From a virus, in the IMG/VR virus record IMGVR_UViG_3300017783_003463, positions 1-64,000 of that record: a stretch of DNA of 64,000 bases, one strand, 5' to 3'. Positions 1-64,000 of the stretch are shown piece after piece (the first letter of the stretch is position 1; every line of letters starts with the position of its first letter). Below the pieces are notes generated by a model. That model did not search any database, was not told the DNA's origin, and saw only the letters and a list, made by a program, of their open reading frames with translations. A program made the position numbers and the translations under genes.

Positions 1-542
1 CTGGTTTGTTGTGTTTGTAAAACTGTGCAGGTTTGTTTGCTGATTATTTTTCTTAATATGGTCAATACATGCGGACCTATATCTTCTAATACACTGATAG
101 TAGGATCACTTACATATGTGCTTCCGTGTCTTTGAACATTGTTTGCACTGTTCCATGTTATATCTATTGTTTTGGGTTGTTCAACTGTAGCGTCAGCTAT
201 CTCTTGTATGCGATTGCTGTATTCTAATTCTAACCCAACTACCAGTTTACATTTGTTTTTGTGTGCTAGGTCAACCAATTGATCATGTTGCTCCACGGAG
301 CGAACAAACGGTTTTTCAACCAGCAAGTGTCTACCATCTGCAAGTAATTCTACTGCACTAGCATAGTGATCATCTGGTAAGTTGGCAATCCACACATGTT
401 TGCCTGTGAGATTGAGCAAGTTATCCACACTCGCTAGTTTTGTGTTATGAGTATAATACTCGGTTTGATATTGATTGTTTGTTGCAACACGATCTATTAT
501 TTGAGCCCAACGTCCACCGCCTACTATTCCGAGGGTACGCAC
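1..542 (-). CDS. Gfo/Idh/MocA-type oxidoreductase (partial, 3' end outside window)
   Basis: Read from a GTG at 542 (VRTLGIVGGGRWAQ) and open to the window edge, giving about 180 residues. The N-terminus has a Rossmann dinucleotide-binding motif (GGGRWA, residues 8-13), a 'VWIANLPDDHY' segment (50-60) and the family signature EKPF (76-79). Together these are typical of Gfo/Idh/MocA NAD(P)-dependent sugar or cyclitol dehydrogenases. The start overlaps the end of the upstream carbamoyltransferase gene by 19 bases, suggesting translational coupling; the GTG start is inferred, since no ATG precedes the glycine-rich motif. The substrate is unknown. As the last visible gene of the minus-strand island it may oxidise a sugar intermediate. 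Confidence 0.8.
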   Translation of the reverse strand, partial: MRTLGIVGGGRWAQIIDRVATNNQYQTEYYTHNTKLASVDNLLNLTGKHVWIANLPDDHYASAVELLADGRHLLVEKPFVRSVEQHDQLVDLAHKNKCKLVVGLELEYSNRIQEIADATVEQPKTIDITWNSANNVQRHGSTYVSDPTISVLEDIGPHVLTILRKIISKQTCTVLQTQQT

Positions 543-2005
543 ACTTCTACTCCGTACTGCTTGGTCCAACGATCAGCATCTTCTCTTGTGTTAACTAAAG
601 GTTCTCCCTTTATGTTTAAACTTGTATTCAATAACATAGGACAGCCTGTGTCTGCATACCAACGTTCTAGCAGTTTTCTGAATCCGCTATTATCAGTAGT
701 AGATACTGTTTGAACTCTGCTGGTGTCATCGTAGTGGACGATTGCTGGAAATTTGTCAGGTCTTTTACACGTTGAAGTATATTGCATGTATGGGCCTGTG
801 TAACCTGTGAAATAATCTCCGGCATGTTCAGCGAGTATGGCTGGGGCAAAGGGTCTGAAACTTTCTCTGTGTTTGATAGTGTTAACAAGGTCTTTGACAT
901 CATCTCCGCGGGGATCAGCAAGAATACTACGGTTGCCAAGAGCCCTAGGACCAAACTCAGCACGACCACTGGCAACTGCTGTAATTTTCTTTGACTGTAA
1001 ATTTTTGAGTATGTTTTCAACTGGATACTCTCCTTTAATATTATGTCCCAAATAAGGACCGGGCCATTCAATATGATGTCCCCAATGTGCTAGTACACAA
1101 CCTACTGCACTGCCACTATCACCTGGGTTTGGCATAATCCAAACATCTTTAAAGTACTTATATGCAATACTGTTGGCACTACAATTTAATGCACAGCCTC
1201 CCATCAGTACTAGGTTTTCTTTTTGAGTTGCATATTTTGTATACATAACTAAACCATCAAAAATTTCTTCGTATATACGCTGTACTGCGGCGGCAATGTC
1301 AGCATAGTCTTGTGGTGTGTTTAGATCAGGTCTCCAATCTAAACAACCTCTATGACAGTTGCGTTTGAATAGTGTATAAGGGCTCCAACGTGTAGGTGAA
1401 AATTCAATAAAATCATTCTTTATGTCCTGGTACAACCTATCTGGATCGCCCACAGCCGCCATACCCATGAGTATGTATTCATGTTCTTGTGGCTTTAGTC
1501 CTATACGCTGTGTCATAGCACTGTACCATATACCTATACTGTGTGGATAACGTTGACTCCAAGTTTTTTTAAGACTATCACCTTCGCCTGTCCATATACT
1601 AACAGTATCCCATTCACCTATACTATCTATATTCAATATAGCCGCATCAGTATAAGGTGATGTATAATATCCTGCGCCAGCATGGGCATGATGATGACTA
1701 GTTGTAGTGCATTTAGGCGCATCTTTTAGGAACTTGCGTACATATGTAGTAGGTGATTCTTTGCCTAGTAGTGCGTATTGCTTTGAATACAGTTGGCGTG
1801 TCTTTTTAAGTAATGGTTTCTCATAAAAATATATTTTGTATGGCTCGCCATAATCAAGAGCTTCATCGATTAAGTCTTGATTTAAGTTTTTATCATTCTT
1901 AACTCTACTGTAGCGTTCTGCATGTGCCGCAAACACTAGTTTTTTATCTCCAAATACTGCTAGGCTGGCATCATGTGCCATGCCTGTCCAGCCCCATGTG
2001 ATCAT
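524..2005 (-). CDS. NodU/CmcH-family carbamoyltransferase
   Basis: A 493-residue protein close to full length for NodU/CmcH/TobZ O-carbamoyltransferases, which transfer the carbamoyl group of carbamoyl phosphate to a hydroxyl via carbamoyl-AMP. Visible motifs are HDAS (11-14), the metal-binding HHHAHA (104-109), GGCALNCSAN (269-278) and the C-terminal signature GRAEFGPRALGNRS (347-360). All key blocks are present, so it should be active. The start overlaps the stop of the preceding small gene (ATGA). The acceptor could be a sugar made by the island or a modified nucleotide; family members act on Nod factors, antibiotics and, in some phages, DNA bases. The sequence does not decide which. Confidence 0.9.
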   Translation of the reverse strand: MITWGWTGMAHDASLAVFGDKKLVFAAHAERYSRVKNDKNLNQDLIDEALDYGEPYKIYFYEKPLLKKTRQLYSKQYALLGKESPTTYVRKFLKDAPKCTTTSHHHAHAGAGYYTSPYTDAAILNIDSIGEWDTVSIWTGEGDSLKKTWSQRYPHSIGIWYSAMTQRIGLKPQEHEYILMGMAAVGDPDRLYQDIKNDFIEFSPTRWSPYTLFKRNCHRGCLDWRPDLNTPQDYADIAAAVQRIYEEIFDGLVMYTKYATQKENLVLMGGCALNCSANSIAYKYFKDVWIMPNPGDSGSAVGCVLAHWGHHIEWPGPYLGHNIKGEYPVENILKNLQSKKITAVASGRAEFGPRALGNRSILADPRGDDVKDLVNTIKHRESFRPFAPAILAEHAGDYFTGYTGPYMQYTSTCKRPDKFPAIVHYDDTSRVQTVSTTDNSGFRKLLERWYADTGCPMLLNTSLNIKGEPLVNTREDADRWTKQYGVEVCVPSE

Positions 2006-2190
2006 AATTCGGTCTCATTCATATTAATACATATAGCCTGTTGTCCTGCTTTGAAGTATCCTGCACCTCTGCCTACTTCTTCACTGAGAGCTTCTCTTGC
2101 ATAAAAACATTCGTTCATATCTCTATGTTGACTTACTTTTTCTACATAAGGAGTTGCATCATAAAAATATACAAATACCAATACCCACAT
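2002..2190 (-). CDS. small hypothetical protein with hydrophobic N-terminus
   Basis: 62 residues. The N-terminus (MWVLVFVYFYDA) is hydrophobic and could be a short signal anchor; the rest is polar with two cysteines. It shares an ATGA overlap with the downstream carbamoyltransferase and abuts the upstream nucleotidyltransferase stop at 2190, which supports it being a real translated gene. I do not recognise the family and assign no function. Confidence 0.6.
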   Translation of the reverse strand: MWVLVFVYFYDATPYVEKVSQHRDMNECFYAREALSEEVGRGAGYFKAGQQAICINMNETEL

Positions 2191-2582
2191 TAAAGGTCGC
2201 CTCGCTCTCTCATTTCAGCACGAATTTTTGTAGCACTTATGTTGTGTACACGTTCGCCCAAGTCATGCTCAGTAAAAGTATAACCTACTCCTCTGCCATA
2301 ACTGATATCCACAATATTAGGAACTAGCATTACTTCAAAGTCTTCGCCAATAATATAACCTTTTGTATATAGACTACCAGCAATATCATTTTCTACTTGT
2401 TTAAAATCAAACGGATTATCTACGTTTCCCATTCCGGCATCAGCACCTTGTACATCACGAACCATAATTAATACTTGTCCTGTAATCCCTAGTGCCTTTT
2501 CAAAAAGTATTGTATGCCCTTCATGCCAAGGTTGCCATCTTCCTAGTAGTTGTACTGTTGGTTTTTTATAATCAAATACCAT
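2190..2582 (-). CDS. cytidylyltransferase-like nucleotidyltransferase (HxGH)
   Basis: 130 residues with the two hallmark blocks of the HxGH nucleotidyltransferase superfamily: GRWQPWHEGH (14-23) and ISATKIR (115-121, equivalent to ISSTxIR). Such enzymes join a nucleoside monophosphate to a phosphorylated substrate (cytidylyl- or adenylyl-transfer) and release pyrophosphate. It is compact, about the size of a single catalytic domain. It overlaps the upstream kinase-like gene by 11 bases, so kinase and nucleotidyltransferase are probably made together to activate a substrate for the island. Substrate unknown. It could also act in NAD or sugar-nucleotide metabolism. Confidence 0.8.
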   Translation of the reverse strand: MVFDYKKPTVQLLGRWQPWHEGHTILFEKALGITGQVLIMVRDVQGADAGMGNVDNPFDFKQVENDIAGSLYTKGYIIGEDFEVMLVPNIVDISYGRGVGYTFTEHDLGERVHNISATKIRAEMRERGDL

Positions 2583-2997
2583 TACGTTTTCTCCATCTTT
2601 CGACTACAGGTTTAAGTTGCTCAGCTGTGTCTGTAAACCATTGTGCTACATGGTAGTCACATGCAGGCGGTTTTTCAAACATAGCATTTGTATCCGCATA
2701 GCGTCCTTGTTCAATAGTATCCATCCACACTGTGTAGTCAGGTGCAAATTCTTGTCTTGCACGTTCTGTTGGACAAACAAAGTCTGCCACAGCTATTCCA
2801 CCTTTAGCAACAACACCATCTGCTAAGTCTCGCATACGTTTTGCTTGACGCATTCTACCTTCGGGTGTAAAGTCCCAATCGTTAGCTTGTTCTCTTACTC
2901 GATCAGCATTGATCCATACTGCGCCAATTAACTCAGCAAAGGGTTCTGCTAGTGTGCTTTTACCACTACCTGGTAGTCCAAATATCAATATTTTCAT
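2572..2997 (-). CDS. P-loop kinase resembling adenylylsulfate (APS) kinase
   Basis: 141 residues from the ATG at 2997, chosen because AAAGGA sits 8 bases upstream; an ATG at 3006 is possible. Walker A is GLPGSGKS (7-14). It is followed by an 'INADRVREQANDWDF' block and 'VADFVCPTERAR', which match the order seen in CysC APS kinases (D-x-VR-x-N-x-D, then F-x-P-x-x-x-x-R). CysC is longer (about 200 residues), so this is a short version. An APS kinase makes PAPS, the donor used by sulfotransferases, and three sulfotransferase-family genes lie about 9 kb upstream in the same operon. A nucleoside or other small-molecule kinase remains possible. Confidence 0.65.
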   Translation of the reverse strand: MKILIFGLPGSGKSTLAEPFAELIGAVWINADRVREQANDWDFTPEGRMRQAKRMRDLADGVVAKGGIAVADFVCPTERARQEFAPDYTVWMDTIEQGRYADTNAMFEKPPACDYHVAQWFTDTAEQLKPVVERWRKRNGI

Positions 2998-3511
2998 CTT
3001 GTACATCCTTTATTAGTTTGTATGGTATTCCAATACTTTCTAATAATCGTATGAGTCTTATCTCACTGCCTTTCATTATTGTATCTATAGAGTTATTATC
3101 TATAAATCTTTCTAAGTATTTTATTTGTCCATCGGTTAAATTCATATCCCATCTTTTTTGTATGTTATCACCTAGCTCAGTTTCAAATATGCCATTGGCC
3201 CATAACAAATCATCCTCTACTGCATGATTGCAGTAGTAGAATTCAAAATTCTCTTGCTCAAGTCGCCACAAATGTTCTTTCCAGTCAAACTTGTAAAAAC
3301 AAAGATCTTGGACATTTGCACCTTGTATAACAATATGTTCATACTTCTTTATTATATCATCTTTATGTAAATGTGTCAAGATATCATAATAGTTGATGTA
3401 GTTTCCGTAATCCAAAGTATACACAGTATATAGATGTTCATCAGACAACTTTTCTAACCAAGTTGATCCTGGTTTGCTTGCACCGTCACCAATTATCAGT
3501 ACATCTTTCAT
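2966..3511 (-). CDS. hypothetical protein, possibly degenerate SGNH-like
   Basis: 181 residues, no confident family. The N-terminus (VLIIGDGASKPGS) and a later 'EHIVIQGANVQD' strand resemble the nucleophile and second blocks of the two SGNH-like proteins encoded next to it, which have GCSFS near the start and an 'IIIQETWEPR' strand. A catalytic Asp-x-x-His block is not evident at the C-terminus, so it may be inactive or a different fold. Its ATG at 3511 overlaps the upstream stop (ATGA), indicating coupled translation. Confidence 0.6.
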   Translation of the reverse strand: MKDVLIIGDGASKPGSTWLEKLSDEHLYTVYTLDYGNYINYYDILTHLHKDDIIKKYEHIVIQGANVQDLCFYKFDWKEHLWRLEQENFEFYYCNHAVEDDLLWANGIFETELGDNIQKRWDMNLTDGQIKYLERFIDNNSIDTIMKGSEIRLIRLLESIGIPYKLIKDVQDENIDIWTTR

Positions 3512-4353
3512 CTCAGTTTTTCCAATGCTTTGCGTACAGCCTTTCCAACTTTTTTATTACCTGCTTTATTAAAATGTCCAATAAAAGTATCTTTACCATC
3601 TCTGCTTATTTTAGGATCTATAGGAGCAAATATATGATACTTTTTATTGAGGAACATGTTCATACTACCTTTACCTACTCCCCAAGGATACGGAATATCT
3701 AAACATATACCGTGTTCAAATTGAGGTGTGACTTCTTCAGCTTCTTCTACCCATTTAAAATAATACAGTGGTGTTTCAGTTTCTCTGCATCTTTCATCTA
3801 TTAGTGTAGCACAACTTTGTATCACATGTTTATTGGTCATGCCATGAAACATCATTTTTCGCCATTCAATAGCTTCGTTTATGTTTCCTCCAAAGTCACC
3901 TTTGCCGTTAGCACTAATAAAATTAAAGTATCTAGCAGTGCCTTTACCTTGATATAAATCAACGTTTTCTGCTTGCACTTCATACTCATGCCAAAATCTA
4001 TCACCTATATGTCCTGGTTCATTCCATGTGAGTCTAGGTTCATATGTTAATTGTACTAATACATAATCGAAATCTTTGAGACGATTTTTATTGTAATAGT
4101 GTTCGAGTACTGTAGCATGTTGTACTATGCCTCCACCACTAACTGCATAAAGTGTGTGATAGTTTTTTGGATCTAAACTCTCAACCCAACCGCCATTTAC
4201 ATCAAGTGTTTCTCTGCCTAGTCCGTTGTCTACTTTCTTTGTAGTGCCGTCAGGTTGTAGCACATCACTATACATAATATAGTTTGGATCATATGTATAG
4301 CTTCCTGCACTAAAACTACAGCCAAACACCAATACATTTTCATTGTAGTCCAT
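3508..4353 (-). CDS. SGNH/GDSL-like hydrolase or acetyl-transfer protein
   Basis: 281 residues. The start VLVFGCSFSAGSY carries the SGNH nucleophile block (Ser in GCSFSAG, about 11-17). A glycine-rich SGGG follows near 94, then a 'YVLVQLTYEPR' strand, and a C-terminal 'GHFNKAGNKKVG' that supplies a candidate catalytic His. SGNH proteins remove or transfer acyl groups, often on surface polysaccharides. Gene ends overlap both neighbours. The second SGNH-like gene (4340-4999) is a paralogue. Confidence 0.65.
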   Translation of the reverse strand: MDYNENVLVFGCSFSAGSYTYDPNYIMYSDVLQPDGTTKKVDNGLGRETLDVNGGWVESLDPKNYHTLYAVSGGGIVQHATVLEHYYNKNRLKDFDYVLVQLTYEPRLTWNEPGHIGDRFWHEYEVQAENVDLYQGKGTARYFNFISANGKGDFGGNINEAIEWRKMMFHGMTNKHVIQSCATLIDERCRETETPLYYFKWVEEAEEVTPQFEHGICLDIPYPWGVGKGSMNMFLNKKYHIFAPIDPKISRDGKDTFIGHFNKAGNKKVGKAVRKALEKLR

Positions 4354-4999
4354 CGCCTAAACCTTTTTTAATCATCTGTCCTAAAACAGTGTTTCCTTTT
4401 TGTGTAAAGTGTAAATCCGGATTGTGTAAATCTTTTTTGTAAAACAGTTGTTCAGTTGCAGGCTTTACATCTAAGTATTTAATATATTTATATGGGTACT
4501 TAACTCCAGTAAAACTGTAGCTGTATGTGGGCAATCCTGTTTGTTGGGCTAGACGATCCAAGTGACTTGCACATGCTTTAGTTAGTATATTCCAACTGTT
4601 TTCCATTTGCCAAAACCAATCACTCATTCCTTGTTGCCATTTGAAATTATATTGGTTAGCAATTTTGTTTTGCACTTTAGGTAATCCTCCTAGTCTATTA
4701 TGAAATGCATTATCTATTGTCCATGCAAAAACATTGAGTCTAGATGTATAATACTCAAGTTGTTTTTGTATTACAATTCTAGGTTCCCATGTCTCTTGTA
4801 TAATTATAGCACTATATTTTTTTATGTCAATTGATTCTAAACATGCACAGTAGCTCATAATGCCACCTCCTGGATGTGCATAAACTTGATATGGCCGATC
4901 AAGTTCATCATACCAGCAATAGTCTGTGTGTAGTGTTTCTGTTGTATTGTCGTAGCTGTACCAGCCCATACTAAAACTACAACCTAATATTAATATCAT
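4340..4999 (-). CDS. SGNH/GDSL-like hydrolase
   Basis: 219 residues. ILILGCSFSMGWY at the N-terminus holds the nucleophile Ser, PGGGI is the second block, 'AIIIQETWEPR' the third, and 'DLHFTQKGN' near the C-terminus supplies the Asp-x-His pair. The set is more complete than in its neighbour at 3508-4353, with which it shares overall layout. Likely an esterase or O-acetyl/acyl hydrolase acting on a glycan. Its ATG overlaps the stop of the upstream radical SAM gene (ATGA). Confidence 0.7.
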   Translation of the reverse strand: MILILGCSFSMGWYSYDNTTETLHTDYCWYDELDRPYQVYAHPGGGIMSYCACLESIDIKKYSAIIIQETWEPRIVIQKQLEYYTSRLNVFAWTIDNAFHNRLGGLPKVQNKIANQYNFKWQQGMSDWFWQMENSWNILTKACASHLDRLAQQTGLPTYSYSFTGVKYPYKYIKYLDVKPATEQLFYKKDLHNPDLHFTQKGNTVLGQMIKKGLGDGLQ

Positions 5000-6270
5000 G
5001 CGTTAGCCTGTTCAACCAGTGTTTTCATATTTCCAAAGTTTACACTTTTATGATTTGCATTTGCTACTCTAGGATCACGTAGCACTTGTAAAAAGTTTTC
5101 GTATTCAGGATGATCGGGTTTCCAAATAGCTCTAATATTAAAGTCAATCATGTGTCCCCAATCAACAATAAGTGTAAATGTTGCTCTACTATACTTTCCA
5201 GGTCCTGACCAACGATCTGTTACCATTTGTATAAAGTCTGGTATCTCTTTATAGTTACATGTTTGTACAACAAAGTTATGACTCATTGCTCCGCTGAGTA
5301 GATTACCTGTATTGTAACTATTTTTAGTTTTTGTAAAACTAGGTATTTGACTGTAAACATAATCTACATTACTGACTAGTTGATCCCAGTGACCTCCTAG
5401 TCTTGTTTCTTTTTCATATGTTTCTTTTTTACCAGCATCAAAACTAAAAACAATTTGTTTAATTTGTTTATGAACTTTGCTTATACTATCCCAAACCTTA
5501 GGAGTAAGCATTACACCGTTTGTTTGAAAGTTAAGCCATGTGTTTGGTCTGTCAGTAAGATCCATTTCTTGTAAACGTTCTCTAAATATTTTACTACCAA
5601 AAGGATCACCACCACCTGTTATCCATATATCAAATTGATAATCTTTAGGTGCCTTCATTATTTCATCAAATAACTTATCTGTAAGTGATTTTCTTTGATC
5701 ATATTTTTCACCTTTAGAATGAATAATTTTACTATTTCTACAGCTAGGACAATATAAGTTACAACTTTCATCTGTACCAACTTGTATATCGTGTGGCAAG
5801 TAACTGGCTTGCGTACTACGGTTTTTTAATGACTCAATAATAATTGGATCTACATTATATTTTTTAGGATTATCTATTACATTAGTTATTAGTGGCAATG
5901 CTGTTTCTGCATACTGAATTTTAGGACAAGTGTTGTGTTTGCAATGGGGCCAGTTCGCTCCGTCATACAACTGGTTACGAATTTCCTGCGCCTTAGATCC
6001 ATTCCATATCTCTTCCATTGTGTTTACATTTAGATCACCTATGACTACTGGTAGCCAAAAAGGACAACACATGAAAACCAAACCCATGTTATTGATTTCT
6101 GCTCTATTAAAAAAATAACTGCAATATCTTCCGTTAAGATCTTTTTTGGTACCCGCAATAAGACTATCGTCTTGGTGGAAACCTTTGGGCTTCCATCCCT
6201 TAGGTTTACCTTTTATTACAATGTCAGGCGTTGAAGACTGCACTGCATCTACTACAGAGGTCAATGTCAC
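4996..6270 (-). CDS. radical SAM enzyme with N-terminal auxiliary Fe-S (SPASM/twitch-like) segment
   Basis: 424 residues. The radical SAM cluster motif CNLYCPSC (Cys170, 174, 177) and a GGGDP motif (219-223) define the core, which binds a 4Fe-4S cluster and S-adenosylmethionine. Ahead of the core is a Cys-rich segment (Cys50, 68, 69, 110, 115) with 'VNTMEEIWNG', the helix typical of SPASM domains, here at the N-terminal rather than the usual C-terminal side. Start is GTG at 6270 with AAAAGGAAAA upstream; it overlaps the preceding radical SAM gene by 47 bases. Substrate unknown. Confidence 0.85.
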   Translation of the reverse strand: MTLTSVVDAVQSSTPDIVIKGKPKGWKPKGFHQDDSLIAGTKKDLNGRYCSYFFNRAEINNMGLVFMCCPFWLPVVIGDLNVNTMEEIWNGSKAQEIRNQLYDGANWPHCKHNTCPKIQYAETALPLITNVIDNPKKYNVDPIIIESLKNRSTQASYLPHDIQVGTDESCNLYCPSCRNSKIIHSKGEKYDQRKSLTDKLFDEIMKAPKDYQFDIWITGGGDPFGSKIFRERLQEMDLTDRPNTWLNFQTNGVMLTPKVWDSISKVHKQIKQIVFSFDAGKKETYEKETRLGGHWDQLVSNVDYVYSQIPSFTKTKNSYNTGNLLSGAMSHNFVVQTCNYKEIPDFIQMVTDRWSGPGKYSRATFTLIVDWGHMIDFNIRAIWKPDHPEYENFLQVLRDPRVANANHKSVNFGNMKTLVEQANA

Positions 6271-7018
6271 AGCGTTTTCCTTTTGCTAATAATGATTTAT
6301 AGTCATTGTACTTTTTGCTATTCCAAACGTCTACAGGACTTGTATTCATGTCAACTTTGCCCACAGGATTGCGTTTACCAAAGTCCCATGGACACAAATA
6401 CATTGTACCGTCGATATATATAAATGCTTCATTTTCAACTTTTTTACAAGGCAAGTTTAAACTTTCGGTCTGATCTTCCCAAGGATGAGAATACAGTTCA
6501 GTAATTTTAGCACATCCTGGTCTTACATTATTCCAATAATCTAAAAACATTTCCTGTTCAGCTTCGGTATCTGGCAAGTTAATCATTCTCACCTCACAAT
6601 CTATTTCAGGATGATTGTCTACAAATCTAGTTACGTTTTCATATACTCTATCAAAGCTAATACCTCTTGTTTCATCAAAAGTTTTTTTAGTAAATCCATC
6701 AACACTAAAACGCATTATGTCAACAAACGGTGCAATCTTTCGTTCTGTTTTCAGCGTCATGGGTTCACCATTGCTGTTGAGTTCTACTTTGGCTGTAGGA
6801 TCTTCTTTGATATATCTTGCTATGTCCGGAAGTCTTGTATCAACTAGCGGCTCGCCTAGTCCAAAAGGTCTATACGTTATGCCTAGGTCTCTTGTATCAT
6901 CTATAATTTTATAGATCAATTCAGGTTCCATGTGTTCTTTAGGAACCAAATGATTTGGACAAAACCAACAAGTTGCATTACAAAATGTAGTTGTTTCTAT
7001 TTGGAGGTATTTAAACAT
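6224..7018 (-). CDS. radical SAM/SPASM enzyme
   Basis: 264 residues with the cluster motif CNATCWFC (Cys13, 17, 20) at the very N-terminus and a C-terminal SPASM-type segment (Cys191, 209, 250, 255, 258) including 'SPVDVWNSKKY'. This is the conventional order (core then SPASM), unlike the neighbouring 4996-6270 gene. SPASM radical SAM proteins modify peptides, sugars or other small substrates using two extra Fe-S clusters. Overlaps genes on both sides, so probably cotranslated. Substrate unknown. Confidence 0.88.
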   Translation of the reverse strand: MFKYLQIETTTFCNATCWFCPNHLVPKEHMEPELIYKIIDDTRDLGITYRPFGLGEPLVDTRLPDIARYIKEDPTAKVELNSNGEPMTLKTERKIAPFVDIMRFSVDGFTKKTFDETRGISFDRVYENVTRFVDNHPEIDCEVRMINLPDTEAEQEMFLDYWNNVRPGCAKITELYSHPWEDQTESLNLPCKKVENEAFIYIDGTMYLCPWDFGKRNPVGKVDMNTSPVDVWNSKKYNDYKSLLAKGKRCDIDLCSRCSAVFNA

Positions 7019-8022
7019 ATTAGTTTCTCAAATTGATCCTTGGGCAATGTAGTTAATCTGATAGCTGTGCTACTAAATTCTGGTGCTTTGCCATACAGTA
7101 TCTTTTGAGAATCTAATCTACTGATTATTTCGTCAGTTGGCTCAAACACAACATGATTGATCGTTGGCTCGCTATATATTTTACAATTACTAAAATATTT
7201 ATGTGCAAACTCAATACCTTCTCTATTGCGTTCCAAGCTCTTTTCTACTATATAATGATGTTTGTGCAGGTATTCTGCAAGTCTAAGTGTAATACTGCTT
7301 ACACTCATAATTGGTCTTATCTTTGTAATTTGACTAATTGTATTTGCATGTCCTTGTAGTATGCCAAGTCTAGCACCTGCAAGTCCCCAACTTTTGCTAT
7401 AACTAAATGCTAATAAACAATTTTCATAATTGCATAAGTCAAAATAATCTTCTGTACAAAAATGTCTGTATGTATTATCTATTAGCACAGTCATTTTTGG
7501 ATATGCTCCACAGATATAATCTATAAACTTTGCACTGTAAACTCGACCACTTGGATTATTTGGACTACAAATGTAAAATACATCTGGTCGATGCTGTTCT
7601 ATACTAGCTGTGATACTATCTTCATCTTCGTTGCATTCAATTATATTTGTAGTAAGGTCTATTGCATTTGTAACACTGCCTCTGTATGTTGGTGCTATTG
7701 TTAAGAACGTTTTACTATTATCAAGTGTTGCTTCAAATGTTAAACGTATTGCTTCGTCACAACCTCCAGTAATTAATATATTGTCCATTGTTGTGTTGTA
7801 GTAGTCGGCAAATATTTCATAGTACCTATAGTAATCTTCATACTTCATTGAACTTGACAAATCCAAAAAGTGTTTTATAGCTTTTTGTATATGACCACAC
7901 AGTACTTCGTCTTGGTTTTCATTTCTATCTAAGTTTATGTAGCCAGCTTCGATCTTTTCTACTCTATTAAGTAAGCCACTCCAATGTGGTCTTTGTAGTT
8001 GTTTTATACTATCTCTAATCAC
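6997..8022 (-). CDS. PLP-dependent aminotransferase, class I/II (HisC-like)
   Basis: 341 residues from a GTG at 8022 that overlaps the upstream stop; an ATG at 8097 would add 25 poorly conserved residues and overlap the upstream gene by 83 bases. Motifs of fold-type I aminotransferases are clear: CSPNNPSG (152-159), the PLP-contacting Asp in VLIDNTY (about 182), the Schiff-base Lys in FSYSKSWG (Lys210) and 'AGARLG'. The closest layout is histidinol-phosphate aminotransferase. In an island with glycosyltransferases and radical SAM enzymes it may aminate a keto intermediate; the real substrate cannot be told. Confidence 0.88.
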   Translation of the reverse strand: MIRDSIKQLQRPHWSGLLNRVEKIEAGYINLDRNENQDEVLCGHIQKAIKHFLDLSSSMKYEDYYRYYEIFADYYNTTMDNILITGGCDEAIRLTFEATLDNSKTFLTIAPTYRGSVTNAIDLTTNIIECNEDEDSITASIEQHRPDVFYICSPNNPSGRVYSAKFIDYICGAYPKMTVLIDNTYRHFCTEDYFDLCNYENCLLAFSYSKSWGLAGARLGILQGHANTISQITKIRPIMSVSSITLRLAEYLHKHHYIVEKSLERNREGIEFAHKYFSNCKIYSEPTINHVVFEPTDEIISRLDSQKILYGKAPEFSSTAIRLTTLPKDQFEKLICLNTSK

Positions 8023-9358
8023 TGAACACAACCTCAGCCTCAGCTTTTTGCTCTTCAGTTCTTTCAAAATAATATTTGTGTTCAATGTCTCTACCATAGA
8101 TAGGATAGTAAAAAATATCTTTATCTTTGGGTATTATTTTTTGCACTTTTTCAGCAAAAGGTGTATCTTCAAAACTCATACACTTAACATTAATTTGATC
8201 TTGTGGATAGTCTGCAACTAAATTGCTAACTTTTTGTAACACTTTATCTATTGTAAACTCTACATGAAAACTAAATTCTAAGAACACACCTTTGTCTAAT
8301 AGATCTCTATATTTTTTCTCACTGCCTGTTCCGTTTGTGCTTATTCTAGTTTCATATCCTTTTTTAAACGCTATGTCTACTAGGTCTGCTATCTGTGGAT
8401 TGAGTGTTGGTTCTCCTCCGGTAATATAAAGTCGTCGACTGGGTTTTTTAGGAACATAAGGATCAACTAAATTTAATCCATGTGTAAACTCATCTACAGT
8501 CATATGTGGGCTTGCGTTATCATGTACACCATTTATTAACTTGCCTGTATCATCAAAAGTTGGTCCAGGACAATATGCACAATCATAATTGCAACGTAAT
8601 CCAATATGAAAATGTACTTCAGCCATTGGCATTGCCATACCTCTACCCATTGCTACAATGTTATCATCTGTTTTTGCAACTGGTAATTCTTCTAACTGCC
8701 AATGATTAAACTGTTTATTTGTAGTAAAATATTCTAACAATTCTTCTGTTTTTGCTTTTGGTTGTAGTAAGTCAGCATCACAAAAACATGCTTTGGTTTT
8801 ACACAAAGTTTCTGTATTAAGATCTAACTTGTTATAATCTTTCCAATGTCCTTCGTGACTTGCAATATGTCTCACATTTGCACAAACACCACTACAAATT
8901 TCACCAACTGGATTAATACTAAAGTTAGTTTTATATATAGGACAATGCCAGCCTCGCATGTCCATTTGACGCATTTTTAAGTCTACCATGCTTATGCGTT
9001 TGTATTCCATTTTGTCTGTTAATACATAAACTGGATTCTCTACATACACAGGCTTTTTATAACCAATAGTGCCATCATCTCGTATTAGTATGCCGGTATT
9101 ACCTGTACCAATCCATACGTTACCATTCATATTTCTTGTTACAAGTTGTTCAACAATTTGTCCATCTTCGTAACGGTTAATATTACGAGTAACTTTGCTT
9201 ACAGCATAACCATGTAACTTGTCGTCTTTATACTGTCCTGCATATGTTTTGTCAACACCCAATCCGTTGCGTTTACCGTCAGTATATTCAGCAACCGAAT
9301 CTTCCATCTCGCCCGGACCCGAGTAACCATTTCTAAGCATTTTTTTAGTTACTTTCAT
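8015..9358 (-). CDS. MORN-like repeat / auxiliary Fe-S / radical SAM fusion protein
   Basis: 447 residues from the ATG at 9358, preferred because AAGGAAG lies upstream; an ATG at 9388 is also in frame. N-terminal residues about 25-70 contain MORN-like units ('YAGQYKDDKLHGYAV'). A Cys-rich segment follows (Cys139, 155, 159, 186, 191, 193, with CKTKACFC). The radical SAM core has CNYDCAYC (Cys256, 260, 263) and GGEP (314-317). MORN repeats are usually protein- or membrane-binding, so the fusion with a radical SAM core is unusual. The same Cys-rich segment occurs after the core in the gene at 13523-14560. Confidence 0.82.
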   Translation of the reverse strand: MKVTKKMLRNGYSGPGEMEDSVAEYTDGKRNGLGVDKTYAGQYKDDKLHGYAVSKVTRNINRYEDGQIVEQLVTRNMNGNVWIGTGNTGILIRDDGTIGYKKPVYVENPVYVLTDKMEYKRISMVDLKMRQMDMRGWHCPIYKTNFSINPVGEICSGVCANVRHIASHEGHWKDYNKLDLNTETLCKTKACFCDADLLQPKAKTEELLEYFTTNKQFNHWQLEELPVAKTDDNIVAMGRGMAMPMAEVHFHIGLRCNYDCAYCPGPTFDDTGKLINGVHDNASPHMTVDEFTHGLNLVDPYVPKKPSRRLYITGGEPTLNPQIADLVDIAFKKGYETRISTNGTGSEKKYRDLLDKGVFLEFSFHVEFTIDKVLQKVSNLVADYPQDQINVKCMSFEDTPFAEKVQKIIPKDKDIFYYPIYGRDIEHKYYFERTEEQKAEAEVVFSD

Positions 9359-10001
9359 GGTACTCGCTTCCTTGTCTGAAGAAATCATATTCTGGGTATC
9401 CAGTAACTTCTTTTAGTATAAAGTTATCCTTTTTAAAAACCAGATCAACCTGGTGCAGGTTTCCACGTTCATAATCCATGTTTACAATATCCCACAAGTG
9501 AAAACCTATATCTTCTAGTTCTATTTTTATAAAACCAATAGTGTCTAATTGACTTTCTACTACTATCAGATTAAATTTAGCCAGTGTCTCTAATCCGCCA
9601 ACTATTACATCTAATTCATAACCATCGACGTCAATTTTACACAAACTATGCAAAGGTGGGTCAATACCTAAACTATCCAAAGTTTTTATGTTAGACTTTA
9701 TATCAAAAGTTTCGCCTTCGTGTACGCACCTTAAACTTGCTTGTGTTTGATTAGTGTTACCAACTGCTACATTTATAAGTTCATAACTGTAGTTTTTATA
9801 GTTTTCGTATATTACATTATTATGATTTGTATCTGGTTCAACTAAAACATAATGTGCTTTAGGAAAACTATACTGTAACCACGGAGTTCCCGAATGTACT
9901 CCAATATCCAAACAATATTCAACGTGACAACCCGACTCTTTTAAAAATTGCAAGCTATCTTTTATTCTAGGAATACGATGTCTAATCATTTCCGACCTCA
10001 T
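9345..10001 (-). CDS. FkbM-family methyltransferase
   Basis: 218 residues. The SAM-binding motif is CLDIGVHSGT (30-39), the acidic end of beta-2 is 'VLVEPD' (52-57), and the FkbM signature is CKIDVDGYELDV (121-132). FkbM enzymes O-methylate sugars, polyketides or surface glycans. The gene overlaps both neighbours, and with the methyltransferase at 9982-11415 forms an adjacent pair. Likely to methylate the product of the island; acceptor unknown. Confidence 0.88.
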   Translation of the reverse strand: MRSEMIRHRIPRIKDSLQFLKESGCHVEYCLDIGVHSGTPWLQYSFPKAHYVLVEPDTNHNNVIYENYKNYSYELINVAVGNTNQTQASLRCVHEGETFDIKSNIKTLDSLGIDPPLHSLCKIDVDGYELDVIVGGLETLAKFNLIVVESQLDTIGFIKIELEDIGFHLWDIVNMDYERGNLHQVDLVFKKDNFILKEVTGYPEYDFFRQGSEYHESN

Positions 10002-11415
10002 ATAATCCTAGTTCGTCAGCTTCAAAGTTTTCCGGCTTGGGAGACCATATTCCTATTAGTGCATTTTTATATTGCCAATAGCTCTGAGGACGCATGTCCC
10101 ATATTCTCCATTTACCCTTTCTTGCAAGATCCAGTTGTGGTTGATCTAATGTTTCATGCGAGTATATGTCAGGAGTGCAACACATTTCTTCACTAACTAA
10201 AATTCCTCTTTGTGGATTCATTAGGTTCTTTACAGCATGTAATTTCTTCCATGCTGTGACTCCGTGTGTTGCATCATGTATTGCAAAATCTACCGGACCA
10301 TACTTGTTCATTAACTGTTTACAAGTATTAGGTGAATAGCAATTTACACCAAGCTCTAGTTTTACTCCTTCAATTTTACTAGCAATTTTTAAATCTTCTA
10401 CTTGCTGTCTCTCTAGTGCATTTTCAGGTATACTAGTTGGTGTTAGTTTATCAACTCCGATTATAGTTGCTTGTGGAAATAATTTTTGTAAAAACTGTAA
10501 ATGTTCGCCTCTACCAATTCCAAGTTCAACAATAGTATAATTTTCATTTAATCCAAATATTTTATTTGTTCTTTTAAGATGTTTAACTATCAAATCATAT
10601 ACTGCACAGTATCTTCTTTGCATTCTGCGTTCAACACTTCTAGTAGTATTGTCTACCATATCAAATGCAATGCTACTATATGTTTCAAAGTCTACCGGAG
10701 TGCCTAGTAAAAAGTTGCTCTCATAATCTCCTTGCCCTAACTGTTGAACTTGTATTCTTCCATGGTGTCTCCCACTTAAGAAATGTCCTTTTGCAGTTCT
10801 AATCCAATCTCCGTAGTGTGTTGTATCTCTTTTTCCTTGTATAAAGTTATATGGAGGTACATGTTTAGTTTCAGTAACAAAGTTTTTCTCTTCATGCCTA
10901 GTTACATCAAACTCTTGTTCATCTTTATAAGTTGTAGTTCTACCACCTACTGCATTTACTATTGTGCCATCATCGAGTGTTCTACAACCTAAACCATCTA
11001 TGTTGCATTCTTCTAATCCACATGGTACATCATTTAGATACCACTGTCCTTCTCTTGGTTCAGCAATCATTCCATCTACACGACCTATAAACTTTACACC
11101 TTCGTGTACTGTTTCAAGTACACCGTAGCCGCAAGGTTTGTTATTACTAAACTGTCCATAATATCTTGCACCAGTGGGCCATACATGCACACCATATCCT
11201 TGTTTTTTATCCAACAAGTATTGTCCTACATAAGTTTCACCATGATCCCATTCTTTAGAGGCCATGCCAGTAACTTTACTGTGATCAAAATCAGCCGCAC
11301 ACTTGCCTGTCAATGGCAGATTATAAAATCCTAAGCCATGTTCAAACTGTGTTCCATGTCGGTCTTGCACGACTTGTCCTATGTATGTTCTAGATGGCTT
11401 ATAGTAGTCCCTCAT
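9982..11415 (-). CDS. MORN-repeat protein fused to class I SAM methyltransferase
   Basis: 477 residues from the ATG at 11415, which forms an ATGA overlap with the upstream stop and has AAGGAA upstream; an ATG at 11433 is also possible. Residues about 55-130 contain MORN units ('ETYVGQYLLDKKQGYGVHVW', 'ARYYGQFSNNKPCGYGV'). The C-terminal part has the SAM-binding motif VELGIGRGEH (about 296-305), 'IIGVDK' and 'DFAIHDATHG', resembling cephalosporin-hydroxylase-like/class I methyltransferases. MORN repeats fused to a methyltransferase are unusual in a phage. The repeats could tether the enzyme to a membrane or to the MORN-bearing radical SAM partner. Confidence 0.8.
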   Translation of the reverse strand: MRDYYKPSRTYIGQVVQDRHGTQFEHGLGFYNLPLTGKCAADFDHSKVTGMASKEWDHGETYVGQYLLDKKQGYGVHVWPTGARYYGQFSNNKPCGYGVLETVHEGVKFIGRVDGMIAEPREGQWYLNDVPCGLEECNIDGLGCRTLDDGTIVNAVGGRTTTYKDEQEFDVTRHEEKNFVTETKHVPPYNFIQGKRDTTHYGDWIRTAKGHFLSGRHHGRIQVQQLGQGDYESNFLLGTPVDFETYSSIAFDMVDNTTRSVERRMQRRYCAVYDLIVKHLKRTNKIFGLNENYTIVELGIGRGEHLQFLQKLFPQATIIGVDKLTPTSIPENALERQQVEDLKIASKIEGVKLELGVNCYSPNTCKQLMNKYGPVDFAIHDATHGVTAWKKLHAVKNLMNPQRGILVSEEMCCTPDIYSHETLDQPQLDLARKGKWRIWDMRPQSYWQYKNALIGIWSPKPENFEADELGLYEVGND

Positions 11416-12158
11416 GCAAAATGTTCCTTGCAATAATTGTAGAACTCTATGTCCTTTGTTGTTGTTTCTTTCACTAGTTGTTTCTCAACGTCTGTTAGTT
11501 CCTCATAATTTACATAGTCAATACCATGTTGACTTAAATTAAACTTTGTATTATGCTCATAGCTAATACTTAGATTGGGTTTCAGATCATACTGCTTGGC
11601 TACTTTATCAAACTGTTTTAAGTAATTATCCTCCATAAAGAACATATGATCTAGTTTTTGTATATTCTCAATAGCTTGATCATATAGTTCTTGTTCATAA
11701 ACGGTATCAATTTTCCTTCCGTAATCAATACGCAAACATTGTTCATTACTGAACTTCTGATATTGTGCATATACAGGAGTTGGATGTAATCTACTACAAT
11801 TAATAATCCAAGTTGTAAAGTCAATATCAGTAATACAACTATGCACGTTAATTATTTCTAACTTGAAATAATTGTATGCACTCATGATCCGTCTGACAGG
11901 ATCTCTTAGTATAGTAGCATACTTTACAGGATTTTGCAAGTGTTTATCTAAATCAAAGCTAACGCCATGTCCAATTATCAAACTAACCTTTTGATCTTTG
12001 CAATCTTCTATTAGAACTTTATACTGATTGGGTTGTCTAAAATTAAACACTAGTTCTTGAGCAACACGTTGATAAGCAAATGTACTATTTGTTCTATATC
12101 TGTTTACTAGAGTGGTTCCTCCATTTTTAAGTATATGAAATACTGCTAGTGTTTCCAT
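11412..12158 (-). CDS. sulfotransferase-family protein
   Basis: 248 residues. The 5'-phosphosulfate-binding loop is recognisable as HILKNGGTTL (8-17), and the 3'-phosphate-binding block as LRDPVRRIMSAY (84-95). These are the two PAPS-binding signatures of membrane-type carbohydrate sulfotransferases. The usual Pro-Lys of the loop is Leu-Lys here. It would transfer sulfate from PAPS to a hydroxyl or amino group of a glycan. First of three tandem family members; it overlaps its neighbours by a few bases. Confidence 0.8.
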   Translation of the reverse strand: METLAVFHILKNGGTTLVNRYRTNSTFAYQRVAQELVFNFRQPNQYKVLIEDCKDQKVSLIIGHGVSFDLDKHLQNPVKYATILRDPVRRIMSAYNYFKLEIINVHSCITDIDFTTWIINCSRLHPTPVYAQYQKFSNEQCLRIDYGRKIDTVYEQELYDQAIENIQKLDHMFFMEDNYLKQFDKVAKQYDLKPNLSISYEHNTKFNLSQHGIDYVNYEELTDVEKQLVKETTTKDIEFYNYCKEHFA

Positions 12159-12982
12159 TTGTCTTCACACCTTTTGAAAAATTCTATGTCTGCTTGTAAA
12201 TCTAATTCAACAAGATATTTTAAGTCTTCGTCTAGTTGATGATACTTAACATATTCTAAATTGTGTTTGCTTAAATCATGGCTTGTTTCATTTGTATAAA
12301 TCATTTCTTCCCATGCATCTAAATCTAATTTATAGTGTGCTAGTAAATCGTCAAACCTTTCAACTATGTCGTCTTCTTGGAAAAACACATGATCCATTTT
12401 ACTCATTACTCTTTCCCAAGTGATATTCATATTGTGTGTTTCAATTTGATTTTTTTCTTTTATCTTCTGCTGTATTTTTGCGTTGTCAACATAGCTTGTG
12501 TCTTTTTCAACGTCCCATGTAAGCACTGTGTTTAGATACATGTCGTTCATTGTAAACGTATTTTTTAACGTTCCGGCGTCGAACCAATCAGTGTGTTCTA
12601 CATGTTGATACAAATAGTATTCGTACTGTTTTGTAACTGGCATTGGACGTAGCACATCTTTGTTTATAAACCACATATAAAAATCAATGTCAGGACTGTC
12701 TGGGTTCATATACAGCATTTGTGTACGATAAAAATTGTACATGCTCATTATTCTACTGATAGGATCTCTCACACAAGTTATATAAACTAAGTTGTTAGAA
12801 AGTTTTTCTTCGTAGTATCCTATTTGTACACTGTGTCCAAAAACTACACTTGCTTGTTCTGTAACTTTATCACCAAGGTCAGTAATTCTAAAACTACTGT
12901 TGGTATTTCTGTATCTTTCTTTGAGTGTTGTTCCGCCTGTTTTAGGACAATGAGGAAAGATGATAATATTACTTTGATTCAT
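12146..12982 (-). CDS. sulfotransferase-family protein
   Basis: 278 residues with a textbook 5'-phosphosulfate loop, CPKTGGTTL (12-20), and 3'-phosphate block, VRDPISRIMSMY (71-82). The best-conserved member of the three-gene sulfotransferase run and likely catalytically competent. No signal peptide is visible, so it would act in the host cytoplasm. Overlaps the genes before and after it by 13-14 bases. Confidence 0.85.
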   Translation of the reverse strand: MNQSNIIIFPHCPKTGGTTLKERYRNTNSSFRITDLGDKVTEQASVVFGHSVQIGYYEEKLSNNLVYITCVRDPISRIMSMYNFYRTQMLYMNPDSPDIDFYMWFINKDVLRPMPVTKQYEYYLYQHVEHTDWFDAGTLKNTFTMNDMYLNTVLTWDVEKDTSYVDNAKIQQKIKEKNQIETHNMNITWERVMSKMDHVFFQEDDIVERFDDLLAHYKLDLDAWEEMIYTNETSHDLSKHNLEYVKYHQLDEDLKYLVELDLQADIEFFKRCEDKWKH

Positions 12983-13526
12983 TGTACACTCCGGTTTGTA
13001 TTTTTCTTTTACACTTTCTTAAAAAATTATAATCTATACTGTTAGCTACTTGATAGTCTCCTCGTAGTGCAGTGTCGAGCTCATTACTTTCAAATCTAGT
13101 GTTAAAGTTCAAAAGTGGATAATCTGTTTTTAAATACTTGCTGAGTCTTTGTGAAAGAATTTCCAAAGTAAAATCATCATGATTCATAACTTGTTCTTTT
13201 GGATAAAGAGATCCTTTAGTAGGGTTCCATGTGATATAATTAATAAACCCTATAAATTTGTAATTTTTTTCTTCAATTTCTTTAGTTTCACTAGTGTGTA
13301 TATCTAAACTTGTAGTAATTACATTTCTTTCTTGAAACACTAACTCTTCAAAAGTTTTACCCTTAGAATCTCCTCCACTGTCTAAAAAATCCATTGTTTG
13401 TTCTATAGCTCTATCAAACGGATCTCTGAATATTAAAATGTCAGCATTTTCTGTTACTAGCTCTAAGTTGTATATGTTTGCAATCTGTTCATGCCAGCAG
13501 TTTGGAATATAATGTAATTTATTCAT
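12969..13526 (-). CDS. short sulfotransferase-like protein lacking the N-terminal PAPS loop
   Basis: 185 residues. 'LIFRDPFDRAIEQ' (31-43) resembles the 3'-phosphate-binding block of the two neighbouring sulfotransferases, and the remaining layout is similar. The PKTGGTT-type loop that holds the sulfate donor is replaced by 'MNKLHYIPNCWHEQIANIYN', so it may be inactive or regulatory. The start (ATGA overlap with the upstream stop) fixes the N-terminus, arguing against a missed upstream exon-like part. Assignment is by resemblance and context. Confidence 0.6.
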   Translation of the reverse strand: MNKLHYIPNCWHEQIANIYNLELVTENADILIFRDPFDRAIEQTMDFLDSGGDSKGKTFEELVFQERNVITTSLDIHTSETKEIEEKNYKFIGFINYITWNPTKGSLYPKEQVMNHDDFTLEILSQRLSKYLKTDYPLLNFNTRFESNELDTALRGDYQVANSIDYNFLRKCKRKIQTGVYNESK

Positions 13527-14560
13527 ACAGCTACCGCTTCTTTAAACTTGCTTAGTATCAAATCAGTATTGCAAAAACAACTTGTCTTTTCACATGTGTA
13601 TGCATAAGCAGGCATTCTAAAAGTCCTAAGATTCTCTATATGTCCAAGCCACCTTATAGTACCATTTTCATCTTTACCTTCAGGTAAACATGCGGCTCCA
13701 CTAATATATCCAAGTTCATTGACAAATAAACCATCTATACCAGCATTACACTTCCATCCTTTGAATTGATTTTTCTTTGAAGCATATAGTCCGTTTGTAT
13801 CTAATATAGTTTCTTCTTTGTATCTGCCATCAGCCATTTTATAAACTGCTGTAGCATCAATTGGCATACTGTACTGTTCAAAACTAACATCTGGGTTACC
13901 AGTTTTTCTTTTGAATGCTAGTTTCTCATCAATCTTTGCTTGCTGTTCTTTTGTGTATACATGTGGTCTTTCTTTCTCTGTTAACCAATCAGCAACAATA
14001 GGAACTTTCTCTACAAAAAACTGTCCCATATATGGTTGTGTTTTTAGTATTTCAAAAAACTCAATACACTTATCAAAGTATACTTGTTGTGGGTGCATCA
14101 TAATACGCACTCCTAATAGTGTATAAGGCCAAAGTGTATCAATAACTTTAACACAATGTTTTAAACTTGTTTTCTCACTGTGAAAACTAAAACTTACCCA
14201 ACGAAAACTTTCTTTGTGCTTTTCCCAAAATTTAAGACTTTTGCTTCCGTTTGTTGTCAATCCAATTTGTACCTTTTCTTCTACTAACCAGGTTAGGAAA
14301 TCATCGAATACAGGCAATGCTGTAGGTTCACCGCCAGTAAAACTTATAACAAGTTCTTCATCTTCATTGAGATAACTTTTAATTTTAGTTACAAATGCTT
14401 TGTATACTTCTAAGTCAAAAGCAGGACTACTACCTTCGTAATTGTAAGGGTGGCAGTATGCACAACTGAAATTACACTTGTTGGTCAAGTTCCAGTTTAC
14501 ATGAAAGTATTTGTTATACTTTTGTTTGATCTCAATAAGTTCTGCACTATCCGACAGCAT
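13523..14560 (-). CDS. radical SAM enzyme with C-terminal auxiliary Fe-S segment
   Basis: 345 residues. The core motif is CNFSCAYC (Cys29, 33, 36) and GGEP is at 76-79, with 'QIGLTTNGS' typical of the barrel. The C-terminal Cys-rich segment (Cys271, 291, 323, 328, 330; GWKC ... NELGYI ... CEKTSCFC) is homologous in order and spacing to the segment that precedes the core in 8015-9358. Probably a multi-cluster radical SAM enzyme with a small-molecule or peptide substrate. Start overlaps the upstream gene by 14 bases. Confidence 0.87.
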   Translation of the reverse strand: MLSDSAELIEIKQKYNKYFHVNWNLTNKCNFSCAYCHPYNYEGSSPAFDLEVYKAFVTKIKSYLNEDEELVISFTGGEPTALPVFDDFLTWLVEEKVQIGLTTNGSKSLKFWEKHKESFRWVSFSFHSEKTSLKHCVKVIDTLWPYTLLGVRIMMHPQQVYFDKCIEFFEILKTQPYMGQFFVEKVPIVADWLTEKERPHVYTKEQQAKIDEKLAFKRKTGNPDVSFEQYSMPIDATAVYKMADGRYKEETILDTNGLYASKKNQFKGWKCNAGIDGLFVNELGYISGAACLPEGKDENGTIRWLGHIENLRTFRMPAYAYTCEKTSCFCNTDLILSKFKEAVAV

Positions 14561-15560
14561 CTACTTTTCCCTCGGTAAGTTTATAGCCGCTAACTTGATT
14601 AAAGTCTGGATCTGGAACTATATCAAAACTTCCAACTTTTAACATTCCCCAGGTTAGCATATCAAATTTGTTACGAGTATCAGTCTTTTTAATTTTATAA
14701 CCACCCCAGTAGTTGTCTAAACTATAATTTAAATGATCTACTGCTTCTTCATGTGTTCTTGGATCGCCACACCAAAACATTAGTTGACTGGTGTAACAGC
14801 AACATTGTTCTAGTAAATCAAAACTACTACTGGTCATTTTGATAGCATTGTATTTGTCATCATCATACATTTCGATCATCACGTTATCATAATCGTACCC
14901 TATTTGTGTAGGATATAAAAATATCTCGCCTGGATTTCGTTCCATACTAAAACGATCAACCCATTCATCTTCTAAATAATGAAACTGTTCACCAAACTTC
15001 AATCCAAAATTTTGTAGATTTGTTTCTTGTGTAACAGTTGTTGTTACGTCTCTTAATACTTTGAGTGAATGGAAAATATCAACCAACTTTTCAATATGTC
15101 TCGTAAGTCCTTGGTCATTTAGAACACGATAGATTAGTATACATTGTGTTTGCATAGGATTAAGTATATCCTGGTGTACTATTAGCCCCCATTGGTGATC
15201 TATTTTTCCAGCATCCATTTTATACCATTCTTGTAATGGAATAAACTTTTGCAAAGTATTATCAATCTTAGTAAATGCTTGTCCACTACTCATTACGGTG
15301 TGTCCTAGTATGTCACTCAACGGTATGTTGTCAGTTTTGTATGCATCTGCAATTTCATTCCATTCTTCTATTTTATCATTGAGAGCAGGAATGATTTCGT
15401 ATAATCTTTCTAATGCTTGATGAACCAGATACACATTCCAATGTGTTATATATGGTTTACCGATAATATCTAACTCCAACTCAAACCAGTCTGCAAAGAT
15501 ATCGCATTTGATTAGTTGTTTTTCTTTTTTATCGTTTTGTAATTCAAGCTCAAACTTCAT
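14547..15560 (-). CDS. hypothetical protein of the radical SAM cluster
   Basis: 337 residues from the ATG at 15560 (MKFELELQ), chosen because GGAG lies six bases upstream; an ATG at 15590 is in frame. No recognised motif, transmembrane segment or signal. It is acidic and aromatic-rich, with a run of cysteines ('LEQCCCYTSQLMFWCG') in the C-terminal third. It lies between two radical SAM genes and overlaps both, so it may be a partner or scaffold for them. Function unknown. Confidence 0.65.
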   Translation of the reverse strand: MKFELELQNDKKEKQLIKCDIFADWFELELDIIGKPYITHWNVYLVHQALERLYEIIPALNDKIEEWNEIADAYKTDNIPLSDILGHTVMSSGQAFTKIDNTLQKFIPLQEWYKMDAGKIDHQWGLIVHQDILNPMQTQCILIYRVLNDQGLTRHIEKLVDIFHSLKVLRDVTTTVTQETNLQNFGLKFGEQFHYLEDEWVDRFSMERNPGEIFLYPTQIGYDYDNVMIEMYDDDKYNAIKMTSSSFDLLEQCCCYTSQLMFWCGDPRTHEEAVDHLNYSLDNYWGGYKIKKTDTRNKFDMLTWGMLKVGSFDIVPDPDFNQVSGYKLTEGKVDAVG

Positions 15561-16848
15561 ACTTGCTCCATAGTTTATAAAGCTCTGCAAAGTCAGAATT
15601 GAAGTCTGTTTTACGCATTGTATCTATACTGCGAATATATTTGTTGAGGGCGGGCCACTTGTCGCTCCAATCCTCGCTATTCATAAAGTTTGTCATATTC
15701 TTTAATTCTTGCACTTTATTCTTTTCTGGGTATTTCAGCATGAAGTTATCAATTTTTTCTGTTATAATTTGTTTCATTTCCTTAGGTAATACTTTAGCAC
15801 ACATGTACTGTGGATAGTGTAACACGCCAGGATGAAACATTCCTTGGTGATCATGTATTCCAATTTTTTTATAGTTTTGATCAAACAAAAACTGTGCAAA
15901 GTCTGGCAAATACCAAATGTTTAATGCACTTACAGTACACAATACTTTACCAACAATATGGTCAGCCGCGTTTTCTACTTTGTCCAGTGTTTCGTGTACA
16001 GTTTTCCAATTAGTTGGATAGCGTAACCATTTGTTCATTTCGCCTATGCCATCTATACTAAGCATAAGTTCTACAAACTTAAAGTGACCCCAAAGTTCTA
16101 ATATATCATCTGGCATAATAGTACCATTGGTATGATAGCGTAGTTCTATATGTTCAGCATGTCCACTTTCGACACATTTCTTTAAGAAACGTCTGTGGTT
16201 CTTTAAATATAAAGGCTCGCCGCCTGCAAATATAAAGTGACGCATTCCGGCTAACAATGGATCTATCTCTTGTTCCCAAAACTCATCATCAGCGGCCCAG
16301 TCATATTTGTTGTTGCAATGGTCTTGTATTTTCCAATCCCAGTCACCTTTTACTTCAGGATTGTCGTGACTTAGATCTCTAATCTTTTCTGCATCTTTGA
16401 CCCATTTACTAGAGTCAGTTGGTCTACACATAACACATTGTACATTACAAGTATTACCTAACCGTAAATCTAATGTAATAACATCTTGATCCAAACTGCC
16501 ATCTTCGTTAGTGCTGGCTATTAGTTCGTCAACATATTCTCTTGTTAATTTCTTTACCCATAGATTGTTTTCATTCATTCTATGACTACGAATACCTGCC
16601 GCTTCTTCTTTCCAGCAATGCATACATGCTTTTAGTGCTTTGCCGCTGAGCATATCTTTTCTAGCATTTTTCCAATAGTAACTGTTCCATACTGCATTTA
16701 TATCAGCATTGTTTAAGTTAATACGTTGGTCTTGTGTAGGCTGAGCTAGACAGCAAAGCAAAGCTGTGCCGTCTGTATAAGTTGCCATGTGCATCCATGG
16801 AAGAATACAAAATTTCTTTCCATAGTCTTCCAAAAAATCTTGTGCCAT
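15550..16848 (-). CDS. radical SAM enzyme with N-terminal twitch/SPASM-like segment
   Basis: 432 residues. The N-terminal segment has Cys14, 32, 33, 75 and 78 (FCILPWMH, LLCCLA, CMHC) and a SPASM-like 'NAVWNSYYWK' helix. The core follows with CNVQCVMC (Cys134, 138, 141) and GGEP (209-212). Its start overlaps the stop of the next upstream gene by one base (TAATG), and that gene is a clear paralogue with the same order of motifs. Substrate unknown. Confidence 0.88.
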   Translation of the reverse strand: MAQDFLEDYGKKFCILPWMHMATYTDGTALLCCLAQPTQDQRINLNNADINAVWNSYYWKNARKDMLSGKALKACMHCWKEEAAGIRSHRMNENNLWVKKLTREYVDELIASTNEDGSLDQDVITLDLRLGNTCNVQCVMCRPTDSSKWVKDAEKIRDLSHDNPEVKGDWDWKIQDHCNNKYDWAADDEFWEQEIDPLLAGMRHFIFAGGEPLYLKNHRRFLKKCVESGHAEHIELRYHTNGTIMPDDILELWGHFKFVELMLSIDGIGEMNKWLRYPTNWKTVHETLDKVENAADHIVGKVLCTVSALNIWYLPDFAQFLFDQNYKKIGIHDHQGMFHPGVLHYPQYMCAKVLPKEMKQIITEKIDNFMLKYPEKNKVQELKNMTNFMNSEDWSDKWPALNKYIRSIDTMRKTDFNSDFAELYKLWSKYEV

Positions 16849-18200
16849 TATTCTACCAACTTTCTAACATTTTGATACAAGTCATCATCAACAATACTAA
16901 AGTTGGTATTACGCTGTCTGTCCCATACTTCTGTCATCTTCACAAAGTCTTGTAATTGTTCTTTCCAATTATCTAACTGTGGTTGTTCCAAATATCCTAC
17001 GATACCATCTACACTATTCTTAATTAACCAGTTCTTCTCATATAATATATTACACTGTTCTTTAAATTCAAGCAATCTATTTTTTGCATTCTGTCTCATT
17101 TCAACAGGAAGATTTCTCACATCTAAATACGGAGGATGTGTATTAATTAATATGTCAACACCAATACTTTTCCATTCTATTTCTGGCTTTCCTGCATAAA
17201 ATTCTTCGCCTAACTCGTGTGCAAGCCATAGTATTTCGTGTATTCGATTTATGTTGTAGATTTGTAGTACAGGACTTATATTGCTAGAAACGTTTGGTAA
17301 ACTTAATATGCTTCTATAGTTTCTAAGTATAATGTCCCAACTCTTAGTGCCTCGTATAAATTCATTTACAACGCCTACACCATCTAAACTAGCATTGATG
17401 TCTACACTTTCAAATTTACCAATACTATCCAAAAACTTTTGATTAGCATTTGTACAGTTGGTATTCATAAACACATTAATATGTTTACTATGACCTTGTT
17501 CAGCGGCATAGTTTAAAAACTGCATGTTGTTTTGAATCATAGTTGGCTCACCACCTGTCATGTAAACTTTTCTTAGTTTAGGCATCCATTCGTATATGTC
17601 TTTCCAAAAATCATCAGCATCAAACTTTTCTCTGTATTCTTTGCTGTTGATCCAGTCTGGACGTTTGCCGTATGTTTTCTCTTGTATTCTGGTATAGTCC
17701 TCTTCAACATCTGTGAGCTTGGCATCTTCTTTAGCAATAGTACTACTGTTAAAACTGTTGCACATTCTACAACTAAGATTACACAAGTTACCCAAACGCA
17801 GGTCCAAGTAAAGAGGATCGTGTTCTGGTAATGCAAAGTCATTATTATAGCTTGCTTCAATGCGTTCATGAATAGCTTCTTCGCCTATACGGCGTTCCCA
17901 TTCCTCATTGTGCATTTGTCTGAAACTTTTTTTACCTACTTCTTCTTGCAGGTAACAGTGTTTACAACTACTAACTTGTTCTCCTTGAATCATAGTCATG
18001 CGTATATCACGCATGTCTTTATCATTCCATGCTTGCTTTAGTGTTGTACTATTGATATCTAAAATTTTGCCATCATCGCCACGTAGTACACTGGGTTTGG
18101 CAATACAGCAAAAGTCAATACTTCCACTGGTATTCACCATCATGCTTAACCAAGGGTAAACACAAAATGTTTCCCCGTACAATTCATCCCAGTCTGCCAT
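16848..18200 (-). CDS. radical SAM enzyme with N-terminal twitch/SPASM-like segment (paralogue)
   Basis: 450 residues. N-terminal Cys13, 31, 32, 79 and 82 (FCVYPWLS, DFCCIA, CKHC), then the core CNLSCRMC (Cys140, 144, 147) and GGEP (216-219). Layout and spacing match the protein encoded at 15550-16848, so the pair arose by duplication. Both sit directly downstream of the glycosyltransferase-like genes, suggesting they act on the same pathway. Substrate unknown. Confidence 0.88.
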   Translation of the reverse strand: MADWDELYGETFCVYPWLSMMVNTSGSIDFCCIAKPSVLRGDDGKILDINSTTLKQAWNDKDMRDIRMTMIQGEQVSSCKHCYLQEEVGKKSFRQMHNEEWERRIGEEAIHERIEASYNNDFALPEHDPLYLDLRLGNLCNLSCRMCNSFNSSTIAKEDAKLTDVEEDYTRIQEKTYGKRPDWINSKEYREKFDADDFWKDIYEWMPKLRKVYMTGGEPTMIQNNMQFLNYAAEQGHSKHINVFMNTNCTNANQKFLDSIGKFESVDINASLDGVGVVNEFIRGTKSWDIILRNYRSILSLPNVSSNISPVLQIYNINRIHEILWLAHELGEEFYAGKPEIEWKSIGVDILINTHPPYLDVRNLPVEMRQNAKNRLLEFKEQCNILYEKNWLIKNSVDGIVGYLEQPQLDNWKEQLQDFVKMTEVWDRQRNTNFSIVDDDLYQNVRKLVE

Positions 18201-18202
18201 GC

Positions 18203-19180
18203 TTACTCAATACTATCATCGACTTGATCTTCTCTTACCATAGCACCTAGTCTGTGTGGATTTTTATAAACAGTTTTAAAGAATCTACTTCCGATATGAT
18301 CCATATCTGTAATTTCAAAATCTAACACACTCCTAAGTTCGTCACCTAGTTCTATAGTTTTAGCTTTGAGTTTATTCCAATCCCAACTTACACCAGTATT
18401 CACGCACATTTCTTTGCCGCCTTCAAATTGAGGGAACAGTTCTTCATTAAACATTTTGCTTAACCAATCAAAGTCTCTCACATTACGCCAATCCCATTTG
18501 CGTCTTTCTATGTTAGTCATGTGACAACCTAATCTAGCACCATATATTGCCCATAAACCATTTGTAGCATCTTCACCTACTGTCATCCACACCAACAGTC
18601 TTTTATAGTTCTCGTAATGTATTCTTTTGATATCAGCAGGATCAACTACATCACCGCCTTCTAATCCCATTTTTACACCTTCACGGAAACCTGCTCTCCA
18701 TGCCTGTAGTGGGCTACCATTATTAGCTACATCACAATAAACATTGTTCATCTGTATATAACGTATATTCCAACAAAAGTCAACTTGTGCCGCTTTGTCA
18801 CTTTCAGGAGCCGCTTCATGTGTACGCATTTTATTAACAACGTCTACGGGCCAGCACTTAATACCGCCATTTCCATATACCAATCCGTTTACTGCATTTT
18901 TTCCTGCCCAGCTAATTACATCAGTCGGAGTAACTCTATCCATGTTTAGTTCAGCATTAAAAAATTCTTCTCTTACAATATTATCTGCATCAATTGTAAT
19001 AAATCTATCCGTTTCAGCTATTGCCGCGGCGGCTTTGTGTGCGGCATCACTACCCCATACTCCGTGACTGCGTTTTGCCCACGGACATTTATCTTGTAAG
19101 TCTGCCCAATTTTGTTCTGCGTTAGGCTCGTCATAGCTGATATATATTATATCGAACTCTGTAACTGGCGTTAGTGTCAT
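18203..19180 (-). CDS. glycosyltransferase-like protein
   Basis: 325 residues. It has an early 'DIIYISYDEPNAEQNW' strand, and 'ITIDADN' (about 81-87) supplies a DxD-type metal and nucleotide-sugar binding motif, as in GT-A fold enzymes. A later 'VYGNGGIKCWP' segment fits the acceptor side. Proteins of this look are frequent in T4-like marine phages. Spaced two bases from the radical SAM gene downstream and three from 19184-20191 upstream. Probably transfers a sugar; donor and acceptor unknown. Confidence 0.6.
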   Translation of the reverse strand: MTLTPVTEFDIIYISYDEPNAEQNWADLQDKCPWAKRSHGVWGSDAAHKAAAAIAETDRFITIDADNIVREEFFNAELNMDRVTPTDVISWAGKNAVNGLVYGNGGIKCWPVDVVNKMRTHEAAPESDKAAQVDFCWNIRYIQMNNVYCDVANNGSPLQAWRAGFREGVKMGLEGGDVVDPADIKRIHYENYKRLLVWMTVGEDATNGLWAIYGARLGCHMTNIERRKWDWRNVRDFDWLSKMFNEELFPQFEGGKEMCVNTGVSWDWNKLKAKTIELGDELRSVLDFEITDMDHIGSRFFKTVYKNPHRLGAMVREDQVDDSIE

Positions 19181-19183
19181 AGT

Positions 19184-20191
19184 TTACTCCGGTTGGTTAA
19201 TGTAGTCGAATGTTAAGTCAACATTACTTTCTCTGCATAAAATTCCACATTTAGTTAAGTCTAAACCTGGGGTTGGTATTTCTAAAGTTCTATCCCATCC
19301 TATGCTATTTAATGGAAGAACAATATGATCTAGTAACTGACTTGGATTACGTGGATCTGTTATATACAGTCCTATATCAGTATATATTTTACTGTCCTGT
19401 GGATTTTGGAAATTACTTTTAATTTGTGTGACATCGCCTTTCTTAATTATTGTAAAGTCTGTTGCAACGTCTTGAGTTGGTTGAGTAGGTTTAGCAAATG
19501 ATCTTCTCCTACTGTATCTTGTTCTATAATCTATTCCTGTGAAGTTTGCTTTTCTCTGTAGTCTATAACTTTGAAATATTTTCTTAGTCATAACACTCAT
19601 TTCTCCTAGCCCACATATTCTTCGCAATGGCGCCATATCGAAAATCATATAACCTTCTTCGATCAGTTCTCCAGGATCAATCTCAATAGTTTTTACTAGA
19701 AAGTTTGGATCATTGTCTTTAATTAAAAAAAGTGTAATCGGATCGTATACTCCGTCTTGTTCAGGATTCAAACTTATATTTCTAAAAAAACGTTTACCTG
19801 TCATTCTATACAGTGTGTCTTGATTAAAGTTTACTTCCATTTTCCAACTGTTGATGTACAGTATAATATTGATATCAGCTTTAGTTTTTTGATTAAGTGG
19901 AACTACACTTAATCGTCTCTCAGCTTCTTTGATTCTCAAAACTGCTGACTTCTCAACTAGTTTTAGTTCATGATTAACATCGACTACTGCAAATTTTTTA
20001 GGGTCAACATGACCCATTAGTATTTGTCTAGCGTCATCACTATCTGTTACAATAAAAGGATTTTTTATTTGATCCTTTTCTCTATTTGTAACCGTGACTA
20101 CATCACCATTTTCGTCGTCATAATAAACACACCATTTAGGTGCAGGTTTATCGCTCTTGTAATCTCTGAGTAAGGTTGGTTCTGAAGACAT
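19184..20191 (-). CDS. hypothetical protein
   Basis: 335 residues, no recognised domain. The middle contains a basic stretch (RLQRKANF, RTRYSRRRSF), and the remainder looks beta-rich with alternating hydrophobic residues. It overlaps the upstream glycosyltransferase-like gene by 44 bases and precedes another, so it travels with the sugar-transfer genes. It could be a structural or sugar-binding partner; no function is assigned. Confidence 0.6.
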   Translation of the reverse strand: MSSEPTLLRDYKSDKPAPKWCVYYDDENGDVVTVTNREKDQIKNPFIVTDSDDARQILMGHVDPKKFAVVDVNHELKLVEKSAVLRIKEAERRLSVVPLNQKTKADINIILYINSWKMEVNFNQDTLYRMTGKRFFRNISLNPEQDGVYDPITLFLIKDNDPNFLVKTIEIDPGELIEEGYMIFDMAPLRRICGLGEMSVMTKKIFQSYRLQRKANFTGIDYRTRYSRRRSFAKPTQPTQDVATDFTIIKKGDVTQIKSNFQNPQDSKIYTDIGLYITDPRNPSQLLDHIVLPLNSIGWDRTLEIPTPGLDLTKCGILCRESNVDLTFDYINQPE

Positions 20192-21062
20192 CTACTATTT
20201 CATCTGTTAAAAACGTTTCATCACTATAATGAATAATTCCACTGCTGATAACGCTATTTTCTATTTGTATTTTCTTATTATTAGTTACCCAATAGTTTAA
20301 CATATCAGTCCAGTTACCCGGAGCTTCTTCTGGATTGTTAAACACACCATGTGATAATGTATGTAAGTCATAATGATTACTAAGTTTTACACCAATGTCG
20401 TCTGTGTGATCAACAAAGTGTGTAATTACATTACCTAAAACATTTTTTTGAAAATACTCTGGTTTCTTATTTGGAAACACATGATTGTATACGTCTCTCC
20501 AGTTTTGCAATACAGGGTCAGCCATTTTAAACCATTCTGCAACTGTTTCATCTTTTTTATCAAAATACATCAAGTTATAAAAATATTTAGGTAACTTGTA
20601 TTGTATTTCGTATTCGAATCGATTAACTCTTGGAATAGGAAAGTTTCTATAAGCAAGTGCGTCATTCGGAACACTAATGCCGTTCTTAGATGACATTACC
20701 GCCCAAAGATCATTTATATCAACATTTACAAATAGTGTATCATAATCAACATATATTGTTTCTTCGTAAGGAGTTGCGTGATAAACTTGCCATAAGTTCA
20801 TGCCATGAAATCCGTCTTTGTGAGCACTGTTTCCGTATGGTAATTCTATCATATAGTCAAAAGCATGTTCATAAAAACTTTGAACATTACCTAATTGACC
20901 TTTATCTACAATCAGTGTAATACTTGCATCTGGGTCGCATACTTTTATACTACATGCAAGTGCATAACAATATCGAATATTGTCTTCGCCTGTATTAATA
21001 CCTAAGGTTACAAAACCTCTATTAGGTGCATCATTGTTTTCAATTTCAATTTCTTCAGACAC
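20148..21062 (-). CDS. glycosyltransferase-like protein (GT8-like)
   Basis: 304 residues. The order is typical of GT8-like GT-A enzymes: N-terminal 'VTLGINTGEDN', then 'SITLIVDKG' and 'TIYVDYDTLFVN', where DYD is the DxD metal-binding motif. A C-terminal 'HYDLHTLSHG' and 'GIIHYS' (His) also fit the metal-binding His of the family. Overlaps the next upstream gene by 8 bases. Probably uses a nucleotide sugar; target unknown. Confidence 0.68.
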   Translation of the reverse strand: MSEEIEIENNDAPNRGFVTLGINTGEDNIRYCYALACSIKVCDPDASITLIVDKGQLGNVQSFYEHAFDYMIELPYGNSAHKDGFHGMNLWQVYHATPYEETIYVDYDTLFVNVDINDLWAVMSSKNGISVPNDALAYRNFPIPRVNRFEYEIQYKLPKYFYNLMYFDKKDETVAEWFKMADPVLQNWRDVYNHVFPNKKPEYFQKNVLGNVITHFVDHTDDIGVKLSNHYDLHTLSHGVFNNPEEAPGNWTDMLNYWVTNNKKIQIENSVISSGIIHYSDETFLTDEIVDVFRTNLTQRLQER

Positions 21063-21966
21063 TGGTTTCTTCTTTCGCTAAATTTAACAAAGTTTGATAG
21101 TGCCTATCTAATGCACGTTTGTTCATAATATGTAAGTTTTGATCTGTATGTCTACACAATATATTTTTCCATTGCTCTGCTCTATTGTGTTTTAAAAACA
21201 CAACATCATTCAATCCATTTACTTGTGCAATATCATCTTTTTGATCCATGTTTAGCAACGGCTGTCCCATAAAATCATGTATAAAGTCATCATTGTTCAT
21301 ACCATTCATTAGGTGTGTTGCAATGCTAACACAAAAGTCTGTTCTAAATAACATTTTAGGAAATTGGTAAAGCAGGCTATAATATTCCCAATTCTCTTTT
21401 ACATGAGCCCATATATCAAAAAATAACTTGCTTTCTTCACTTTGATCAAAATAAACTATTGTACTCCACCAATGATGTATTCCTGCTTCATTCAAAGTAA
21501 TTTCGTTTGTGTAAGGCATTTCTCCACCCACATACTGTGCGTATCTATGCATTGCAATAGGTAAATCAGTTTCAAAAATATAATTGTAAAAGTCGTTCAT
21601 TAACAAATAGTCAGTGTCTAGTAACAGTGTACGCTCGTAAGGCGTATGATTGAAAACTGTGTGTTTGTTACTATTCCAAAAAGGTGCATTAAATTCACTC
21701 CACGGACTATCCATGTGCCTTCTTATATTAGTTCTCTTTTCTGTTACACTACCGTCGATAACAACGTTATCAAATGAATCATTGACTAAACCTTTATCAT
21801 GGCTTTGATTCATCCATTCCATTGTGCCTTCGTCAGTAATAAGTGTAACAGGCATGTTTAGTTGCTTTTTTGCATAATGCGATGCTAGTATAGCAAACTT
21901 AGCATAATCTAGTTCTTCATTGTTATAGCAAAATAAACAAATGCCATTTCCTTGTTTTTCTGACAT
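21055..21966 (-). CDS. glycosyltransferase-like protein (paralogue of 20148-21062)
   Basis: 303 residues, same layout as the adjacent gene: 'GICLFCYNNEELDY' at the N-terminus, 'VTLITDEGTMEWM', and 'TLLLDTDYLLMND' with DTD as the metal-binding motif. Size matches its neighbour, indicating a tandem duplication. It is the second gene of the island after the promoter at 22345-22374. Probably transfers a sugar; donor and acceptor unknown. Confidence 0.66.
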   Translation of the reverse strand: MSEKQGNGICLFCYNNEELDYAKFAILASHYAKKQLNMPVTLITDEGTMEWMNQSHDKGLVNDSFDNVVIDGSVTEKRTNIRRHMDSPWSEFNAPFWNSNKHTVFNHTPYERTLLLDTDYLLMNDFYNYIFETDLPIAMHRYAQYVGGEMPYTNEITLNEAGIHHWWSTIVYFDQSEESKLFFDIWAHVKENWEYYSLLYQFPKMLFRTDFCVSIATHLMNGMNNDDFIHDFMGQPLLNMDQKDDIAQVNGLNDVVFLKHNRAEQWKNILCRHTDQNLHIMNKRALDRHYQTLLNLAKEETSV

Positions 21967-21969
21967 TCA

Positions 21970-22317
21970 CTACCAATCCATTAAACTTTTAATATTTCGA
22001 GCTTTCTTAATTTTTTCTGCTTGTACTTTGTAGGCATTACTTGCCTCGGTATACGCACTTACCATTGTTTCTAAAAATTCACTAAGATTATCTATTAATA
22101 TTGGATTCTCTTTGGTGTCTATTAGAATAGCTTCTTTCCTGTCCATATCAAGTAAAGTCTTTACGAAGCTAATGGTAACTGCATCAGCGAAAAATACGCC
22201 CTTTGCATAATGCACGGTTTGCAAAACTTGAGTTCGTTGTTTTAGAGTGCGTTTTTGATTACCTAATGTAATTCGATAATTTGCAAACTCTAACGCTTTT
22301 TCGAGTCTCTCGTCCAT
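21970..22317 (-). CDS. small helical hypothetical protein, first gene of the island operon
   Basis: 115 residues, predicted mainly helical and highly charged, no cysteines. Starts at ATG 22317 behind a good ribosome site (AAAGGAGA) and just downstream of a near-consensus promoter. Three bases separate it from the glycosyltransferase gene. Position suggests a regulatory or accessory role for the operon, but I do not recognise the family. Confidence 0.65.
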   Translation of the reverse strand: MDERLEKALEFANYRITLGNQKRTLKQRTQVLQTVHYAKGVFFADAVTISFVKTLLDMDRKEAILIDTKENPILIDNLSEFLETMVSAYTEASNAYKVQAEKIKKARNIKSLMDW

Positions 22318-22344
22318 ACTGAGTTTCTCCTTTAGTTATATACT

Positions 22345-22374
22345 ACTATAACTTATTTATGTGAGTTTTGTCAA
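22345..22374 (-). promoter_or_regulatory. composite promoter (early-type -35/-10 with a late-type box inside)
   Basis: On the minus strand, TTGACA (22374-22369) is 18 bases from TATAGT (22350-22345). CATAAATA, one base from the T4 late box TATAAATA, lies inside the spacer (22361-22354). It sits 28 bases upstream of the first gene of the island. No other promoter or terminator is obvious in the island down to base 1. Confidence 0.7.
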
Positions 22375-22381
22375 CAGTTTT

Positions 22382-23539
22382 TTAGTAATCATCTATACTT
22401 GTGAAATCATTTACAATAGCAAATGTCGGAGCAGGTGTTACATCAAAACTAGTTGTGCCAATGGTAAGTGTATCAGGCATCAAATAACTTACAGTAGGTG
22501 TTATTGTACCGTCAACAAAGTTGTTGTGTGTAGTGTCATCTAGTACCATTTTAAATTGAACACCAGCTCCGTTATTAATATACTTTCCGTATATTTTAAA
22601 TTTTAACTGTTGATAGGTGCTATAAGCACTGTATGCACTAACATATATTGTGCTACTGTATGATCCGCCGATAATTGCAGGATCTGCCCAACCAGGATAG
22701 TTTCCAGGTCCAGTAATATATCCGTAGCCATATCCATAAGATCCATATCCATATGTACCAACTTTTCTACCTAGTGTAACGCCACTAGATGTAAACAATA
22801 GTCCTTCGTTAGTGTTTGTGTCTGATCCATCACCGTAATTTGCAGTGAGATCATAAAAGCCTTTGCCTTCACTAGTTCCACTTGTTGTTGCGGCACTTTG
22901 CGTCATAGTGTCCCAATTAAAGTTTAGTACACCCATTTCGTTAATGACATCACTCCAGTTGTAGTAACCAGCAGTCGAACCGCTTGTCATGTTTAGTGCT
23001 ACTCGTAATTGCCCACCGCCATTGAAAAAATACCTAGCTGAGTTATAATCAGCCCATTCAAATTTATGTTCACCATTCAGCTGATTATTCCAAGTTGTTG
23101 TTCTTTCATATCCTGTAGAAGTGGCGTTAAAAGCACTTGCATTGGTCGCATCTATTGTTAAATGTTTGTTGTTTAGTATAACAGTGTTAAACTTTGTTCT
23201 AACTAAGTTTAAATCTTCAGCTCTAATAGCTGTACCTGCAGAAATAGTAGTTCTATTAGCTGGTATTGCAAAAACTAAAACGTTGTCTGTCAGATCTGTG
23301 TGATTAATACTAATATTTGTTCTAGATACTAGTTCTTGTAGTCTTTCTGCTGTAATAAGAGTACCGTCAACTAGTGCATCAGCTATATTAACTGCACCCC
23401 AGCCAAATTTATGTGTTGCTATTCTATTAGCATCAGTAACAGCCGCAGTCGGATACTTGTCGCCAAAAACTTTGTTTACATCAACGGCTACAAGATTGTA
23501 TTCTTCGTTTGTTACTAAATCACCAACAGCACCAACCAT
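22382..23539 (-). CDS. tail-fibre-like structural protein
   Basis: 385 residues, rich in Gly, Ser, Thr, Asn and Tyr with a 'GTYGYGSYGYGYGYITGPG' stretch around residues 263-281. No enzyme motif. Composition, position behind two other fibre-like genes, and the lack of cysteines fit an adhesin or fibre tip. The stop is followed by the island promoter. Host-recognition function is inferred from context. Confidence 0.6.
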   Translation of the reverse strand: MVGAVGDLVTNEEYNLVAVDVNKVFGDKYPTAAVTDANRIATHKFGWGAVNIADALVDGTLITAERLQELVSRTNISINHTDLTDNVLVFAIPANRTTISAGTAIRAEDLNLVRTKFNTVILNNKHLTIDATNASAFNATSTGYERTTTWNNQLNGEHKFEWADYNSARYFFNGGGQLRVALNMTSGSTAGYYNWSDVINEMGVLNFNWDTMTQSAATTSGTSEGKGFYDLTANYGDGSDTNTNEGLLFTSSGVTLGRKVGTYGYGSYGYGYGYITGPGNYPGWADPAIIGGSYSSTIYVSAYSAYSTYQQLKFKIYGKYINNGAGVQFKMVLDDTTHNNFVDGTITPTVSYLMPDTLTIGTTSFDVTPAPTFAIVNDFTSIDDY

Positions 23540-23540
23540 C

Positions 23541-24452
23541 TTACTTCGATCCTACTACTACTTCTATTGTACCTACTTCTTCGGTAGCTTTTTCTTCTAA
23601 GGATCTACCTACTACTTCTTTCCAACTGTAGTCGTCTGGTGCAACCATTCCAACTCCGTCTGTGCCACTAGATACTACTCTATCGCCTTTACCAATTTTT
23701 CCAATAATTTTACATGGAACTCTACCTGATAGTGCTACAAATGGATGTGTAGCGTCTGTACCTGCGGAAGCATTCATTTCAAAGCCTGGTGCTGTACTAA
23801 TAATTCCAAAAACTTTGATATCGCTTGCTTCTGTTGTTTGTGTAATTTCTTTTGTGCCGCCAATTTTTACTATTGTTCCAGCCTCATATTCTGCATCTGC
23901 TTCATAACGCTCTGCAAGGTCAGCATATTCTGCACTTGTAGCAATACCTCTAAATTTATAATGTGTTGTATTGTTCATTGTTACACCGGATTGAATAGTG
24001 GGAAACTGTGTACTGAGTGCAGTAGTACCATCTTCTAGTTTTTCATCTATATGAGGTGTCCAAGCTGTTGTATCATCGCATGTGATTGTTACAATATTGC
24101 TATCAACAATCATTTCTATTGTTTTATGGAAATTTCCGCCAGTGTCTTTTCTGTTGCGGAATTCAATTTTTGTTGTACCTGCGCCACTTAACAATACACT
24201 CCAAACACCATTGTCGTAAACTTTCATTTGACTATTAGCTGTATCGTACCAAAGTTGACCTTCAGTTGGATTGCTTGGAGCAGTTCCATTGGCAAAATGT
24301 TCTAATAGGTGCAACATATTTTCGTTTAATGTTTCTCCAAAGCGTGTGTAGTTTTTACCAATCAATCCAATACTAGTACTGGTATCAATTGTTCCGTCGT
24401 TTACAACTATTGCTGTTTTACTACTTTGACTATAATCTATTGTATATGGCAT
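23541..24452 (-). CDS. tail-fibre-like protein with peptidase-G2-like C-terminal part
   Basis: 303 residues. The N-terminal half ('TEGQLWYDTANSQMKVYDNG') is the kind of repeat used in phage fibre shafts. The C-terminal half ('ATSAEYADLAERYEADAEY', 'AGTIVKIGG') resembles the intramolecular-chaperone/peptidase G2 domain seen on marine myophage fibres. Starts ten bases downstream of the next upstream gene's stop. Likely a virion fibre component. Confidence 0.6.
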   Translation of the reverse strand: MPYTIDYSQSSKTAIVVNDGTIDTSTSIGLIGKNYTRFGETLNENMLHLLEHFANGTAPSNPTEGQLWYDTANSQMKVYDNGVWSVLLSGAGTTKIEFRNRKDTGGNFHKTIEMIVDSNIVTITCDDTTAWTPHIDEKLEDGTTALSTQFPTIQSGVTMNNTTHYKFRGIATSAEYADLAERYEADAEYEAGTIVKIGGTKEITQTTEASDIKVFGIISTAPGFEMNASAGTDATHPFVALSGRVPCKIIGKIGKGDRVVSSGTDGVGMVAPDDYSWKEVVGRSLEEKATEEVGTIEVVVGSK

Positions 24453-24462
24453 ATCTTATTCC

Positions 24463-25065
24463 TTACAAGTCTGCAAAACTTGATCTAATTCTTAATGTAT
24501 AAATTACCTGTATCTTTCTATTTGCACTTTTTTGTACAGGATGAAATACTACATGAGTTAACAAATCGTTGTTACCACTGTAAATTCCAAGTTCGTCAAA
24601 AACGTAATCACCGTTCATACTTGTAGCTGTATCTGTTGAATCTTGTCCAGTTACGCTACCATAATCTAATGTGCATGTTGTAACTACATCACTGAAAGTG
24701 TTAGGCGCTGTGTGAGCGATCTCTGTGCCATTTGTAGCACTTCCGCTTACAGATTCGTCAACTGCTTGACTAAATGTTTGATTGTATAAAACACCGCTAG
24801 CGGTATTAGTATTGGTTGCTTTATATGTTACTGTTCCTAATCCGTCAATGGTTGTACCGCCATTGCCAAATCGCATTGTAGCGATGTGATGTGTTCCGGA
24901 GTTACCCGCTTCGTTTGCAAGCAAACTAGCAATAGCAATACTCATATTTTCATAATTAATTGCATTTCTTCTGCGTACTAATACTTCGCCAGATTTGGGA
25001 TCCCATATTTTAATATGTCCCTCGATTCCTATTAGTGATGTATCATTTAAATTATCTAGACTCAT
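24463..25065 (-). CDS. virion structural protein
   Basis: 200 residues from ATG 25065 (MSLDNLNDT). An ATG at 25077 also exists, but it lies almost at the predicted start of a late transcript (TATAAATA at 25092-25085), so the inner start with GGAAAGAAC upstream is preferred. Thr/Ser/Asn-rich beta protein with 'GHIKIWDPKSGEVLVRRRNA' near the start. No enzyme motif. Position between the giant structural gene and the fibre genes suggests a small tail/baseplate component. Confidence 0.6.
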   Translation of the reverse strand: MSLDNLNDTSLIGIEGHIKIWDPKSGEVLVRRRNAINYENMSIAIASLLANEAGNSGTHHIATMRFGNGGTTIDGLGTVTYKATNTNTASGVLYNQTFSQAVDESVSGSATNGTEIAHTAPNTFSDVVTTCTLDYGSVTGQDSTDTATSMNGDYVFDELGIYSGNNDLLTHVVFHPVQKSANRKIQVIYTLRIRSSFADL

Positions 25066-25075
25066 TGTTCTTTCC

Positions 25076-25092
25076 ATTATAATGTATTTATA
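25076..25092 (-). promoter_or_regulatory. late-type promoter box (TATAAATA) followed by TATAAT
   Basis: On the minus strand TATAAATA (25092-25085) is followed after three bases by TATAAT (25081-25076), the same late-box/-10 spacing seen at 55832-55848 and 22345-22361. It lies at the junction of the giant gene's stop and the start of 24463-25065. No TTGACA is present upstream. Confidence 0.55.
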
Positions 25093-28000
25093 TCGTTCCT
25101 TTGCCTACATTTCTAATGAAAGCATGTTCTGGCGTAGTTCCTGTTGCTGATAGGCTTATGCCACTATCATTATATGCTAGGCGTAGTCCATCACCATAAT
25201 GTGAGAACTTATCTACTGTTGGAATTTTTGTTGTTTGTCCACTGTTGATAACACTTGCACCGCTAGTGTGTTCTACTGCACTTGTGCCTAATGTGCCTCT
25301 TGTACAGAATAACAAGTTATTTCCGTCTACTGCATTGTATTCGATTCTTTCATTTCCAATATATACTACTCCGGGATTTGCACCTAAGGTAATATTTGGA
25401 TCATCTAGTACAGTTGCATCTGTCACTGGTATTGTTGTATCGGTTGTATTAATATCAGCAGTAGTTGTTGTTTTTTGTGCATCTACAATAGCATTACTTT
25501 CTTGTATGTTTGTTGGCATATAGTAAGCCATTCTAAACGCTCTACTATCAGATGTCACTGTACTACCACTAGCATTTGTTTGTACTAGTATGTTGATATT
25601 CTCTGTGAAATCTGTAGCTACTAGTTCTTCGCCAAAGCCTTCTAATACAGCTTGTTGGAATACATTACCGTTGTAATCATCTGAGAAACTTGCATTTGCA
25701 GTTGTAAATTCTGATTGATCAATATCACCGGTCGGTGTGCTGGTAAAGTCACCGCCAAGTAGTATAGTGTCACCTTCCCAACTTCTAATACTGTGATCTT
25801 CATAGTTGAGTGTAATAACACTGTTTCGTTCAATATCTTCTATTTCAATATTTGTAGATTCGCCATGTGTATTGCTTTCCATACTGCTTAATAATTTAGT
25901 GTGGAAAGGTTTGATACTGTTTACATATTCTTCTACAACATTTATATCGTATGATTGATACTTGTCTTTGTTTATTAGCAATGGTCTCTTAATTCCTAAA
26001 TGTGCAAATGTAGTTTTGAAAGCAAAATCGTCTGCTGTATTTTGTAATATTGCTGTAAATAATAACTTAAACCACATCTGATTATACTTAACATGATGTG
26101 TTCCAATAAAGATTTCACTTCTAAGTAGATCCATTAGTCTGCTTATAACGTTGTCGCTACATGCATCAAATGGTGTTACATCTAATCCAATAGCATCAAA
26201 TCCGTTGCCAAACTTTGACTGATTCCATATCTCTTCACTTAGTTGTACAGTTGCTTTTTCTTTAAACACAAGTTTGTCTTCACCATTGATATAATAATAC
26301 ATTTCACTTCTGTCTATGTCTGCTCCTGGGCTTGTACTTTTAACTAAAATATAACTACCATCAACTGGATCTCCAGCATTGACATAGTCTGTTCTAGTAT
26401 TGTACACAATATCAGCTACTGTGTTTGGATTAAATCTAAATGTTTCGTTTCCGTCTGTATCTGTTTCGACCAAGTGCCAGTCTACTAAGTTAGTATAATC
26501 TTTAATTTTATAGGTTACTACTCCTTCTGTAAATGCGTCGGTAAATGCATTTTCCCAATTATTAATCTCGTCAATAACATTTACAGTACTCAATAATGAG
26601 TTTACACTATGTACAAAGTTTTGTCTAGCCTCTTTTACATCTCTGAACAAACTTTGTCTTGGACGAGTTTGAAATCCATATCTGTTGTATTTGTGCAGTT
26701 TAAGATCAGGTACTGGTTGACCTCTCCAAACACTGATGTCATCAGCTTGTGTATCTTCTATAAAGTTATAATCATATACTCTACTCCAGTGACTCATATC
26801 TGTGTCTAAACTAGGTTGATTGCCTTGGTTGTTTGCTTGTAGACTTATGTAAAAGTCTGTGCCTTCTTTTACTACTTGATCATCAGCATAAACTGTTGTA
26901 TTGTTCCAAGTTGTATAAGGTTTATCGACACTAAATCTATTAAATCCAGCTAAACTATCTCTAATCTTTACATGCAAATATTCGGGTATAGTTATGTTAG
27001 GATCTTTTTCAGCAAGCATTACCCAGTCTTGCATTGGTAATGCAAGGTCAACATTTTTCTGATTAAGTTGTGCTACTGTATCTTTGTTAACGAAATTTCT
27101 AATGTTTGCCAATAATAAAGTATCATCGCCTGCTTGTGCCGACCAACTTAGGTCAAATGCATTTGGATTAAGCATTATTTGTGCTAGTTGGAAAACATTG
27201 TAATTGCTATTTCTAATACTGTTAGTTTTGTTTTTAATCCAGAAATAGTAAACAGTTTCAGTTTGTTTACTTGCTTCGTTGTAATAATTTTCTTCAGTCC
27301 AGTTGTATACGGTTTGTCCGTTTATTGTAACACTATATGCTTCACCGCTAGCTTCTTTATTATCAACTATCGCTTTTTGTGTTACTAACTCGCTCCACTG
27401 TTCTGGAGGTACAGGACTTGCTGTCCATTCGTAAATGTCTATACTTGATCCATCAAACAGTTTTCCCCAGTTATTTTGTTGATAATCTACTGTACTTTGC
27501 TCGTAGTCTAAATACACTGCGGTGCTGGTATTCCACCATCTTGCACCCAAGTATTCTCTTCCCCACTGCTCGTCATTTGTAATACTACCATCTATGTTAT
27601 TAAAATTATAGTTTGCAATATCGTTTGTAATTTTATAGTCAATCTCTTTGTCAACAAAACCAAATATAATTCCTTTAGCTGGATCGAAAACTTCTAATGT
27701 TGTGATAGTGCTTTGTTTCTCTGCATCATATAATTTAATATTTTCTATTAGATCATTTCTCGCTTGTGCAATACCTGTTCTCACTTGCTTCCAAGAACCA
27801 ATGTGACCATTGGTATCACTCCAAGTACCAGTCCAACTGTATACTGCACTTTGTCCGGTTCCATCATCATCTACATAAGCATAAATTGGATTTGCTGATA
27901 ATGCTTGCCTAACTCCTGCAAAATTGTATTTGTAAACATCATTTATTTTAATTTGTCTATCAGCTTCTAGTGCGGCATAAGTTGGGAAACGCATTTTTCT

Positions 28001-31000
28001 TAAAGGATAAATGTTACCAGTACTGCCGTTCTGTTCAATAAATTCATCAATGTAAAACTTGTTAGTTTGATTTGATACTTTGGTTACTTTGTGTATTCCG
28101 TCAATATTAGGAACGCTGTTACTTCCTCTTATTAAAATATAATCTCCAACACTCAAGTTATGTGCTTGCACATCACCTGTTTGTCTATTAACTTTTATCT
28201 CTGCATCATCTCCAGCGTCTGGACCTGCACAAATATCAAATGTGTATATACCAAAGTCCATTGTTTGATAAACTTGATATCCTAAGTTATAACTGCCAAA
28301 TTCACTGTCATCTGCAACCCATATCGCAAAAATATTTGGATCATTTGTGTCTTTTGTAAACACTGGATTGCCATTTGAATCTACTATTGCCTCAAATACT
28401 GCACTAGTTGCACTTTGCGTTGCACTCAGCGTTTGTGCAGTTATACCCACAGTTGTGTTTGCTGTACCTGCACCAATTACCATTGTACTATTTGTACTTG
28501 TAAGTCTTAGTTTGTTGCTGGCATTTGTTGCACTTACTCCGATAATGTTTGCATTATTAATTTTCTCTACAATATCAATAATATTCAACCCTACATTACT
28601 TGTAGCAGTTGTTGTACTGGCTGGTACAAGTCCACTTGGTAAACCTATTGGACTATTTGCTGTTCCTATGCCAATGAACAAGTTAGCCAGCGTTGAATTA
28701 ATTTGTAGTACGTTAGTATTACTTGTTCCCGCCGATGCAGTAATACCTGATATGCCTGCATCATTGATTTGATCTATTGTTTGTTGTAGTGATAAAGGTA
28801 GTTCTAAGTTTTGTGTATTTGATGATGAACTTATACTTTCAGTTGCTGTGCTAAATCCAACATTTGCATTTTCAGTTCCAACACTTATTGTTAATGTAAA
28901 CGTTACTGCTGGAGTGTTTGTTGTTTTAGTAATTTTTAGTCTACTACTAGCATCAGCACTTGCTGTTACATTACTAATTCCTGCATCATTTATTTCTTGT
29001 ACTATATCAGTTAGTGTATACAATTTAAAGCCGGGTGTAGTTATACTTACTACTACTGTGCTTGGTGCAAATGTAGTTGATGCATTTGCACTATCTTTGA
29101 GATATGTTGCAATATCATCAGTATATGTACCGTTGTTCATTGCGCCTTGTGAATCAGTAATATCACTGGATCCAACAATTTGAGCTCCTGATATAACTTG
29201 TGTACCTACATAGCTCGTACCTTTTATATTATTAATAATAACTAAGTCCTGGTCTAACAAAAACTCTGCAGGTTGTTGTGTACTACCGCCACCTTGAATA
29301 AGTGTAAGTAAATGACTTATATTCAATCCTGCATTATTTGTATAGTATGTTGTAATCCAAGTTGTCCATGCCGCCGCACTATTAGATGCAATGTATGCCG
29401 CTCTTAAGCCTTCTATTCTTTGTATTCTAGTTGTAGCTGAACTTGATATAGATGATTGATTTTGTATCCAACTAGTATTAAAACTATTTTCGTATGCCTG
29501 CTGGGCCGTAATGTTTGTATTTGCACTCTGTGGATCATTGAAGTTAACTGTAGTACCATCAATAATTAGTGTAGCAGTTGCACTACCTTGTATAGTTGGA
29601 TTAATAGTTGACCCTATTTTTTCAATGTCTACAAAAGTAGTTGTAGAGACAATATTAGAAAAAGTAACTGTAGTATTGATAGTAGAACTAGAACCTAGTA
29701 TTAATGTTGAACCGTGTGGCACCACATTGGTACTAGCAATGTTTACTGTACCTGGCACTTGTATAACATTTGTAGTTGTACTGGTAGCACTCTTGCTTAA
29801 TGTTATAGTGTTACCATCAATAACTAAAGTTTGCCCTGTACTTGGAATTACCGGTAATTGCACTGTACCTTTCAGTTCAATAGGATCACTAGCAGTTGCT
29901 ATTCCACTGGCGCCATCTTCATCTATCATTGACCAAGTCTTACCTTTATGTAAAACTTTTTCGTTAAACTTGTAACTTACATTACTATCCCATATACCAA
30001 TGTCCTGCCAGTCACCACTGTGGTCATATGATTCTTTTACTTCCTCTGGAAACTGTTCAAAATCTTCTTTGTTTATAACTTTGTAGTCTGCTTCACTCAG
30101 CAACGGTAAACCAGCAGTTGTATAATCTTGTGCAAATAGTTCGTCACTTGAATCTTTAAAAGTGTTTACTGGTCTTGTTAAGAAGTTATTTTCAGTACTA
30201 TCATGTACTTTAAGAGGACTAGTTGCATCAATATCAATTACGATATCACTGAGTACATCAAACTTTTGTCCTGCACTAATCCTGACAGGCTGTGGACTTG
30301 TTTTTAGTAAATCAGGAGTAATTTGAAATTCTAGTGTGCCTCTAGTAGATGTGTCTCCAAAGTCAGCAGTTCTGATTGCCCATTGCTCTAGTAGCTCTGC
30401 ACTTGCTTGACCGTCAAATAATTCTTGGTTACGCATAAATGCAGTAAGTGCATGATCTGTACCTCTGTATTTGTAACTGCCTTTGACAAATTCGTAAAGA
30501 GTGTCATCGTCAAAGTCTAAATTTTTGCTCCAGTCTGGTTTGTTATATCCTGCATTGAATCTTGCAATATCACTTAATTGTTTATTGCTTAGTGTATTTG
30601 TTCTACCTAAGTATTGATCCACTTCTCTAGCAACGGTATCATAGTTTGGTATTACAGTATTCTCATCGACAATATAACCCGGTGAATATAATTTACCATT
30701 CCAATCTTTAGTTCTACTACCTCTCCAAACTATTCTGTTGTGTCTTTGTGCAATACTAGAATCGTATATTACATCATCAAAGTTAGTAATATTATCAAAT
30801 ACAAATGCATGTTCTAGTTGTACTTTGTACAATCTTATTCCGTATAATCTAACACTGTCGGCGTCTTTAACTTGAAATACAGTTTCGCTATCAGGCTCCA
30901 TGCTTTTACGATCAATTATTAAATCTGTGCTAGATATTTGCTTGCCTTTTTCGTTAATAATATTATACACACCGTCATATTTCTTGTTAATATTATCAAA

Positions 31001-34000
31001 GTATCCGTCTGCTCCGTCGTTAACTATTATTTTAGTATCGTTTGGAATAAGTGTGATATCAGTTGTACTGTTTCCTATTGCCCAAGTTACAAAGTTAGCC
31101 GCTGAACTTCTCCATTGCTGTGTGAAGCCTAAGTTGTTTAAATAATGACCATACCCGCTTATAAAGTTATAAACTTCTTGAATTGATCTAAGTTCTGTAT
31201 TGTAATCCAACTGAGTTGTAATTTCTTCAAACGTCCTATAACGTAAAACTGTTATTTTATTAGTTCCCTGAAACTGTACACTAATACCTGGTGTTGCTGT
31301 TTTTGGTTTGTTATATACAAAATACGATAAACTATTATCAAATCCATTTAAGGTATAACCGTTTGCTGTTTTGCTAATTTTAATGCCGCCAAAGAAAAAC
31401 TCTACATCTGGTTTGCTAGTGTACATAACAGTTGAAATATTTTCCTCAGGAACAAATACTCGACCTTTGTCCTGACTGCTTTCTAATATAAACTGATTGT
31501 TTCTGTTTACAAAGCCGCCTGCTTTGATCATTGGTTGAAAACTTAAATTTTCTAATCTATTTCTTAAAGTATCTGCACCAGTTCCATACAAATTACTAAA
31601 TTCAATAACTGCATTGCTAAGTCCATTATAATAGTGTGTGGCATTTTCAGCAAGTATAGGATCTAGTTCTGCACCACCTGTTGCAATGCCTAGTAATGGT
31701 CTGTTAAAATACTGTTCTCCTTGCTTAGTTACACTAGCACTGCGAATACTACCATTTTCTACAAATACTGTTACTTCACCATTAATTCCAAAGTTATCAT
31801 TTACTGTAACATCAGGTGCAATGGTATAACCACTACCAGGATTAATAATTTTAATGCTTTCAATAATCTTTCCTGTAATTGAGCTTCCGCTAAGATTAGT
31901 GTTTTTCCAACTATCTAATTTAAGTTTATCTGTATCAATTTCTTGTGGATGATCATATCCTGCTAGATTTTTTACTTGTCTTCTAGCTGTTCTAAAATAG
32001 TTGTTCAGCACAATTAGTGGTCTTGTTCTTAAAAATGCAAGTACAAGTGCAAGTTTACCTGCACTTGATCTGCGCCATTCAGCTTCTACTGGTCCGAAGT
32101 CACCATAAACAAAATCTTCAGATGCCTTATCTGAACTAGGCGTTGGCACAACATTTGCTGTGTCTGGATCGTTCATTACACCACCAGTTGTTACAAGTGT
32201 ATTGTTATTCCAATCATAGTTTTTATATGCGTAATTGATATCATAAGTTTGATTGTTAGCACCCAATGCAGGATCACTTGTTTGTCCATCTTGTAGCGCC
32301 AATAACAGTGCCGCACGTTTTGTTAAGTCTATCCAGCTGTAGTTTGCGTCCCACCATGTAGGTTTTGAGTTGTGACCTAACATTTCCCATGGATGGGTAT
32401 GTGGTCTTTCTGTATTAAAGTAATAGGTGTATATTCCTCTCCAGCCGCCAATGCCAGGACCTACACTGCTATAATTCCAAGTCCATTTGTCATTGATGTC
32501 ATAATATGTGCTACTGTTCAACACTGTAATATTGTTTTCAGACTTATATTTGTTGAACTCACTTCTAATAGAATTGTTTAGTTCATCCCATGTGTACACT
32601 GCTGGTCTGTGTGCATTAGGAAAGTATGTGCTAACATTAACAGTTTGAGATAGATCTGCTCCTAAATTATTATAGATCCTATTCTCAAGATCCCATATTC
32701 CTGCATCGACAGGATTAAATCCTGCTTGCTGTCTATTATACATTTCTGTACCTTGTCTGACATACACACTTCCGTCATGTCCTAAGACTACATTACCAGT
32801 AAATGATCCGTCGCTATCAACGCTGTAGTCTGCTCTAAGTTCTGGTACATATGGTTTAATCAATCCTAATTTAACTGCACTAGGAGGAACAAAGCTAACA
32901 CTATTTCTCTTGTACCATCTTATGTGTGCATTATTCAAACCTGTGCCTGGAAAACTATTAATGCCTGGTGCAATAATAGTAACTCTATTTTGATTGATAA
33001 GATAATCTAAACCTTTAACAAGTGACTTCCAGGAGTGATTACCATTACTGTCTGGAATTTGAATCCAAACTTGTACATGATTAAATGTGTCATCATAATT
33101 ATTAACTGCTTCTGGTAAATCAAAAACTGGTGTTTGATCTAGTATCCAGCTAACATCTATACTTTTATAATCTCTATACATAGCCATTTCACTGTGTGCA
33201 AATGAACTGTCTGCATTTTTACCTAAGTTTAGTGCTTCTAGTGTTTTATCAACTAGAGTATAAATTGGTAGTGTTTGATCTAAACTTTCATGTAGTTGTA
33301 CAATTTTACGTTTAAATTTTTCTTTGAATTGTTCATAGTTCGAACTTGCAAATTGTAATGCACTGTATGGATTGGTTGACACATCTACTAGTAACTGATT
33401 TAACAATTCAGTACTGTAAGGTTGTTGTCTAATTGTACCGCCTATATCATTTACTTGTACTATGTTTCTATAGTTGTTTGTTCCATACCAATTACCAGTA
33501 AACAATGGATTACTAGTCATCTGATTACTAAAGTGTTGAATTAAATCTCCGTAACTTATTTTGCTAAAATCTAAATTTTGTGCATTATGTACTTGTGTAT
33601 GTGCTGGTTCAAAATCGCCTTCACCTGTTGTTCTGTAATTTTTCTTTGAAAAGAAACTAAATTCGTATATGTCATCTTTAGTTAACCCACTAGTAATACT
33701 GATAATGTCTCCAGTATGACTGAAGTTTGTAAATGGCTCACCATTTTTTAGTACAGTAACGTTTGTCTCACTTGGATTATCATTTAAAAATATTACACCA
33801 AAGTTTGTTGGGTCAGCGACAAGTCTATACTTGATACTGTTAACTGTAGGAGTTCCTACTTGTATTTCAAATTTATTATTAGTTCCAGCTGTCCTAGTAA
33901 GTCCTGTGCTGATCGCTGTACCGTCCATGTTTACAAATTCTATTTCAGCTTGCGGAAATAGTGTGTTTATTGTGTAGGTGTTGCTGTAGTGAAAGAATAG

Positions 34001-36382
34001 TGTAGGTAATTTACCACCAATTCTTTGTACTCTGCCAGACAACACAGACGAACTTGGTTGACTGCTTACTCCTAACAATCCAAATTCTTTGAATATATTA
34101 TAGTATCTATCACCAACAAAACTTTCATGTCCAACATCTACCCTCAGAGGTACGCTAGAATCACTAATTACTTTTCTAATTTGTTTGCTTATTTGTTGTC
34201 CATTTCTCAGAGGTGTCCAACCATTATGATAACGACTATTTGTAAAGTATTTGTAATAGTAATAGCCTTTAATTTCTTCTTGGTTACTCTTAGATAAGTC
34301 TGTGCTTTGATTTACATATGTAAATCTTTTGTTTAGTAAATCTGCATCAAAGTTAAGTCCTGGATTATTTCCATAGTCAACATATTCTGGAACAAAACCC
34401 AATGCATCATCATAGCTTCCAGTATCACTGTGTACAAAGTCAAATATAGTACTACCAAAAAAGTCACTGTTTGGATATGTGTTATCATCATCTAGTTTAA
34501 CTAGATTAGTATCATATAGCTGTACTTTCATACCTTGACTTCTATGTTGTTTTTGTTGACCGTAAATCCATGTTGTGCCATTCCAAAATATTTCAGAGCC
34601 GCTAAACGGAAAAGTTCGATCACTTATACCACCGTCAGTGTCTTCGTAATTATATCCGTTTAATATTACAATTTTATCTCCACTGAGTAACTGTGTTGCA
34701 CTGTTAGTTCCATCATCATTATATCTTTCAGTGAGAACAATACTTGTTCCTACACCAGATACTTCAAATATTTTGTCTTTGTATGCGTTGTTTGTGGATT
34801 CTAAGAACAATATAAAATCGCCATCTTCTAATTCAACTGGAACAATTTGTTCCCAAAATTGTCTGTTTTCTCCATGTATTGGATTGCGTAATTCACCATG
34901 TGCTTGTACACATTCCCAGAATGTAATTACTAAGTTAGGTGCTACACCACTAGTAACTTTAACTTTGTCTCTGAAACTATAACCTTTGTTGGACCATTCT
35001 TCAGTAAATGATCCGGGTTTTAAATTGTATGATGTTTTTCCTACTATAAGTGTTGCAGGATCAATGTCGTCATTTAGTACATGATCTACATTTAAAATAT
35101 GCCTTGTACCTGTATTATATTTTTCTAATCCAGCTTTGTATTCAATAATAGGTCTTACTGCTCTATATCTGTCTAGTGCATAAAGATCGTCCTTAACATT
35201 TGCATAGCCATCGTATATTAAACTATTAGCAATAGTTTGTTCATGTACCCAAAGATTTGAACGTGACCATGCATTCTTGTCTGGACCAGTACGCTGTTCA
35301 CATGTATAATCTCTAGTGGTCATTCTATGTTCTCTGAGATCGTACTTTTTAAAGTCAAATGCAAATTGGTCAGCATCAAAGCCAGCCGGTTCTTGGCTAC
35401 TATAAGTTGTTATATTAGCCCATACTCTTTTTCCTTGTGTTCCTTCATATTGTCCTGGTTCAAACTGTTTTGTTAATTGAATACCGTCGGGATCACCTAC
35501 TCCGTCTACAATATAAATTGCATCGTTCAAATAATCGCCTGATGTAGAGAACGAATAGAATGTGTGTATTTCTACTTCTTCATTAAGTGCCGGAGCAGTT
35601 GTCAATGTTACTACACCAGTTACTGAATTATATGTATATGCACTTGTTGGTTGTCTTACGTTATTAACATATACTTTGTTTCTAACGGCACCAGTTACCG
35701 AGGCTGTAAAAGTCTGATTACCTAATACAGTTTGTATAAATCTGTCAACGGTGTGTGGATTAAATCTAATACGCATGCCATTTTCAAACGCAAGTGCTCT
35801 ACCATTTTTCTGTATAGGAGTTGTATATGTAGTTTCTCCAATAATAGTATCAATATCAAATGAGCTTGTATAATGTAAAGGACTTGGGGGTAGCACGTCT
35901 AATACCCAATAATACCTATGATGATTTATAAACATATCTAAGTTAATTGGTAAGTCAAGTGTAAATGCAGTTTCATTTAGTATTTTGTTATGATTATTTG
36001 TATTGACTTCATTGTACTTTAAACTGCGAATTAAATCATCATAAGCTAGTGCTTGGTCAATACTAGAATCGTCATTTTTGTTAATCATACCTGGAGTAAA
36101 TTGATAAGTGTCATTGCTTCTACCATCAACTAGATAGCTATCATCTAAACTAGGAGTAAATTTATCATTACCTACAGTTTTACCAACAAAATGTTTGACA
36201 GGTTCTAAGCTACCACTTGCCATCAACTGTTCAAATGTACTATCAAAAAATTGCTTGTTTACGGTTGTTTGTAAAATATCAGGTAATAGTTCACTTACTC
36301 TTCTACTTCCAGTTTTTTGTAAACTTTCTCCAGGTCGAGTAATTTTAGGAACTATAGTTGGATTAGTTTTGCGTTCGCTCAT
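25088..36382 (-). CDS. giant virion structural protein (3764 residues)
   Basis: An uninterrupted 11.3-kb gene starting directly at the gp6 stop (TAATG). Its place next to gp6 matches the baseplate-wedge gp7/gp8 slot of T4, but it is far larger than T4 gp7 (1032 residues). The N-terminus is not a recognised domain to me. A block of serially repeated modules of the form 'INDAGISNVTAS...RLKIT' lies around residues 2400-2660, coded near 28400-29200. A 'PGSGYTIAPDVTV' segment resembles one in gp6. No enzyme motif. Probably a wedge-associated baseplate or fibre-bearing protein. Confidence 0.75.
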   Translation of the reverse strand: MSERKTNPTIVPKITRPGESLQKTGSRRVSELLPDILQTTVNKQFFDSTFEQLMASGSLEPVKHFVGKTVGNDKFTPSLDDSYLVDGRSNDTYQFTPGMINKNDDSSIDQALAYDDLIRSLKYNEVNTNNHNKILNETAFTLDLPINLDMFINHHRYYWVLDVLPPSPLHYTSSFDIDTIIGETTYTTPIQKNGRALAFENGMRIRFNPHTVDRFIQTVLGNQTFTASVTGAVRNKVYVNNVRQPTSAYTYNSVTGVVTLTTAPALNEEVEIHTFYSFSTSGDYLNDAIYIVDGVGDPDGIQLTKQFEPGQYEGTQGKRVWANITTYSSQEPAGFDADQFAFDFKKYDLREHRMTTRDYTCEQRTGPDKNAWSRSNLWVHEQTIANSLIYDGYANVKDDLYALDRYRAVRPIIEYKAGLEKYNTGTRHILNVDHVLNDDIDPATLIVGKTSYNLKPGSFTEEWSNKGYSFRDKVKVTSGVAPNLVITFWECVQAHGELRNPIHGENRQFWEQIVPVELEDGDFILFLESTNNAYKDKIFEVSGVGTSIVLTERYNDDGTNSATQLLSGDKIVILNGYNYEDTDGGISDRTFPFSGSEIFWNGTTWIYGQQKQHRSQGMKVQLYDTNLVKLDDDNTYPNSDFFGSTIFDFVHSDTGSYDDALGFVPEYVDYGNNPGLNFDADLLNKRFTYVNQSTDLSKSNQEEIKGYYYYKYFTNSRYHNGWTPLRNGQQISKQIRKVISDSSVPLRVDVGHESFVGDRYYNIFKEFGLLGVSSQPSSSVLSGRVQRIGGKLPTLFFHYSNTYTINTLFPQAEIEFVNMDGTAISTGLTRTAGTNNKFEIQVGTPTVNSIKYRLVADPTNFGVIFLNDNPSETNVTVLKNGEPFTNFSHTGDIISITSGLTKDDIYEFSFFSKKNYRTTGEGDFEPAHTQVHNAQNLDFSKISYGDLIQHFSNQMTSNPLFTGNWYGTNNYRNIVQVNDIGGTIRQQPYSTELLNQLLVDVSTNPYSALQFASSNYEQFKEKFKRKIVQLHESLDQTLPIYTLVDKTLEALNLGKNADSSFAHSEMAMYRDYKSIDVSWILDQTPVFDLPEAVNNYDDTFNHVQVWIQIPDSNGNHSWKSLVKGLDYLINQNRVTIIAPGINSFPGTGLNNAHIRWYKRNSVSFVPPSAVKLGLIKPYVPELRADYSVDSDGSFTGNVVLGHDGSVYVRQGTEMYNRQQAGFNPVDAGIWDLENRIYNNLGADLSQTVNVSTYFPNAHRPAVYTWDELNNSIRSEFNKYKSENNITVLNSSTYYDINDKWTWNYSSVGPGIGGWRGIYTYYFNTERPHTHPWEMLGHNSKPTWWDANYSWIDLTKRAALLLALQDGQTSDPALGANNQTYDINYAYKNYDWNNNTLVTTGGVMNDPDTANVVPTPSSDKASEDFVYGDFGPVEAEWRRSSAGKLALVLAFLRTRPLIVLNNYFRTARRQVKNLAGYDHPQEIDTDKLKLDSWKNTNLSGSSITGKIIESIKIINPGSGYTIAPDVTVNDNFGINGEVTVFVENGSIRSASVTKQGEQYFNRPLLGIATGGAELDPILAENATHYYNGLSNAVIEFSNLYGTGADTLRNRLENLSFQPMIKAGGFVNRNNQFILESSQDKGRVFVPEENISTVMYTSKPDVEFFFGGIKISKTANGYTLNGFDNSLSYFVYNKPKTATPGISVQFQGTNKITVLRYRTFEEITTQLDYNTELRSIQEVYNFISGYGHYLNNLGFTQQWRSSAANFVTWAIGNSTTDITLIPNDTKIIVNDGADGYFDNINKKYDGVYNIINEKGKQISSTDLIIDRKSMEPDSETVFQVKDADSVRLYGIRLYKVQLEHAFVFDNITNFDDVIYDSSIAQRHNRIVWRGSRTKDWNGKLYSPGYIVDENTVIPNYDTVAREVDQYLGRTNTLSNKQLSDIARFNAGYNKPDWSKNLDFDDDTLYEFVKGSYKYRGTDHALTAFMRNQELFDGQASAELLEQWAIRTADFGDTSTRGTLEFQITPDLLKTSPQPVRISAGQKFDVLSDIVIDIDATSPLKVHDSTENNFLTRPVNTFKDSSDELFAQDYTTAGLPLLSEADYKVINKEDFEQFPEEVKESYDHSGDWQDIGIWDSNVSYKFNEKVLHKGKTWSMIDEDGASGIATASDPIELKGTVQLPVIPSTGQTLVIDGNTITLSKSATSTTTNVIQVPGTVNIASTNVVPHGSTLILGSSSTINTTVTFSNIVSTTTFVDIEKIGSTINPTIQGSATATLIIDGTTVNFNDPQSANTNITAQQAYENSFNTSWIQNQSSISSSATTRIQRIEGLRAAYIASNSAAAWTTWITTYYTNNAGLNISHLLTLIQGGGSTQQPAEFLLDQDLVIINNIKGTSYVGTQVISGAQIVGSSDITDSQGAMNNGTYTDDIATYLKDSANASTTFAPSTVVVSITTPGFKLYTLTDIVQEINDAGISNVTASADASSRLKITKTTNTPAVTFTLTISVGTENANVGFSTATESISSSSNTQNLELPLSLQQTIDQINDAGISGITASAGTSNTNVLQINSTLANLFIGIGTANSPIGLPSGLVPASTTTATSNVGLNIIDIVEKINNANIIGVSATNASNKLRLTSTNSTMVIGAGTANTTVGITAQTLSATQSATSAVFEAIVDSNGNPVFTKDTNDPNIFAIWVADDSEFGSYNLGYQVYQTMDFGIYTFDICAGPDAGDDAEIKVNRQTGDVQAHNLSVGDYILIRGSNSVPNIDGIHKVTKVSNQTNKFYIDEFIEQNGSTGNIYPLRKMRFPTYAALEADRQIKINDVYKYNFAGVRQALSANPIYAYVDDDGTGQSAVYSWTGTWSDTNGHIGSWKQVRTGIAQARNDLIENIKLYDAEKQSTITTLEVFDPAKGIIFGFVDKEIDYKITNDIANYNFNNIDGSITNDEQWGREYLGARWWNTSTAVYLDYEQSTVDYQQNNWGKLFDGSSIDIYEWTASPVPPEQWSELVTQKAIVDNKEASGEAYSVTINGQTVYNWTEENYYNEASKQTETVYYFWIKNKTNSIRNSNYNVFQLAQIMLNPNAFDLSWSAQAGDDTLLLANIRNFVNKDTVAQLNQKNVDLALPMQDWVMLAEKDPNITIPEYLHVKIRDSLAGFNRFSVDKPYTTWNNTTVYADDQVVKEGTDFYISLQANNQGNQPSLDTDMSHWSRVYDYNFIEDTQADDISVWRGQPVPDLKLHKYNRYGFQTRPRQSLFRDVKEARQNFVHSVNSLLSTVNVIDEINNWENAFTDAFTEGVVTYKIKDYTNLVDWHLVETDTDGNETFRFNPNTVADIVYNTRTDYVNAGDPVDGSYILVKSTSPGADIDRSEMYYYINGEDKLVFKEKATVQLSEEIWNQSKFGNGFDAIGLDVTPFDACSDNVISRLMDLLRSEIFIGTHHVKYNQMWFKLLFTAILQNTADDFAFKTTFAHLGIKRPLLINKDKYQSYDINVVEEYVNSIKPFHTKLLSSMESNTHGESTNIEIEDIERNSVITLNYEDHSIRSWEGDTILLGGDFTSTPTGDIDQSEFTTANASFSDDYNGNVFQQAVLEGFGEELVATDFTENINILVQTNASGSTVTSDSRAFRMAYYMPTNIQESNAIVDAQKTTTTADINTTDTTIPVTDATVLDDPNITLGANPGVVYIGNERIEYNAVDGNNLLFCTRGTLGTSAVEHTSGASVINSGQTTKIPTVDKFSHYGDGLRLAYNDSGISLSATGTTPEHAFIRNVGKGTI

Positions 36383-39300
36383 TAGTAACCTCCGCCGGAT
36401 GAAGAACCAGAACTGGATGTTGATGAAGTATTACCAGTAATATTTTCACCTATTGTTGTTAGGTTTGCTATACTAGTACCAGTTACTGAAATATTATTTG
36501 ATTTTACAACTGGAAGAAATAGTTCATCACTGCTACTGCTTATTTCAAATAGTGCAATACTATTATTTGGATTAGCAACACTTTCGATTGTAATTTGACT
36601 GATCTCGCCGATCATGTTATTGTGAATAAATGCCGCCATTTCAGTAAAGTAAAAATCTTCTCCAAAGTCCCAATTATCAATATTAAAGTATGTATCAATT
36701 AAATTGATTACTCTTTGTTTAATTTCTGTATCACTAAGTGTAGTGTTTGAAGTTTTAGTTACATTAAATTTAGCTTGTAGTTCTCCACTTGCTAAATCTC
36801 CAAACAGTATTTTATATTTAACAGGTCTGTATATCACTTGATCACTGATACTCTTTTTGCTGTTTAAGCTGTCAAATGTATCAGTAAGTTCACTTATAGT
36901 TGGTGCATTAGGTCTAGTTTCAGGTCTAGTATCATATAACGCCCAATTTCTAAATCTAGTATTATAACTGTCTAATAACACATAGGTATCTATAATATTA
37001 GTTGTGCTTGGGTCAATCAATTGATTGATGTCGGCTATTCTATTATACTGTGTATGCAAACTACCTACGCCACTTACAACTGTGGTTCCATCTACTTCAT
37101 CTTGCACAGTATAATTAAAACCATCTACAGTTTTAGTACCCAGCTTAATTGTCTGTGATCCTACAATTTTTTCAAATGCTTCTGGGTCATTTGGGTATCC
37201 GTCATTGTTCGGATCTGAAAGTGTAACTCTTAAATTGTGAGGATCCGAATATCCGTCTGCGTATGTAAAGTATCCATAAGCATTAAATTGAAAATCTCTA
37301 CCAATTGGATTGGGATCTATTTCACTTGTAGGATTGATACTTAATATTTTTACGTTATCTCTGAGAGGTTTAAGTGTTTCGCTACTAAATGTTTCTGAAA
37401 AATTTAAATTAGTAAATTTAAGTTTCTTAGGACTTCCAACTACAAACTGTGTTTTTCTAGTTAGCATTTCCCATTCGTTTACACCATAGTTAAGTCTAAT
37501 TACCCAGCTGTTATCAATACCAGTACTGCTTCCATCACCTGCGTATTGTAAACTAAAGTTAGATGCATCATTTAATAATTCACTGTTAACTGATAAGTTA
37601 GCACTTTCAATTATAATCCATTTTTGACTTGCCGCATTATAACGCAACCCAAAACTATTGTTGCTGTTAATCTTAGCAATAACATTTGTTCTTGTTGTTG
37701 CATCTAAATCTGTACTGAGTCTCGGAACTAGTCGGCGTATTCTACTGCCACTTCCTACTACTTCACTTAAAACAATACTACCTTTTCCTGTATTGTCAAT
37801 ACCTGTTGGAGTACCAGCACTATCATCGTCTCCTAATCCATCTTTATAAAGTCTATCTACTTTAACCCATTTTGTTTTTGCATCAAGTATTGTACCTTTT
37901 ATAGTTGCGCCTGTTCCGCCGCCGCCTGTGATACTAATATTAGTACTTTGATCGTATCCACTACCAGCGTCTGTAATAGCTACAGTAGTTACTGCACCAT
38001 TTGCTATTGTGCAAGTTGCTGTAGCACCTGTACCTTTACCAGTAATAGTAACTGTTGGTGTGCTGGTATATCCACTTCCTCCGGAGGTTACACTAGCACT
38101 ACTGATATATCCTATCTTATATGGTGCATCGATAAATTCTACCAATCCGTTAATGTCTGCTTTTTTAAGTACACTGGTAGTTGTTTGTCCTATTCTTTGA
38201 ATAATACTGTTATAAGTTATATAACCACTACAAGTCCCGCTTCCTTTTGTTATTTGATTCCATCGGTATACATTATTGTCAGTGCCATCATTATTAAAAA
38301 ATACTATACCGTCGGTAGTATCATTAAAGTCTTTAAATGCATTGTGCGTTGCTGAACTATATCCTTGTCTATTGTAATAAAAATTAAATATTTCTGGATC
38401 AGCTAGTACTGGTTTAACAAACTTGTCATATATTTGTGTGCCGTTTAAACTTGTAGGCAAACTTACAACACTTCTAGTTGTAGCTCCTTTATCATAAAGA
38501 TACACATCATCAGCATACTGTGTTGCATCACTATATGTTGCTGTAGGATCATATATGTCACGGAATCTGCTGTGACCGCTGTGTACTCTGTTTACACTTT
38601 TAATTTTGCGAATGTTTTCACTAGCTGTAAGAGGAGCAATAGAATAATCATCTGCTGTTACCATTCTATCTTGTGTTGTAAAGAAGCGAGGAGCGTTTGC
38701 TTTAATACTAGCAAGACTTTCTCTTTCACTTGCGTTACTTACTACACTTTTCAAACTACATTTAAATTTTGCTTGATGTGTATTTCCACTTCTGCTAAGA
38801 TATGTAACATTAAATCCAATACTGTTAAAACTGTCAGGTGTTAGATTGTATGTTCTGTTTAATCCTGTTCTATACCAAACTCTGATAATTCCACGTGGAA
38901 TATTACCAAATCTACCATCTGCAAAGAGTATGCTAATCTGATCATTCTCTCTGCTACTGATACTGTAAATATCTCTAATTTTATTTTGTCTTGCATTAAA
39001 CAATGTGTTAGCGCCAAACAGTCTATCAACTCTACTCCATGTTTTTAATACTTGACCTACTTCGTCTACAGTCTGAACCCACACTTCACCGTTAGCAACA
39101 TTATCACTGTTAATATCAACTGCTAAATTTGGTAGTCCGTTGTCAATTTGAAAGTCTTTAAAGTTTAGTGTTCCTTGTTTAAAGCCTACAAAGAAACCAG
39201 TGTTTGGTGAACCAAACCCACTATTGTCATTTCTATAAAGTAAGTCAACGTTTGTGTAAGGATCAGGATCTTTTTCTATCACTGCATTTGTAGTACTGTT

Positions 39301-39954
39301 GATAGTTGGATTGTACAAACTAAATGTTGCATTAGCATTATTAATTTTATTTGAAAACTCTCTATTGATTTTGTTGTTTGTACTATTTGTTCTATAGACT
39401 TCGTTTGAGATTCCTTCAATTATTGTTTTACTAAAAGGCGATCCAAACTGACTACTGCTTTGAAAAATGCTGTTCATAATAGCTAAAAAGTTTTGATAGC
39501 TTGCAGGGTTTGTTACATCTTCAAATTGTGTAACAACATTTGCAAGACTTTCTCCAGTAGCGTCAAATACTTGTTCGTCTGTTTGTACACTATCAATCTT
39601 TAAAAAGCCATTTGCAACAACATTTCTAGTAGGAGTATAACCTAAAAATTCAGCAATACGCAAGGCGCTTTCTCTACGTTCTGCTGTACTTAGATAATTT
39701 TCTCTTTGACCTAAATCTGCTCTAAATGCTAGGTTGTGTCCTAGGAATGCAATCAATTCAATGAGAGCTATAAATTCACTACTATTAATATAGTCATTAA
39801 AGTTTTCTGGATAGTTTGTGCTGATGTAATCGACCATTGCTGATCTGATTGTTTCAAAATCATATGCTTTGAGATTTGCTTGAGCAAAACTTTCGTATGC
39901 TACTGTAAAATCCTCTGCGGCAAATAAACTACTTTGACGTGCGCCTTGTGCCAT
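36382..39954 (-). CDS. gp6: baseplate wedge protein gp6
   Basis: 1190 residues, well above T4 gp6 (660). The N-terminal third carries the gp6 signature 'NYPENFNDYINSSEFIALIE' and 'AERRESALRIAEFLGYTPTR', which in T4 builds the inner ring of the baseplate. The excess length includes a Gly/Thr-rich insertion with repeated 'GSGYTSTPTVTITG'-type units (about residues 625-680) and a Ser/Gly-rich tail. Start overlaps the gp25 stop by one base; the stop overlaps the giant gene's start (TAATG). Acts in tail baseplate assembly and contraction. Confidence 0.88.
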   Translation of the reverse strand: MAQGARQSSLFAAEDFTVAYESFAQANLKAYDFETIRSAMVDYISTNYPENFNDYINSSEFIALIELIAFLGHNLAFRADLGQRENYLSTAERRESALRIAEFLGYTPTRNVVANGFLKIDSVQTDEQVFDATGESLANVVTQFEDVTNPASYQNFLAIMNSIFQSSSQFGSPFSKTIIEGISNEVYRTNSTNNKINREFSNKINNANATFSLYNPTINSTTNAVIEKDPDPYTNVDLLYRNDNSGFGSPNTGFFVGFKQGTLNFKDFQIDNGLPNLAVDINSDNVANGEVWVQTVDEVGQVLKTWSRVDRLFGANTLFNARQNKIRDIYSISSRENDQISILFADGRFGNIPRGIIRVWYRTGLNRTYNLTPDSFNSIGFNVTYLSRSGNTHQAKFKCSLKSVVSNASERESLASIKANAPRFFTTQDRMVTADDYSIAPLTASENIRKIKSVNRVHSGHSRFRDIYDPTATYSDATQYADDVYLYDKGATTRSVVSLPTSLNGTQIYDKFVKPVLADPEIFNFYYNRQGYSSATHNAFKDFNDTTDGIVFFNNDGTDNNVYRWNQITKGSGTCSGYITYNSIIQRIGQTTTSVLKKADINGLVEFIDAPYKIGYISSASVTSGGSGYTSTPTVTITGKGTGATATCTIANGAVTTVAITDAGSGYDQSTNISITGGGGTGATIKGTILDAKTKWVKVDRLYKDGLGDDDSAGTPTGIDNTGKGSIVLSEVVGSGSRIRRLVPRLSTDLDATTRTNVIAKINSNNSFGLRYNAASQKWIIIESANLSVNSELLNDASNFSLQYAGDGSSTGIDNSWVIRLNYGVNEWEMLTRKTQFVVGSPKKLKFTNLNFSETFSSETLKPLRDNVKILSINPTSEIDPNPIGRDFQFNAYGYFTYADGYSDPHNLRVTLSDPNNDGYPNDPEAFEKIVGSQTIKLGTKTVDGFNYTVQDEVDGTTVVSGVGSLHTQYNRIADINQLIDPSTTNIIDTYVLLDSYNTRFRNWALYDTRPETRPNAPTISELTDTFDSLNSKKSISDQVIYRPVKYKILFGDLASGELQAKFNVTKTSNTTLSDTEIKQRVINLIDTYFNIDNWDFGEDFYFTEMAAFIHNNMIGEISQITIESVANPNNSIALFEISSSSDELFLPVVKSNNISVTGTSIANLTTIGENITGNTSSTSSSGSSSGGGY

Positions 39955-40316
39955 TATTCTTCACCTGTAAAGTTAAGCAACAGTTCTTCTGCTGTTCCTG
40001 TATCAATGTATTCTAATCTAACCTTTATCTCTAAACTATGTTCAGTGGGTTTGCTTAATAGCGTTTCCAGCACATTCCAACGTGGATCATTATTAACTAT
40101 TTTGTCAACATCATCTTTTGCTTCTTGCTCGGTTATTTCATCTAAGGGTTCAAATACTAATTCAGGTAGTATACTACCAAAAGTAGGATTACCTACTCTT
40201 TCTCCACGACGAGTATAAAAGTGATTGAGTAAATCACGCTTTGCAAGGTCAGCATCTGTAAGTGTTTTTGCACCGCTGATACTGTCTATTGTGCTATATC
40301 CGATATAGGTTACCAT
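39954..40316 (-). CDS. gp25: baseplate wedge protein gp25
   Basis: 120 residues, close to T4 gp25 (132). 'LLNHFYTRRGERVGNPTFGS' and the following 'EITEQEAKDDVDKIV' are the typical gp25-family blocks; it joins gp6 and gp53 in the wedge. Starts at ATG 40316 only five bases after a late-type box (CATAAATA), so the message from that box would be nearly leaderless; otherwise it is read through from the upstream gene. Overlaps the gp6 start by one base. Confidence 0.9.
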   Translation of the reverse strand: MVTYIGYSTIDSISGAKTLTDADLAKRDLLNHFYTRRGERVGNPTFGSILPELVFEPLDEITEQEAKDDVDKIVNNDPRWNVLETLLSKPTEHSLEIKVRLEYIDTGTAEELLLNFTGEE

Positions 40317-40321
40317 ACTAT

Positions 40322-40329
40322 TATTTATG
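40322..40329 (-). promoter_or_regulatory. late-type promoter box CATAAATA upstream of gp25
   Basis: CATAAATA on the minus strand (one mismatch to TATAAATA), in the 32-base gap between gp25 and the upstream gene's stop at 40349. The distance to ATG is only five bases, so it may be a fortuitous match. Confidence 0.35.
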
Positions 40330-40348
40330 GTAAAATTAAGTACTCGGT

Positions 40349-41245
40349 TTATATTTTTATTGTAGTTTTTATCATATCACCTGTATTCATGCTTTCAGTG
40401 ATCGTAAGTGTAGTTCCATCAACAGTAAAGTCAAATAAATGCTGTTGAATATTATCATTTATGGTTACTGTAAGTTTTTCTATAGGAGTCATACTAGCAG
40501 ATTTAGACAGTGTAAACGTATTAGTACCGCTGTATACAAAATTTTGTACTATAAGTGTATCATTATAGTCTTTAACTATTTGTCTTTGCTTTCCTTCTGG
40601 TGTAAACGGTAAAAACTTCAATGTTTCAGCATAATAAGAAAATCTCGCTCTTCGAAGCTGATCTGTATTGAGTATGGCTTTTTCATTAACCTCTCTCATA
40701 TTAAAAACGCCTCTACTTCTATACCAGGCTCTAGTTTTTGGATTTCCATAGTCTGCTAATCTTAATACAGTTGCAATTTTTATACATAATTCTTTATTAA
40801 TGGTACTGTTTACTATCATGTTTGCAACAGTATCATAATCAAGTAATCTCAAGGGTTTTAGCAAATTGTATTCAATAGCGCCTTGTATACTTTGAAATAA
40901 TTTGCCTGTTGCCCAATGATACAATATTATTGCGTCATATGCACTTCTACTCATAGTAGTAACATTATTAGCTATTAACTGACTTTTAGCAAGTAACTCT
41001 TGTTTATTATACGCTTCTTGCCAAAGATCAAATGCTTGCTGTTCTGTTAGTCCTATATCATATTCACCTTCGCCGTATGCTGTAGTATCAAATCCGTTGT
41101 AACTACTGAAAAAACCTAATGCTAATAATCTTGCATTTTCACTAGAAGTAACATTTTCTAAAGACAGTTGTGTACTGTATGCTGTTTCATCTTTAACAGT
41201 AAAATCATTCCATATCTTTTTAAATTTGTTTTCAACTGTATCCAT
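40349..41245 (-). CDS. baseplate-cluster protein with lysozyme-like N-terminal half
   Basis: 298 residues. The first 200 ('EYDIGLTEQQAFDLWQEAYN', 'MSRSAYDAIILYHWATG') follow the helix pattern of phage lysozymes (IT..QA..L and AL..F..N.G), but the catalytic Glu/Asp region near the start is not recognisable. It may be a lysozyme fold used structurally, or a divergent enzyme. The C-terminal 90 residues are beta-rich ('SGTNTFTLSKSASM'). Lies between gp5 and gp25. Assigned as virion protein by context. Confidence 0.55.
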   Translation of the reverse strand: MDTVENKFKKIWNDFTVKDETAYSTQLSLENVTSSENARLLALGFFSSYNGFDTTAYGEGEYDIGLTEQQAFDLWQEAYNKQELLAKSQLIANNVTTMSRSAYDAIILYHWATGKLFQSIQGAIEYNLLKPLRLLDYDTVANMIVNSTINKELCIKIATVLRLADYGNPKTRAWYRSRGVFNMREVNEKAILNTDQLRRARFSYYAETLKFLPFTPEGKQRQIVKDYNDTLIVQNFVYSGTNTFTLSKSASMTPIEKLTVTINDNIQQHLFDFTVDGTTLTITESMNTGDMIKTTIKI

Positions 41246-42654
41246 TATGTAAATGTTCCTGCTTTTCTCGGATTAACTGAACTTGCATTAGAGCTTGTGG
41301 CTTTTGCACTTGAGTTAGGAGATTGATTGTTGTTTATTTTACTCATATCTATATCTTTAGCAGTAAATTCAGTAGTAGCACTTGCAACCTGTGGCAACAT
41401 TTCTTGTTCTTCTGCATGTCCTCCCCAAGGTTCAGCTTCTGGAACTCGACTGTTTATACTTTCTTTAACTGAGTTATTCACTGTTAAATTATTTGCTACA
41501 GTTTTAGTTGCCTCGGTAGCTTCCGGGCCGTTCAAATCAATTAATGCCGCTGTAGTCCTCATATTACCTTTAGCTCTGATATGTCCATTTAAATCTGTCG
41601 TTAATTTAATATCTTTGTTGGCATGCAAATTAAACTCACCTGTTGCAGTTTCTATTGTTGCGCCATCTTCTCCTCTTGCTTTCATGGTAATTTTATCTGC
41701 ATCTAAATTAAAATCTCCTTCACAATACAGATTGAAATCTGTTTTAGTATGCATACTAACAGCTTCTTCGGCATATATGTCTATTTTACCATCGTTGCTC
41801 ATTTGAATCCAGCTACTTCCACTTTGATTGATTATATAAATCATTCCAGTGCCGTCATGCATTAGTATTTGTGCGCCGCCTTGACTTGCAAGTCTTACTA
41901 AATTACTCAGCCCACCTTTTCTCTCCTTGTCTGGTGTTAAACAAGTATCGCTATTCGGAAGTGTTCCGTCATCCATTACAAAACTATGTCCACCGGGCGT
42001 GTTAAATCCAAAAACCTGGGTTGGGCTTTCTCTTCGTTGACTACTACTGCTTAATCCTCTGAGGCTATCTATGCCAACACCTTGTCCAGTAAGAGCTTCT
42101 CCGTCTTTGGTTTTATCACTTTGTTCTTCACTGTTTTTAACAGTCATACTAGATGCTCGAGGTCTTTTATTTTTATCTTGTACTTTCTTAACACTAGGGT
42201 CTAGTGTAGGTCCTATTGTATCCGCTTCGCTGTCTACAAATGCCGCCGCATTACTAGGCACACTAGCATTCCTGGTAACGTCAGGAAGCACACCTACCAT
42301 TACACCTACATCACTGTTATTAGGAAAAGCCACTAGTATTTGACTTCCTGGTGCAGGAGGATGACTGCTCATACCGTAACTATTTGTAGCGTTTGCGTAT
42401 TGATATGATCCTCCGTATGGAGTTGCACGTCTTATACGATGATATTGCTGTCTTTCATCTTTACTATCAACGTCACCTGCATAGTTTTCACCAACAAGTT
42501 CAACATACATAAACCCTTCATATCTATCATCTACAGTATCAATAACTTTTGCGATAAACAAACCTGTGTACTTTTGAAGGCCGTTTACAGATTTAGACAT
42601 ATCATAACCTTTTTCAAAAGTTTGATTTATGTCGTTCATTCCTTTATATCTCAT
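41245..42654 (-). CDS. gp5: baseplate central spike/hub protein gp5
   Basis: 469 residues. The N-terminal OB-fold-like part ('YTGLFIAKVIDTVDDRYEGF', 'APGSQILVAFPNNSDVGVMV') is followed by 'GFNTPGGHSFVMDDG' and a C-terminal beta-helix with repeating strands ('IDIYAEEAVSMHTKTDFNLY'), as in gp5 and VgrG spikes. Unlike T4 gp5 there is no lysozyme domain between the two parts, at least none with recognisable catalytic motifs. Start ATG 42654 follows the hub gene's stop by four bases. Confidence 0.85.
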   Translation of the reverse strand: MRYKGMNDINQTFEKGYDMSKSVNGLQKYTGLFIAKVIDTVDDRYEGFMYVELVGENYAGDVDSKDERQQYHRIRRATPYGGSYQYANATNSYGMSSHPPAPGSQILVAFPNNSDVGVMVGVLPDVTRNASVPSNAAAFVDSEADTIGPTLDPSVKKVQDKNKRPRASSMTVKNSEEQSDKTKDGEALTGQGVGIDSLRGLSSSSQRRESPTQVFGFNTPGGHSFVMDDGTLPNSDTCLTPDKERKGGLSNLVRLASQGGAQILMHDGTGMIYIINQSGSSWIQMSNDGKIDIYAEEAVSMHTKTDFNLYCEGDFNLDADKITMKARGEDGATIETATGEFNLHANKDIKLTTDLNGHIRAKGNMRTTAALIDLNGPEATEATKTVANNLTVNNSVKESINSRVPEAEPWGGHAEEQEMLPQVASATTEFTAKDIDMSKINNNQSPNSSAKATSSNASSVNPRKAGTFT

Positions 42655-42658
42655 ACTG

Positions 42659-45412
42659 TTATCCTAACATAATATCTTTTAAAAATTGTGGTGCATTTTT
42701 AGCTCTTATTCTACCACTAGCATCTGGTAGTCCGCCCCAATAAGCACTACCTCCTGGTGCTTGTCCAAATTGTTTAGCAATGTCTATATGAAATCCATTA
42801 TTTCCCATATATCCATTACCAGCACCTATGCCAGTTGCGCCTGCACGTTTAGCTTCAGCTAAAAAGTTTTGTATTAGTGGAACGTCTGCCGGATTGCTTA
42901 AACTTAAATTTCTACCAGAGGCATTTTGTATTCTAATATCAGCCGCCGCTCCGTTGTCGTGTCGTCTTGTACCTGTTCTATTTCCACCAGAAGCTATATC
43001 AGGTTGTCCTCCACTGTATACAACTACACTTAGCCCGCTATTATCAGCCGCAGTTTGTAATATACTTTTAAGTTCAGGTTTGATTTCTTGATTTCGTATT
43101 GTACCACTAGAATTAATTTGAGATTCTATTACATTAGGATTAGCTACATCACCATCTTCTACTTCACCTAAGCTAGACCCGGGTTGCTGTTCTGTTTCTG
43201 AACCTGATTGTTCGCCTTCACCTTGCTCTTCTGGAGTTTTCAATGCTGGTCTTTGTTTTTCTTGTTCCATATCTATTTCACCAGAATTCAAATACTCCCA
43301 CATCATACCTACATTTGTATTTGTATCTCTGTAACTTTGCAATGTCATTGTAAACTGTCCTTCAGAATAACTTGCATCTACTGTGTGAACTCTAAATAAT
43401 CCTACGATACCATAGTTTGCTTCTGGTATACGCATAAGACCTGTGTCTTGGTCTGGATAAGTTGGAAAATCTAAATTTAAAAAGTAACTAACACCTCCTC
43501 TAGTATAGTCTGCGCCTTCTAGTGTTGCTTTTCGACTTTTAGGTCTACCTAACCAATAAGGATCTCCTCTTACTGTAATTTGTTGTTGTACTAGATCACC
43601 TAAACTTTCTAAATTCAGTTCTACCGCCCCTAAGAATACTGCACCAGCTGTATCACCTTCATCTGGCCCATTGGTTGCTTTACTATTAATAGGCGCAATA
43701 TCGTGTGTAAGAGGAAAATTAGTATATTCTTCATTATTTTTATTAACACCAAATAGCTCGCTTTGTGTTAAGTATCTTCCAGTCTGGTTATTAAATGCTC
43801 CGTTGTTTACACGATTCTCTGCTTTTATTTGTTGTTCAAGTGCTATAACTTGATCTTCTATTGGACCTTTACTAGCTTCTAGTGATTTTATTTCGTCCTC
43901 TGCACTTTTAATATCTTGCTGTACTGATTCAATTTTAGCTTCGCCTCTTTTTGCTTCATTTGGATTAAGTAGTACAAGGTCATCTTGGAAATTTTTAAGT
44001 TGACCTTGGTTTTCTCTGATGAGAGCTTTTTGTGCATCAATTTGTTCATTAATCTCTAATAGTGCAGTTTTTTTAATATTAAATTCACTACCAGGTGTAC
44101 CTTCTCCGCCGAATGTATTAGCTACAAATCTACCAGCACCTTGATTCAATGCTTGTATTTGATAATAAGTTGTGTTGAGATAGATATCTAAATTTAAAAC
44201 TTCAGTATTAAGACCTGTATGATAATAATCAAATCGTTTCTTTAAAAGATCTTTTCTAATAATATTTTGTAAACGTTCTTTTTGTATACTTCGACTTTTA
44301 ATAACTTCTTCGTATGAATCAACATCGTGATGAAGTTCAGGTACAGCAATAGCATGTACATTAATTGTTATTTCTTTAGCCCAATCTCTTGATATTGGAT
44401 CGTACATTTGATACACAGTATCGGTATCGAACACAATCCATTGACTTAAATCTTTCCATGTAGTTGCTTTAGCTTTTGGATCATCGGGATTGTCTTTGTG
44501 AAAGCCTCCTTCATCTGTTGGAAGTTTTCTGTATTCTGTTGTTTGAAATAAAGCCATTACAATAAGGTCAGTAAGTCTTGTACCCTTTGGTATAGTAAAA
44601 GTTAAATTTCCAGTACCAGTTACACTAACATTTCCTAAGTCAACATTACCTGCACTTGAATTTTGACCAGCTGGTCCTTCAGATGAGTCTGGACTTGCTC
44701 CAAAAGACCATTCTAAGAATGGGCTAGCTTTTTCAGTAACACCAAATACATAGTCATGTGATAAAGATCTACCTGAGCTATTTGCAACTTGTTTATCTTC
44801 TTGAAGATTAACTTGTTTTTGCAGTCCTTCTAAGAATCCTCCAAAAGTACTTGCCGCTACAGTCATATCTTGTTTTGTAGTAAGTATTAGTTTTTTGAAA
44901 GCATCTTGTGTTGTTTCAATTAAATCTGCTCTATACTGTGTAGCGCCTTCACTGTATGCAAAGTCTAAAGCTGTCATCGTACACATCCAATAGTAAGGAG
45001 GTGTAATATTCTGTGTCGGTGCTCCGTCTTGTTCGTATCCTATAAACTTTAGTTCTAACAAATATGCGGCTTTTAAATGATTTACAATTCCTAAGTCTTG
45101 AGCGGCTTGAGCAATTCTTGTATATAGTGTAGCACCACCTGGTTCAACTAAATTAAAACTAAAAACATTTGCTACTGCTTCTCTGTTAACAGCTTGTTTG
45201 TTAAATGCTAGTTTTAGATTTTGTTGCACACTTTGGATATTAATCTCAGCTTCTACACCGCTTTGAGCAATTATTTTTACATTGTTCGAGTTAATAACTT
45301 GATCATACTTGTTCACATCTTCTGGACGTACCATATACATGGTCCAGTTATAAGTTACATTGTCATACCCATTGAGTATATTATCTTCGTAAAATTGAAC
45401 TTTTCCAGCCAT
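42659..45412 (-). CDS. baseplate hub/tail protein with coiled coil and C-terminal M15-like peptidase domain
   Basis: 917 residues. An N-terminal beta-rich hub-like part starts 'YNWTMYMVRPEDV'. A charged coiled coil follows in the middle ('ALIRENQGQLKNFQDDL', 'IKSAEDEIKSLEAS'), then an acidic Glu/Gln linker. The last 150 residues resemble M15-type D-Ala-D-Ala/LD-endopeptidases: 'RRHDNGAAADI' (His about 818 and downstream Asp) and 'GFHIDI' (His about 875). It probably cleaves peptidoglycan during injection, a job T4 gives to the gp5 lysozyme. Gene sits between gp5 and gp53. Confidence 0.7.
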   Translation of the reverse strand: MAGKVQFYEDNILNGYDNVTYNWTMYMVRPEDVNKYDQVINSNNVKIIAQSGVEAEINIQSVQQNLKLAFNKQAVNREAVANVFSFNLVEPGGATLYTRIAQAAQDLGIVNHLKAAYLLELKFIGYEQDGAPTQNITPPYYWMCTMTALDFAYSEGATQYRADLIETTQDAFKKLILTTKQDMTVAASTFGGFLEGLQKQVNLQEDKQVANSSGRSLSHDYVFGVTEKASPFLEWSFGASPDSSEGPAGQNSSAGNVDLGNVSVTGTGNLTFTIPKGTRLTDLIVMALFQTTEYRKLPTDEGGFHKDNPDDPKAKATTWKDLSQWIVFDTDTVYQMYDPISRDWAKEITINVHAIAVPELHHDVDSYEEVIKSRSIQKERLQNIIRKDLLKKRFDYYHTGLNTEVLNLDIYLNTTYYQIQALNQGAGRFVANTFGGEGTPGSEFNIKKTALLEINEQIDAQKALIRENQGQLKNFQDDLVLLNPNEAKRGEAKIESVQQDIKSAEDEIKSLEASKGPIEDQVIALEQQIKAENRVNNGAFNNQTGRYLTQSELFGVNKNNEEYTNFPLTHDIAPINSKATNGPDEGDTAGAVFLGAVELNLESLGDLVQQQITVRGDPYWLGRPKSRKATLEGADYTRGGVSYFLNLDFPTYPDQDTGLMRIPEANYGIVGLFRVHTVDASYSEGQFTMTLQSYRDTNTNVGMMWEYLNSGEIDMEQEKQRPALKTPEEQGEGEQSGSETEQQPGSSLGEVEDGDVANPNVIESQINSSGTIRNQEIKPELKSILQTAADNSGLSVVVYSGGQPDIASGGNRTGTRRHDNGAAADIRIQNASGRNLSLSNPADVPLIQNFLAEAKRAGATGIGAGNGYMGNNGFHIDIAKQFGQAPGGSAYWGGLPDASGRIRAKNAPQFLKDIMLG

Positions 45413-45711
45413 TAGTTTGTCCCGGTAGGTCTGTAATTCTTAGGTACAACTATCCTAGTTCCTGAGATAAAATCCATGATCGGGTCAGTGAGTTTATCTC
45501 TATTGTAATGTGCAAACACCCACCATAGTCTTGAACTTCCATACATATCAAACGCTAACAAATCTGGTCGTTTATTGTACTTTGGTTGTATTATCAAAGT
45601 AGTTGTTTCTTCTGTCAGATTTTCAATAGTCAATGGAGGTTGATACAAGTCAAGGTACTTTTTATTGACAGAAGTTAAAGCATAGTTACTTTTATTATCG
45701 TATCTCTTCAT
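45412..45711 (-). CDS. gp53: baseplate wedge protein gp53
   Basis: 99 residues. 'RPDLLAFDMYGSSRLWWVFA' and 'DPIMDFISGTRIVVP' form the LysM-like gp53 domain seen in T4 (gp53, 196 residues) and in marine myophages, where shorter versions are common. Binds gp25/gp6 in the wedge. Adjoins both neighbours with one-base overlaps, so translation is coupled. Confidence 0.82.
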   Translation of the reverse strand: MKRYDNKSNYALTSVNKKYLDLYQPPLTIENLTEETTTLIIQPKYNKRPDLLAFDMYGSSRLWWVFAHYNRDKLTDPIMDFISGTRIVVPKNYRPTGTN

Positions 45712-46313
45712 TAAATAAATCCATTTTGATATGCACGACCGCTAATAAAATCGTTAGTAGTAAACTTACTTTTTTGTCTGTCTGGGTTTTGTTGTACTGC
45801 TAATCCAACAAACATGTTCATCATTACAGGTATTTGTGTATCTCCATCAAATAATTTTAAATCTACATTACTATCATATGTTGTACTAAACTGTGTTACT
45901 ACGACCGGAATATTATTAAACTGTTTCTGTCCAAATGCACTAAAATTTAATACTGGAGGAGGAGTACCTGCTACAGGTGAGTTTTGATTAAGCCCAAAAA
46001 ACATTTTTGAAACACTTCTCAAAAAATGTAATACAGCATATGTATATCTAGCTTCGTCGTCTGTAACACTAGCAAATTGACAAGTCAATTGTATGTCTGG
46101 ACTTGGCGTATTTCTATACGCTTGGTATGTATAATTTGTGTGTGTTAGATCATATGCTGAATATGATACACTTTGCGAATATGTAATATCAGGCTGTATA
46201 GGGAACATGATACCTCTATGTACCTGTAATGGAGCCGCAGGTCCATTAAAGTAAAGCGAAGGAGCATTTCTTTTTAAGGTCAATTTAACACGGTTTTTAC
46301 TTAGCACTGTCAT
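45711..46313 (-). CDS. tail/baseplate structural protein
   Basis: 200 residues. Beta-rich, with 'PVVVTQFSTTYDSNVDLKLF' and 'IPVMMNMFVGLAVQQNPDR', similar in feel to baseplate proteins that match the tail-tube fold. No clear assignment to gp48 or gp54 (both longer in T4). One-base overlap with gp53; the upstream nucleotidyltransferase gene ends inside its start. Function inferred from context only. Confidence 0.6.
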   Translation of the reverse strand: MTVLSKNRVKLTLKRNAPSLYFNGPAAPLQVHRGIMFPIQPDITYSQSVSYSAYDLTHTNYTYQAYRNTPSPDIQLTCQFASVTDDEARYTYAVLHFLRSVSKMFFGLNQNSPVAGTPPPVLNFSAFGQKQFNNIPVVVTQFSTTYDSNVDLKLFDGDTQIPVMMNMFVGLAVQQNPDRQKSKFTTNDFISGRAYQNGFI

Positions 46314-46890
46314 TAAGTTTGTCCTTTATAAATTCGTACATTTTGGGCTCAATAGTGCCAAAAAATTCTCTAAAAATCATCATCTTTTGATTGTCATTTA
46401 GGTTGTCCATCTTCATTGCATTCCTAAAATCAGTAGCACTCATGCCGCCTTCTTGTATCCCTACTTCTAGTATATAAGCGCCTTGGTCACTGGGTACCAT
46501 TTCTTGTCCTACAACGTAATCTCTGAGAAAACCACCTCGCTTTAGTCTACCTGCATCTTTAGCACTAAACACTAATACCACCGCTGTATCATCAGGGTTT
46601 TTGCCTGTTAGTTTTACATCTGGTCTGTATGGTTGTGTTTGTACAACTTTGTCCATTGGTATATTAAACATGCCATTCATAATCTGTTTCTTCTCATCAA
46701 AGCTAAATGGATCACGTTCTGGAGTAGCAGTCTTGCTAACTGTAGTAGCGATAAATACGTTAGAGGAACCAAACTGTTCCACTAGATCCATATACACTTT
46801 GTGATGACCTTTATGCATTGGCTGAAATCTTCCACCATAAAATACAGCAACGTCTTTTGCTATATCTTCTGTCAGTTGCGTTAATCTCAT
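46297..46890 (-). CDS. HxGH nucleotidyltransferase
   Basis: 197 residues with GRFQPMHKGHH (about 20-30), the nucleotidyltransferase catalytic block, and 'MSATDFRNAM' as the C-terminal ISATxxR-type block. Common in marine T4-like phages; related to adenylyl/cytidylyltransferases. Start 46890 has GGAGAAGACC upstream and a late-type box 18 bases further. A second family member (2190-2582) lies in the island; this one is longer and sits with structural genes. Substrate unknown. Confidence 0.8.
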   Translation of the reverse strand: MRLTQLTEDIAKDVAVFYGGRFQPMHKGHHKVYMDLVEQFGSSNVFIATTVSKTATPERDPFSFDEKKQIMNGMFNIPMDKVVQTQPYRPDVKLTGKNPDDTAVVLVFSAKDAGRLKRGGFLRDYVVGQEMVPSDQGAYILEVGIQEGGMSATDFRNAMKMDNLNDNQKMMIFREFFGTIEPKMYEFIKDKLNDSAK

Positions 46891-46908
46891 GGTCTTCTCC
46901 TATAGTTG

Positions 46909-46916
46909 TATTTATA
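46909..46916 (-). promoter_or_regulatory. late promoter box TATAAATA
   Basis: Perfect T4-type late box on the minus strand, 18 bases from the start codon of the nucleotidyltransferase gene, with a good ribosome site between. It probably starts the baseplate transcription unit that runs leftward. An early-type promoter on the plus strand lies 22 bases to the right, so this is a divergent control region. Confidence 0.75.
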
Positions 46917-46937
46917 GAATAATTATATGTGTAGTTA

Positions 46938-46966
46938 TTGACAAGTGTACATTAATTGTGTATACT
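46938..46966 (+). promoter_or_regulatory. consensus sigma70-type promoter for the sigma-factor gene
   Basis: TTGACA (46938-46943), 17-base spacer, TATACT (46961-46966). It lies 21 bases upstream of the late sigma factor start and on the opposite strand from a late box (46909-46916), so early and late units diverge here. Confidence 0.85.
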
Positions 46967-46987
46967 AGCTTTAGATAAGGAATTAAA

Positions 46988-47866
46988 ATGAGGAAACAAA
47001 ATTATTTAAACAACAAAGATATGCTTAAAGAAATTCATAAAAGTAAACTTAGTTACTGTTATGTATTAGATGACGAATATAGTAGATTTGATACAATCGT
47101 TGAAGACATTGAAGATGTTAAAAAACCTGAAGTTATTCAAACAGCAAAAGAAAATAGAGCCAGACAATTAAGTATTCAAGCATATGAAACTGCTTATTTA
47201 GACTGGTACGATAATACCAGTAGAAAACAAAGTCAAAAACCCAAACAAGTAAATTATAAAATTGATCCAAACACAATAGACGAAAAAAGTCTAGTGTTTA
47301 GAGTAATGACCTACGAACATGTTCCGCTAGAACCTGGTAGAAAAAACAAACCAAAAACTGTAGCAGATCATCATAGTAAATGTAACTTTCCTCCATTTAA
47401 ACATTATGCATATGTTAATGATGAAATTAAAGAATGTTTGCGTAGTCATTGGGAAGGTGGTATTGATAATGGAAAATTTAATACACAACACGGAACTATT
47501 ACAAATAACCTAGCAAAAATGTATATCAAACTGTGCGAACGTTATAGTATGCGTAGCAACTGGCGTGGATATACATATGTAGATGAAATGCGTAGTCATG
47601 CACTATTGCAACTATCGCAAATTGGATTACAGTTCAACGAACTAAAAAGTGAAAATCCATTTGCATATTATACAGCCGCAGTTACTAATAGTTTTACAAG
47701 AGTACTAAACCTTGAGAAACGCAATCAAAACATAAGAGATGACCTACTGCAAGAAGCAGGTCAAATGCCTAGCTGGACCCGACAAATTGAACATGAAATG
47801 GCAGAAAGAGCTAAGTGGGACGAAAAAACCGACAAAGAACGTAAAGAACATGGTTACAACGTTTAG
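46988..47866 (+). CDS. gp55: late-transcription sigma factor (gp55-like)
   Basis: 292 residues, longer than T4 gp55 (185). The C-terminal third holds the gp55 region-2-like signature ('FTRVLNLEKRNQNIRDDLL'), with 'NPFAYYTAAVTNSFTRVL' and 'THGTITNNLAKMYIKL'-type helices before it. It should direct host RNA polymerase to TATAAATA late promoters. ATG follows AAGG and a strong early-type promoter. It is the first gene of a plus-strand unit that includes gp47/gp46. Confidence 0.8.
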   Translation: MRKQNYLNNKDMLKEIHKSKLSYCYVLDDEYSRFDTIVEDIEDVKKPEVIQTAKENRARQLSIQAYETAYLDWYDNTSRKQSQKPKQVNYKIDPNTIDEKSLVFRVMTYEHVPLEPGRKNKPKTVADHHSKCNFPPFKHYAYVNDEIKECLRSHWEGGIDNGKFNTQHGTITNNLAKMYIKLCERYSMRSNWRGYTYVDEMRSHALLQLSQIGLQFNELKSENPFAYYTAAVTNSFTRVLNLEKRNQNIRDDLLQEAGQMPSWTRQIEHEMAERAKWDEKTDKERKEHGYNV

Positions 47867-47869
47867 GCG

Positions 47870-47898
47870 TTGACAAGGTATAGTTATGAAGCTATACT
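47870..47898 (+). promoter_or_regulatory. consensus sigma70-type promoter for gp47/gp46
   Basis: TTGACA (47870-47875), 17-base spacer, TATACT (47893-47898), immediately behind the sigma gene stop. It gives gp47/gp46 their own early start. Ribosome site ACGGAG precedes the ATG at 47932. Confidence 0.85.
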
Positions 47899-47931
47899 AA
47901 GTGAAAGTTTAAACTGAGTGAACGGAGTTCC

Positions 47932-48948
47932 ATGACATTCTTTAACCGTGCGGCTTGTTTTACGGATATACATTTCGGAAACAAGAATAATAGCAAACAA
48001 CACAATCGTGACTGTGTAGACTTTATTGATTGGTTTGTTGAGCAAGCCAAAGAAAAAAACTGTGAAACTTGCATATTCTTAGGAGATTGGCACCATCATC
48101 GTGCCAGTGTAAACGTGAGTACACTTAACTATAGTGTGGAAAACGTAGCAAAGCTCAGTAAAGCATTTAAACAAGTTTATATGATTACTGGCAACCATGA
48201 TTTATATTACAGAGAAAAACGTGACTATAACAGTTTGCCTTATGCAGAACTTTTTGATAATGTGCATCTTATAAACGAGCAAACACTAGTACAAGATGAT
48301 GTAGCACTTGTTCCTTGGTTAGTTGGAGATGAGTGGACACAAGTAAGCAAGACCAAATGTAGATATATGTTTGGTCATTTTGAATTGCCTTACTTTAAGA
48401 TGAATGCCATGGTAGAAATGCCAGATCACGGACAACTGAATGCAGAACACTTGCAAGGGCCTGAGTATGTGTTTACTGGACACTTTCACAAAAGGCAAAA
48501 CAAAGGCAATGTACACTACTTAGGATCACCTTTTCCACACAACTATGCTGATGCTTGGGATGATGAGCGTGGCATGATGGTATTAGAATGGGGAGGTAAG
48601 CCTGAGTATATTGACTTTGCAGGTCCACGATATAGAACTGTACCATTGAGTAGATTGATTGACGAACCAGATGTAATACTTAATGATAAAACTTATTGTA
48701 GAGCTACATTGGATATTGCAATAAGTTACGAAGAAGCAACTTTTATTAAAGAAACGTTTAGTCAACAGTATGGTGTAAGAGAGATAACACTTATGCCTAC
48801 TAAGAAAGAAGAACATGCACAAGACTGGCGGGTAGTAGACGATATTGAAGTTGAAAATGTAGACCAGATAGTGTATAATAGCTTAAATGCTGTGGACAGC
48901 GATTTAATAGATAAGAAACTGCTAGTGGACATATATAACAACTTATGA
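47932..48948 (+). CDS. gp47: recombination nuclease subunit gp47 (SbcD/Mre11-like)
   Basis: 338 residues, matching T4 gp47 (339). Metallophosphoesterase motifs in order: TDIHFGN (11-17), GDWHHHR (51-57), GNHD (87-90) and GHFHKRQ (about 180-186). Forms the nuclease complex with gp46 and resects DNA ends for recombination-dependent replication. Its last codons overlap the gp46 start (ATGA), so subunits are cotranslated. Confidence 0.95.
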   Translation: MTFFNRAACFTDIHFGNKNNSKQHNRDCVDFIDWFVEQAKEKNCETCIFLGDWHHHRASVNVSTLNYSVENVAKLSKAFKQVYMITGNHDLYYREKRDYNSLPYAELFDNVHLINEQTLVQDDVALVPWLVGDEWTQVSKTKCRYMFGHFELPYFKMNAMVEMPDHGQLNAEHLQGPEYVFTGHFHKRQNKGNVHYLGSPFPHNYADAWDDERGMMVLEWGGKPEYIDFAGPRYRTVPLSRLIDEPDVILNDKTYCRATLDIAISYEEATFIKETFSQQYGVREITLMPTKKEEHAQDWRVVDDIEVENVDQIVYNSLNAVDSDLIDKKLLVDIYNNL

Positions 48949-50714
48949 TTACAATTAAAGACTTAACAGTTAAAAACTTTATGAGTGTCGGCAACGTTAC
49001 ACAGGCTGTACGTTTTACTAACAATGGACTAACACTTGTACTTGGAAACAATGTAGACTTAGGCGGAGACGGCAGTCGTAATGGTACTGGCAAGACTACT
49101 ATTATCAATGCACTTAGCTATGCTATCTACGGAAATGCACTTACAAATATAAGAAAAGATAATTTAATAAACAAAACCAACGGCAAAAGTATGTTAGTTA
49201 CACTGGATTTTGTTAAAGATGGTATACAATACCGCATTGAACGAGGTAGAAAGCCTAATGTGCTTAAATACTATGTCAACAATGAAAATGTTGAAGAAGA
49301 TGAAGCACAAGGTGAGAATCGTCAAACTCAAGCACAAATAGAAAAACTGTTTGGTATGAGTCATGACATGTTCAAACACATTGTTGCACTCAATACATAC
49401 ACAGAACCTTTTCTCAGTATGCGAGCAAATGACCAGCGAGCAATTATTGAGCAGTTACTAGGTATAACAATGCTTAGTGAAAAAGCAGAGGTTCTCAAAG
49501 AACAACAAAGGTTAACGAGAGATGCAATTAAAGAAGAAGAGTATCGAATTAGTGCAGTTGAAGAGGCAAATTCCAGGATTGAGAAAAGTATCAGTGATTT
49601 GGAACGCAGGCAGAAAATTTGGAGGGATCAGCAAAAAATTACTATCGAAGAACTCCAACAAAAAATCAACACACTAGAGAAAATAGATATCCAAACAGAA
49701 CTTAACAACCACACACAGTTAAGTGATTACCTAGAGAAGAAAAAGCTGAAAGACGAAGCAGAACGTTGGTTATCTAATATTCAAACTGACAATACAAAGC
49801 AAGAAAAACTTATTACAAAGTTAGATAAAGAGCTTGCACTACTAGAAGATCACAAGTGTCATGCATGTGGACAAGAAATACATGATACTAAACAAGAAGA
49901 GATACTGTCTAGTAAACAAAGTTTGCGTAAAGAAGCTAGCGAGCAAATAGCAGTGAACGCTTTAGAAGAACAAGAATGGGCAGATGCGTTAGAGTCATTA
50001 GGCGAGTTAGGTCAAATGCCAGTAACACACTACAATACTGAAACTGAAGCACACAAACATAATATGGAATTGGAAAACTTGCGTAGTCAAGTAGACACCA
50101 AGGAAAAAGAAAGTGATACATACCAGGAGCAAATAGATAGTCTGCGTGAAACTGGTGTACAAGAAATAACCTGGGATACTATTAATCAGTTGAACACGGT
50201 AAAAGACCATCAGGACTTTTTATACAAACTGTTGACAAACAAAGACAGTTTTATTAGAAAACGTATTATTGAACAGAACTTACAATACTTAAATAGCAGA
50301 CTAGCTTATTATTTGACCAAGTTAGGATTGCCACATGAGGTTGCATTCCAACCTGATTTAACTGTTGAAATTACAGAGCTTGGCAGAGATTTAGACTTTG
50401 ACAATCTTAGTAGAGGAGAACGCAATAGATTGATACTAGGATTGAGTTGGAGTTTTAGAGATGTATTTGAAAGTATGAACACACCTATAAACTTTTTAGC
50501 AATAGATGAACTTATAGACAGTGGTATGGACACTAATGGTGTTGATGGTGCATTGGGTGTTCTTAAAAAGATAGAACGTGAACGCAACAAAAACATCTTC
50601 TTAATCTCACACAGAGATGAACTAGTAGGTCGTGTAAACACAATACTACAAGTTATTAAAGAAGGTGGCTTTACTACGTTCAGTACTGATACGGAGTTTG
50701 TAGATGCCTCCTAA
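48945..50714 (+). CDS. gp46: recombination ATPase subunit gp46 (SbcC/Rad50-like)
   Basis: 589 residues, near T4 gp46 (560). Walker A NGTGKTT (46-52), a zinc-hook CHACG (Cys about 305/308) between two coiled-coil arms, the ABC signature LSRGERNRL (about 487-495) and Walker B 'NFLAIDELIDSG'. With gp47 it is the SMC-like end-processing machine. Overlaps gp47 (ATGA) and the next small gene by 11 bases. Confidence 0.95.
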   Translation: MITIKDLTVKNFMSVGNVTQAVRFTNNGLTLVLGNNVDLGGDGSRNGTGKTTIINALSYAIYGNALTNIRKDNLINKTNGKSMLVTLDFVKDGIQYRIERGRKPNVLKYYVNNENVEEDEAQGENRQTQAQIEKLFGMSHDMFKHIVALNTYTEPFLSMRANDQRAIIEQLLGITMLSEKAEVLKEQQRLTRDAIKEEEYRISAVEEANSRIEKSISDLERRQKIWRDQQKITIEELQQKINTLEKIDIQTELNNHTQLSDYLEKKKLKDEAERWLSNIQTDNTKQEKLITKLDKELALLEDHKCHACGQEIHDTKQEEILSSKQSLRKEASEQIAVNALEEQEWADALESLGELGQMPVTHYNTETEAHKHNMELENLRSQVDTKEKESDTYQEQIDSLRETGVQEITWDTINQLNTVKDHQDFLYKLLTNKDSFIRKRIIEQNLQYLNSRLAYYLTKLGLPHEVAFQPDLTVEITELGRDLDFDNLSRGERNRLILGLSWSFRDVFESMNTPINFLAIDELIDSGMDTNGVDGALGVLKKIERERNKNIFLISHRDELVGRVNTILQVIKEGGFTTFSTDTEFVDAS

Positions 50715-50940
50715 ACAATTCTGGGAACATTACTGTGAGTATCAGCAAGATATTATGGGATTTCCATTAGGCAAAGAATGTGATTGGTGTGGAGAAACAG
50801 AACCTACATATAATCATAAACAACACAAGCGAGAAAAATCTGCTTATGAAAAGTTATACGGATATCACCCGCAAGAATTATTAACAAAGAAGATATTACC
50901 TGTAGACGTATTTTATAAACTTTTTGGAAAAAAACTATGA
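50704..50940 (+). CDS. small hypothetical protein with CxxC
   Basis: 78 residues with CDWCG (about 27-31) and His-rich 'NHKQHKREK', possibly a zinc-binding knuckle. Overlaps gp46 at one end and the next gene (ATGA) at the other, so it is translated with the recombination genes. Could be a small nucleic-acid-binding protein; no family recognised. Confidence 0.6.
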   Translation: MPPKQFWEHYCEYQQDIMGFPLGKECDWCGETEPTYNHKQHKREKSAYEKLYGYHPQELLTKKILPVDVFYKLFGKKL

Positions 50941-51260
50941 AAGATCACAACGAAGACCAATACACAATACACATTGATAGCTTTAATAACAAAGGTCAAA
51001 AAGGTGACGATGATTTTGAAACATGGTTAGAGCACGAAGCACCTCTTGTTTCTACCTCTACTATTACAGCAATTGATAACTCATATTCAGTTGATTTATC
51101 ACAACAGGCTACATGCACAAGTACAATAATGTCATCAAATGTTGGAACTATAACTTTAACAGGAACAGGACATCATGCATTAAGAAAACAAAAAAAGTTG
51201 CCAATTGACTTACTATACAAATGGTATCCTGAACAAATGAAAGAACAAAATGAAGAATAA
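50937..51260 (+). CDS. small acidic hypothetical protein
   Basis: 107 residues, acidic N-terminus and Ser/Thr-rich middle ('VSTSTITAIDNSYSVDL'), ending in Lys/Gln-rich helix. No domain recognised. ATGA overlap with the preceding gene and 11-base overlap with the phosphatase gene support translation. Function unknown. Confidence 0.55.
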   Translation: MKDHNEDQYTIHIDSFNNKGQKGDDDFETWLEHEAPLVSTSTITAIDNSYSVDLSQQATCTSTIMSSNVGTITLTGTGHHALRKQKKLPIDLLYKWYPEQMKEQNEE

Positions 51261-51942
51261 AATTTTTATGTTCGATGTTGACGGCACACTTACAGACCCA
51301 AGACGTACAATAGTACCAGAGTTTAAGGAGTTTATGTTTGACTTTGTTGCAAACAATACATGTATGATTGTAACAGGAAGTGATAGACCTAAGACTGTAG
51401 AACAAATTGGGGAAGATCTCACTAACAGTTTTGCAAGAGTATATCATTGCAGTGGCAACCATGTGTTTGTTAGCGGTGAGGAAGTATACAAAAGCGATTG
51501 GACATTAACAGAAGCTCAACAAACTTTTTTACAAACTATACTACCTAGTTTTGGTTATCCTGAAATGACTGGTAATCATATCGAACAGCGTACAGGAACC
51601 GCAAACTTTAGTATAGTAGGGCGTAATGCTGATTGGGATCAACGTGCTAGATATGCTGATTGGGAAAAGTCTAATCGAGGTAGAGATACAGTAGCAATGT
51701 ATTACAATCAAGAATTCGATGATAGCATTGCTCAAGTAGCTGGACAGACCAGCATAGATATTTTTAAGAAAGGCTGTGACAAGAGTCAAGCTATAAGAGA
51801 ACATGAAGGTACAACAATTTATTTTGGTGACCATTGTAACCCAGGCGGTAATGATTTTACAGCCGCACAAGCAAGCACAAGTTTTCATCAGATTGACCAA
51901 GGATATAAACAAACTTGGGAAATCTTAAAAAACATGTACTAA
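51250..51942 (+). CDS. HAD-superfamily phosphatase/phosphomannomutase-like protein
   Basis: 230 residues. HAD motif I is FDVDGTLTD (8-16), motif II 'IVTGSDR', and the C-terminal motif IV is 'IYFGDHCNPGGND' (about 190-202), which is the eukaryotic-type phosphomannomutase (HAD IIB) signature. That enzyme interconverts mannose-6-phosphate and mannose-1-phosphate, the entry to GDP-mannose; a simple phosphatase is the alternative. It could feed sugar nucleotides to the glycosyltransferases of the island, though it is far away and on the other strand. Confidence 0.75.
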   Translation: MKNKIFMFDVDGTLTDPRRTIVPEFKEFMFDFVANNTCMIVTGSDRPKTVEQIGEDLTNSFARVYHCSGNHVFVSGEEVYKSDWTLTEAQQTFLQTILPSFGYPEMTGNHIEQRTGTANFSIVGRNADWDQRARYADWEKSNRGRDTVAMYYNQEFDDSIAQVAGQTSIDIFKKGCDKSQAIREHEGTTIYFGDHCNPGGNDFTAAQASTSFHQIDQGYKQTWEILKNMY

Positions 51943-51947
51943 ACCGG

Positions 51948-51977
51948 TTGACAAAGGGTAGAAAAGATATATATAAT
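51948..51977 (+). promoter_or_regulatory. consensus sigma70-type promoter upstream of GIY-YIG gene
   Basis: TTGACA (51948-51953), 18-base spacer, TATAAT (51972-51977). The expected start point leaves about a dozen bases before the ATG at 51996, and no ribosome site is visible, so the message may be leaderless or nearly so. Confidence 0.8.
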
Positions 51978-51995
51978 TGTTGCTAATAAACAAAT

Positions 51996-52424
51996 ATGCA
52001 ATGGACTTATCAAGGCAAAATAGTAGAAGAAATAAGTGAGGAATACATAGGGTTTGTATATCTTATTACTAATCTCACAAACGGCAAAAAGTATATTGGC
52101 AAAAAACTAGCAAAGTTTAAAGTAACTAAAAAACCACTCAAAGGCAAGAAAAATAAAAGACGTTCAACTAAAGAAAGTGACTGGAGAACTTATTGGGGAA
52201 GCAGTGACCATTTAAACGCAGATGTTGAACAATTAGGCCCAGAAAACTTCACAAGAGAAATACTGTACTACTGCACCAGCAGAGGCGAACTAAGTTACTT
52301 AGAAGCCAAAGAACAGTTTGACCGTGAAGTTCTTAAAACTGATGAATACTATAACGGCATTATAAACGTAAGAGTTGGCAGTTCCAAGGCACTTGTAGAA
52401 TCACTAAACAGACACCAGTCGTAA
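51996..52424 (+). CDS. GIY-YIG endonuclease-like protein
   Basis: 142 residues. 'GFVYLITNLTNGKKYIGKK' (19-37) is the GIY-YIG block, followed by basic 'KPLKGKKNKRRSTK' and 'DWRTYWGSS'. Resembles free-standing Seg-type homing nucleases of T4-like phages. It has its own promoter and lies beside a hairpin-rich gene-free stretch, the sort of context where homing genes are found. It could alternatively be a DNA-repair nuclease. Catalytic Arg (R in DWRTYW) and Glu in the C-terminal half ('YLEAKEQ') are present. Confidence 0.78.
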   Translation: MQWTYQGKIVEEISEEYIGFVYLITNLTNGKKYIGKKLAKFKVTKKPLKGKKNKRRSTKESDWRTYWGSSDHLNADVEQLGPENFTREILYYCTSRGELSYLEAKEQFDREVLKTDEYYNGIINVRVGSSKALVESLNRHQS

Positions 52425-52439
52425 CATACCCTCTTTGTT

Positions 52440-52712
52440 AAAAGCATTGAGATTGTTCGCAGTAATGCGGGCCGTCGGAACTTGCTCGAGGGAAACAAAC
52501 CAAAAGAGTGGGCTCTACTGTGCCATTGTAACCCACGGATAGCTCAAAAGTCGGCGTTATGGCTTAGAGTGTTTCTGCGTTTTAAGCAGTATGTAAAGGG
52601 GTATAGCAAAACCGCCTCTGCCTAGCAATAGGTTATACTATAACGATGCGAACTGTAGACGGGGTAATGACCGTTTCTTTTTTTGCACTTGGCTGTAACA
52701 AGCTAAGTGCGA
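52440..52712 (+). ncRNA. candidate structured RNA of unknown class
   Basis: The 390 bases between the GIY-YIG gene and the next coding frame hold no ORF of note but many local stems on the plus strand. Examples are GCATT/AATGC (52444-52468), GTGGG/CCCAC (52508-52536), AAGTC/GGCTT (about 52548-52565), CTGC/GCAG (about 52575-52589), CCTA-GCAA-TAGG with a GNRA loop (52621-52632), GTTAT/ATAAC (52633-52644), ACGG/CCGT followed by a U-rich run (52659-52684) and a 10-bp hairpin (52685-52694 with 52701-52710). It is also richer in G+C than the surroundings. I could not match it to RNase P, tmRNA, SRP, tRNA or a group I intron core. Strand and ends are uncertain. Confidence 0.35.
52659..52684 (+). terminator. 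weak hairpin plus U-rich tract, possible terminator
   Basis: Stem ACGG (52659-52662) with CCGT (52671-52674) followed by TTCTTTTTTT. Short stem but a clear U-rich tail; it would end plus-strand transcription from the GIY-YIG unit or release the candidate RNA. The 10-bp hairpin immediately after may cooperate. Confidence 0.4.
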
Positions 52713-52814
52713 CTGAAAACAAGGTAATAACGTATCATATAAAATATGTTTAAAAAAATTATCATACGAAATGAAATGAGTATGACGATGAGCTTTAGCT
52801 CTTCGAAAGAATGT
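52713..52814. other. AT-rich, hairpin-bearing gap between convergent units
   Basis: No ORF supported. It contains small palindromes: CATAT-AAA-ATATG at about 52736-52748 and, read on the minus strand just past the stop at 52815, CGAAGAGC-TAAA-GCTCATCG (about 52786-52805), seven pairs with one mismatch. The latter could be a weak terminator for the gp26-type transcript; it lacks a U tract. Plus- and minus-strand genes converge here. Confidence 0.4.
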
Positions 52815-53069
52815 TTAAAATGTTCTACGATTAGTACCTTTTGCACTTTCTAAAGCTTCTTTCTGCTTTTCATTCTTGGTTTGCATAGCATCATTAATAT
52901 CACTAATCAATCGCATAGGATATTGTTCTAAGTTAGAATAGTTAAATGCTCCTTCTGAGTAAAGCACAATATTCAATAAAGCTAATCTGATTTCTTTAGA
53001 TGCATTTTCGTAGCGTTTTACGAGGTCATTTATCTCATCGCTGGTTTTCCTTCGACGGAGGGTGTTGTG
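52815..53069 (-). CDS. -1-frame extension of the gp26-type gene (frameshift product C-terminus)
   Basis: 84 codons open in the -1 frame relative to 53030-53896, ending at TAA 52817-52815. The frame has a stop just upstream of the slippery T run and no ATG, GTG or TTG before the coding-like part, so it has no evident start of its own. Its residues are charged and helix-like ('DEINDLVKRYENASKEIRLA', 'DAMQTKNEKQKEALESAKG'). This fits the T part of a lambda G/GT-style tail-assembly chaperone made by ribosomal frameshifting. Alternative: a separate gene using a rare start codon. Confidence 0.65.
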   Translation of the reverse strand, partial: HNTLRRRKTSDEINDLVKRYENASKEIRLALLNIVLYSEGAFNYSNLEQYPMRLISDINDAMQTKNEKQKEALESAKGTNRRTF

Positions 53070-53896
53070 AAAAAAAAACTTGGGTTAAACTCTACTAGTG
53101 AACTAAAGCCTTTTTGGCAGTCCTCTATACCACATGTAAATTTAAATTCTTTAGGTATTCCATTTGAGTTTAATTTAAATTGTTGCCCGCTTAATATTTC
53201 GATAGTTCTGCGATTAGAGTTGCTTAACCAATCTATAATATGTTGATTTTCGCTAACTATTTGTCCGTCTGGCATTGTAACTTTAACAATAGCATCTGCT
53301 ACTAGTACTAGATTTGCCGCCGCAATTTGTTGTATGTTTTCGCTGTATCTACCTCTGAGGTCTTCGGTTATATCTTGTTTATCTGCTCTAATACCTTGTA
53401 GTATTCTTCCAGTTTCGCTGGTCACAATGTTATTTGCATTTACAGCTGAAAGTGTATTAGGTTTCATTTCAACTACAAGACCATCTACTTCTATTTCTAC
53501 TTGATCTGTTACTGATACAATTTGACCTAATACTTTTTGTAAATCGATATCAAACATTTGTGAATTTTCACAATGTGGACATGTGGCTTCTACTGGATAA
53601 GTTTTTTCATAACTGGTTGCCCTACTAGCAAGCATTACTACATCTACATCAGGTAAACTCATATCACTAGCATCTGTGATATCTGGGCAGATGCTTTCTA
53701 TTAATTCGAAGATTGATTGCCCGTTGTATAGTGCATCAGGAATGTTAAGTAACAATTCATCTCTAACATTCATTGCTCTTACACCTATTTCACCGTCTTG
53801 TGACAGTTTAGGTGGAGATTTCATCCATCTGCCTTTAGTAGGAAGTTTAACGTAGATATCTTTGGTTCTATAATACCCCTGAAGTGGATTTTCCAT
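53030..53896 (-). CDS. gp26: gp26-type baseplate hub / tail-assembly protein
   Basis: 288 residues in frame 0. 'MNVRDELLLNIPDALYNGQS', 'LPDVDVVMLASRATSYEKTY' and the zinc-ribbon-like CPHC (about 108-111) with CGIEDC (about 255-260) match the T4 baseplate (gp26-type) family as I remember it. It lies head-to-head with the tape-measure candidate. Near its end, FFF is encoded by TTT TTT TTC, a canonical slippery sequence; ribosomes that slip by -1 would read 52815-53069. This arrangement suggests a tail chaperone role. Confidence 0.72.
   Translation of the reverse strand: MENPLQGYYRTKDIYVKLPTKGRWMKSPPKLSQDGEIGVRAMNVRDELLLNIPDALYNGQSIFELIESICPDITDASDMSLPDVDVVMLASRATSYEKTYPVEATCPHCENSQMFDIDLQKVLGQIVSVTDQVEIEVDGLVVEMKPNTLSAVNANNIVTSETGRILQGIRADKQDITEDLRGRYSENIQQIAAANLVLVADAIVKVTMPDGQIVSENQHIIDWLSNSNRRTIEILSGQQFKLNSNGIPKEFKFTCGIEDCQKGFSSLVEFNPSFFFTTPSVEGKPAMR
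53069..53075 (-). promoter_or_regulatory. -1 ribosomal frameshift slippery heptamer T TTT TTC
   Basis: Read on the minus strand at 53075-53069, inside a run of nine T (53078-53070). The frame-0 codons are TTT TTC, the exact X XXY YYZ phase needed for a -1 slip. The next -1 codon (CAC at 53069-53067) opens the 84-codon extension; frame 0 stops at TAA 53032-53030, 12 codons on. Sequencing error in the homopolymer is the main alternative, but it would still fuse the two frames. Confidence 0.7.
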
Positions 53897-53906
53897 ATTT
53901 TTTACC

Positions 53907-53914
53907 TATAAATA
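53907..53914 (+). promoter_or_regulatory. late promoter box TATAAATA for the tape-measure gene
   Basis: Perfect T4 late box 43 bases upstream of the start at 53958. A minus-strand box lies a few bases to the right, making a divergent late promoter pair. Confidence 0.75.
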
Positions 53915-53930
53915 CAATATATGTTAAAGT

Positions 53931-53938
53931 TATTTATC
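53931..53938 (-). promoter_or_regulatory. late-type promoter box GATAAATA for the gp26-type gene
   Basis: Minus-strand GATAAATA (one mismatch), 34 bases upstream of the gp26-type start at 53896. Together with 53907-53914 it gives a compact bidirectional late promoter. Confidence 0.5.
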
Positions 53939-53957
53939 ATAGTTAAGTGAGTAGTTA

Positions 53958-55811
53958 ATGTCAATAATTACAATTAATATGGGCGGTAAGCCAATGGTAG
54001 TAGATGTTCCAGACTTTGCAATGGAACAAACACAACAGGATATTCGTAATATTATGAGTGATTTGCAAGCTACTATGTCGGGTGTTCAAACAGCTACTCA
54101 GCAAGGCACTGTTGGTGATCAACAAATAAAACAAGCTATTGCAAACTTACAAGCTAATGACAACAAATTAGATTCAAAAGAAGATCGAAGACAAAGCAAG
54201 TTTGCTGAAGGTGTAGGCAAAGCTAGTGCTTTAGGTATGATGCAAAGTGTAGCTAAACCCGGAATGTTGACTAGTTTTATGAAGTCGATCGGACTAGGCA
54301 CAATGGGTGTTGCCTTAGGTATGGTTACAGGTCTTGCTAAAGAACTTAGCAGTACTTTCAGTTTTGCTGGAGACGTTGGTGTTAGTTTTGGCGGTGACAT
54401 AATGAAGACCAGTGAACGTTTAGCAACAATAGGTTTACAGTTAGATCAATTCGGAGATGTAATAGCACAAAATACAGGAATGATGTTTGAGCTTGCAGGT
54501 AATGTTGAAGACGGCAGTCAACAGTTCATTGGTATAGTTGAAAATTTTAGAAAAGGATCTGAAGAGTTTGGTTATTTTGGATTAGCCAGCAGTGAAATGG
54601 CACAGTTTATGGCAGAAGAACTGGACATTAGAAGAAAAAGTATGAATGCAGAACAGCTACGTTTGTTTATCCAAAATGATCTAAATGATGCAATGGTCAA
54701 AAACTTTAACGAGCAAACAAAAATGGCTCAAATTACAGGACAAAATGTTAGAGATAGAATTAGAGCTCAGATGGCGGCAAAAGAAGATGCTAGATTACAA
54801 GCCGCAATGATTGGAATGACACAAGACCAGCGTACAGCTATTGACGGAGTGTTTTCAAATCTCACTGAAAACTTAGGCAGTGCAGGTAAAGAAATTACGA
54901 ATGCTATTATTCAAGAAGTTGCAGTTGAAGGAACTGGACTAGCAACTGCTGGTGGTAGAATGGCACAGCTAGATACAAGTGGAAACCTAATGAGAATAAT
55001 ACAACAAGGTGCCTCTATGATTAGAAGTGGAGCAACTCAAGAAGAAGCCAATAATGCTATAGCTCAAGCGTTACAAGACTTTAAGCAGACTGCTGATTTA
55101 AGTACTTTCCAAATTCAAGCATTTGGGGGAAATGAAGATGCAATGAAACTAATGCAGATGGCACTTGGTATAAATGAAAAGACCAACACCATAGCTGATG
55201 CTCGTAATGAATTAATGAACGAAGAGAATCAAGAACGTAGAAAATACATAGACTTTATGAGAGGGCTAAATGCTGATTTAGATGTACAACAAGCAACAGC
55301 CGCTAATTTGACTCTTAGATCTATTTTAAAACTAGGTGGAGCTGATGCACAAGATGTTGTAAAAGGCATGAGAGATTTTACTAAAAACATGACTGGGGCT
55401 TTAAGCAGTGATTTTACAAAAGGTTTATTTGAAGGACTTGGTGCAATTATGAATCAACTTACAATAAGTCCACTATTGAATGCTATAAATGGTGATGCAA
55501 ATAAATCTGAGATGGCTTTCCTTATAGCAGAAATTATGAAAGCAACTGGTGTATTTCCTAGTTTAATGACCAGTGCAATGCAATTACCACAACAGGGTGT
55601 AGCGGCATTATACGGAGGTGAAACATTCTTAAAACAAGCCTTTGGCGACCAATATATGAAATCGAGACCAGATGGTGCAGGAGGGCGTGAACAATACTTT
55701 GATTATGATGCATTTGCTAAAGACCAAGGACAGATGCTTATTAATGGTTCTGAAAATTTCTTTCTTAGGATGGAAAGCATATTCAAAAGAGCAGTTGACA
55801 AAGAAACTTGA
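53958..55811 (+). CDS. tail tape-measure candidate (gp29-like position and size)
   Basis: 617 residues, close to T4 gp29 (590). The N-terminal part is Gln/Asp-rich helix ('MEQTQQDIRNIMSDLQATM', 'KLDSKEDRRQSKFAEGVGK'). A hydrophobic Gly-rich stretch near 112-126 ('GTMGVALGMVTGLAK') could insert in a membrane, as in tape measures. Long Ala/Gln/Asn helices follow. Late promoter upstream; head-to-head with a chaperone-like gene that has a frameshift site, the usual partner of tape measures. Family not recognised by motif, so the call rests on layout. Confidence 0.55.
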   Translation: MSIITINMGGKPMVVDVPDFAMEQTQQDIRNIMSDLQATMSGVQTATQQGTVGDQQIKQAIANLQANDNKLDSKEDRRQSKFAEGVGKASALGMMQSVAKPGMLTSFMKSIGLGTMGVALGMVTGLAKELSSTFSFAGDVGVSFGGDIMKTSERLATIGLQLDQFGDVIAQNTGMMFELAGNVEDGSQQFIGIVENFRKGSEEFGYFGLASSEMAQFMAEELDIRRKSMNAEQLRLFIQNDLNDAMVKNFNEQTKMAQITGQNVRDRIRAQMAAKEDARLQAAMIGMTQDQRTAIDGVFSNLTENLGSAGKEITNAIIQEVAVEGTGLATAGGRMAQLDTSGNLMRIIQQGASMIRSGATQEEANNAIAQALQDFKQTADLSTFQIQAFGGNEDAMKLMQMALGINEKTNTIADARNELMNEENQERRKYIDFMRGLNADLDVQQATAANLTLRSILKLGGADAQDVVKGMRDFTKNMTGALSSDFTKGLFEGLGAIMNQLTISPLLNAINGDANKSEMAFLIAEIMKATGVFPSLMTSAMQLPQQGVAALYGGETFLKQAFGDQYMKSRPDGAGGREQYFDYDAFAKDQGQMLINGSENFFLRMESIFKRAVDKET

Positions 55812-55820
55812 AGTTGATGG

Positions 55821-55848
55821 TTGACAAATCCTATAAATACGTTATAAT
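55821..55848 (+). promoter_or_regulatory. composite early/late promoter upstream of gp20
   Basis: TTGACA (55821-55826) and TATAAT (55843-55848) with a 16-base spacer that contains the exact late box TATAAATA (55832-55839). It lies 22 bases before the portal start at 55870. The three-base gap between late box and TATAAT equals that at 25076-25092 and 22345-22361. Confidence 0.75.
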
Positions 55849-55869
55849 AAAACAAGAATCGAGTACTCA

Positions 55870-57549
55870 ATGAGTTGGAAAAAACATTTTACCGCATACG
55901 GAGCACAGGGCACAGATAGTATGAAGCCTAGTAGTGCTAGCCGTTTTCAAAGCTGGTTACCTGAAGTCTACAGTGGTCAACCCAATCGTGTTGAAAGATA
56001 CACACAGTATGACCAAATGGACATGGACAGCGAAATCAATGCGGCCCTTGACATTATAAGTGAATTTAGTACACAAGTAGATGAAAACGGTAATGTTCCG
56101 TTTAAAATTGAATACAAAGAACAATCTACTGAAAGTGAAACAAAAATCCTTGAGCAAACATTACGACAATGGTGTGCATTGCAAAATTGGGATAAACGTA
56201 TTTTCCGTATGTTTAGAAACACAATCAAATACGGGGATCAATTTTTTATCAGAGATCCAGAAACATGGGAACTATATTATGTTAATCCTGCTGATGTGAC
56301 CAAAGCAGTTGTTAATGAAGCAAAAGGTAAAAAGCCTGAGCAGTATATTGTTAAAAACATTGACGTAAACATGCAAGAAAAGACTGTGAGTAAACCTGTA
56401 CAACATGCACAAACATATGGTACGGTTAACAGTATGATGCGTGGGCAAACAATGGATAGAAGTGCATATGGAGGAGCACCTGGAGATTATGGTGGTAACT
56501 TAGGCAACATACAAGAATATACTGTAGATGCTGAACATATAGTACACATGGGTATGACAGAAGGTATGGACGGTAATTGGCCTTTTGGTAGCAGTATACT
56601 TGATCCTATTTTTAAAACATACAAGCAAAAAGAACTGCTTGAAGATTCAATTATTATATACAGAGTACAACGTGCTCCAGAACGTAGAGTTTTTTATGTT
56701 GATGTAGGTAATATGCCTCCTAACAAAGCTATGGGTTTTGTAGAGCGTGTTAAAAACGAAATTCATCAAAAACGTATTCCTAACAAAACAGGTGGTGGCA
56801 CAACTATTATGGATGCGGCTTACAATCCGTTGAGCATTATGGAAGACTACTTTTTTGCACAAACTGCTGAAGGCAGAGGCAGTAAAGTTGAAGTTCTTCC
56901 TGGCGGAGAAAACTTAGGTCAAATTGATGACCTACGTTATTTTACAAATAAAATGCTAAGAGCATTGCGTGTACCTAGCAGTTACTTACCAACAGGTCCA
57001 GATGATGGAACGGCTAGCTATGTAGACGGTAGAGTAGGCACAGCATTTATACAAGAATACAGATTTAATCAATACTGTATGAGATTACAAAATGCAGTTG
57101 CTCCTGTAATGGACAAAGAGTTTAAACTGTTTATGAAAAACAAAGGCATTAATATTGATGCTGGATTGTTTGATCTAAAATTTGTAGAACCACAGAGCTT
57201 TAGTCAATACAAAGAAATTGAAGTACATGCCGCAAGGGCAAATGTGTTTAGTGGACTCGAAGGAGTTCAGTATATGAGTAGACGTTTCTTAATGGAGAAA
57301 TATCTAGGACTAACTGAAGACGAAATCCTTAAAAACGAGCGTATGTGGGAAGAAGAAAACACAAGTGGTACAACACCAAACTCAGATAGTATACCTGGAT
57401 TAGGTAATATTGGTGTAAGAGGATTTGACGTTCCAGATGGCGGAGCAGACTTGGATATTCCAGATGTAGACGGCAGTGAAGGAACAGAAGAAGGTGCAAG
57501 CCCAATTAGTGGTGCTGAAGCGGCACCTACGGGAGATGAAAATGCGTAG
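55870..57549 (+). CDS. gp20: portal vertex protein gp20
   Basis: 559 residues; T4 gp20 has 524. Characteristic N-terminal 'MDMDSEINAALDIISEFSTQ', 'NTIKYGDQFFIRDPETWELY', 'LRVPSSYLPTGPDDGTASYVD' and the C-terminal acidic tail. Forms the dodecameric ring through which DNA is packaged and to which the tail is joined. A composite promoter sits just upstream. The stop overlaps the next small gene by eight bases. Confidence 0.95.
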   Translation: MSWKKHFTAYGAQGTDSMKPSSASRFQSWLPEVYSGQPNRVERYTQYDQMDMDSEINAALDIISEFSTQVDENGNVPFKIEYKEQSTESETKILEQTLRQWCALQNWDKRIFRMFRNTIKYGDQFFIRDPETWELYYVNPADVTKAVVNEAKGKKPEQYIVKNIDVNMQEKTVSKPVQHAQTYGTVNSMMRGQTMDRSAYGGAPGDYGGNLGNIQEYTVDAEHIVHMGMTEGMDGNWPFGSSILDPIFKTYKQKELLEDSIIIYRVQRAPERRVFYVDVGNMPPNKAMGFVERVKNEIHQKRIPNKTGGGTTIMDAAYNPLSIMEDYFFAQTAEGRGSKVEVLPGGENLGQIDDLRYFTNKMLRALRVPSSYLPTGPDDGTASYVDGRVGTAFIQEYRFNQYCMRLQNAVAPVMDKEFKLFMKNKGINIDAGLFDLKFVEPQSFSQYKEIEVHAARANVFSGLEGVQYMSRRFLMEKYLGLTEDEILKNERMWEEENTSGTTPNSDSIPGLGNIGVRGFDVPDGGADLDIPDVDGSEGTEEGASPISGAEAAPTGDENA

Positions 57550-57745
57550 TACAGACATTTTAAATGAATATTATGATGCAGAAAATGACAATTATAACAA
57601 TAGAAAAGCAGATGATGTGCGTAAGCAAAGACTTACTTTAAAGCATATAAATCGTCTTAGAAAGCAAAGAGAAGTACATAATATTGAACATGCTACTAGA
57701 GTTGAAAAGATCAAACAGATCTACGCAAAACCACCTGCACAATAA
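57542..57745 (+). CDS. small prohead-core candidate (gp67/gp68 position)
   Basis: 67 residues from ATG 57542, chosen over the in-frame ATG at 57476 because GGGAG lies seven bases upstream and the longer form would overlap gp20 by 74 bases. Strongly charged and basic helix ('MRSTDILNEYYDAENDNYNN', 'RKQREVHNIEH'). T4 has the small prohead genes 67 and 68 between gp20 and gp21, so position suggests a core component. No motif to confirm. Confidence 0.55.
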   Translation: MRSTDILNEYYDAENDNYNNRKADDVRKQRLTLKHINRLRKQREVHNIEHATRVEKIKQIYAKPPAQ

Positions 57746-57786
57746 GTTTTACAACTAAGATTTACTTATCTCAGAGAGATATTCAT

Positions 57787-57812
57787 AAAATACCCATTTT
57801 TTAGGGTATTTT
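57787..57812. terminator. bidirectional hairpin terminator candidate
   Basis: AAAATACCC (57787-57795), loop ATTTTTTA, GGGTATTTT (57804-57812): a perfect nine-pair stem whose A/T arms give U-rich ends on either strand. It lies in the 145-base gap between the small core gene and the acidic prohead gene. Confidence 0.65.
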
Positions 57813-57833
57813 AGCAGTGAAACGTCTTGGTTT

Positions 57834-57841
57834 TGTAAATA
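57834..57841 (+). promoter_or_regulatory. possible late box TGTAAATA
   Basis: One mismatch to TATAAATA, 49 bases upstream of the start at 57891 and just after the hairpin terminator, so it could restart late transcription for the prohead and capsid genes. A strong ribosome site (AAGGAGA) precedes the ATG. Confidence 0.4.
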
Positions 57842-57890
57842 TAGATGTAAACCATCTTGGTAAGCCTGTAAATTTTTTAAGGAGAATGAT

Positions 57891-58718
57891 ATGAGCGAAC
57901 ATAAGGAATCTTTAGTAAAGGTCCTCGAGTATATCGTTAATGATGAGCAAGATAAAGCGGCTGATCTACTTCACAACGTGTTTGTAGAAAAAGCTAAAAA
58001 TCATTGGTCATCTCTACAAGAAACTGATGAAGTTGTAGAAGACGATATTAACGAAGAAGACCTAGACGAAACTATCGATCTGGACGAAGCTGACGATGAT
58101 TCTGAGGACGACACTGAAGTAGAAGAAGCGATTGACGCCTCTGATGCTGAAGAAGATTTCTTAGACGACATTGAAACAGCTGAAGAAGAGATTGACCAAG
58201 AAGAAATCATGGACGATGAGGACATGGACGAACCAGAAGCTGAAATGGATTTAGCTATGGACATGGAACCAGAAGCAGATGAAGGCGATGAGCCTGCAGA
58301 TGCTGAAGAAGCTATGGACAATGTTGAAGATGCGATTGCCGAACTTAGAGCCGCATTTGCAGAAATGCAAGGCGAAGAGCCAGGTGACGAAGACGAAGAC
58401 GACGATGACATGGAAGAAATGGAATCAGTTGAAGAAACTGACGAAGTAGAAGCTATGGAAGAAGGCGCTTCAATGAGTGCAGTTAGTGTATCACACAGTG
58501 ACACAGCTGACAAAGCATCACCAGTAGCAGGACAAGCTAAAGCACATAATGGTGCTAAAGCACATTCAGCACCAGGTGGCGAAGAAAAGGGTAGACCTGC
58601 TCCAGCCGCAAAAGATATGGGTGTTGACGGTCCACAAGAAGCTGGTTCACCAAGCCCAGCGCCTAAAGCAAAAGATGAAGACACAAAGTCAGAATCACCA
58701 ATTAAAGGCGTGAAGTAA
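57891..58718 (+). CDS. highly acidic prohead-core-like protein
   Basis: 275 residues. The first 40 are helix-like ('SLVKVLEYIVNDEQDKAADL'). Residues about 42-200 are dominated by Asp/Glu ('EDEDDDDMEEMESVEETDEV'), then an Ala/Pro/Lys-rich C-terminus. Located between portal and protease, the slot of gp67/gp68 in T4, where acidic core proteins are cleaved by gp21. Much longer than T4 gp67 (80). The Ser-rich antisense frame over this gene is a shadow of its GAA/GAC codons. Confidence 0.6.
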   Translation: MSEHKESLVKVLEYIVNDEQDKAADLLHNVFVEKAKNHWSSLQETDEVVEDDINEEDLDETIDLDEADDDSEDDTEVEEAIDASDAEEDFLDDIETAEEEIDQEEIMDDEDMDEPEAEMDLAMDMEPEADEGDEPADAEEAMDNVEDAIAELRAAFAEMQGEEPGDEDEDDDDMEEMESVEETDEVEAMEEGASMSAVSVSHSDTADKASPVAGQAKAHNGAKAHSAPGGEEKGRPAPAAKDMGVDGPQEAGSPSPAPKAKDEDTKSESPIKGVK

Positions 58719-58719
58719 T

Positions 58720-59361
58720 ATGATGACCTCGCTAAAAGAGCATCTTTCATTTAGTCAAGCTAATATTGTCACTGAGAGCATTGAAGAAGCAAACGGTGGT
58801 AAGAGCTTGTATATGAAGGGTATCTTCATTGAAGGCGATGTCAGAAACCAGAACAACCGTATCTACACAAAAGAAGAAATTCATAGTGCAGTTAAAAGCA
58901 TAAATGAAAAAATTAAAGGTGGATACAGTGTATTAGGCGAAGCTGATCACCCAGATGACCTCAATATCAATTTAGATCGTGTATCACACATGATCACTGA
59001 AATGGATACTGATGGTGCGAACGGTATTGGTAAGCTAAAACTATTGCCTACTCCAATGGGAAACATTTGTAAAACCCTTATTGAGAGTGGGTGTCATTTA
59101 GGCGTGTCAAGCCGAGGCAGTGGCAATGTTAACGATAGCGGCATAGTTAAAGATTTTGAAATCATTACAGTCGATATTGTTGCAAATCCGAGTGCTCCTA
59201 GTGCTTATCCCGATCCAATCTATGAAAGAATTATGAATCATAGCCGGGGTAATGTATTAATGGATGTCGCTGAAGCAACTAGACACGACAAAGGTGCACA
59301 ACGTTATCTCCAGGAAGAGGTGACTAACTTTATTAAAAACCTGAGATATAGGAGAGATTAA
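58720..59361 (+). CDS. gp21: prohead core protease gp21
   Basis: 213 residues, matching T4 gp21 (212). 'MKGIFIEGDVRNQNNRIYTK', 'VLGEADHPDDLNINLDRVSH' with the catalytic-type His, and 'HLGVSSRGSGNV' with the nucleophile Ser are the prohead-protease blocks. It cleaves scaffold and capsid proteins during maturation. Two bases separate it from gp22. An alternative start codon three bases on (MTSLKE) is equally possible. Confidence 0.93.
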   Translation: MMTSLKEHLSFSQANIVTESIEEANGGKSLYMKGIFIEGDVRNQNNRIYTKEEIHSAVKSINEKIKGGYSVLGEADHPDDLNINLDRVSHMITEMDTDGANGIGKLKLLPTPMGNICKTLIESGCHLGVSSRGSGNVNDSGIVKDFEIITVDIVANPSAPSAYPDPIYERIMNHSRGNVLMDVAEATRHDKGAQRYLQEEVTNFIKNLRYRRD

Positions 59362-59362
59362 T

Positions 59363-60463
59363 ATGGCTCATGCAATGGATGAACTATTAAACTCAAATAC
59401 GCTCTCTGAAGAGGTTAGATCTTCATTATCTGAAGCTTGGGAGACCCAACTAACAGAAGCTCGTGAGAATATCACAGCTGAACTTAGAGAAGAATTTGCT
59501 CAACGTTACGAAAGTGATAAAGAGCAGATGGTTGAAGCTATGGATAACATGATTGGTGATGTTATTTCAAAAGAACTCGCAGAGTTCCAAGAAGACAAAG
59601 CCAAAGTAAACGAAGATCGTGTTGCATATCGCAAGCACATGAAAGAACATGCAAAAGTTCTTGATAAGTTTGTGATGGAAACACTTGCGAAGGAAATTGA
59701 CGAACTTCGCAGTGATCGTAATGCCCAAGACGAAAACATGACCAAGTTGGAAGGTTTCGTAATGGGACAATTAACTAAAGAGCTCAATGAGTTTCATGAA
59801 GACAAACGCTCGCTAGTCGAAGCAAAAGTCAAAATGATCAAAGAAGGCAAAGAGGTTATTAATCAAACTAAAGCAGACTTTATTAAAACAGCCGCAAGTA
59901 AAGTAGAAGGCATAATGGAAAATACCATTAAGTCAGAACTTAACACATTGCGTGAAGATATCAAAGTAGCCAAAGAAAATACCTTTGGACGAAAGATATT
60001 TGAAACGTATGCCGCTGAGTTTATGTCAAGCTACTTAAACGAAGGAACTGAAGTTTCTAAGTTAAACAAAGTAGTTGAAAGTCTACAAAGTGAGATTGAA
60101 AACAAAGACAAAGCCATTGCTGAAAAGGAAGTGACAATAGCAGAAAGTGCAAAGACTGCACGAATTGCTAAAGACACAGCAGAAAGAAAGCAAGTTATGC
60201 AAGAAATGATGCAACCTTTAAGCAAAGATCACAAAGAAATAATGGGTGCGTTACTTGAAAGTGTTAAAACAGACAAGCTACAAAATGCATTCAACAAGTA
60301 TCTACCTTCAGTTATGAAAGAAGATGCTAAACCAAAGACCAATAAGAAGGTACTAAGTGAATCTAATACAGAAGTCACTGGAAACAAAGCAGAAGCCTCA
60401 GCATCAGCTGAATCGCAAACAGCTGATATTGTTTACCTTCAAAAATTAGCCGGTATAAGTTAA
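59363..60463 (+). CDS. gp22: prohead core scaffolding protein gp22
   Basis: 366 residues, T4 gp22 has 269. Almost entirely charged coiled coil ('FAQRYESDKEQMVEAMDNMI', 'KVNEDRVAYRKHMKEHAKVL'), with a C-terminal Ala/Ser-rich tail that ends 'YLQKLAGIS'. Forms the inner core of the prohead and is degraded by gp21. Placed, as in T4, between gp21 and gp23. Confidence 0.93.
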   Translation: MAHAMDELLNSNTLSEEVRSSLSEAWETQLTEARENITAELREEFAQRYESDKEQMVEAMDNMIGDVISKELAEFQEDKAKVNEDRVAYRKHMKEHAKVLDKFVMETLAKEIDELRSDRNAQDENMTKLEGFVMGQLTKELNEFHEDKRSLVEAKVKMIKEGKEVINQTKADFIKTAASKVEGIMENTIKSELNTLREDIKVAKENTFGRKIFETYAAEFMSSYLNEGTEVSKLNKVVESLQSEIENKDKAIAEKEVTIAESAKTARIAKDTAERKQVMQEMMQPLSKDHKEIMGALLESVKTDKLQNAFNKYLPSVMKEDAKPKTNKKVLSESNTEVTGNKAEASASAESQTADIVYLQKLAGIS

Positions 60464-60474
60464 GGAGACCTAAA

Positions 60475-61635
60475 ATGGCAGACAATTTAATGGAAAATTG
60501 GAGCGAAACTAAAACCGCTCTTACTGACGGTCTTACTGGAACGAAAAAACAAGTAATGGAATCAGTTCTTGAAAACACTAAAACGTACCTCTCAGAGGCC
60601 GCGTCAGGTGGTGCAACAGGCGCAGGTAACATTGCAACCCTTAACAAGGTTATTCTTCCAGTGATCAGACGTGTTATGCCAACAGTGATCGCCAACGAAA
60701 TCGTTGGTGTTCAGCCTATGACAGGCCCTGTTGGACAAATTCACACTCTACGTGTACGTTATGCAGAAACTTTTGATTCAGCTGTAGCTGGTGATGAGGC
60801 ACTAAGCCCATTCCAAATTGCAACTGGATACGCAGGTGATGCGACAACAAATAGAGGTGCCGCTACTTCAGCCCTAGAGGGTACAGGTGGTAAGAAACTA
60901 TCAATCCAAGTATTGAAGCAAACAGTCGAAGCAAAAACCAGAAAGCTATCAGCTCGCTGGACTTTTGAAGCGGCTCAAGACGCACAGTCAATGCACGGAT
61001 TGGACGTAGAAGCAGAAATCATGCAAGCACTAGCCCAAGAGATTACTGCTGAAATCGACCAAGAGATCATTGCTAGCTTGAGTTCACTTGCTGGTGCCGC
61101 ATCTGATACATACGCACAAGGTAGCGTATCAGGTACAGCTACTTTCGTAGGTGACGAGCATGCCGCTCTTGCAGTTCTTATTAACAAGAACGCAAACACT
61201 ATCGCCGCAAGAACAAGACGTGGCGCTGGTAACTGGGCAGTTGTAAGCCCAACAGTACTAACAGTACTACAGAGTGCTACAACTTCAGCGTTCGCAAGAT
61301 CAACTGAAGGCGCTTTTGAAGCACCAACAAATACTAAATTTGTAGGTACTTTGAATGGCACAATGAGAATTTATGTAAACCAGTATGCGGCTAATGATGA
61401 CGTACTTGTTGGTTACAAAGGTGCAACAGAAACAGACGCCGCGGCGTTCTATTGCCCATACATTCCGTTGATGTCAAGCGGTACAGTACTTGACCCACAA
61501 ACATTTGAGCCAGTAGTAAGCTTCATGACACGTTATGGTTATGTAGAGCTTTCAAACCAAGCTAGCTCACTTGGTAACGCGGCTGATTACCTCAGCAAAA
61601 TCGCAGTTACAAGCGGTCAGCTTCAGTTTACCTAA
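60475..61635 (+). CDS. gp23: major capsid protein gp23
   Basis: 386 residues, shorter than T4 gp23 (521) because the insertion domain is reduced. 'LPVIRRVMPTVIANEIVGVQ', 'TGPVGQIHTLRVRY' and 'MTRYGYVELSNQASSLGNA' are gp23-family blocks with the HK97 fold. AAGGAGACC gives an excellent ribosome site. Codon use is more GC-rich than its neighbours, as expected for the most abundant virion protein. A strong terminator follows. Confidence 0.96.
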   Translation: MADNLMENWSETKTALTDGLTGTKKQVMESVLENTKTYLSEAASGGATGAGNIATLNKVILPVIRRVMPTVIANEIVGVQPMTGPVGQIHTLRVRYAETFDSAVAGDEALSPFQIATGYAGDATTNRGAATSALEGTGGKKLSIQVLKQTVEAKTRKLSARWTFEAAQDAQSMHGLDVEAEIMQALAQEITAEIDQEIIASLSSLAGAASDTYAQGSVSGTATFVGDEHAALAVLINKNANTIAARTRRGAGNWAVVSPTVLTVLQSATTSAFARSTEGAFEAPTNTKFVGTLNGTMRIYVNQYAANDDVLVGYKGATETDAAAFYCPYIPLMSSGTVLDPQTFEPVVSFMTRYGYVELSNQASSLGNAADYLSKIAVTSGQLQFT

Positions 61636-61656
61636 TAGGTATTCTACTAAAAAGAA

Positions 61657-61682
61657 AACAGGGTCCAAGTGGCCCTGTTTTT
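61657..61682 (+). terminator. rho-independent terminator after gp23
   Basis: Nine-pair stem AACAGGGTC / GGCCCTGTT with one G-T pair, loop CAAGT (61666-61670), then a U run. The best terminator in the window, 22 bases after the gp23 stop. Confidence 0.9.
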
Positions 61683-61694
61683 GTGACTACAGTG

Positions 61695-61702
61695 AATAAA
61701 TA
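61695..61702 (+). promoter_or_regulatory. late-type box AATAAATA
   Basis: One mismatch to TATAAATA, directly behind the gp23 terminator and 22 bases upstream of the start at 61724, with AGGAGACG as ribosome site. It probably restarts late transcription for the fibre and protease genes. Confidence 0.5.
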
Positions 61703-61723
61703 TGTTTAGTAGGAGACGAGTAG

Positions 61724-62530
61724 ATGGCAACAAAATTTAAACAAGACATTGAAATTGATGGTACTCTCACAGCAACATCTTTTAGTGGATCAGGTGTTCC
61801 GAGTAACTTAGGTGATTTATCAGATGTAAGTACTGTTGGAGTAACAAGTGGACAGATACTAAAGTATAATGGTAGTAGTTGGGCACCAGCCGCAGACGGA
61901 GGCGGTGGTGGTGGAGGTGGATCCGGAGATATCGAAGGTGTAACAGCAGGTACAGGTTTAACTGGCGGCGGAACAACAGGTACAGTAACACTTGATGTAG
62001 ATGTAGGAACCACAGCAAATAAAATTATACAAGTAACTGCAACCGGAAAGTACCCAGCTATCGATGGATCAGACATTACTAATCTTCCAACAGGTGCAAC
62101 ATTTTTAAACGGTTTATCGGATGTAGATACAACTGGAGTAGCAAATGACAAAATTTTAAAATATAATGGAACTTCAAGCAAATGGGAAATAGCAGATGAT
62201 GCTTCGTCAGGTGGAAGTTCATTAGGAGATTTATCTATTACAGGAAGTACTATGTCAAGTAGCGGTGCAACGATTACACTAGATGATAATGTTACAGTAA
62301 CTGGTACACTAACTAGTAGTCAAGCAGGAGCTCCGGTATTAACAAGTGCCAGTACACTTACACTACAAGCAACAACAAGAACAACTATTGCAAATACTCC
62401 ACTAAAACTTCATAGTTTTACAACTACTGCCAGAGATGCATTAAGTTCAGCAGACGGAGATATGATTTATAATAGTACAACAAACAAATTCCAAGGCTTT
62501 GCAAACGGCTCTTGGGTAGATTTACATTAA
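61724..62530 (+). CDS. fibre-like structural protein
   Basis: 268 residues. Two copies of a fibre module: 'LGDLSDVSTVGVTSGQILKY' near residue 29 and 'LNGLSDVDTTGVANDKILKY' near 127, with a Gly-rich linker (about 60-67) and 'DAINxL'-type strands ('GDMIYNSTTNKFQGFANGSW') at the C-terminus. Such modules make trimeric phage fibres or head decorations. Behind its own late-type box; followed by the protease gene. Confidence 0.65.
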   Translation: MATKFKQDIEIDGTLTATSFSGSGVPSNLGDLSDVSTVGVTSGQILKYNGSSWAPAADGGGGGGGGSGDIEGVTAGTGLTGGGTTGTVTLDVDVGTTANKIIQVTATGKYPAIDGSDITNLPTGATFLNGLSDVDTTGVANDKILKYNGTSSKWEIADDASSGGSSLGDLSITGSTMSSSGATITLDDNVTVTGTLTSSQAGAPVLTSASTLTLQATTRTTIANTPLKLHSFTTTARDALSSADGDMIYNSTTNKFQGFANGSWVDLH

Positions 62531-62539
62531 GGATAAAAG

Positions 62540-64000
62540 ATGGCAGAATTTCATTATCAATTAGGTACATATACCAAAGAACAGTATGACGCATTAGATA
62601 TTAGTTTGCGTGATCCTGATGATCCAACATATATAGCAAGAGAAGTAGATCAAACTGATGATATATTACATAGTCCTACAAGAGGTGTATTTTGGTTAAG
62701 TGAAGAAGAAGCGGCAGAACTAGAAAAAGATCCGCAGATTGCTTTTATACATAAAGATCCAGATAACTATCCAGATGATTACCCTCAACCTCCTGAAGAT
62801 GAATTACATTGTATGATAACTGAAACATACAGATATAACGAACCAGTTAAACATAGGAATCAATATGCAAGTGCTAGTGATTTCCCTTCATCACCAGATG
62901 CAACTGACTTGAGAAGATGCGGATATCAATTACTAAGAACTACAAGTGAGAACGGACCAAAAGCAAAAAGAGATATATGGTCTAGTAATGCATTAACAGT
63001 AAGTGCTAATATTAGAAAAACTGGTACAGGAAAAGATGTTGATATTGTTTGCATGGACAACGGCACCTGGATAGGACATATTGAATTTATTAATAATAGA
63101 CCAGCTAGTGAATCACCAACAGACTATATAGGCGGAAATGTACTACCAGGAGATGGAATATGTGATTGTTTAGATTTGGTTCTTGATAGTCCTTATTATA
63201 TTGATCCAGCTTGGTTTGATGCCGCTCCTAGCAGTAGATTAGAAACTAGATGGGATGGAACTACAGTGCCTACTGAATCAGAAGCTAGAAGTTGGTGGGG
63301 AAGCACAAGTAATAGAAGTGCCGCTTTTTCTAGCTATGGAACAGTTTCAATACAAACATCATATACAAGATTAAGGGCTCATGGTGATTACGACACTGAT
63401 CCATATAGTGCTACACATGGTACTCAATGTGGTAGTCAAATTTTTGGAAGAACACACGGCTGGGCTTATAATGCAAACAAATGGATTATTGACGGATATA
63501 GTGGATACGGACTTGGACTTACAAAAGTATGGGACGTTCAAAAAATATTCCATCAAGCAAAGCCTGTTAATTCAAAATATGGTACAAAAGATCCAACACT
63601 AAGTTCTAACAGTTGGGGTTATAGAGCAACTCCTACTAGTAGTGCTTATGCATTTCATAGAACCGGTAGTGCAATAACTTATACATCAGATTCCAACAAA
63701 CCACAGTTTATGCGTTATGTAGGAGATGCTGGTGATTCCGGAAGAATGAAAAGTGAATTTCTAGATAGTAGTATTGTTACTAGTGCAAAAGAAATGGTAG
63801 ATGCTGGTGTTATTACAGTAGTTGCCTCAGGTAATAGTAATCAAAAGCAAACACGATGGGATCATCCAGACTATGACAACTATTGGCATACCAGTCAAAC
63901 AGGACACTTTGGAGATGGTGTCAGTATTTTTCAATTTGGATATCAAGTTATGCCTACAACTAATAGACCAGGGTTCCCACAACATGCAGGAGCCGCATTT
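62540..64000 (+). CDS. subtilisin-like (S8) serine protease, partial
   Basis: Starts at ATG 62540 after AAGGAT and runs open to the window end (487 codons seen). The catalytic Asp region is 'VDIVCMDNGTWIG' (Asp about 173), the His region 'ATHGTQCGSQIFG' (His about 292), then 'SSNSWGY' (about 357) and the oxyanion Asn in 'VASGNSN' (about 433). The nucleophile Ser would lie beyond the window. The first 150 residues are not protease and have an acidic character. Located among virion genes, so it may be a structural protease that matures fibres or cleaves host surface proteins. Confidence 0.82.
   Translation, partial: MAEFHYQLGTYTKEQYDALDISLRDPDDPTYIAREVDQTDDILHSPTRGVFWLSEEEAAELEKDPQIAFIHKDPDNYPDDYPQPPEDELHCMITETYRYNEPVKHRNQYASASDFPSSPDATDLRRCGYQLLRTTSENGPKAKRDIWSSNALTVSANIRKTGTGKDVDIVCMDNGTWIGHIEFINNRPASESPTDYIGGNVLPGDGICDCLDLVLDSPYYIDPAWFDAAPSSRLETRWDGTTVPTESEARSWWGSTSNRSAAFSSYGTVSIQTSYTRLRAHGDYDTDPYSATHGTQCGSQIFGRTHGWAYNANKWIIDGYSGYGLGLTKVWDVQKIFHQAKPVNSKYGTKDPTLSSNSWGYRATPTSSAYAFHRTGSAITYTSDSNKPQFMRYVGDAGDSGRMKSEFLDSSIVTSAKEMVDAGVITVVASGNSNQKQTRWDHPDYDNYWHTSQTGHFGDGVSIFQFGYQVMPTTNRPGFPQHAGAAF

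Follow-up and report, generated by a model that had tools for sequence, protein, structure and literature searches.

A conserved radical SAM gene island in an uncultured T4-like phage, with possible roles in nucleotide-sugar or glycan tailoring

Phages with many radical SAM (rSAM) genes have been described previously. In excerpts of one report, Campylobacter phages CP220 and CPt10 carry 11 and 12 rSAM genes, a single exchangeable cluster holding five of these, and 11 to 12 rSAM genes in one phage are termed highly unusual (PMC2853527); our own count for CP220 was 11 rSAM matches, nine of them over the cut-off. According to excerpts of a second report, the uncultured T4-like phage TARA_ERS488813_N000010 has 12 rSAM genes and an A-type Fe-S carrier (PMC5332604). 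Excerpts of a third describe the host-recognition cluster of pelagimyophages as a hypervariable island that lies within the structural region and contains GT8 genes, sugar genes, and rSAM cassettes (PMC7029224). Multi-rSAM phage islands are already in print, and their recurrence in these three sources, as far as the excerpts go, means that a first-pass annotation of the DNA studied here was partly wrong to set its rSAM genes apart from typical phage genes. We found comparable islands in many environmental virus records. What is new here is a set of chemistry clues: a DesII-like fusion, a UDP-glucuronate decarboxylase, a BtrN-like rSAM beside an aminotransferase, and sulfotransferase-like and APS-kinase-like proteins. 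Also new are a nucleosidase, host-type promoter matches, and a core rSAM unmatched in GenBank phages. Among the open-licence PMC papers listed in our searches, we found none on a phage DesII or on the present gene set.

We analyzed a window of 64,000 nucleotides (contig G000) from an uncultured phage of probably marine habitat. Phage origin is clear from PHROG matches to a baseplate wedge and hub, a late sigma factor, an SbcC/SbcD-like pair and, by PHROG name, a portal protein. Together with the portal, the wedge, sigma factor, and SbcC/SbcD-like matches are of T4 type and mark the phage as T4-like. Six ORFs of the block, all on the minus strand, score over the curated cut-off of Pfam PF04055: 4996-6270, 6224-7018, 8015-9388, 13523-14560, 15550-16848, and 16848-18200. 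The first-pass annotation had named these six, five of them with the correct coordinates; it had ended the ORF starting at 8015 at 9358 instead of 9388. The 77,321-base record has 66 ORFs of 60 aa or longer, and the CxxxCxxC motif occurs in exactly these six, versus 0.05 expected by chance when each protein was shuffled. The block is truncated by the window edge, which cuts a seventh rSAM gene at 3-569. A longer contig, G001, is from the same phage (matched proteins are 100% identical, with one at 99%), and we treated G000 and G001 as one phage. G001 has 18 rSAM matches, 17 over the cut-off and 17 co-oriented; in this phage lineage, a conserved region of ~37 kb holds the 17 co-oriented rSAM genes. 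The island lies directly downstream of tail-fibre genes and looks like the same region as the pelagimyophage host-recognition island. At the Rfam gathering threshold, no known RNA or riboswitch was found in the window, L020, or L021.

Auxiliary cysteine sets are present in all six proteins, as had been claimed, and nearly all cysteines are invariant in alignments of four to six sequences per gene, including that of the window. The motif cysteines are invariant in every gene, and so are all others except one each in 6224-7018, 8015-9388, and 15550-16848; one G009:C3 orthologue, open on inspection, was absent from the ORF-picker output used for these alignments. The sets are N-terminal in 4996-6270, 8015-9388, 15550-16848, and 16848-18200 and C-terminal in 6224-7018 and 13523-14560. 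Pfam SPASM is over its cut-off in four of the six and below it in 8015-9388 and 13523-14560, whose sets are of a different type and mutually related (shuffle z 9.0). The protein at 4996-6270 (PF04055, 40.1 bits; PF13186, 36.1 bits) has an N-terminal SPASM set, with 9 of 9 cysteines invariant in four sequences, and falls outside the N_Twi family (NF033640, 70.5 bits; cut-off, 170). The BtrN-like protein at 6224-7018 (PF04055, 55.6 bits; BtrN structure 4m7s, E 3.5e-14) has a C-terminal SPASM set (PF13186, 31.5 bits). At 8015-9388 (PF04055, 46.8 bits), a MORN-like N terminus (18.9 bits, below the cut-off of 22.5) is joined to the rSAM domain, and the auxiliary set precedes the barrel. The protein at 13523-14560 (PF04055, 41.8 bits) has a C-terminal GWxC-type set, with 10 of 10 cysteines invariant in five sequences. 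Those at 15550-16848 and 16848-18200 belong to the N_Twi family (NF033640, 383.8 and 356.4 bits; cut-off, 170). A predicted model of the former (pLDDT, 82) has the rSAM fold, with BlsE as the top PDB match (Z 13.0), near-tied with others, and the N-terminal part of N_Twi matches the C-terminal part of BtrN (E 0.00027). Production of viperin-type antiviral nucleotides was rejected, the best NF038283 score being 51.6 bits versus a cut-off of 180.

The gene cut by the contig edge at 3-569 (minus strand) encodes the C-terminal 189 of 779 aa of a Gfo/Idh/MocA oxidoreductase fused to a DesII-like rSAM. This stretch is 100% identical to the end of 27081-29420 in G001, where the fusion has PF01408 and PF04055 domains. 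The rSAM domain (8hzv, E 5.7e-73) scores 352.1 bits with TIGR04426, below the equivalog cut-off of 450, and we therefore call it DesII-like, not DesII. In G001, left of the window, is a UDP-glucuronate decarboxylase gene with full-length homology to UXS1 (E 7.5e-96; 324 bits versus 109.5 for the next epimerase family). BtrN is a dehydrogenase of an aminoglycoside pathway, and the BtrN-like rSAM gene overlaps that of a PLP aminotransferase (6997-8097, minus strand; PF00155, 96.5 bits) resembling histidinol-phosphate aminotransferase (hisC, 135.4 bits, cut-off 276.55; 3get, E 4.9e-16). The rSAM runs of G001, G009:C3, and G044 include a gene for an MTAN-type nucleosidase (PF01048, 64.2 bits, over the cut-off); its best NCBIfam match, PRK05634, scores 95.7 bits, below 129, so the family does not fix its substrate.

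The remaining genes discussed here are also on the minus strand. Left of the six rSAM ORFs are genes for a NodU-type carbamoyltransferase (524-2005; PF16861, 177.6 bits; PF02543, 135.8 bits; phrog_1601), a small nucleotidyltransferase-like protein (2190-2582; PF01467, 18.1 bits, below the cut-off of 21), an APS-kinase-like P-loop kinase (2572-3006; PF01583, 31.1 bits, cut-off 21.1, with AAA_33 slightly higher at 33.6), and two conserved proteins without a Pfam match that are SGNH-like by eye only, from a GCSFS motif (3508-4353 and 4340-4999). An aminotransferase, methyltransferases, and sulfotransferases had been reported as interleaved with the rSAM genes. The aminotransferase and an FkbM-type methyltransferase (9345-10001; PF05050, 38.5 bits, cut-off 22.7) are solid, but neither the second methyltransferase nor either sulfotransferase reaches its Pfam cut-off, and these three have weaker evidence. 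The second methyltransferase has MORN repeats (9982-11433; PF02493, 27.0 bits; MORN1 structures, E 7.3e-12) and a methyltransferase-like domain (FtsJ, 17.7 bits, cut-off 24.1). The two sulfotransferase-like proteins (11412-12158, PF06990, 16.1 bits, cut-off 27; 12146-12982, PF03567, 20.6 bits, cut-off 22) give a joint profile that matches heparan sulfate 6-O-sulfotransferase (E 0.0057), and the first has a KTGGTT motif, spotted by eye, that we take to be a P-loop. Two conserved proteins follow: 12969-13526 (no Pfam or PHROG match; orthologues, 34-90%) and, between rSAM genes, 14547-15590 (no Pfam match; 43-85% identity in four relatives; predicted model unusable, pLDDT 41). Beyond the six ORFs are a conserved protein that is glycosyltransferase-like by eye (18203-19180; no Pfam match; 67-94% in seven relatives) and two weakly assigned GT8-like glycosyltransferases (20148-21062 and 21055-21966), whose joint profile matches glycogenin-1 (E 0.0011), with a DxD motif invariant in eight sequences. 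A 115-aa protein (21970-22317) opens this glycosyltransferase-rSAM unit.

The DesII-like domain, the UDP-glucuronate decarboxylase, the BtrN-like rSAM, and the weak GT8-like genes strengthen an earlier hint at a natural-product or glycan pathway. We propose, at about an even chance of being right, that the block is part of a nucleotide-sugar or glycan-tailoring island that is probably expressed early and acts on the host surface. Support for the sugar chemistry is moderate: protein families, gene order, cysteine conservation, selection, and promoter matches are observed, whereas we infer the substrates, step order, product, timing, and target. The UDP-glucuronate decarboxylase, the Gfo/Idh/MocA-DesII-like fusion, and the BtrN-like rSAM with its aminotransferase would oxidize, deaminate, and aminate a nucleotide sugar or sugar residue, and the N_Twi rSAMs may add further radical steps. 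The APS-kinase-like enzyme might help supply PAPS for the sulfotransferases, hydroxyls could be capped by the FkbM enzyme, the second methyltransferase, and the carbamoyltransferase, and the GT8-like enzymes would transfer the product, with the phage nucleosidase perhaps clearing the by-product 5'-deoxyadenosine. The likeliest target would be a host surface glycan, modified, for example, to block superinfection. Among the scanned proteins, there was no complete sugar pathway and no recognizable DesI-type aminotransferase, the one present being HisC-like; the best-conserved rSAM gave no functional hint, which counts against the sugar reading. If that reading is true, phages would harbor radical sugar chemistry that is so far untapped, and infection may remodel the surface of the host. 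Assays could start directly from the decarboxylase, the BtrN-like enzyme, and the DesII-like fusion.

In G001, nine proteins score above the NF033640 cut-off; the window has two such proteins. Among the matches listed, 19 of 40 other virus records with N_Twi have at least 10 rSAM matches (maximum, 25), counting sub-cut-off matches at E ≤0.001. The 40 records, taken from at least 80 viral loci, are mostly longer contigs and include near-identical pairs (e.g., G025/G026, G033/G035, and G021/G022); one MAG was examined in addition to the 40. Both collection scans cover the matches listed, so the frequencies do not represent viruses as a whole. In 120 viral gene clusters between rSAM genes (2 of 122 were dropped for length), at least 79 had no Pfam name, as a raw count without a matched control; the commonest names were Asp/Asn hydroxylase (PF05118; 6) and QueC (5), with UDP-glucose dehydrogenase at 2 (first 25 of 28 families), a picture that speaks against the sugar reading. 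Near bacterial N_Twi genes, the two commonest names among the first 25 of 151 families favor it: glycosyltransferase family 2, with 5 of 150, and epimerases, with 4 of 150, in small, raw counts without a matched control (28 of 247 clusters were dropped for length, and 150 of the 219 left were drawn randomly). Recent local amplification was rejected for most N_Twi genes: in a FastTree analysis with 218 rows, seven of nine G001 members were nearer to some row beyond their close relatives than to any paralogue of their own, and the remaining two, 13829 and 15021, were each other's nearest row. These nearest-row counts omit L073, the MED685 phage-like contig scripted as bacterial. Tentatively, it is possible that T4-like uncultured phages share a previously undescribed early biosynthetic system in which 10 to 25 rSAMs around a phage-restricted core, in some cases with the nucleosidase, produce a surface glycan or another novel compound based on sugar.

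An unlikely alternative is that the rSAMs modify a peptide or protein, giving a RiPP-like product or altered phage tail proteins, with Asp/Asn-hydroxylase-like enzymes contributing. Twitch/SPASM rSAMs are often peptide maturases, and SuiB, SkfB, and anSME are near-tied with BlsE as matches of the N_Twi model, which does not separate a sugar enzyme from a peptide maturase. Of 21 neighbourhoods of the conserved rSAM, 11 contain a hydroxylase-like gene (family by eye), PF05118 occurs in 6 of the 120 viral clusters, and fibre genes adjoin the island. Further left than the span 4996-18200, the gene for a conserved 74-aa protein adjoins an rSAM gene, but the protein has neither cysteines nor a variable core. 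With a minimum ORF length of 60 aa, 13 genes were called in the span and none of them is short, and the best-assigned enzymes, the DesII-like protein and the UDP-glucuronate decarboxylase, are sugar enzymes.

Promoter matches bear on a further alternative, that the island serves late in infection to attach a modified glycan to the tail fibres of the phage's own virion. The adjacent fibre genes fit such a role, as do the sulfo-, methyl-, and carbamoyltransferase genes. At the head of the fibre-to-island run is TATAAATA (25085-25092, minus strand), which we take to be a T4-type late motif; it is present at that place in 7 of 10 contigs and absent in G006-G008. No TATAAATA lies within 4996-24463, however, and a sigma70-type match (TTGACA-18-TATAGT; 22345-22374, minus strand) stands 28 bases before the 115-aa gene; all 10 of the contigs compared, which amount to about five distinct sequences, have a comparable site ahead of the unit. 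These promoter sites are predicted, as matches to the consensus. Host-type promoters suggest early expression and thus a host surface glycan as the likeliest target, and we consider decoration of the virion improbable. A sigma70-type match also precedes the presumably late portal gene, and 7 of the 16 such sites in G001 are not before a called gene. The late motif upstream of the fibre run counts against early expression.

In another alternative, the island would be a loose collection of auxiliary metabolic genes that enhance the metabolism of the host but share no product, as excerpts of the CP220 report propose for that phage (PMC2853527); the wide variation in gene content between viruses would fit this. 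Such a collection is quite improbable here: gene order was kept in 5 of 5 relatives spanning the block, and a core gene set recurs across divergent viruses. The possibility, raised in the first-pass annotation, that the genes are never kept together in relatives is not borne out. The eight relatives compared for order represent about four lineages (G002; G003-G005; G006-G008; G009:C3). The rSAM genes are under purifying selection (dN/dS, 0.04-0.19 where dS was measurable), and the core rSAM is 74-90% identical among divergent viruses, with no match in GenBank phages; each of eight protein queries matched at most 5 of 50,697 GenBank phage records. Least probable is a nucleotide or DNA hypermodification that shields the phage genome: QueC-like genes lie among rSAM genes of other viruses (5 of 120 clusters), rSAM proteins of the block have weak QueE-like matches, and CP220 has an annotated QueD-like gene, but no Que-type gene is over its cut-off in the window block or the scanned G001 island proteins, and the sugar genes would be left unexplained.

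Several known systems are close to the island. Residues 104-485 of DesII (dTDP-4-amino-4,6-dideoxyglucose ammonia-lyase) align with residues 372-755 of the phage fusion, but the phage protein is fused to a Gfo/Idh/MocA oxidoreductase and is below the equivalog cut-off. BtrN, of similar length, is by sequence the best solved-structure match for 6224-7018, with the best-matching stretch limited to residues 1-104. The name of NCBIfam NF033640, N_Twi_rSAM, states no function; in the phage, this family has multiplied into mostly old paralogues. Unlike TARA_ERS488813_N000010, the G000-G004, G006, and G007 fragments yielded no A-type Fe-S carrier. The rSAM cluster of CP220 adjoins NDP-sugar-transferase-like genes by annotation, and it resembles 13523-14560 at about 30% over 40%; the 30 kb of CP220 examined has no annotated DesII-like protein, UDP-glucuronate decarboxylase, sulfotransferase, or carbamoyltransferase. 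The pelagimyophage HTVC008M has a single rSAM match, with a carbamoyltransferase and a UDP-glucose dehydrogenase close by, whereas the phage described here has 18.

Six radical SAM (rSAM) ORFs lie on the minus strand at 4996-18200, each scoring above the Pfam cut-off. Their coordinates in the first-pass annotation held for five (4996-6270, 6224-7018, 13523-14560, 15550-16848, and 16848-18200) but not for the third, 8015, whose true start is at 9388. CxxxCxxC occurs in exactly these six of the 66 ORFs in the record (0.05 expected when each protein is shuffled), and the core cysteines never vary in the per-gene alignments, which count 4 to 6 sequences with that of the window. Auxiliary cysteine sets, proposed earlier for all six proteins, were indeed found in each and are of two kinds. 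A SPASM/twitch set precedes the barrel N-terminally in 4996, 15550, and 16848; a related set lies behind the barrel in 6224 (z 5.5 to 6.0). The distinct GWxC-type set lies behind the barrel in 13523 and before it in 8015 (z 9.0 over shuffles). 8015 and 13523 appear to carry one auxiliary module in swapped positions. MORN repeats occur in 8015-9388 (weak; joined to the phage rSAM) and 9982-11433 (joined to a methyltransferase-like domain), and their best matches are eukaryotic proteins.

The window belongs to a virus contig of 77,321 bases that carries T4-like genes. Proteins of a longer IMG/VR contig of the same phage, G001 (87,129 bases), that matched the window's were 100% identical, with one at 99%. 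In G001, the rSAM run goes on beyond the window's left edge: there are 18 rSAM matches, 17 of them over the cut-off. Counted by strand, 17 lie on the minus strand at 10337-47051 and the remaining one, which has weak similarity to B12-binding domains, on the opposite strand. Of a seventh rSAM gene, complete in G001, the window retains the end as its first gene (3-569, minus strand). Within the minus-strand run, 39 of 50 neighboring gene pairs overlap. Right of the island, a 3764-aa protein (25088-36382) has a place similar to the one reported for VrlC. An 802-aa structural-region protein (62540-64948) is subtilase-like by eye, with no Pfam match in its first 486 residues, and a heme oxygenase (L019, the stretch right of the window, 978-1511; record 64978-65511; PF01126, 67.9 bits) lies among tail genes just beyond the window.

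We scored togetherness as the number of the 13 genes of 4996-18200 that have a reciprocal best match in a relative. All 13 were matched in relative G002, 12 each in G003, G004, and G009:C3 (a phage-like contig of gammaproteobacterial MAG MED685, G009), and 11 in G007; on inspection, the thirteenth gene is also an open frame in G009:C3. Gene order is the same in all five. G005, G006, and G008 have 2 to 3 of the genes each, in order, which is weak evidence since these contigs end inside the island. Where dS was computable, dN/dS of the six rSAM genes was 0.04 to 0.19, near that of gp55 (0.05) and portal (0.09), values that are rough because dS was high or saturated in several comparisons. From the shared genes, their order, and dN/dS, we concluded that the alternative named in the first-pass annotation, genes never kept together, does not hold. 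MED685 contigs C3 and C12 (L206-L212), both phage-like, are binned together with differing island versions; this co-binning is a weak hint of the host, and relatives such as this MAG, rather than the record itself, suggest a probably marine habitat.

We then considered 40 other IMG/VR records picked for encoding N_Twi (NCBIfam NF033640, the family of 15550-16848 and 16848-18200), some of them near-identical pairs. Among the matches listed, these have 2 to 25 rSAM matches per record, and at least 10 in 19 of the 40. One rSAM enzyme of the minus-strand run, rSAM16 (10337-11458 of G001 and of its stretch L020), recurs at 74 to 90% identity in 19 other virus records and G009:C3, or 21 of 44 records searched, counting its own; six further records of the 44 match near 50%. 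It had no match among 50,697 phage records, and in a search of the MAG's class (368 other genomes) the sole match was the MAG's own phage-like contig. Of the 21 rSAM16 neighborhoods, 14 contain an N_Twi enzyme, 11 a 2-oxoglutarate-dioxygenase-like protein, and 10 a small SDR-like protein; the latter two were assigned by eye, and the SDR-like protein matched nothing in Pfam or NCBIfam. Divergent viruses thus have a core set in common, with a variable remainder. A 74-aa protein without cysteine (G001 23319-23543; L021 3319-3543) adjoins an rSAM gene and is found in G002, G003, and G004 (73 to 96% identity) as well as G009:C3 and G012. It may be a carrier, an adaptor, or a peptide substrate.

The strongest leads on the island's chemistry are sugar enzymes, two of which sit left of the window. 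In that part of the island, a 779-aa protein consists of a Gfo/Idh/MocA oxidoreductase fused with an rSAM domain, which scores 352 bits against DesII (cut-off, 450) and matches it in the PDB at E 5.7e-73; a near neighbor matches UDP-glucuronate decarboxylase at 324 bits (next family, 110). The 6224-7018 protein matches BtrN (E 3.5e-14), the aminotransferase overlapping it is HisC-like, and the N-terminal part of N_Twi matches the C-terminal part of BtrN. Among solved structures, the cytosylglucuronate decarboxylase BlsE comes closest to the model of 15550-16848 (pLDDT 82), but it is tied with peptide maturases. Carbamoyltransferase, FkbM, APS-kinase-like, and, weakly, sulfotransferase-like and GT8-like genes fit a decorated glycan. 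However, for the proteins encoded between rSAM genes in other viruses, 79 or more of the 120 clusters lack a Pfam name; Asp/Asn hydroxylase and QueC, rather than sugar genes, are the names found most often. We give carbohydrate tailoring roughly an even chance; the putative target, substrate, and product are candidates rather than demonstrated chemistry. A PNP/MTAN-superfamily nucleosidase lies inside the rSAM run in three phages; of 44 records searched, members of the family were present in 7 from viruses and in G009. MTAN is reported to cleave 5'-deoxyadenosine, an inhibitor of rSAM reactions (PMC7557402). We found A-type Fe-S carriers in 6 of 24 virus records, none close kin of the window's phage, in agreement with PMC5332604.

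All 10 contigs compared, which amount to about five distinct sequences, have a sigma70-type site 25 to 29 bases upstream of the 115-aa gene that heads the glycosyltransferase-rSAM unit. A similar site precedes a 234-aa gene further left in four of the five contigs with that gene and overlaps the called start in the fifth. G001 has 16 such sites with at most one mismatch (20 shuffles: mean, 6.45; maximum, 12), and 9 directly precede called genes. Since the portal gene has one too, such a site is no proof of early expression. The late motif TATAAATA showed no overall enrichment (5 in the window versus 9.7 expected); four of the five copies lie 8 to 44 bases upstream of phage genes, and the copy heading the fiber run is present there in 7 of 10 contigs. 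The simplest reading is that the island would be expressed early, with late read-through possible. Because of the promoters, we prefer the host surface over the virion as the site of action. Upstream of the APS-kinase-like gene, gene 2966-3511 contains a perfect TTGACA-17-TATAAT (3351-3379), and orthologues of gene 2966-3511 in G002, G003, G004, and G009:C3 also contain perfect sites.

Our searches of the open-licence PMC literature found no prior report of islands on this scale, of a core enzyme restricted to phages, of an auxiliary module in swapped position, or of the sugar leads. The class of multi-rSAM phage islands is already known, since three papers report such islands. CP220 and CPt10 have 11 and 12 rSAM proteins, with an exchangeable cluster of five (PMC2853527), and our recount for CP220 also gave 11; a Tara T4-like genome has 12 (PMC5332604); and a host-recognition island between VrlC and gp14 carries GT8 and rSAM cassettes (PMC7029224).
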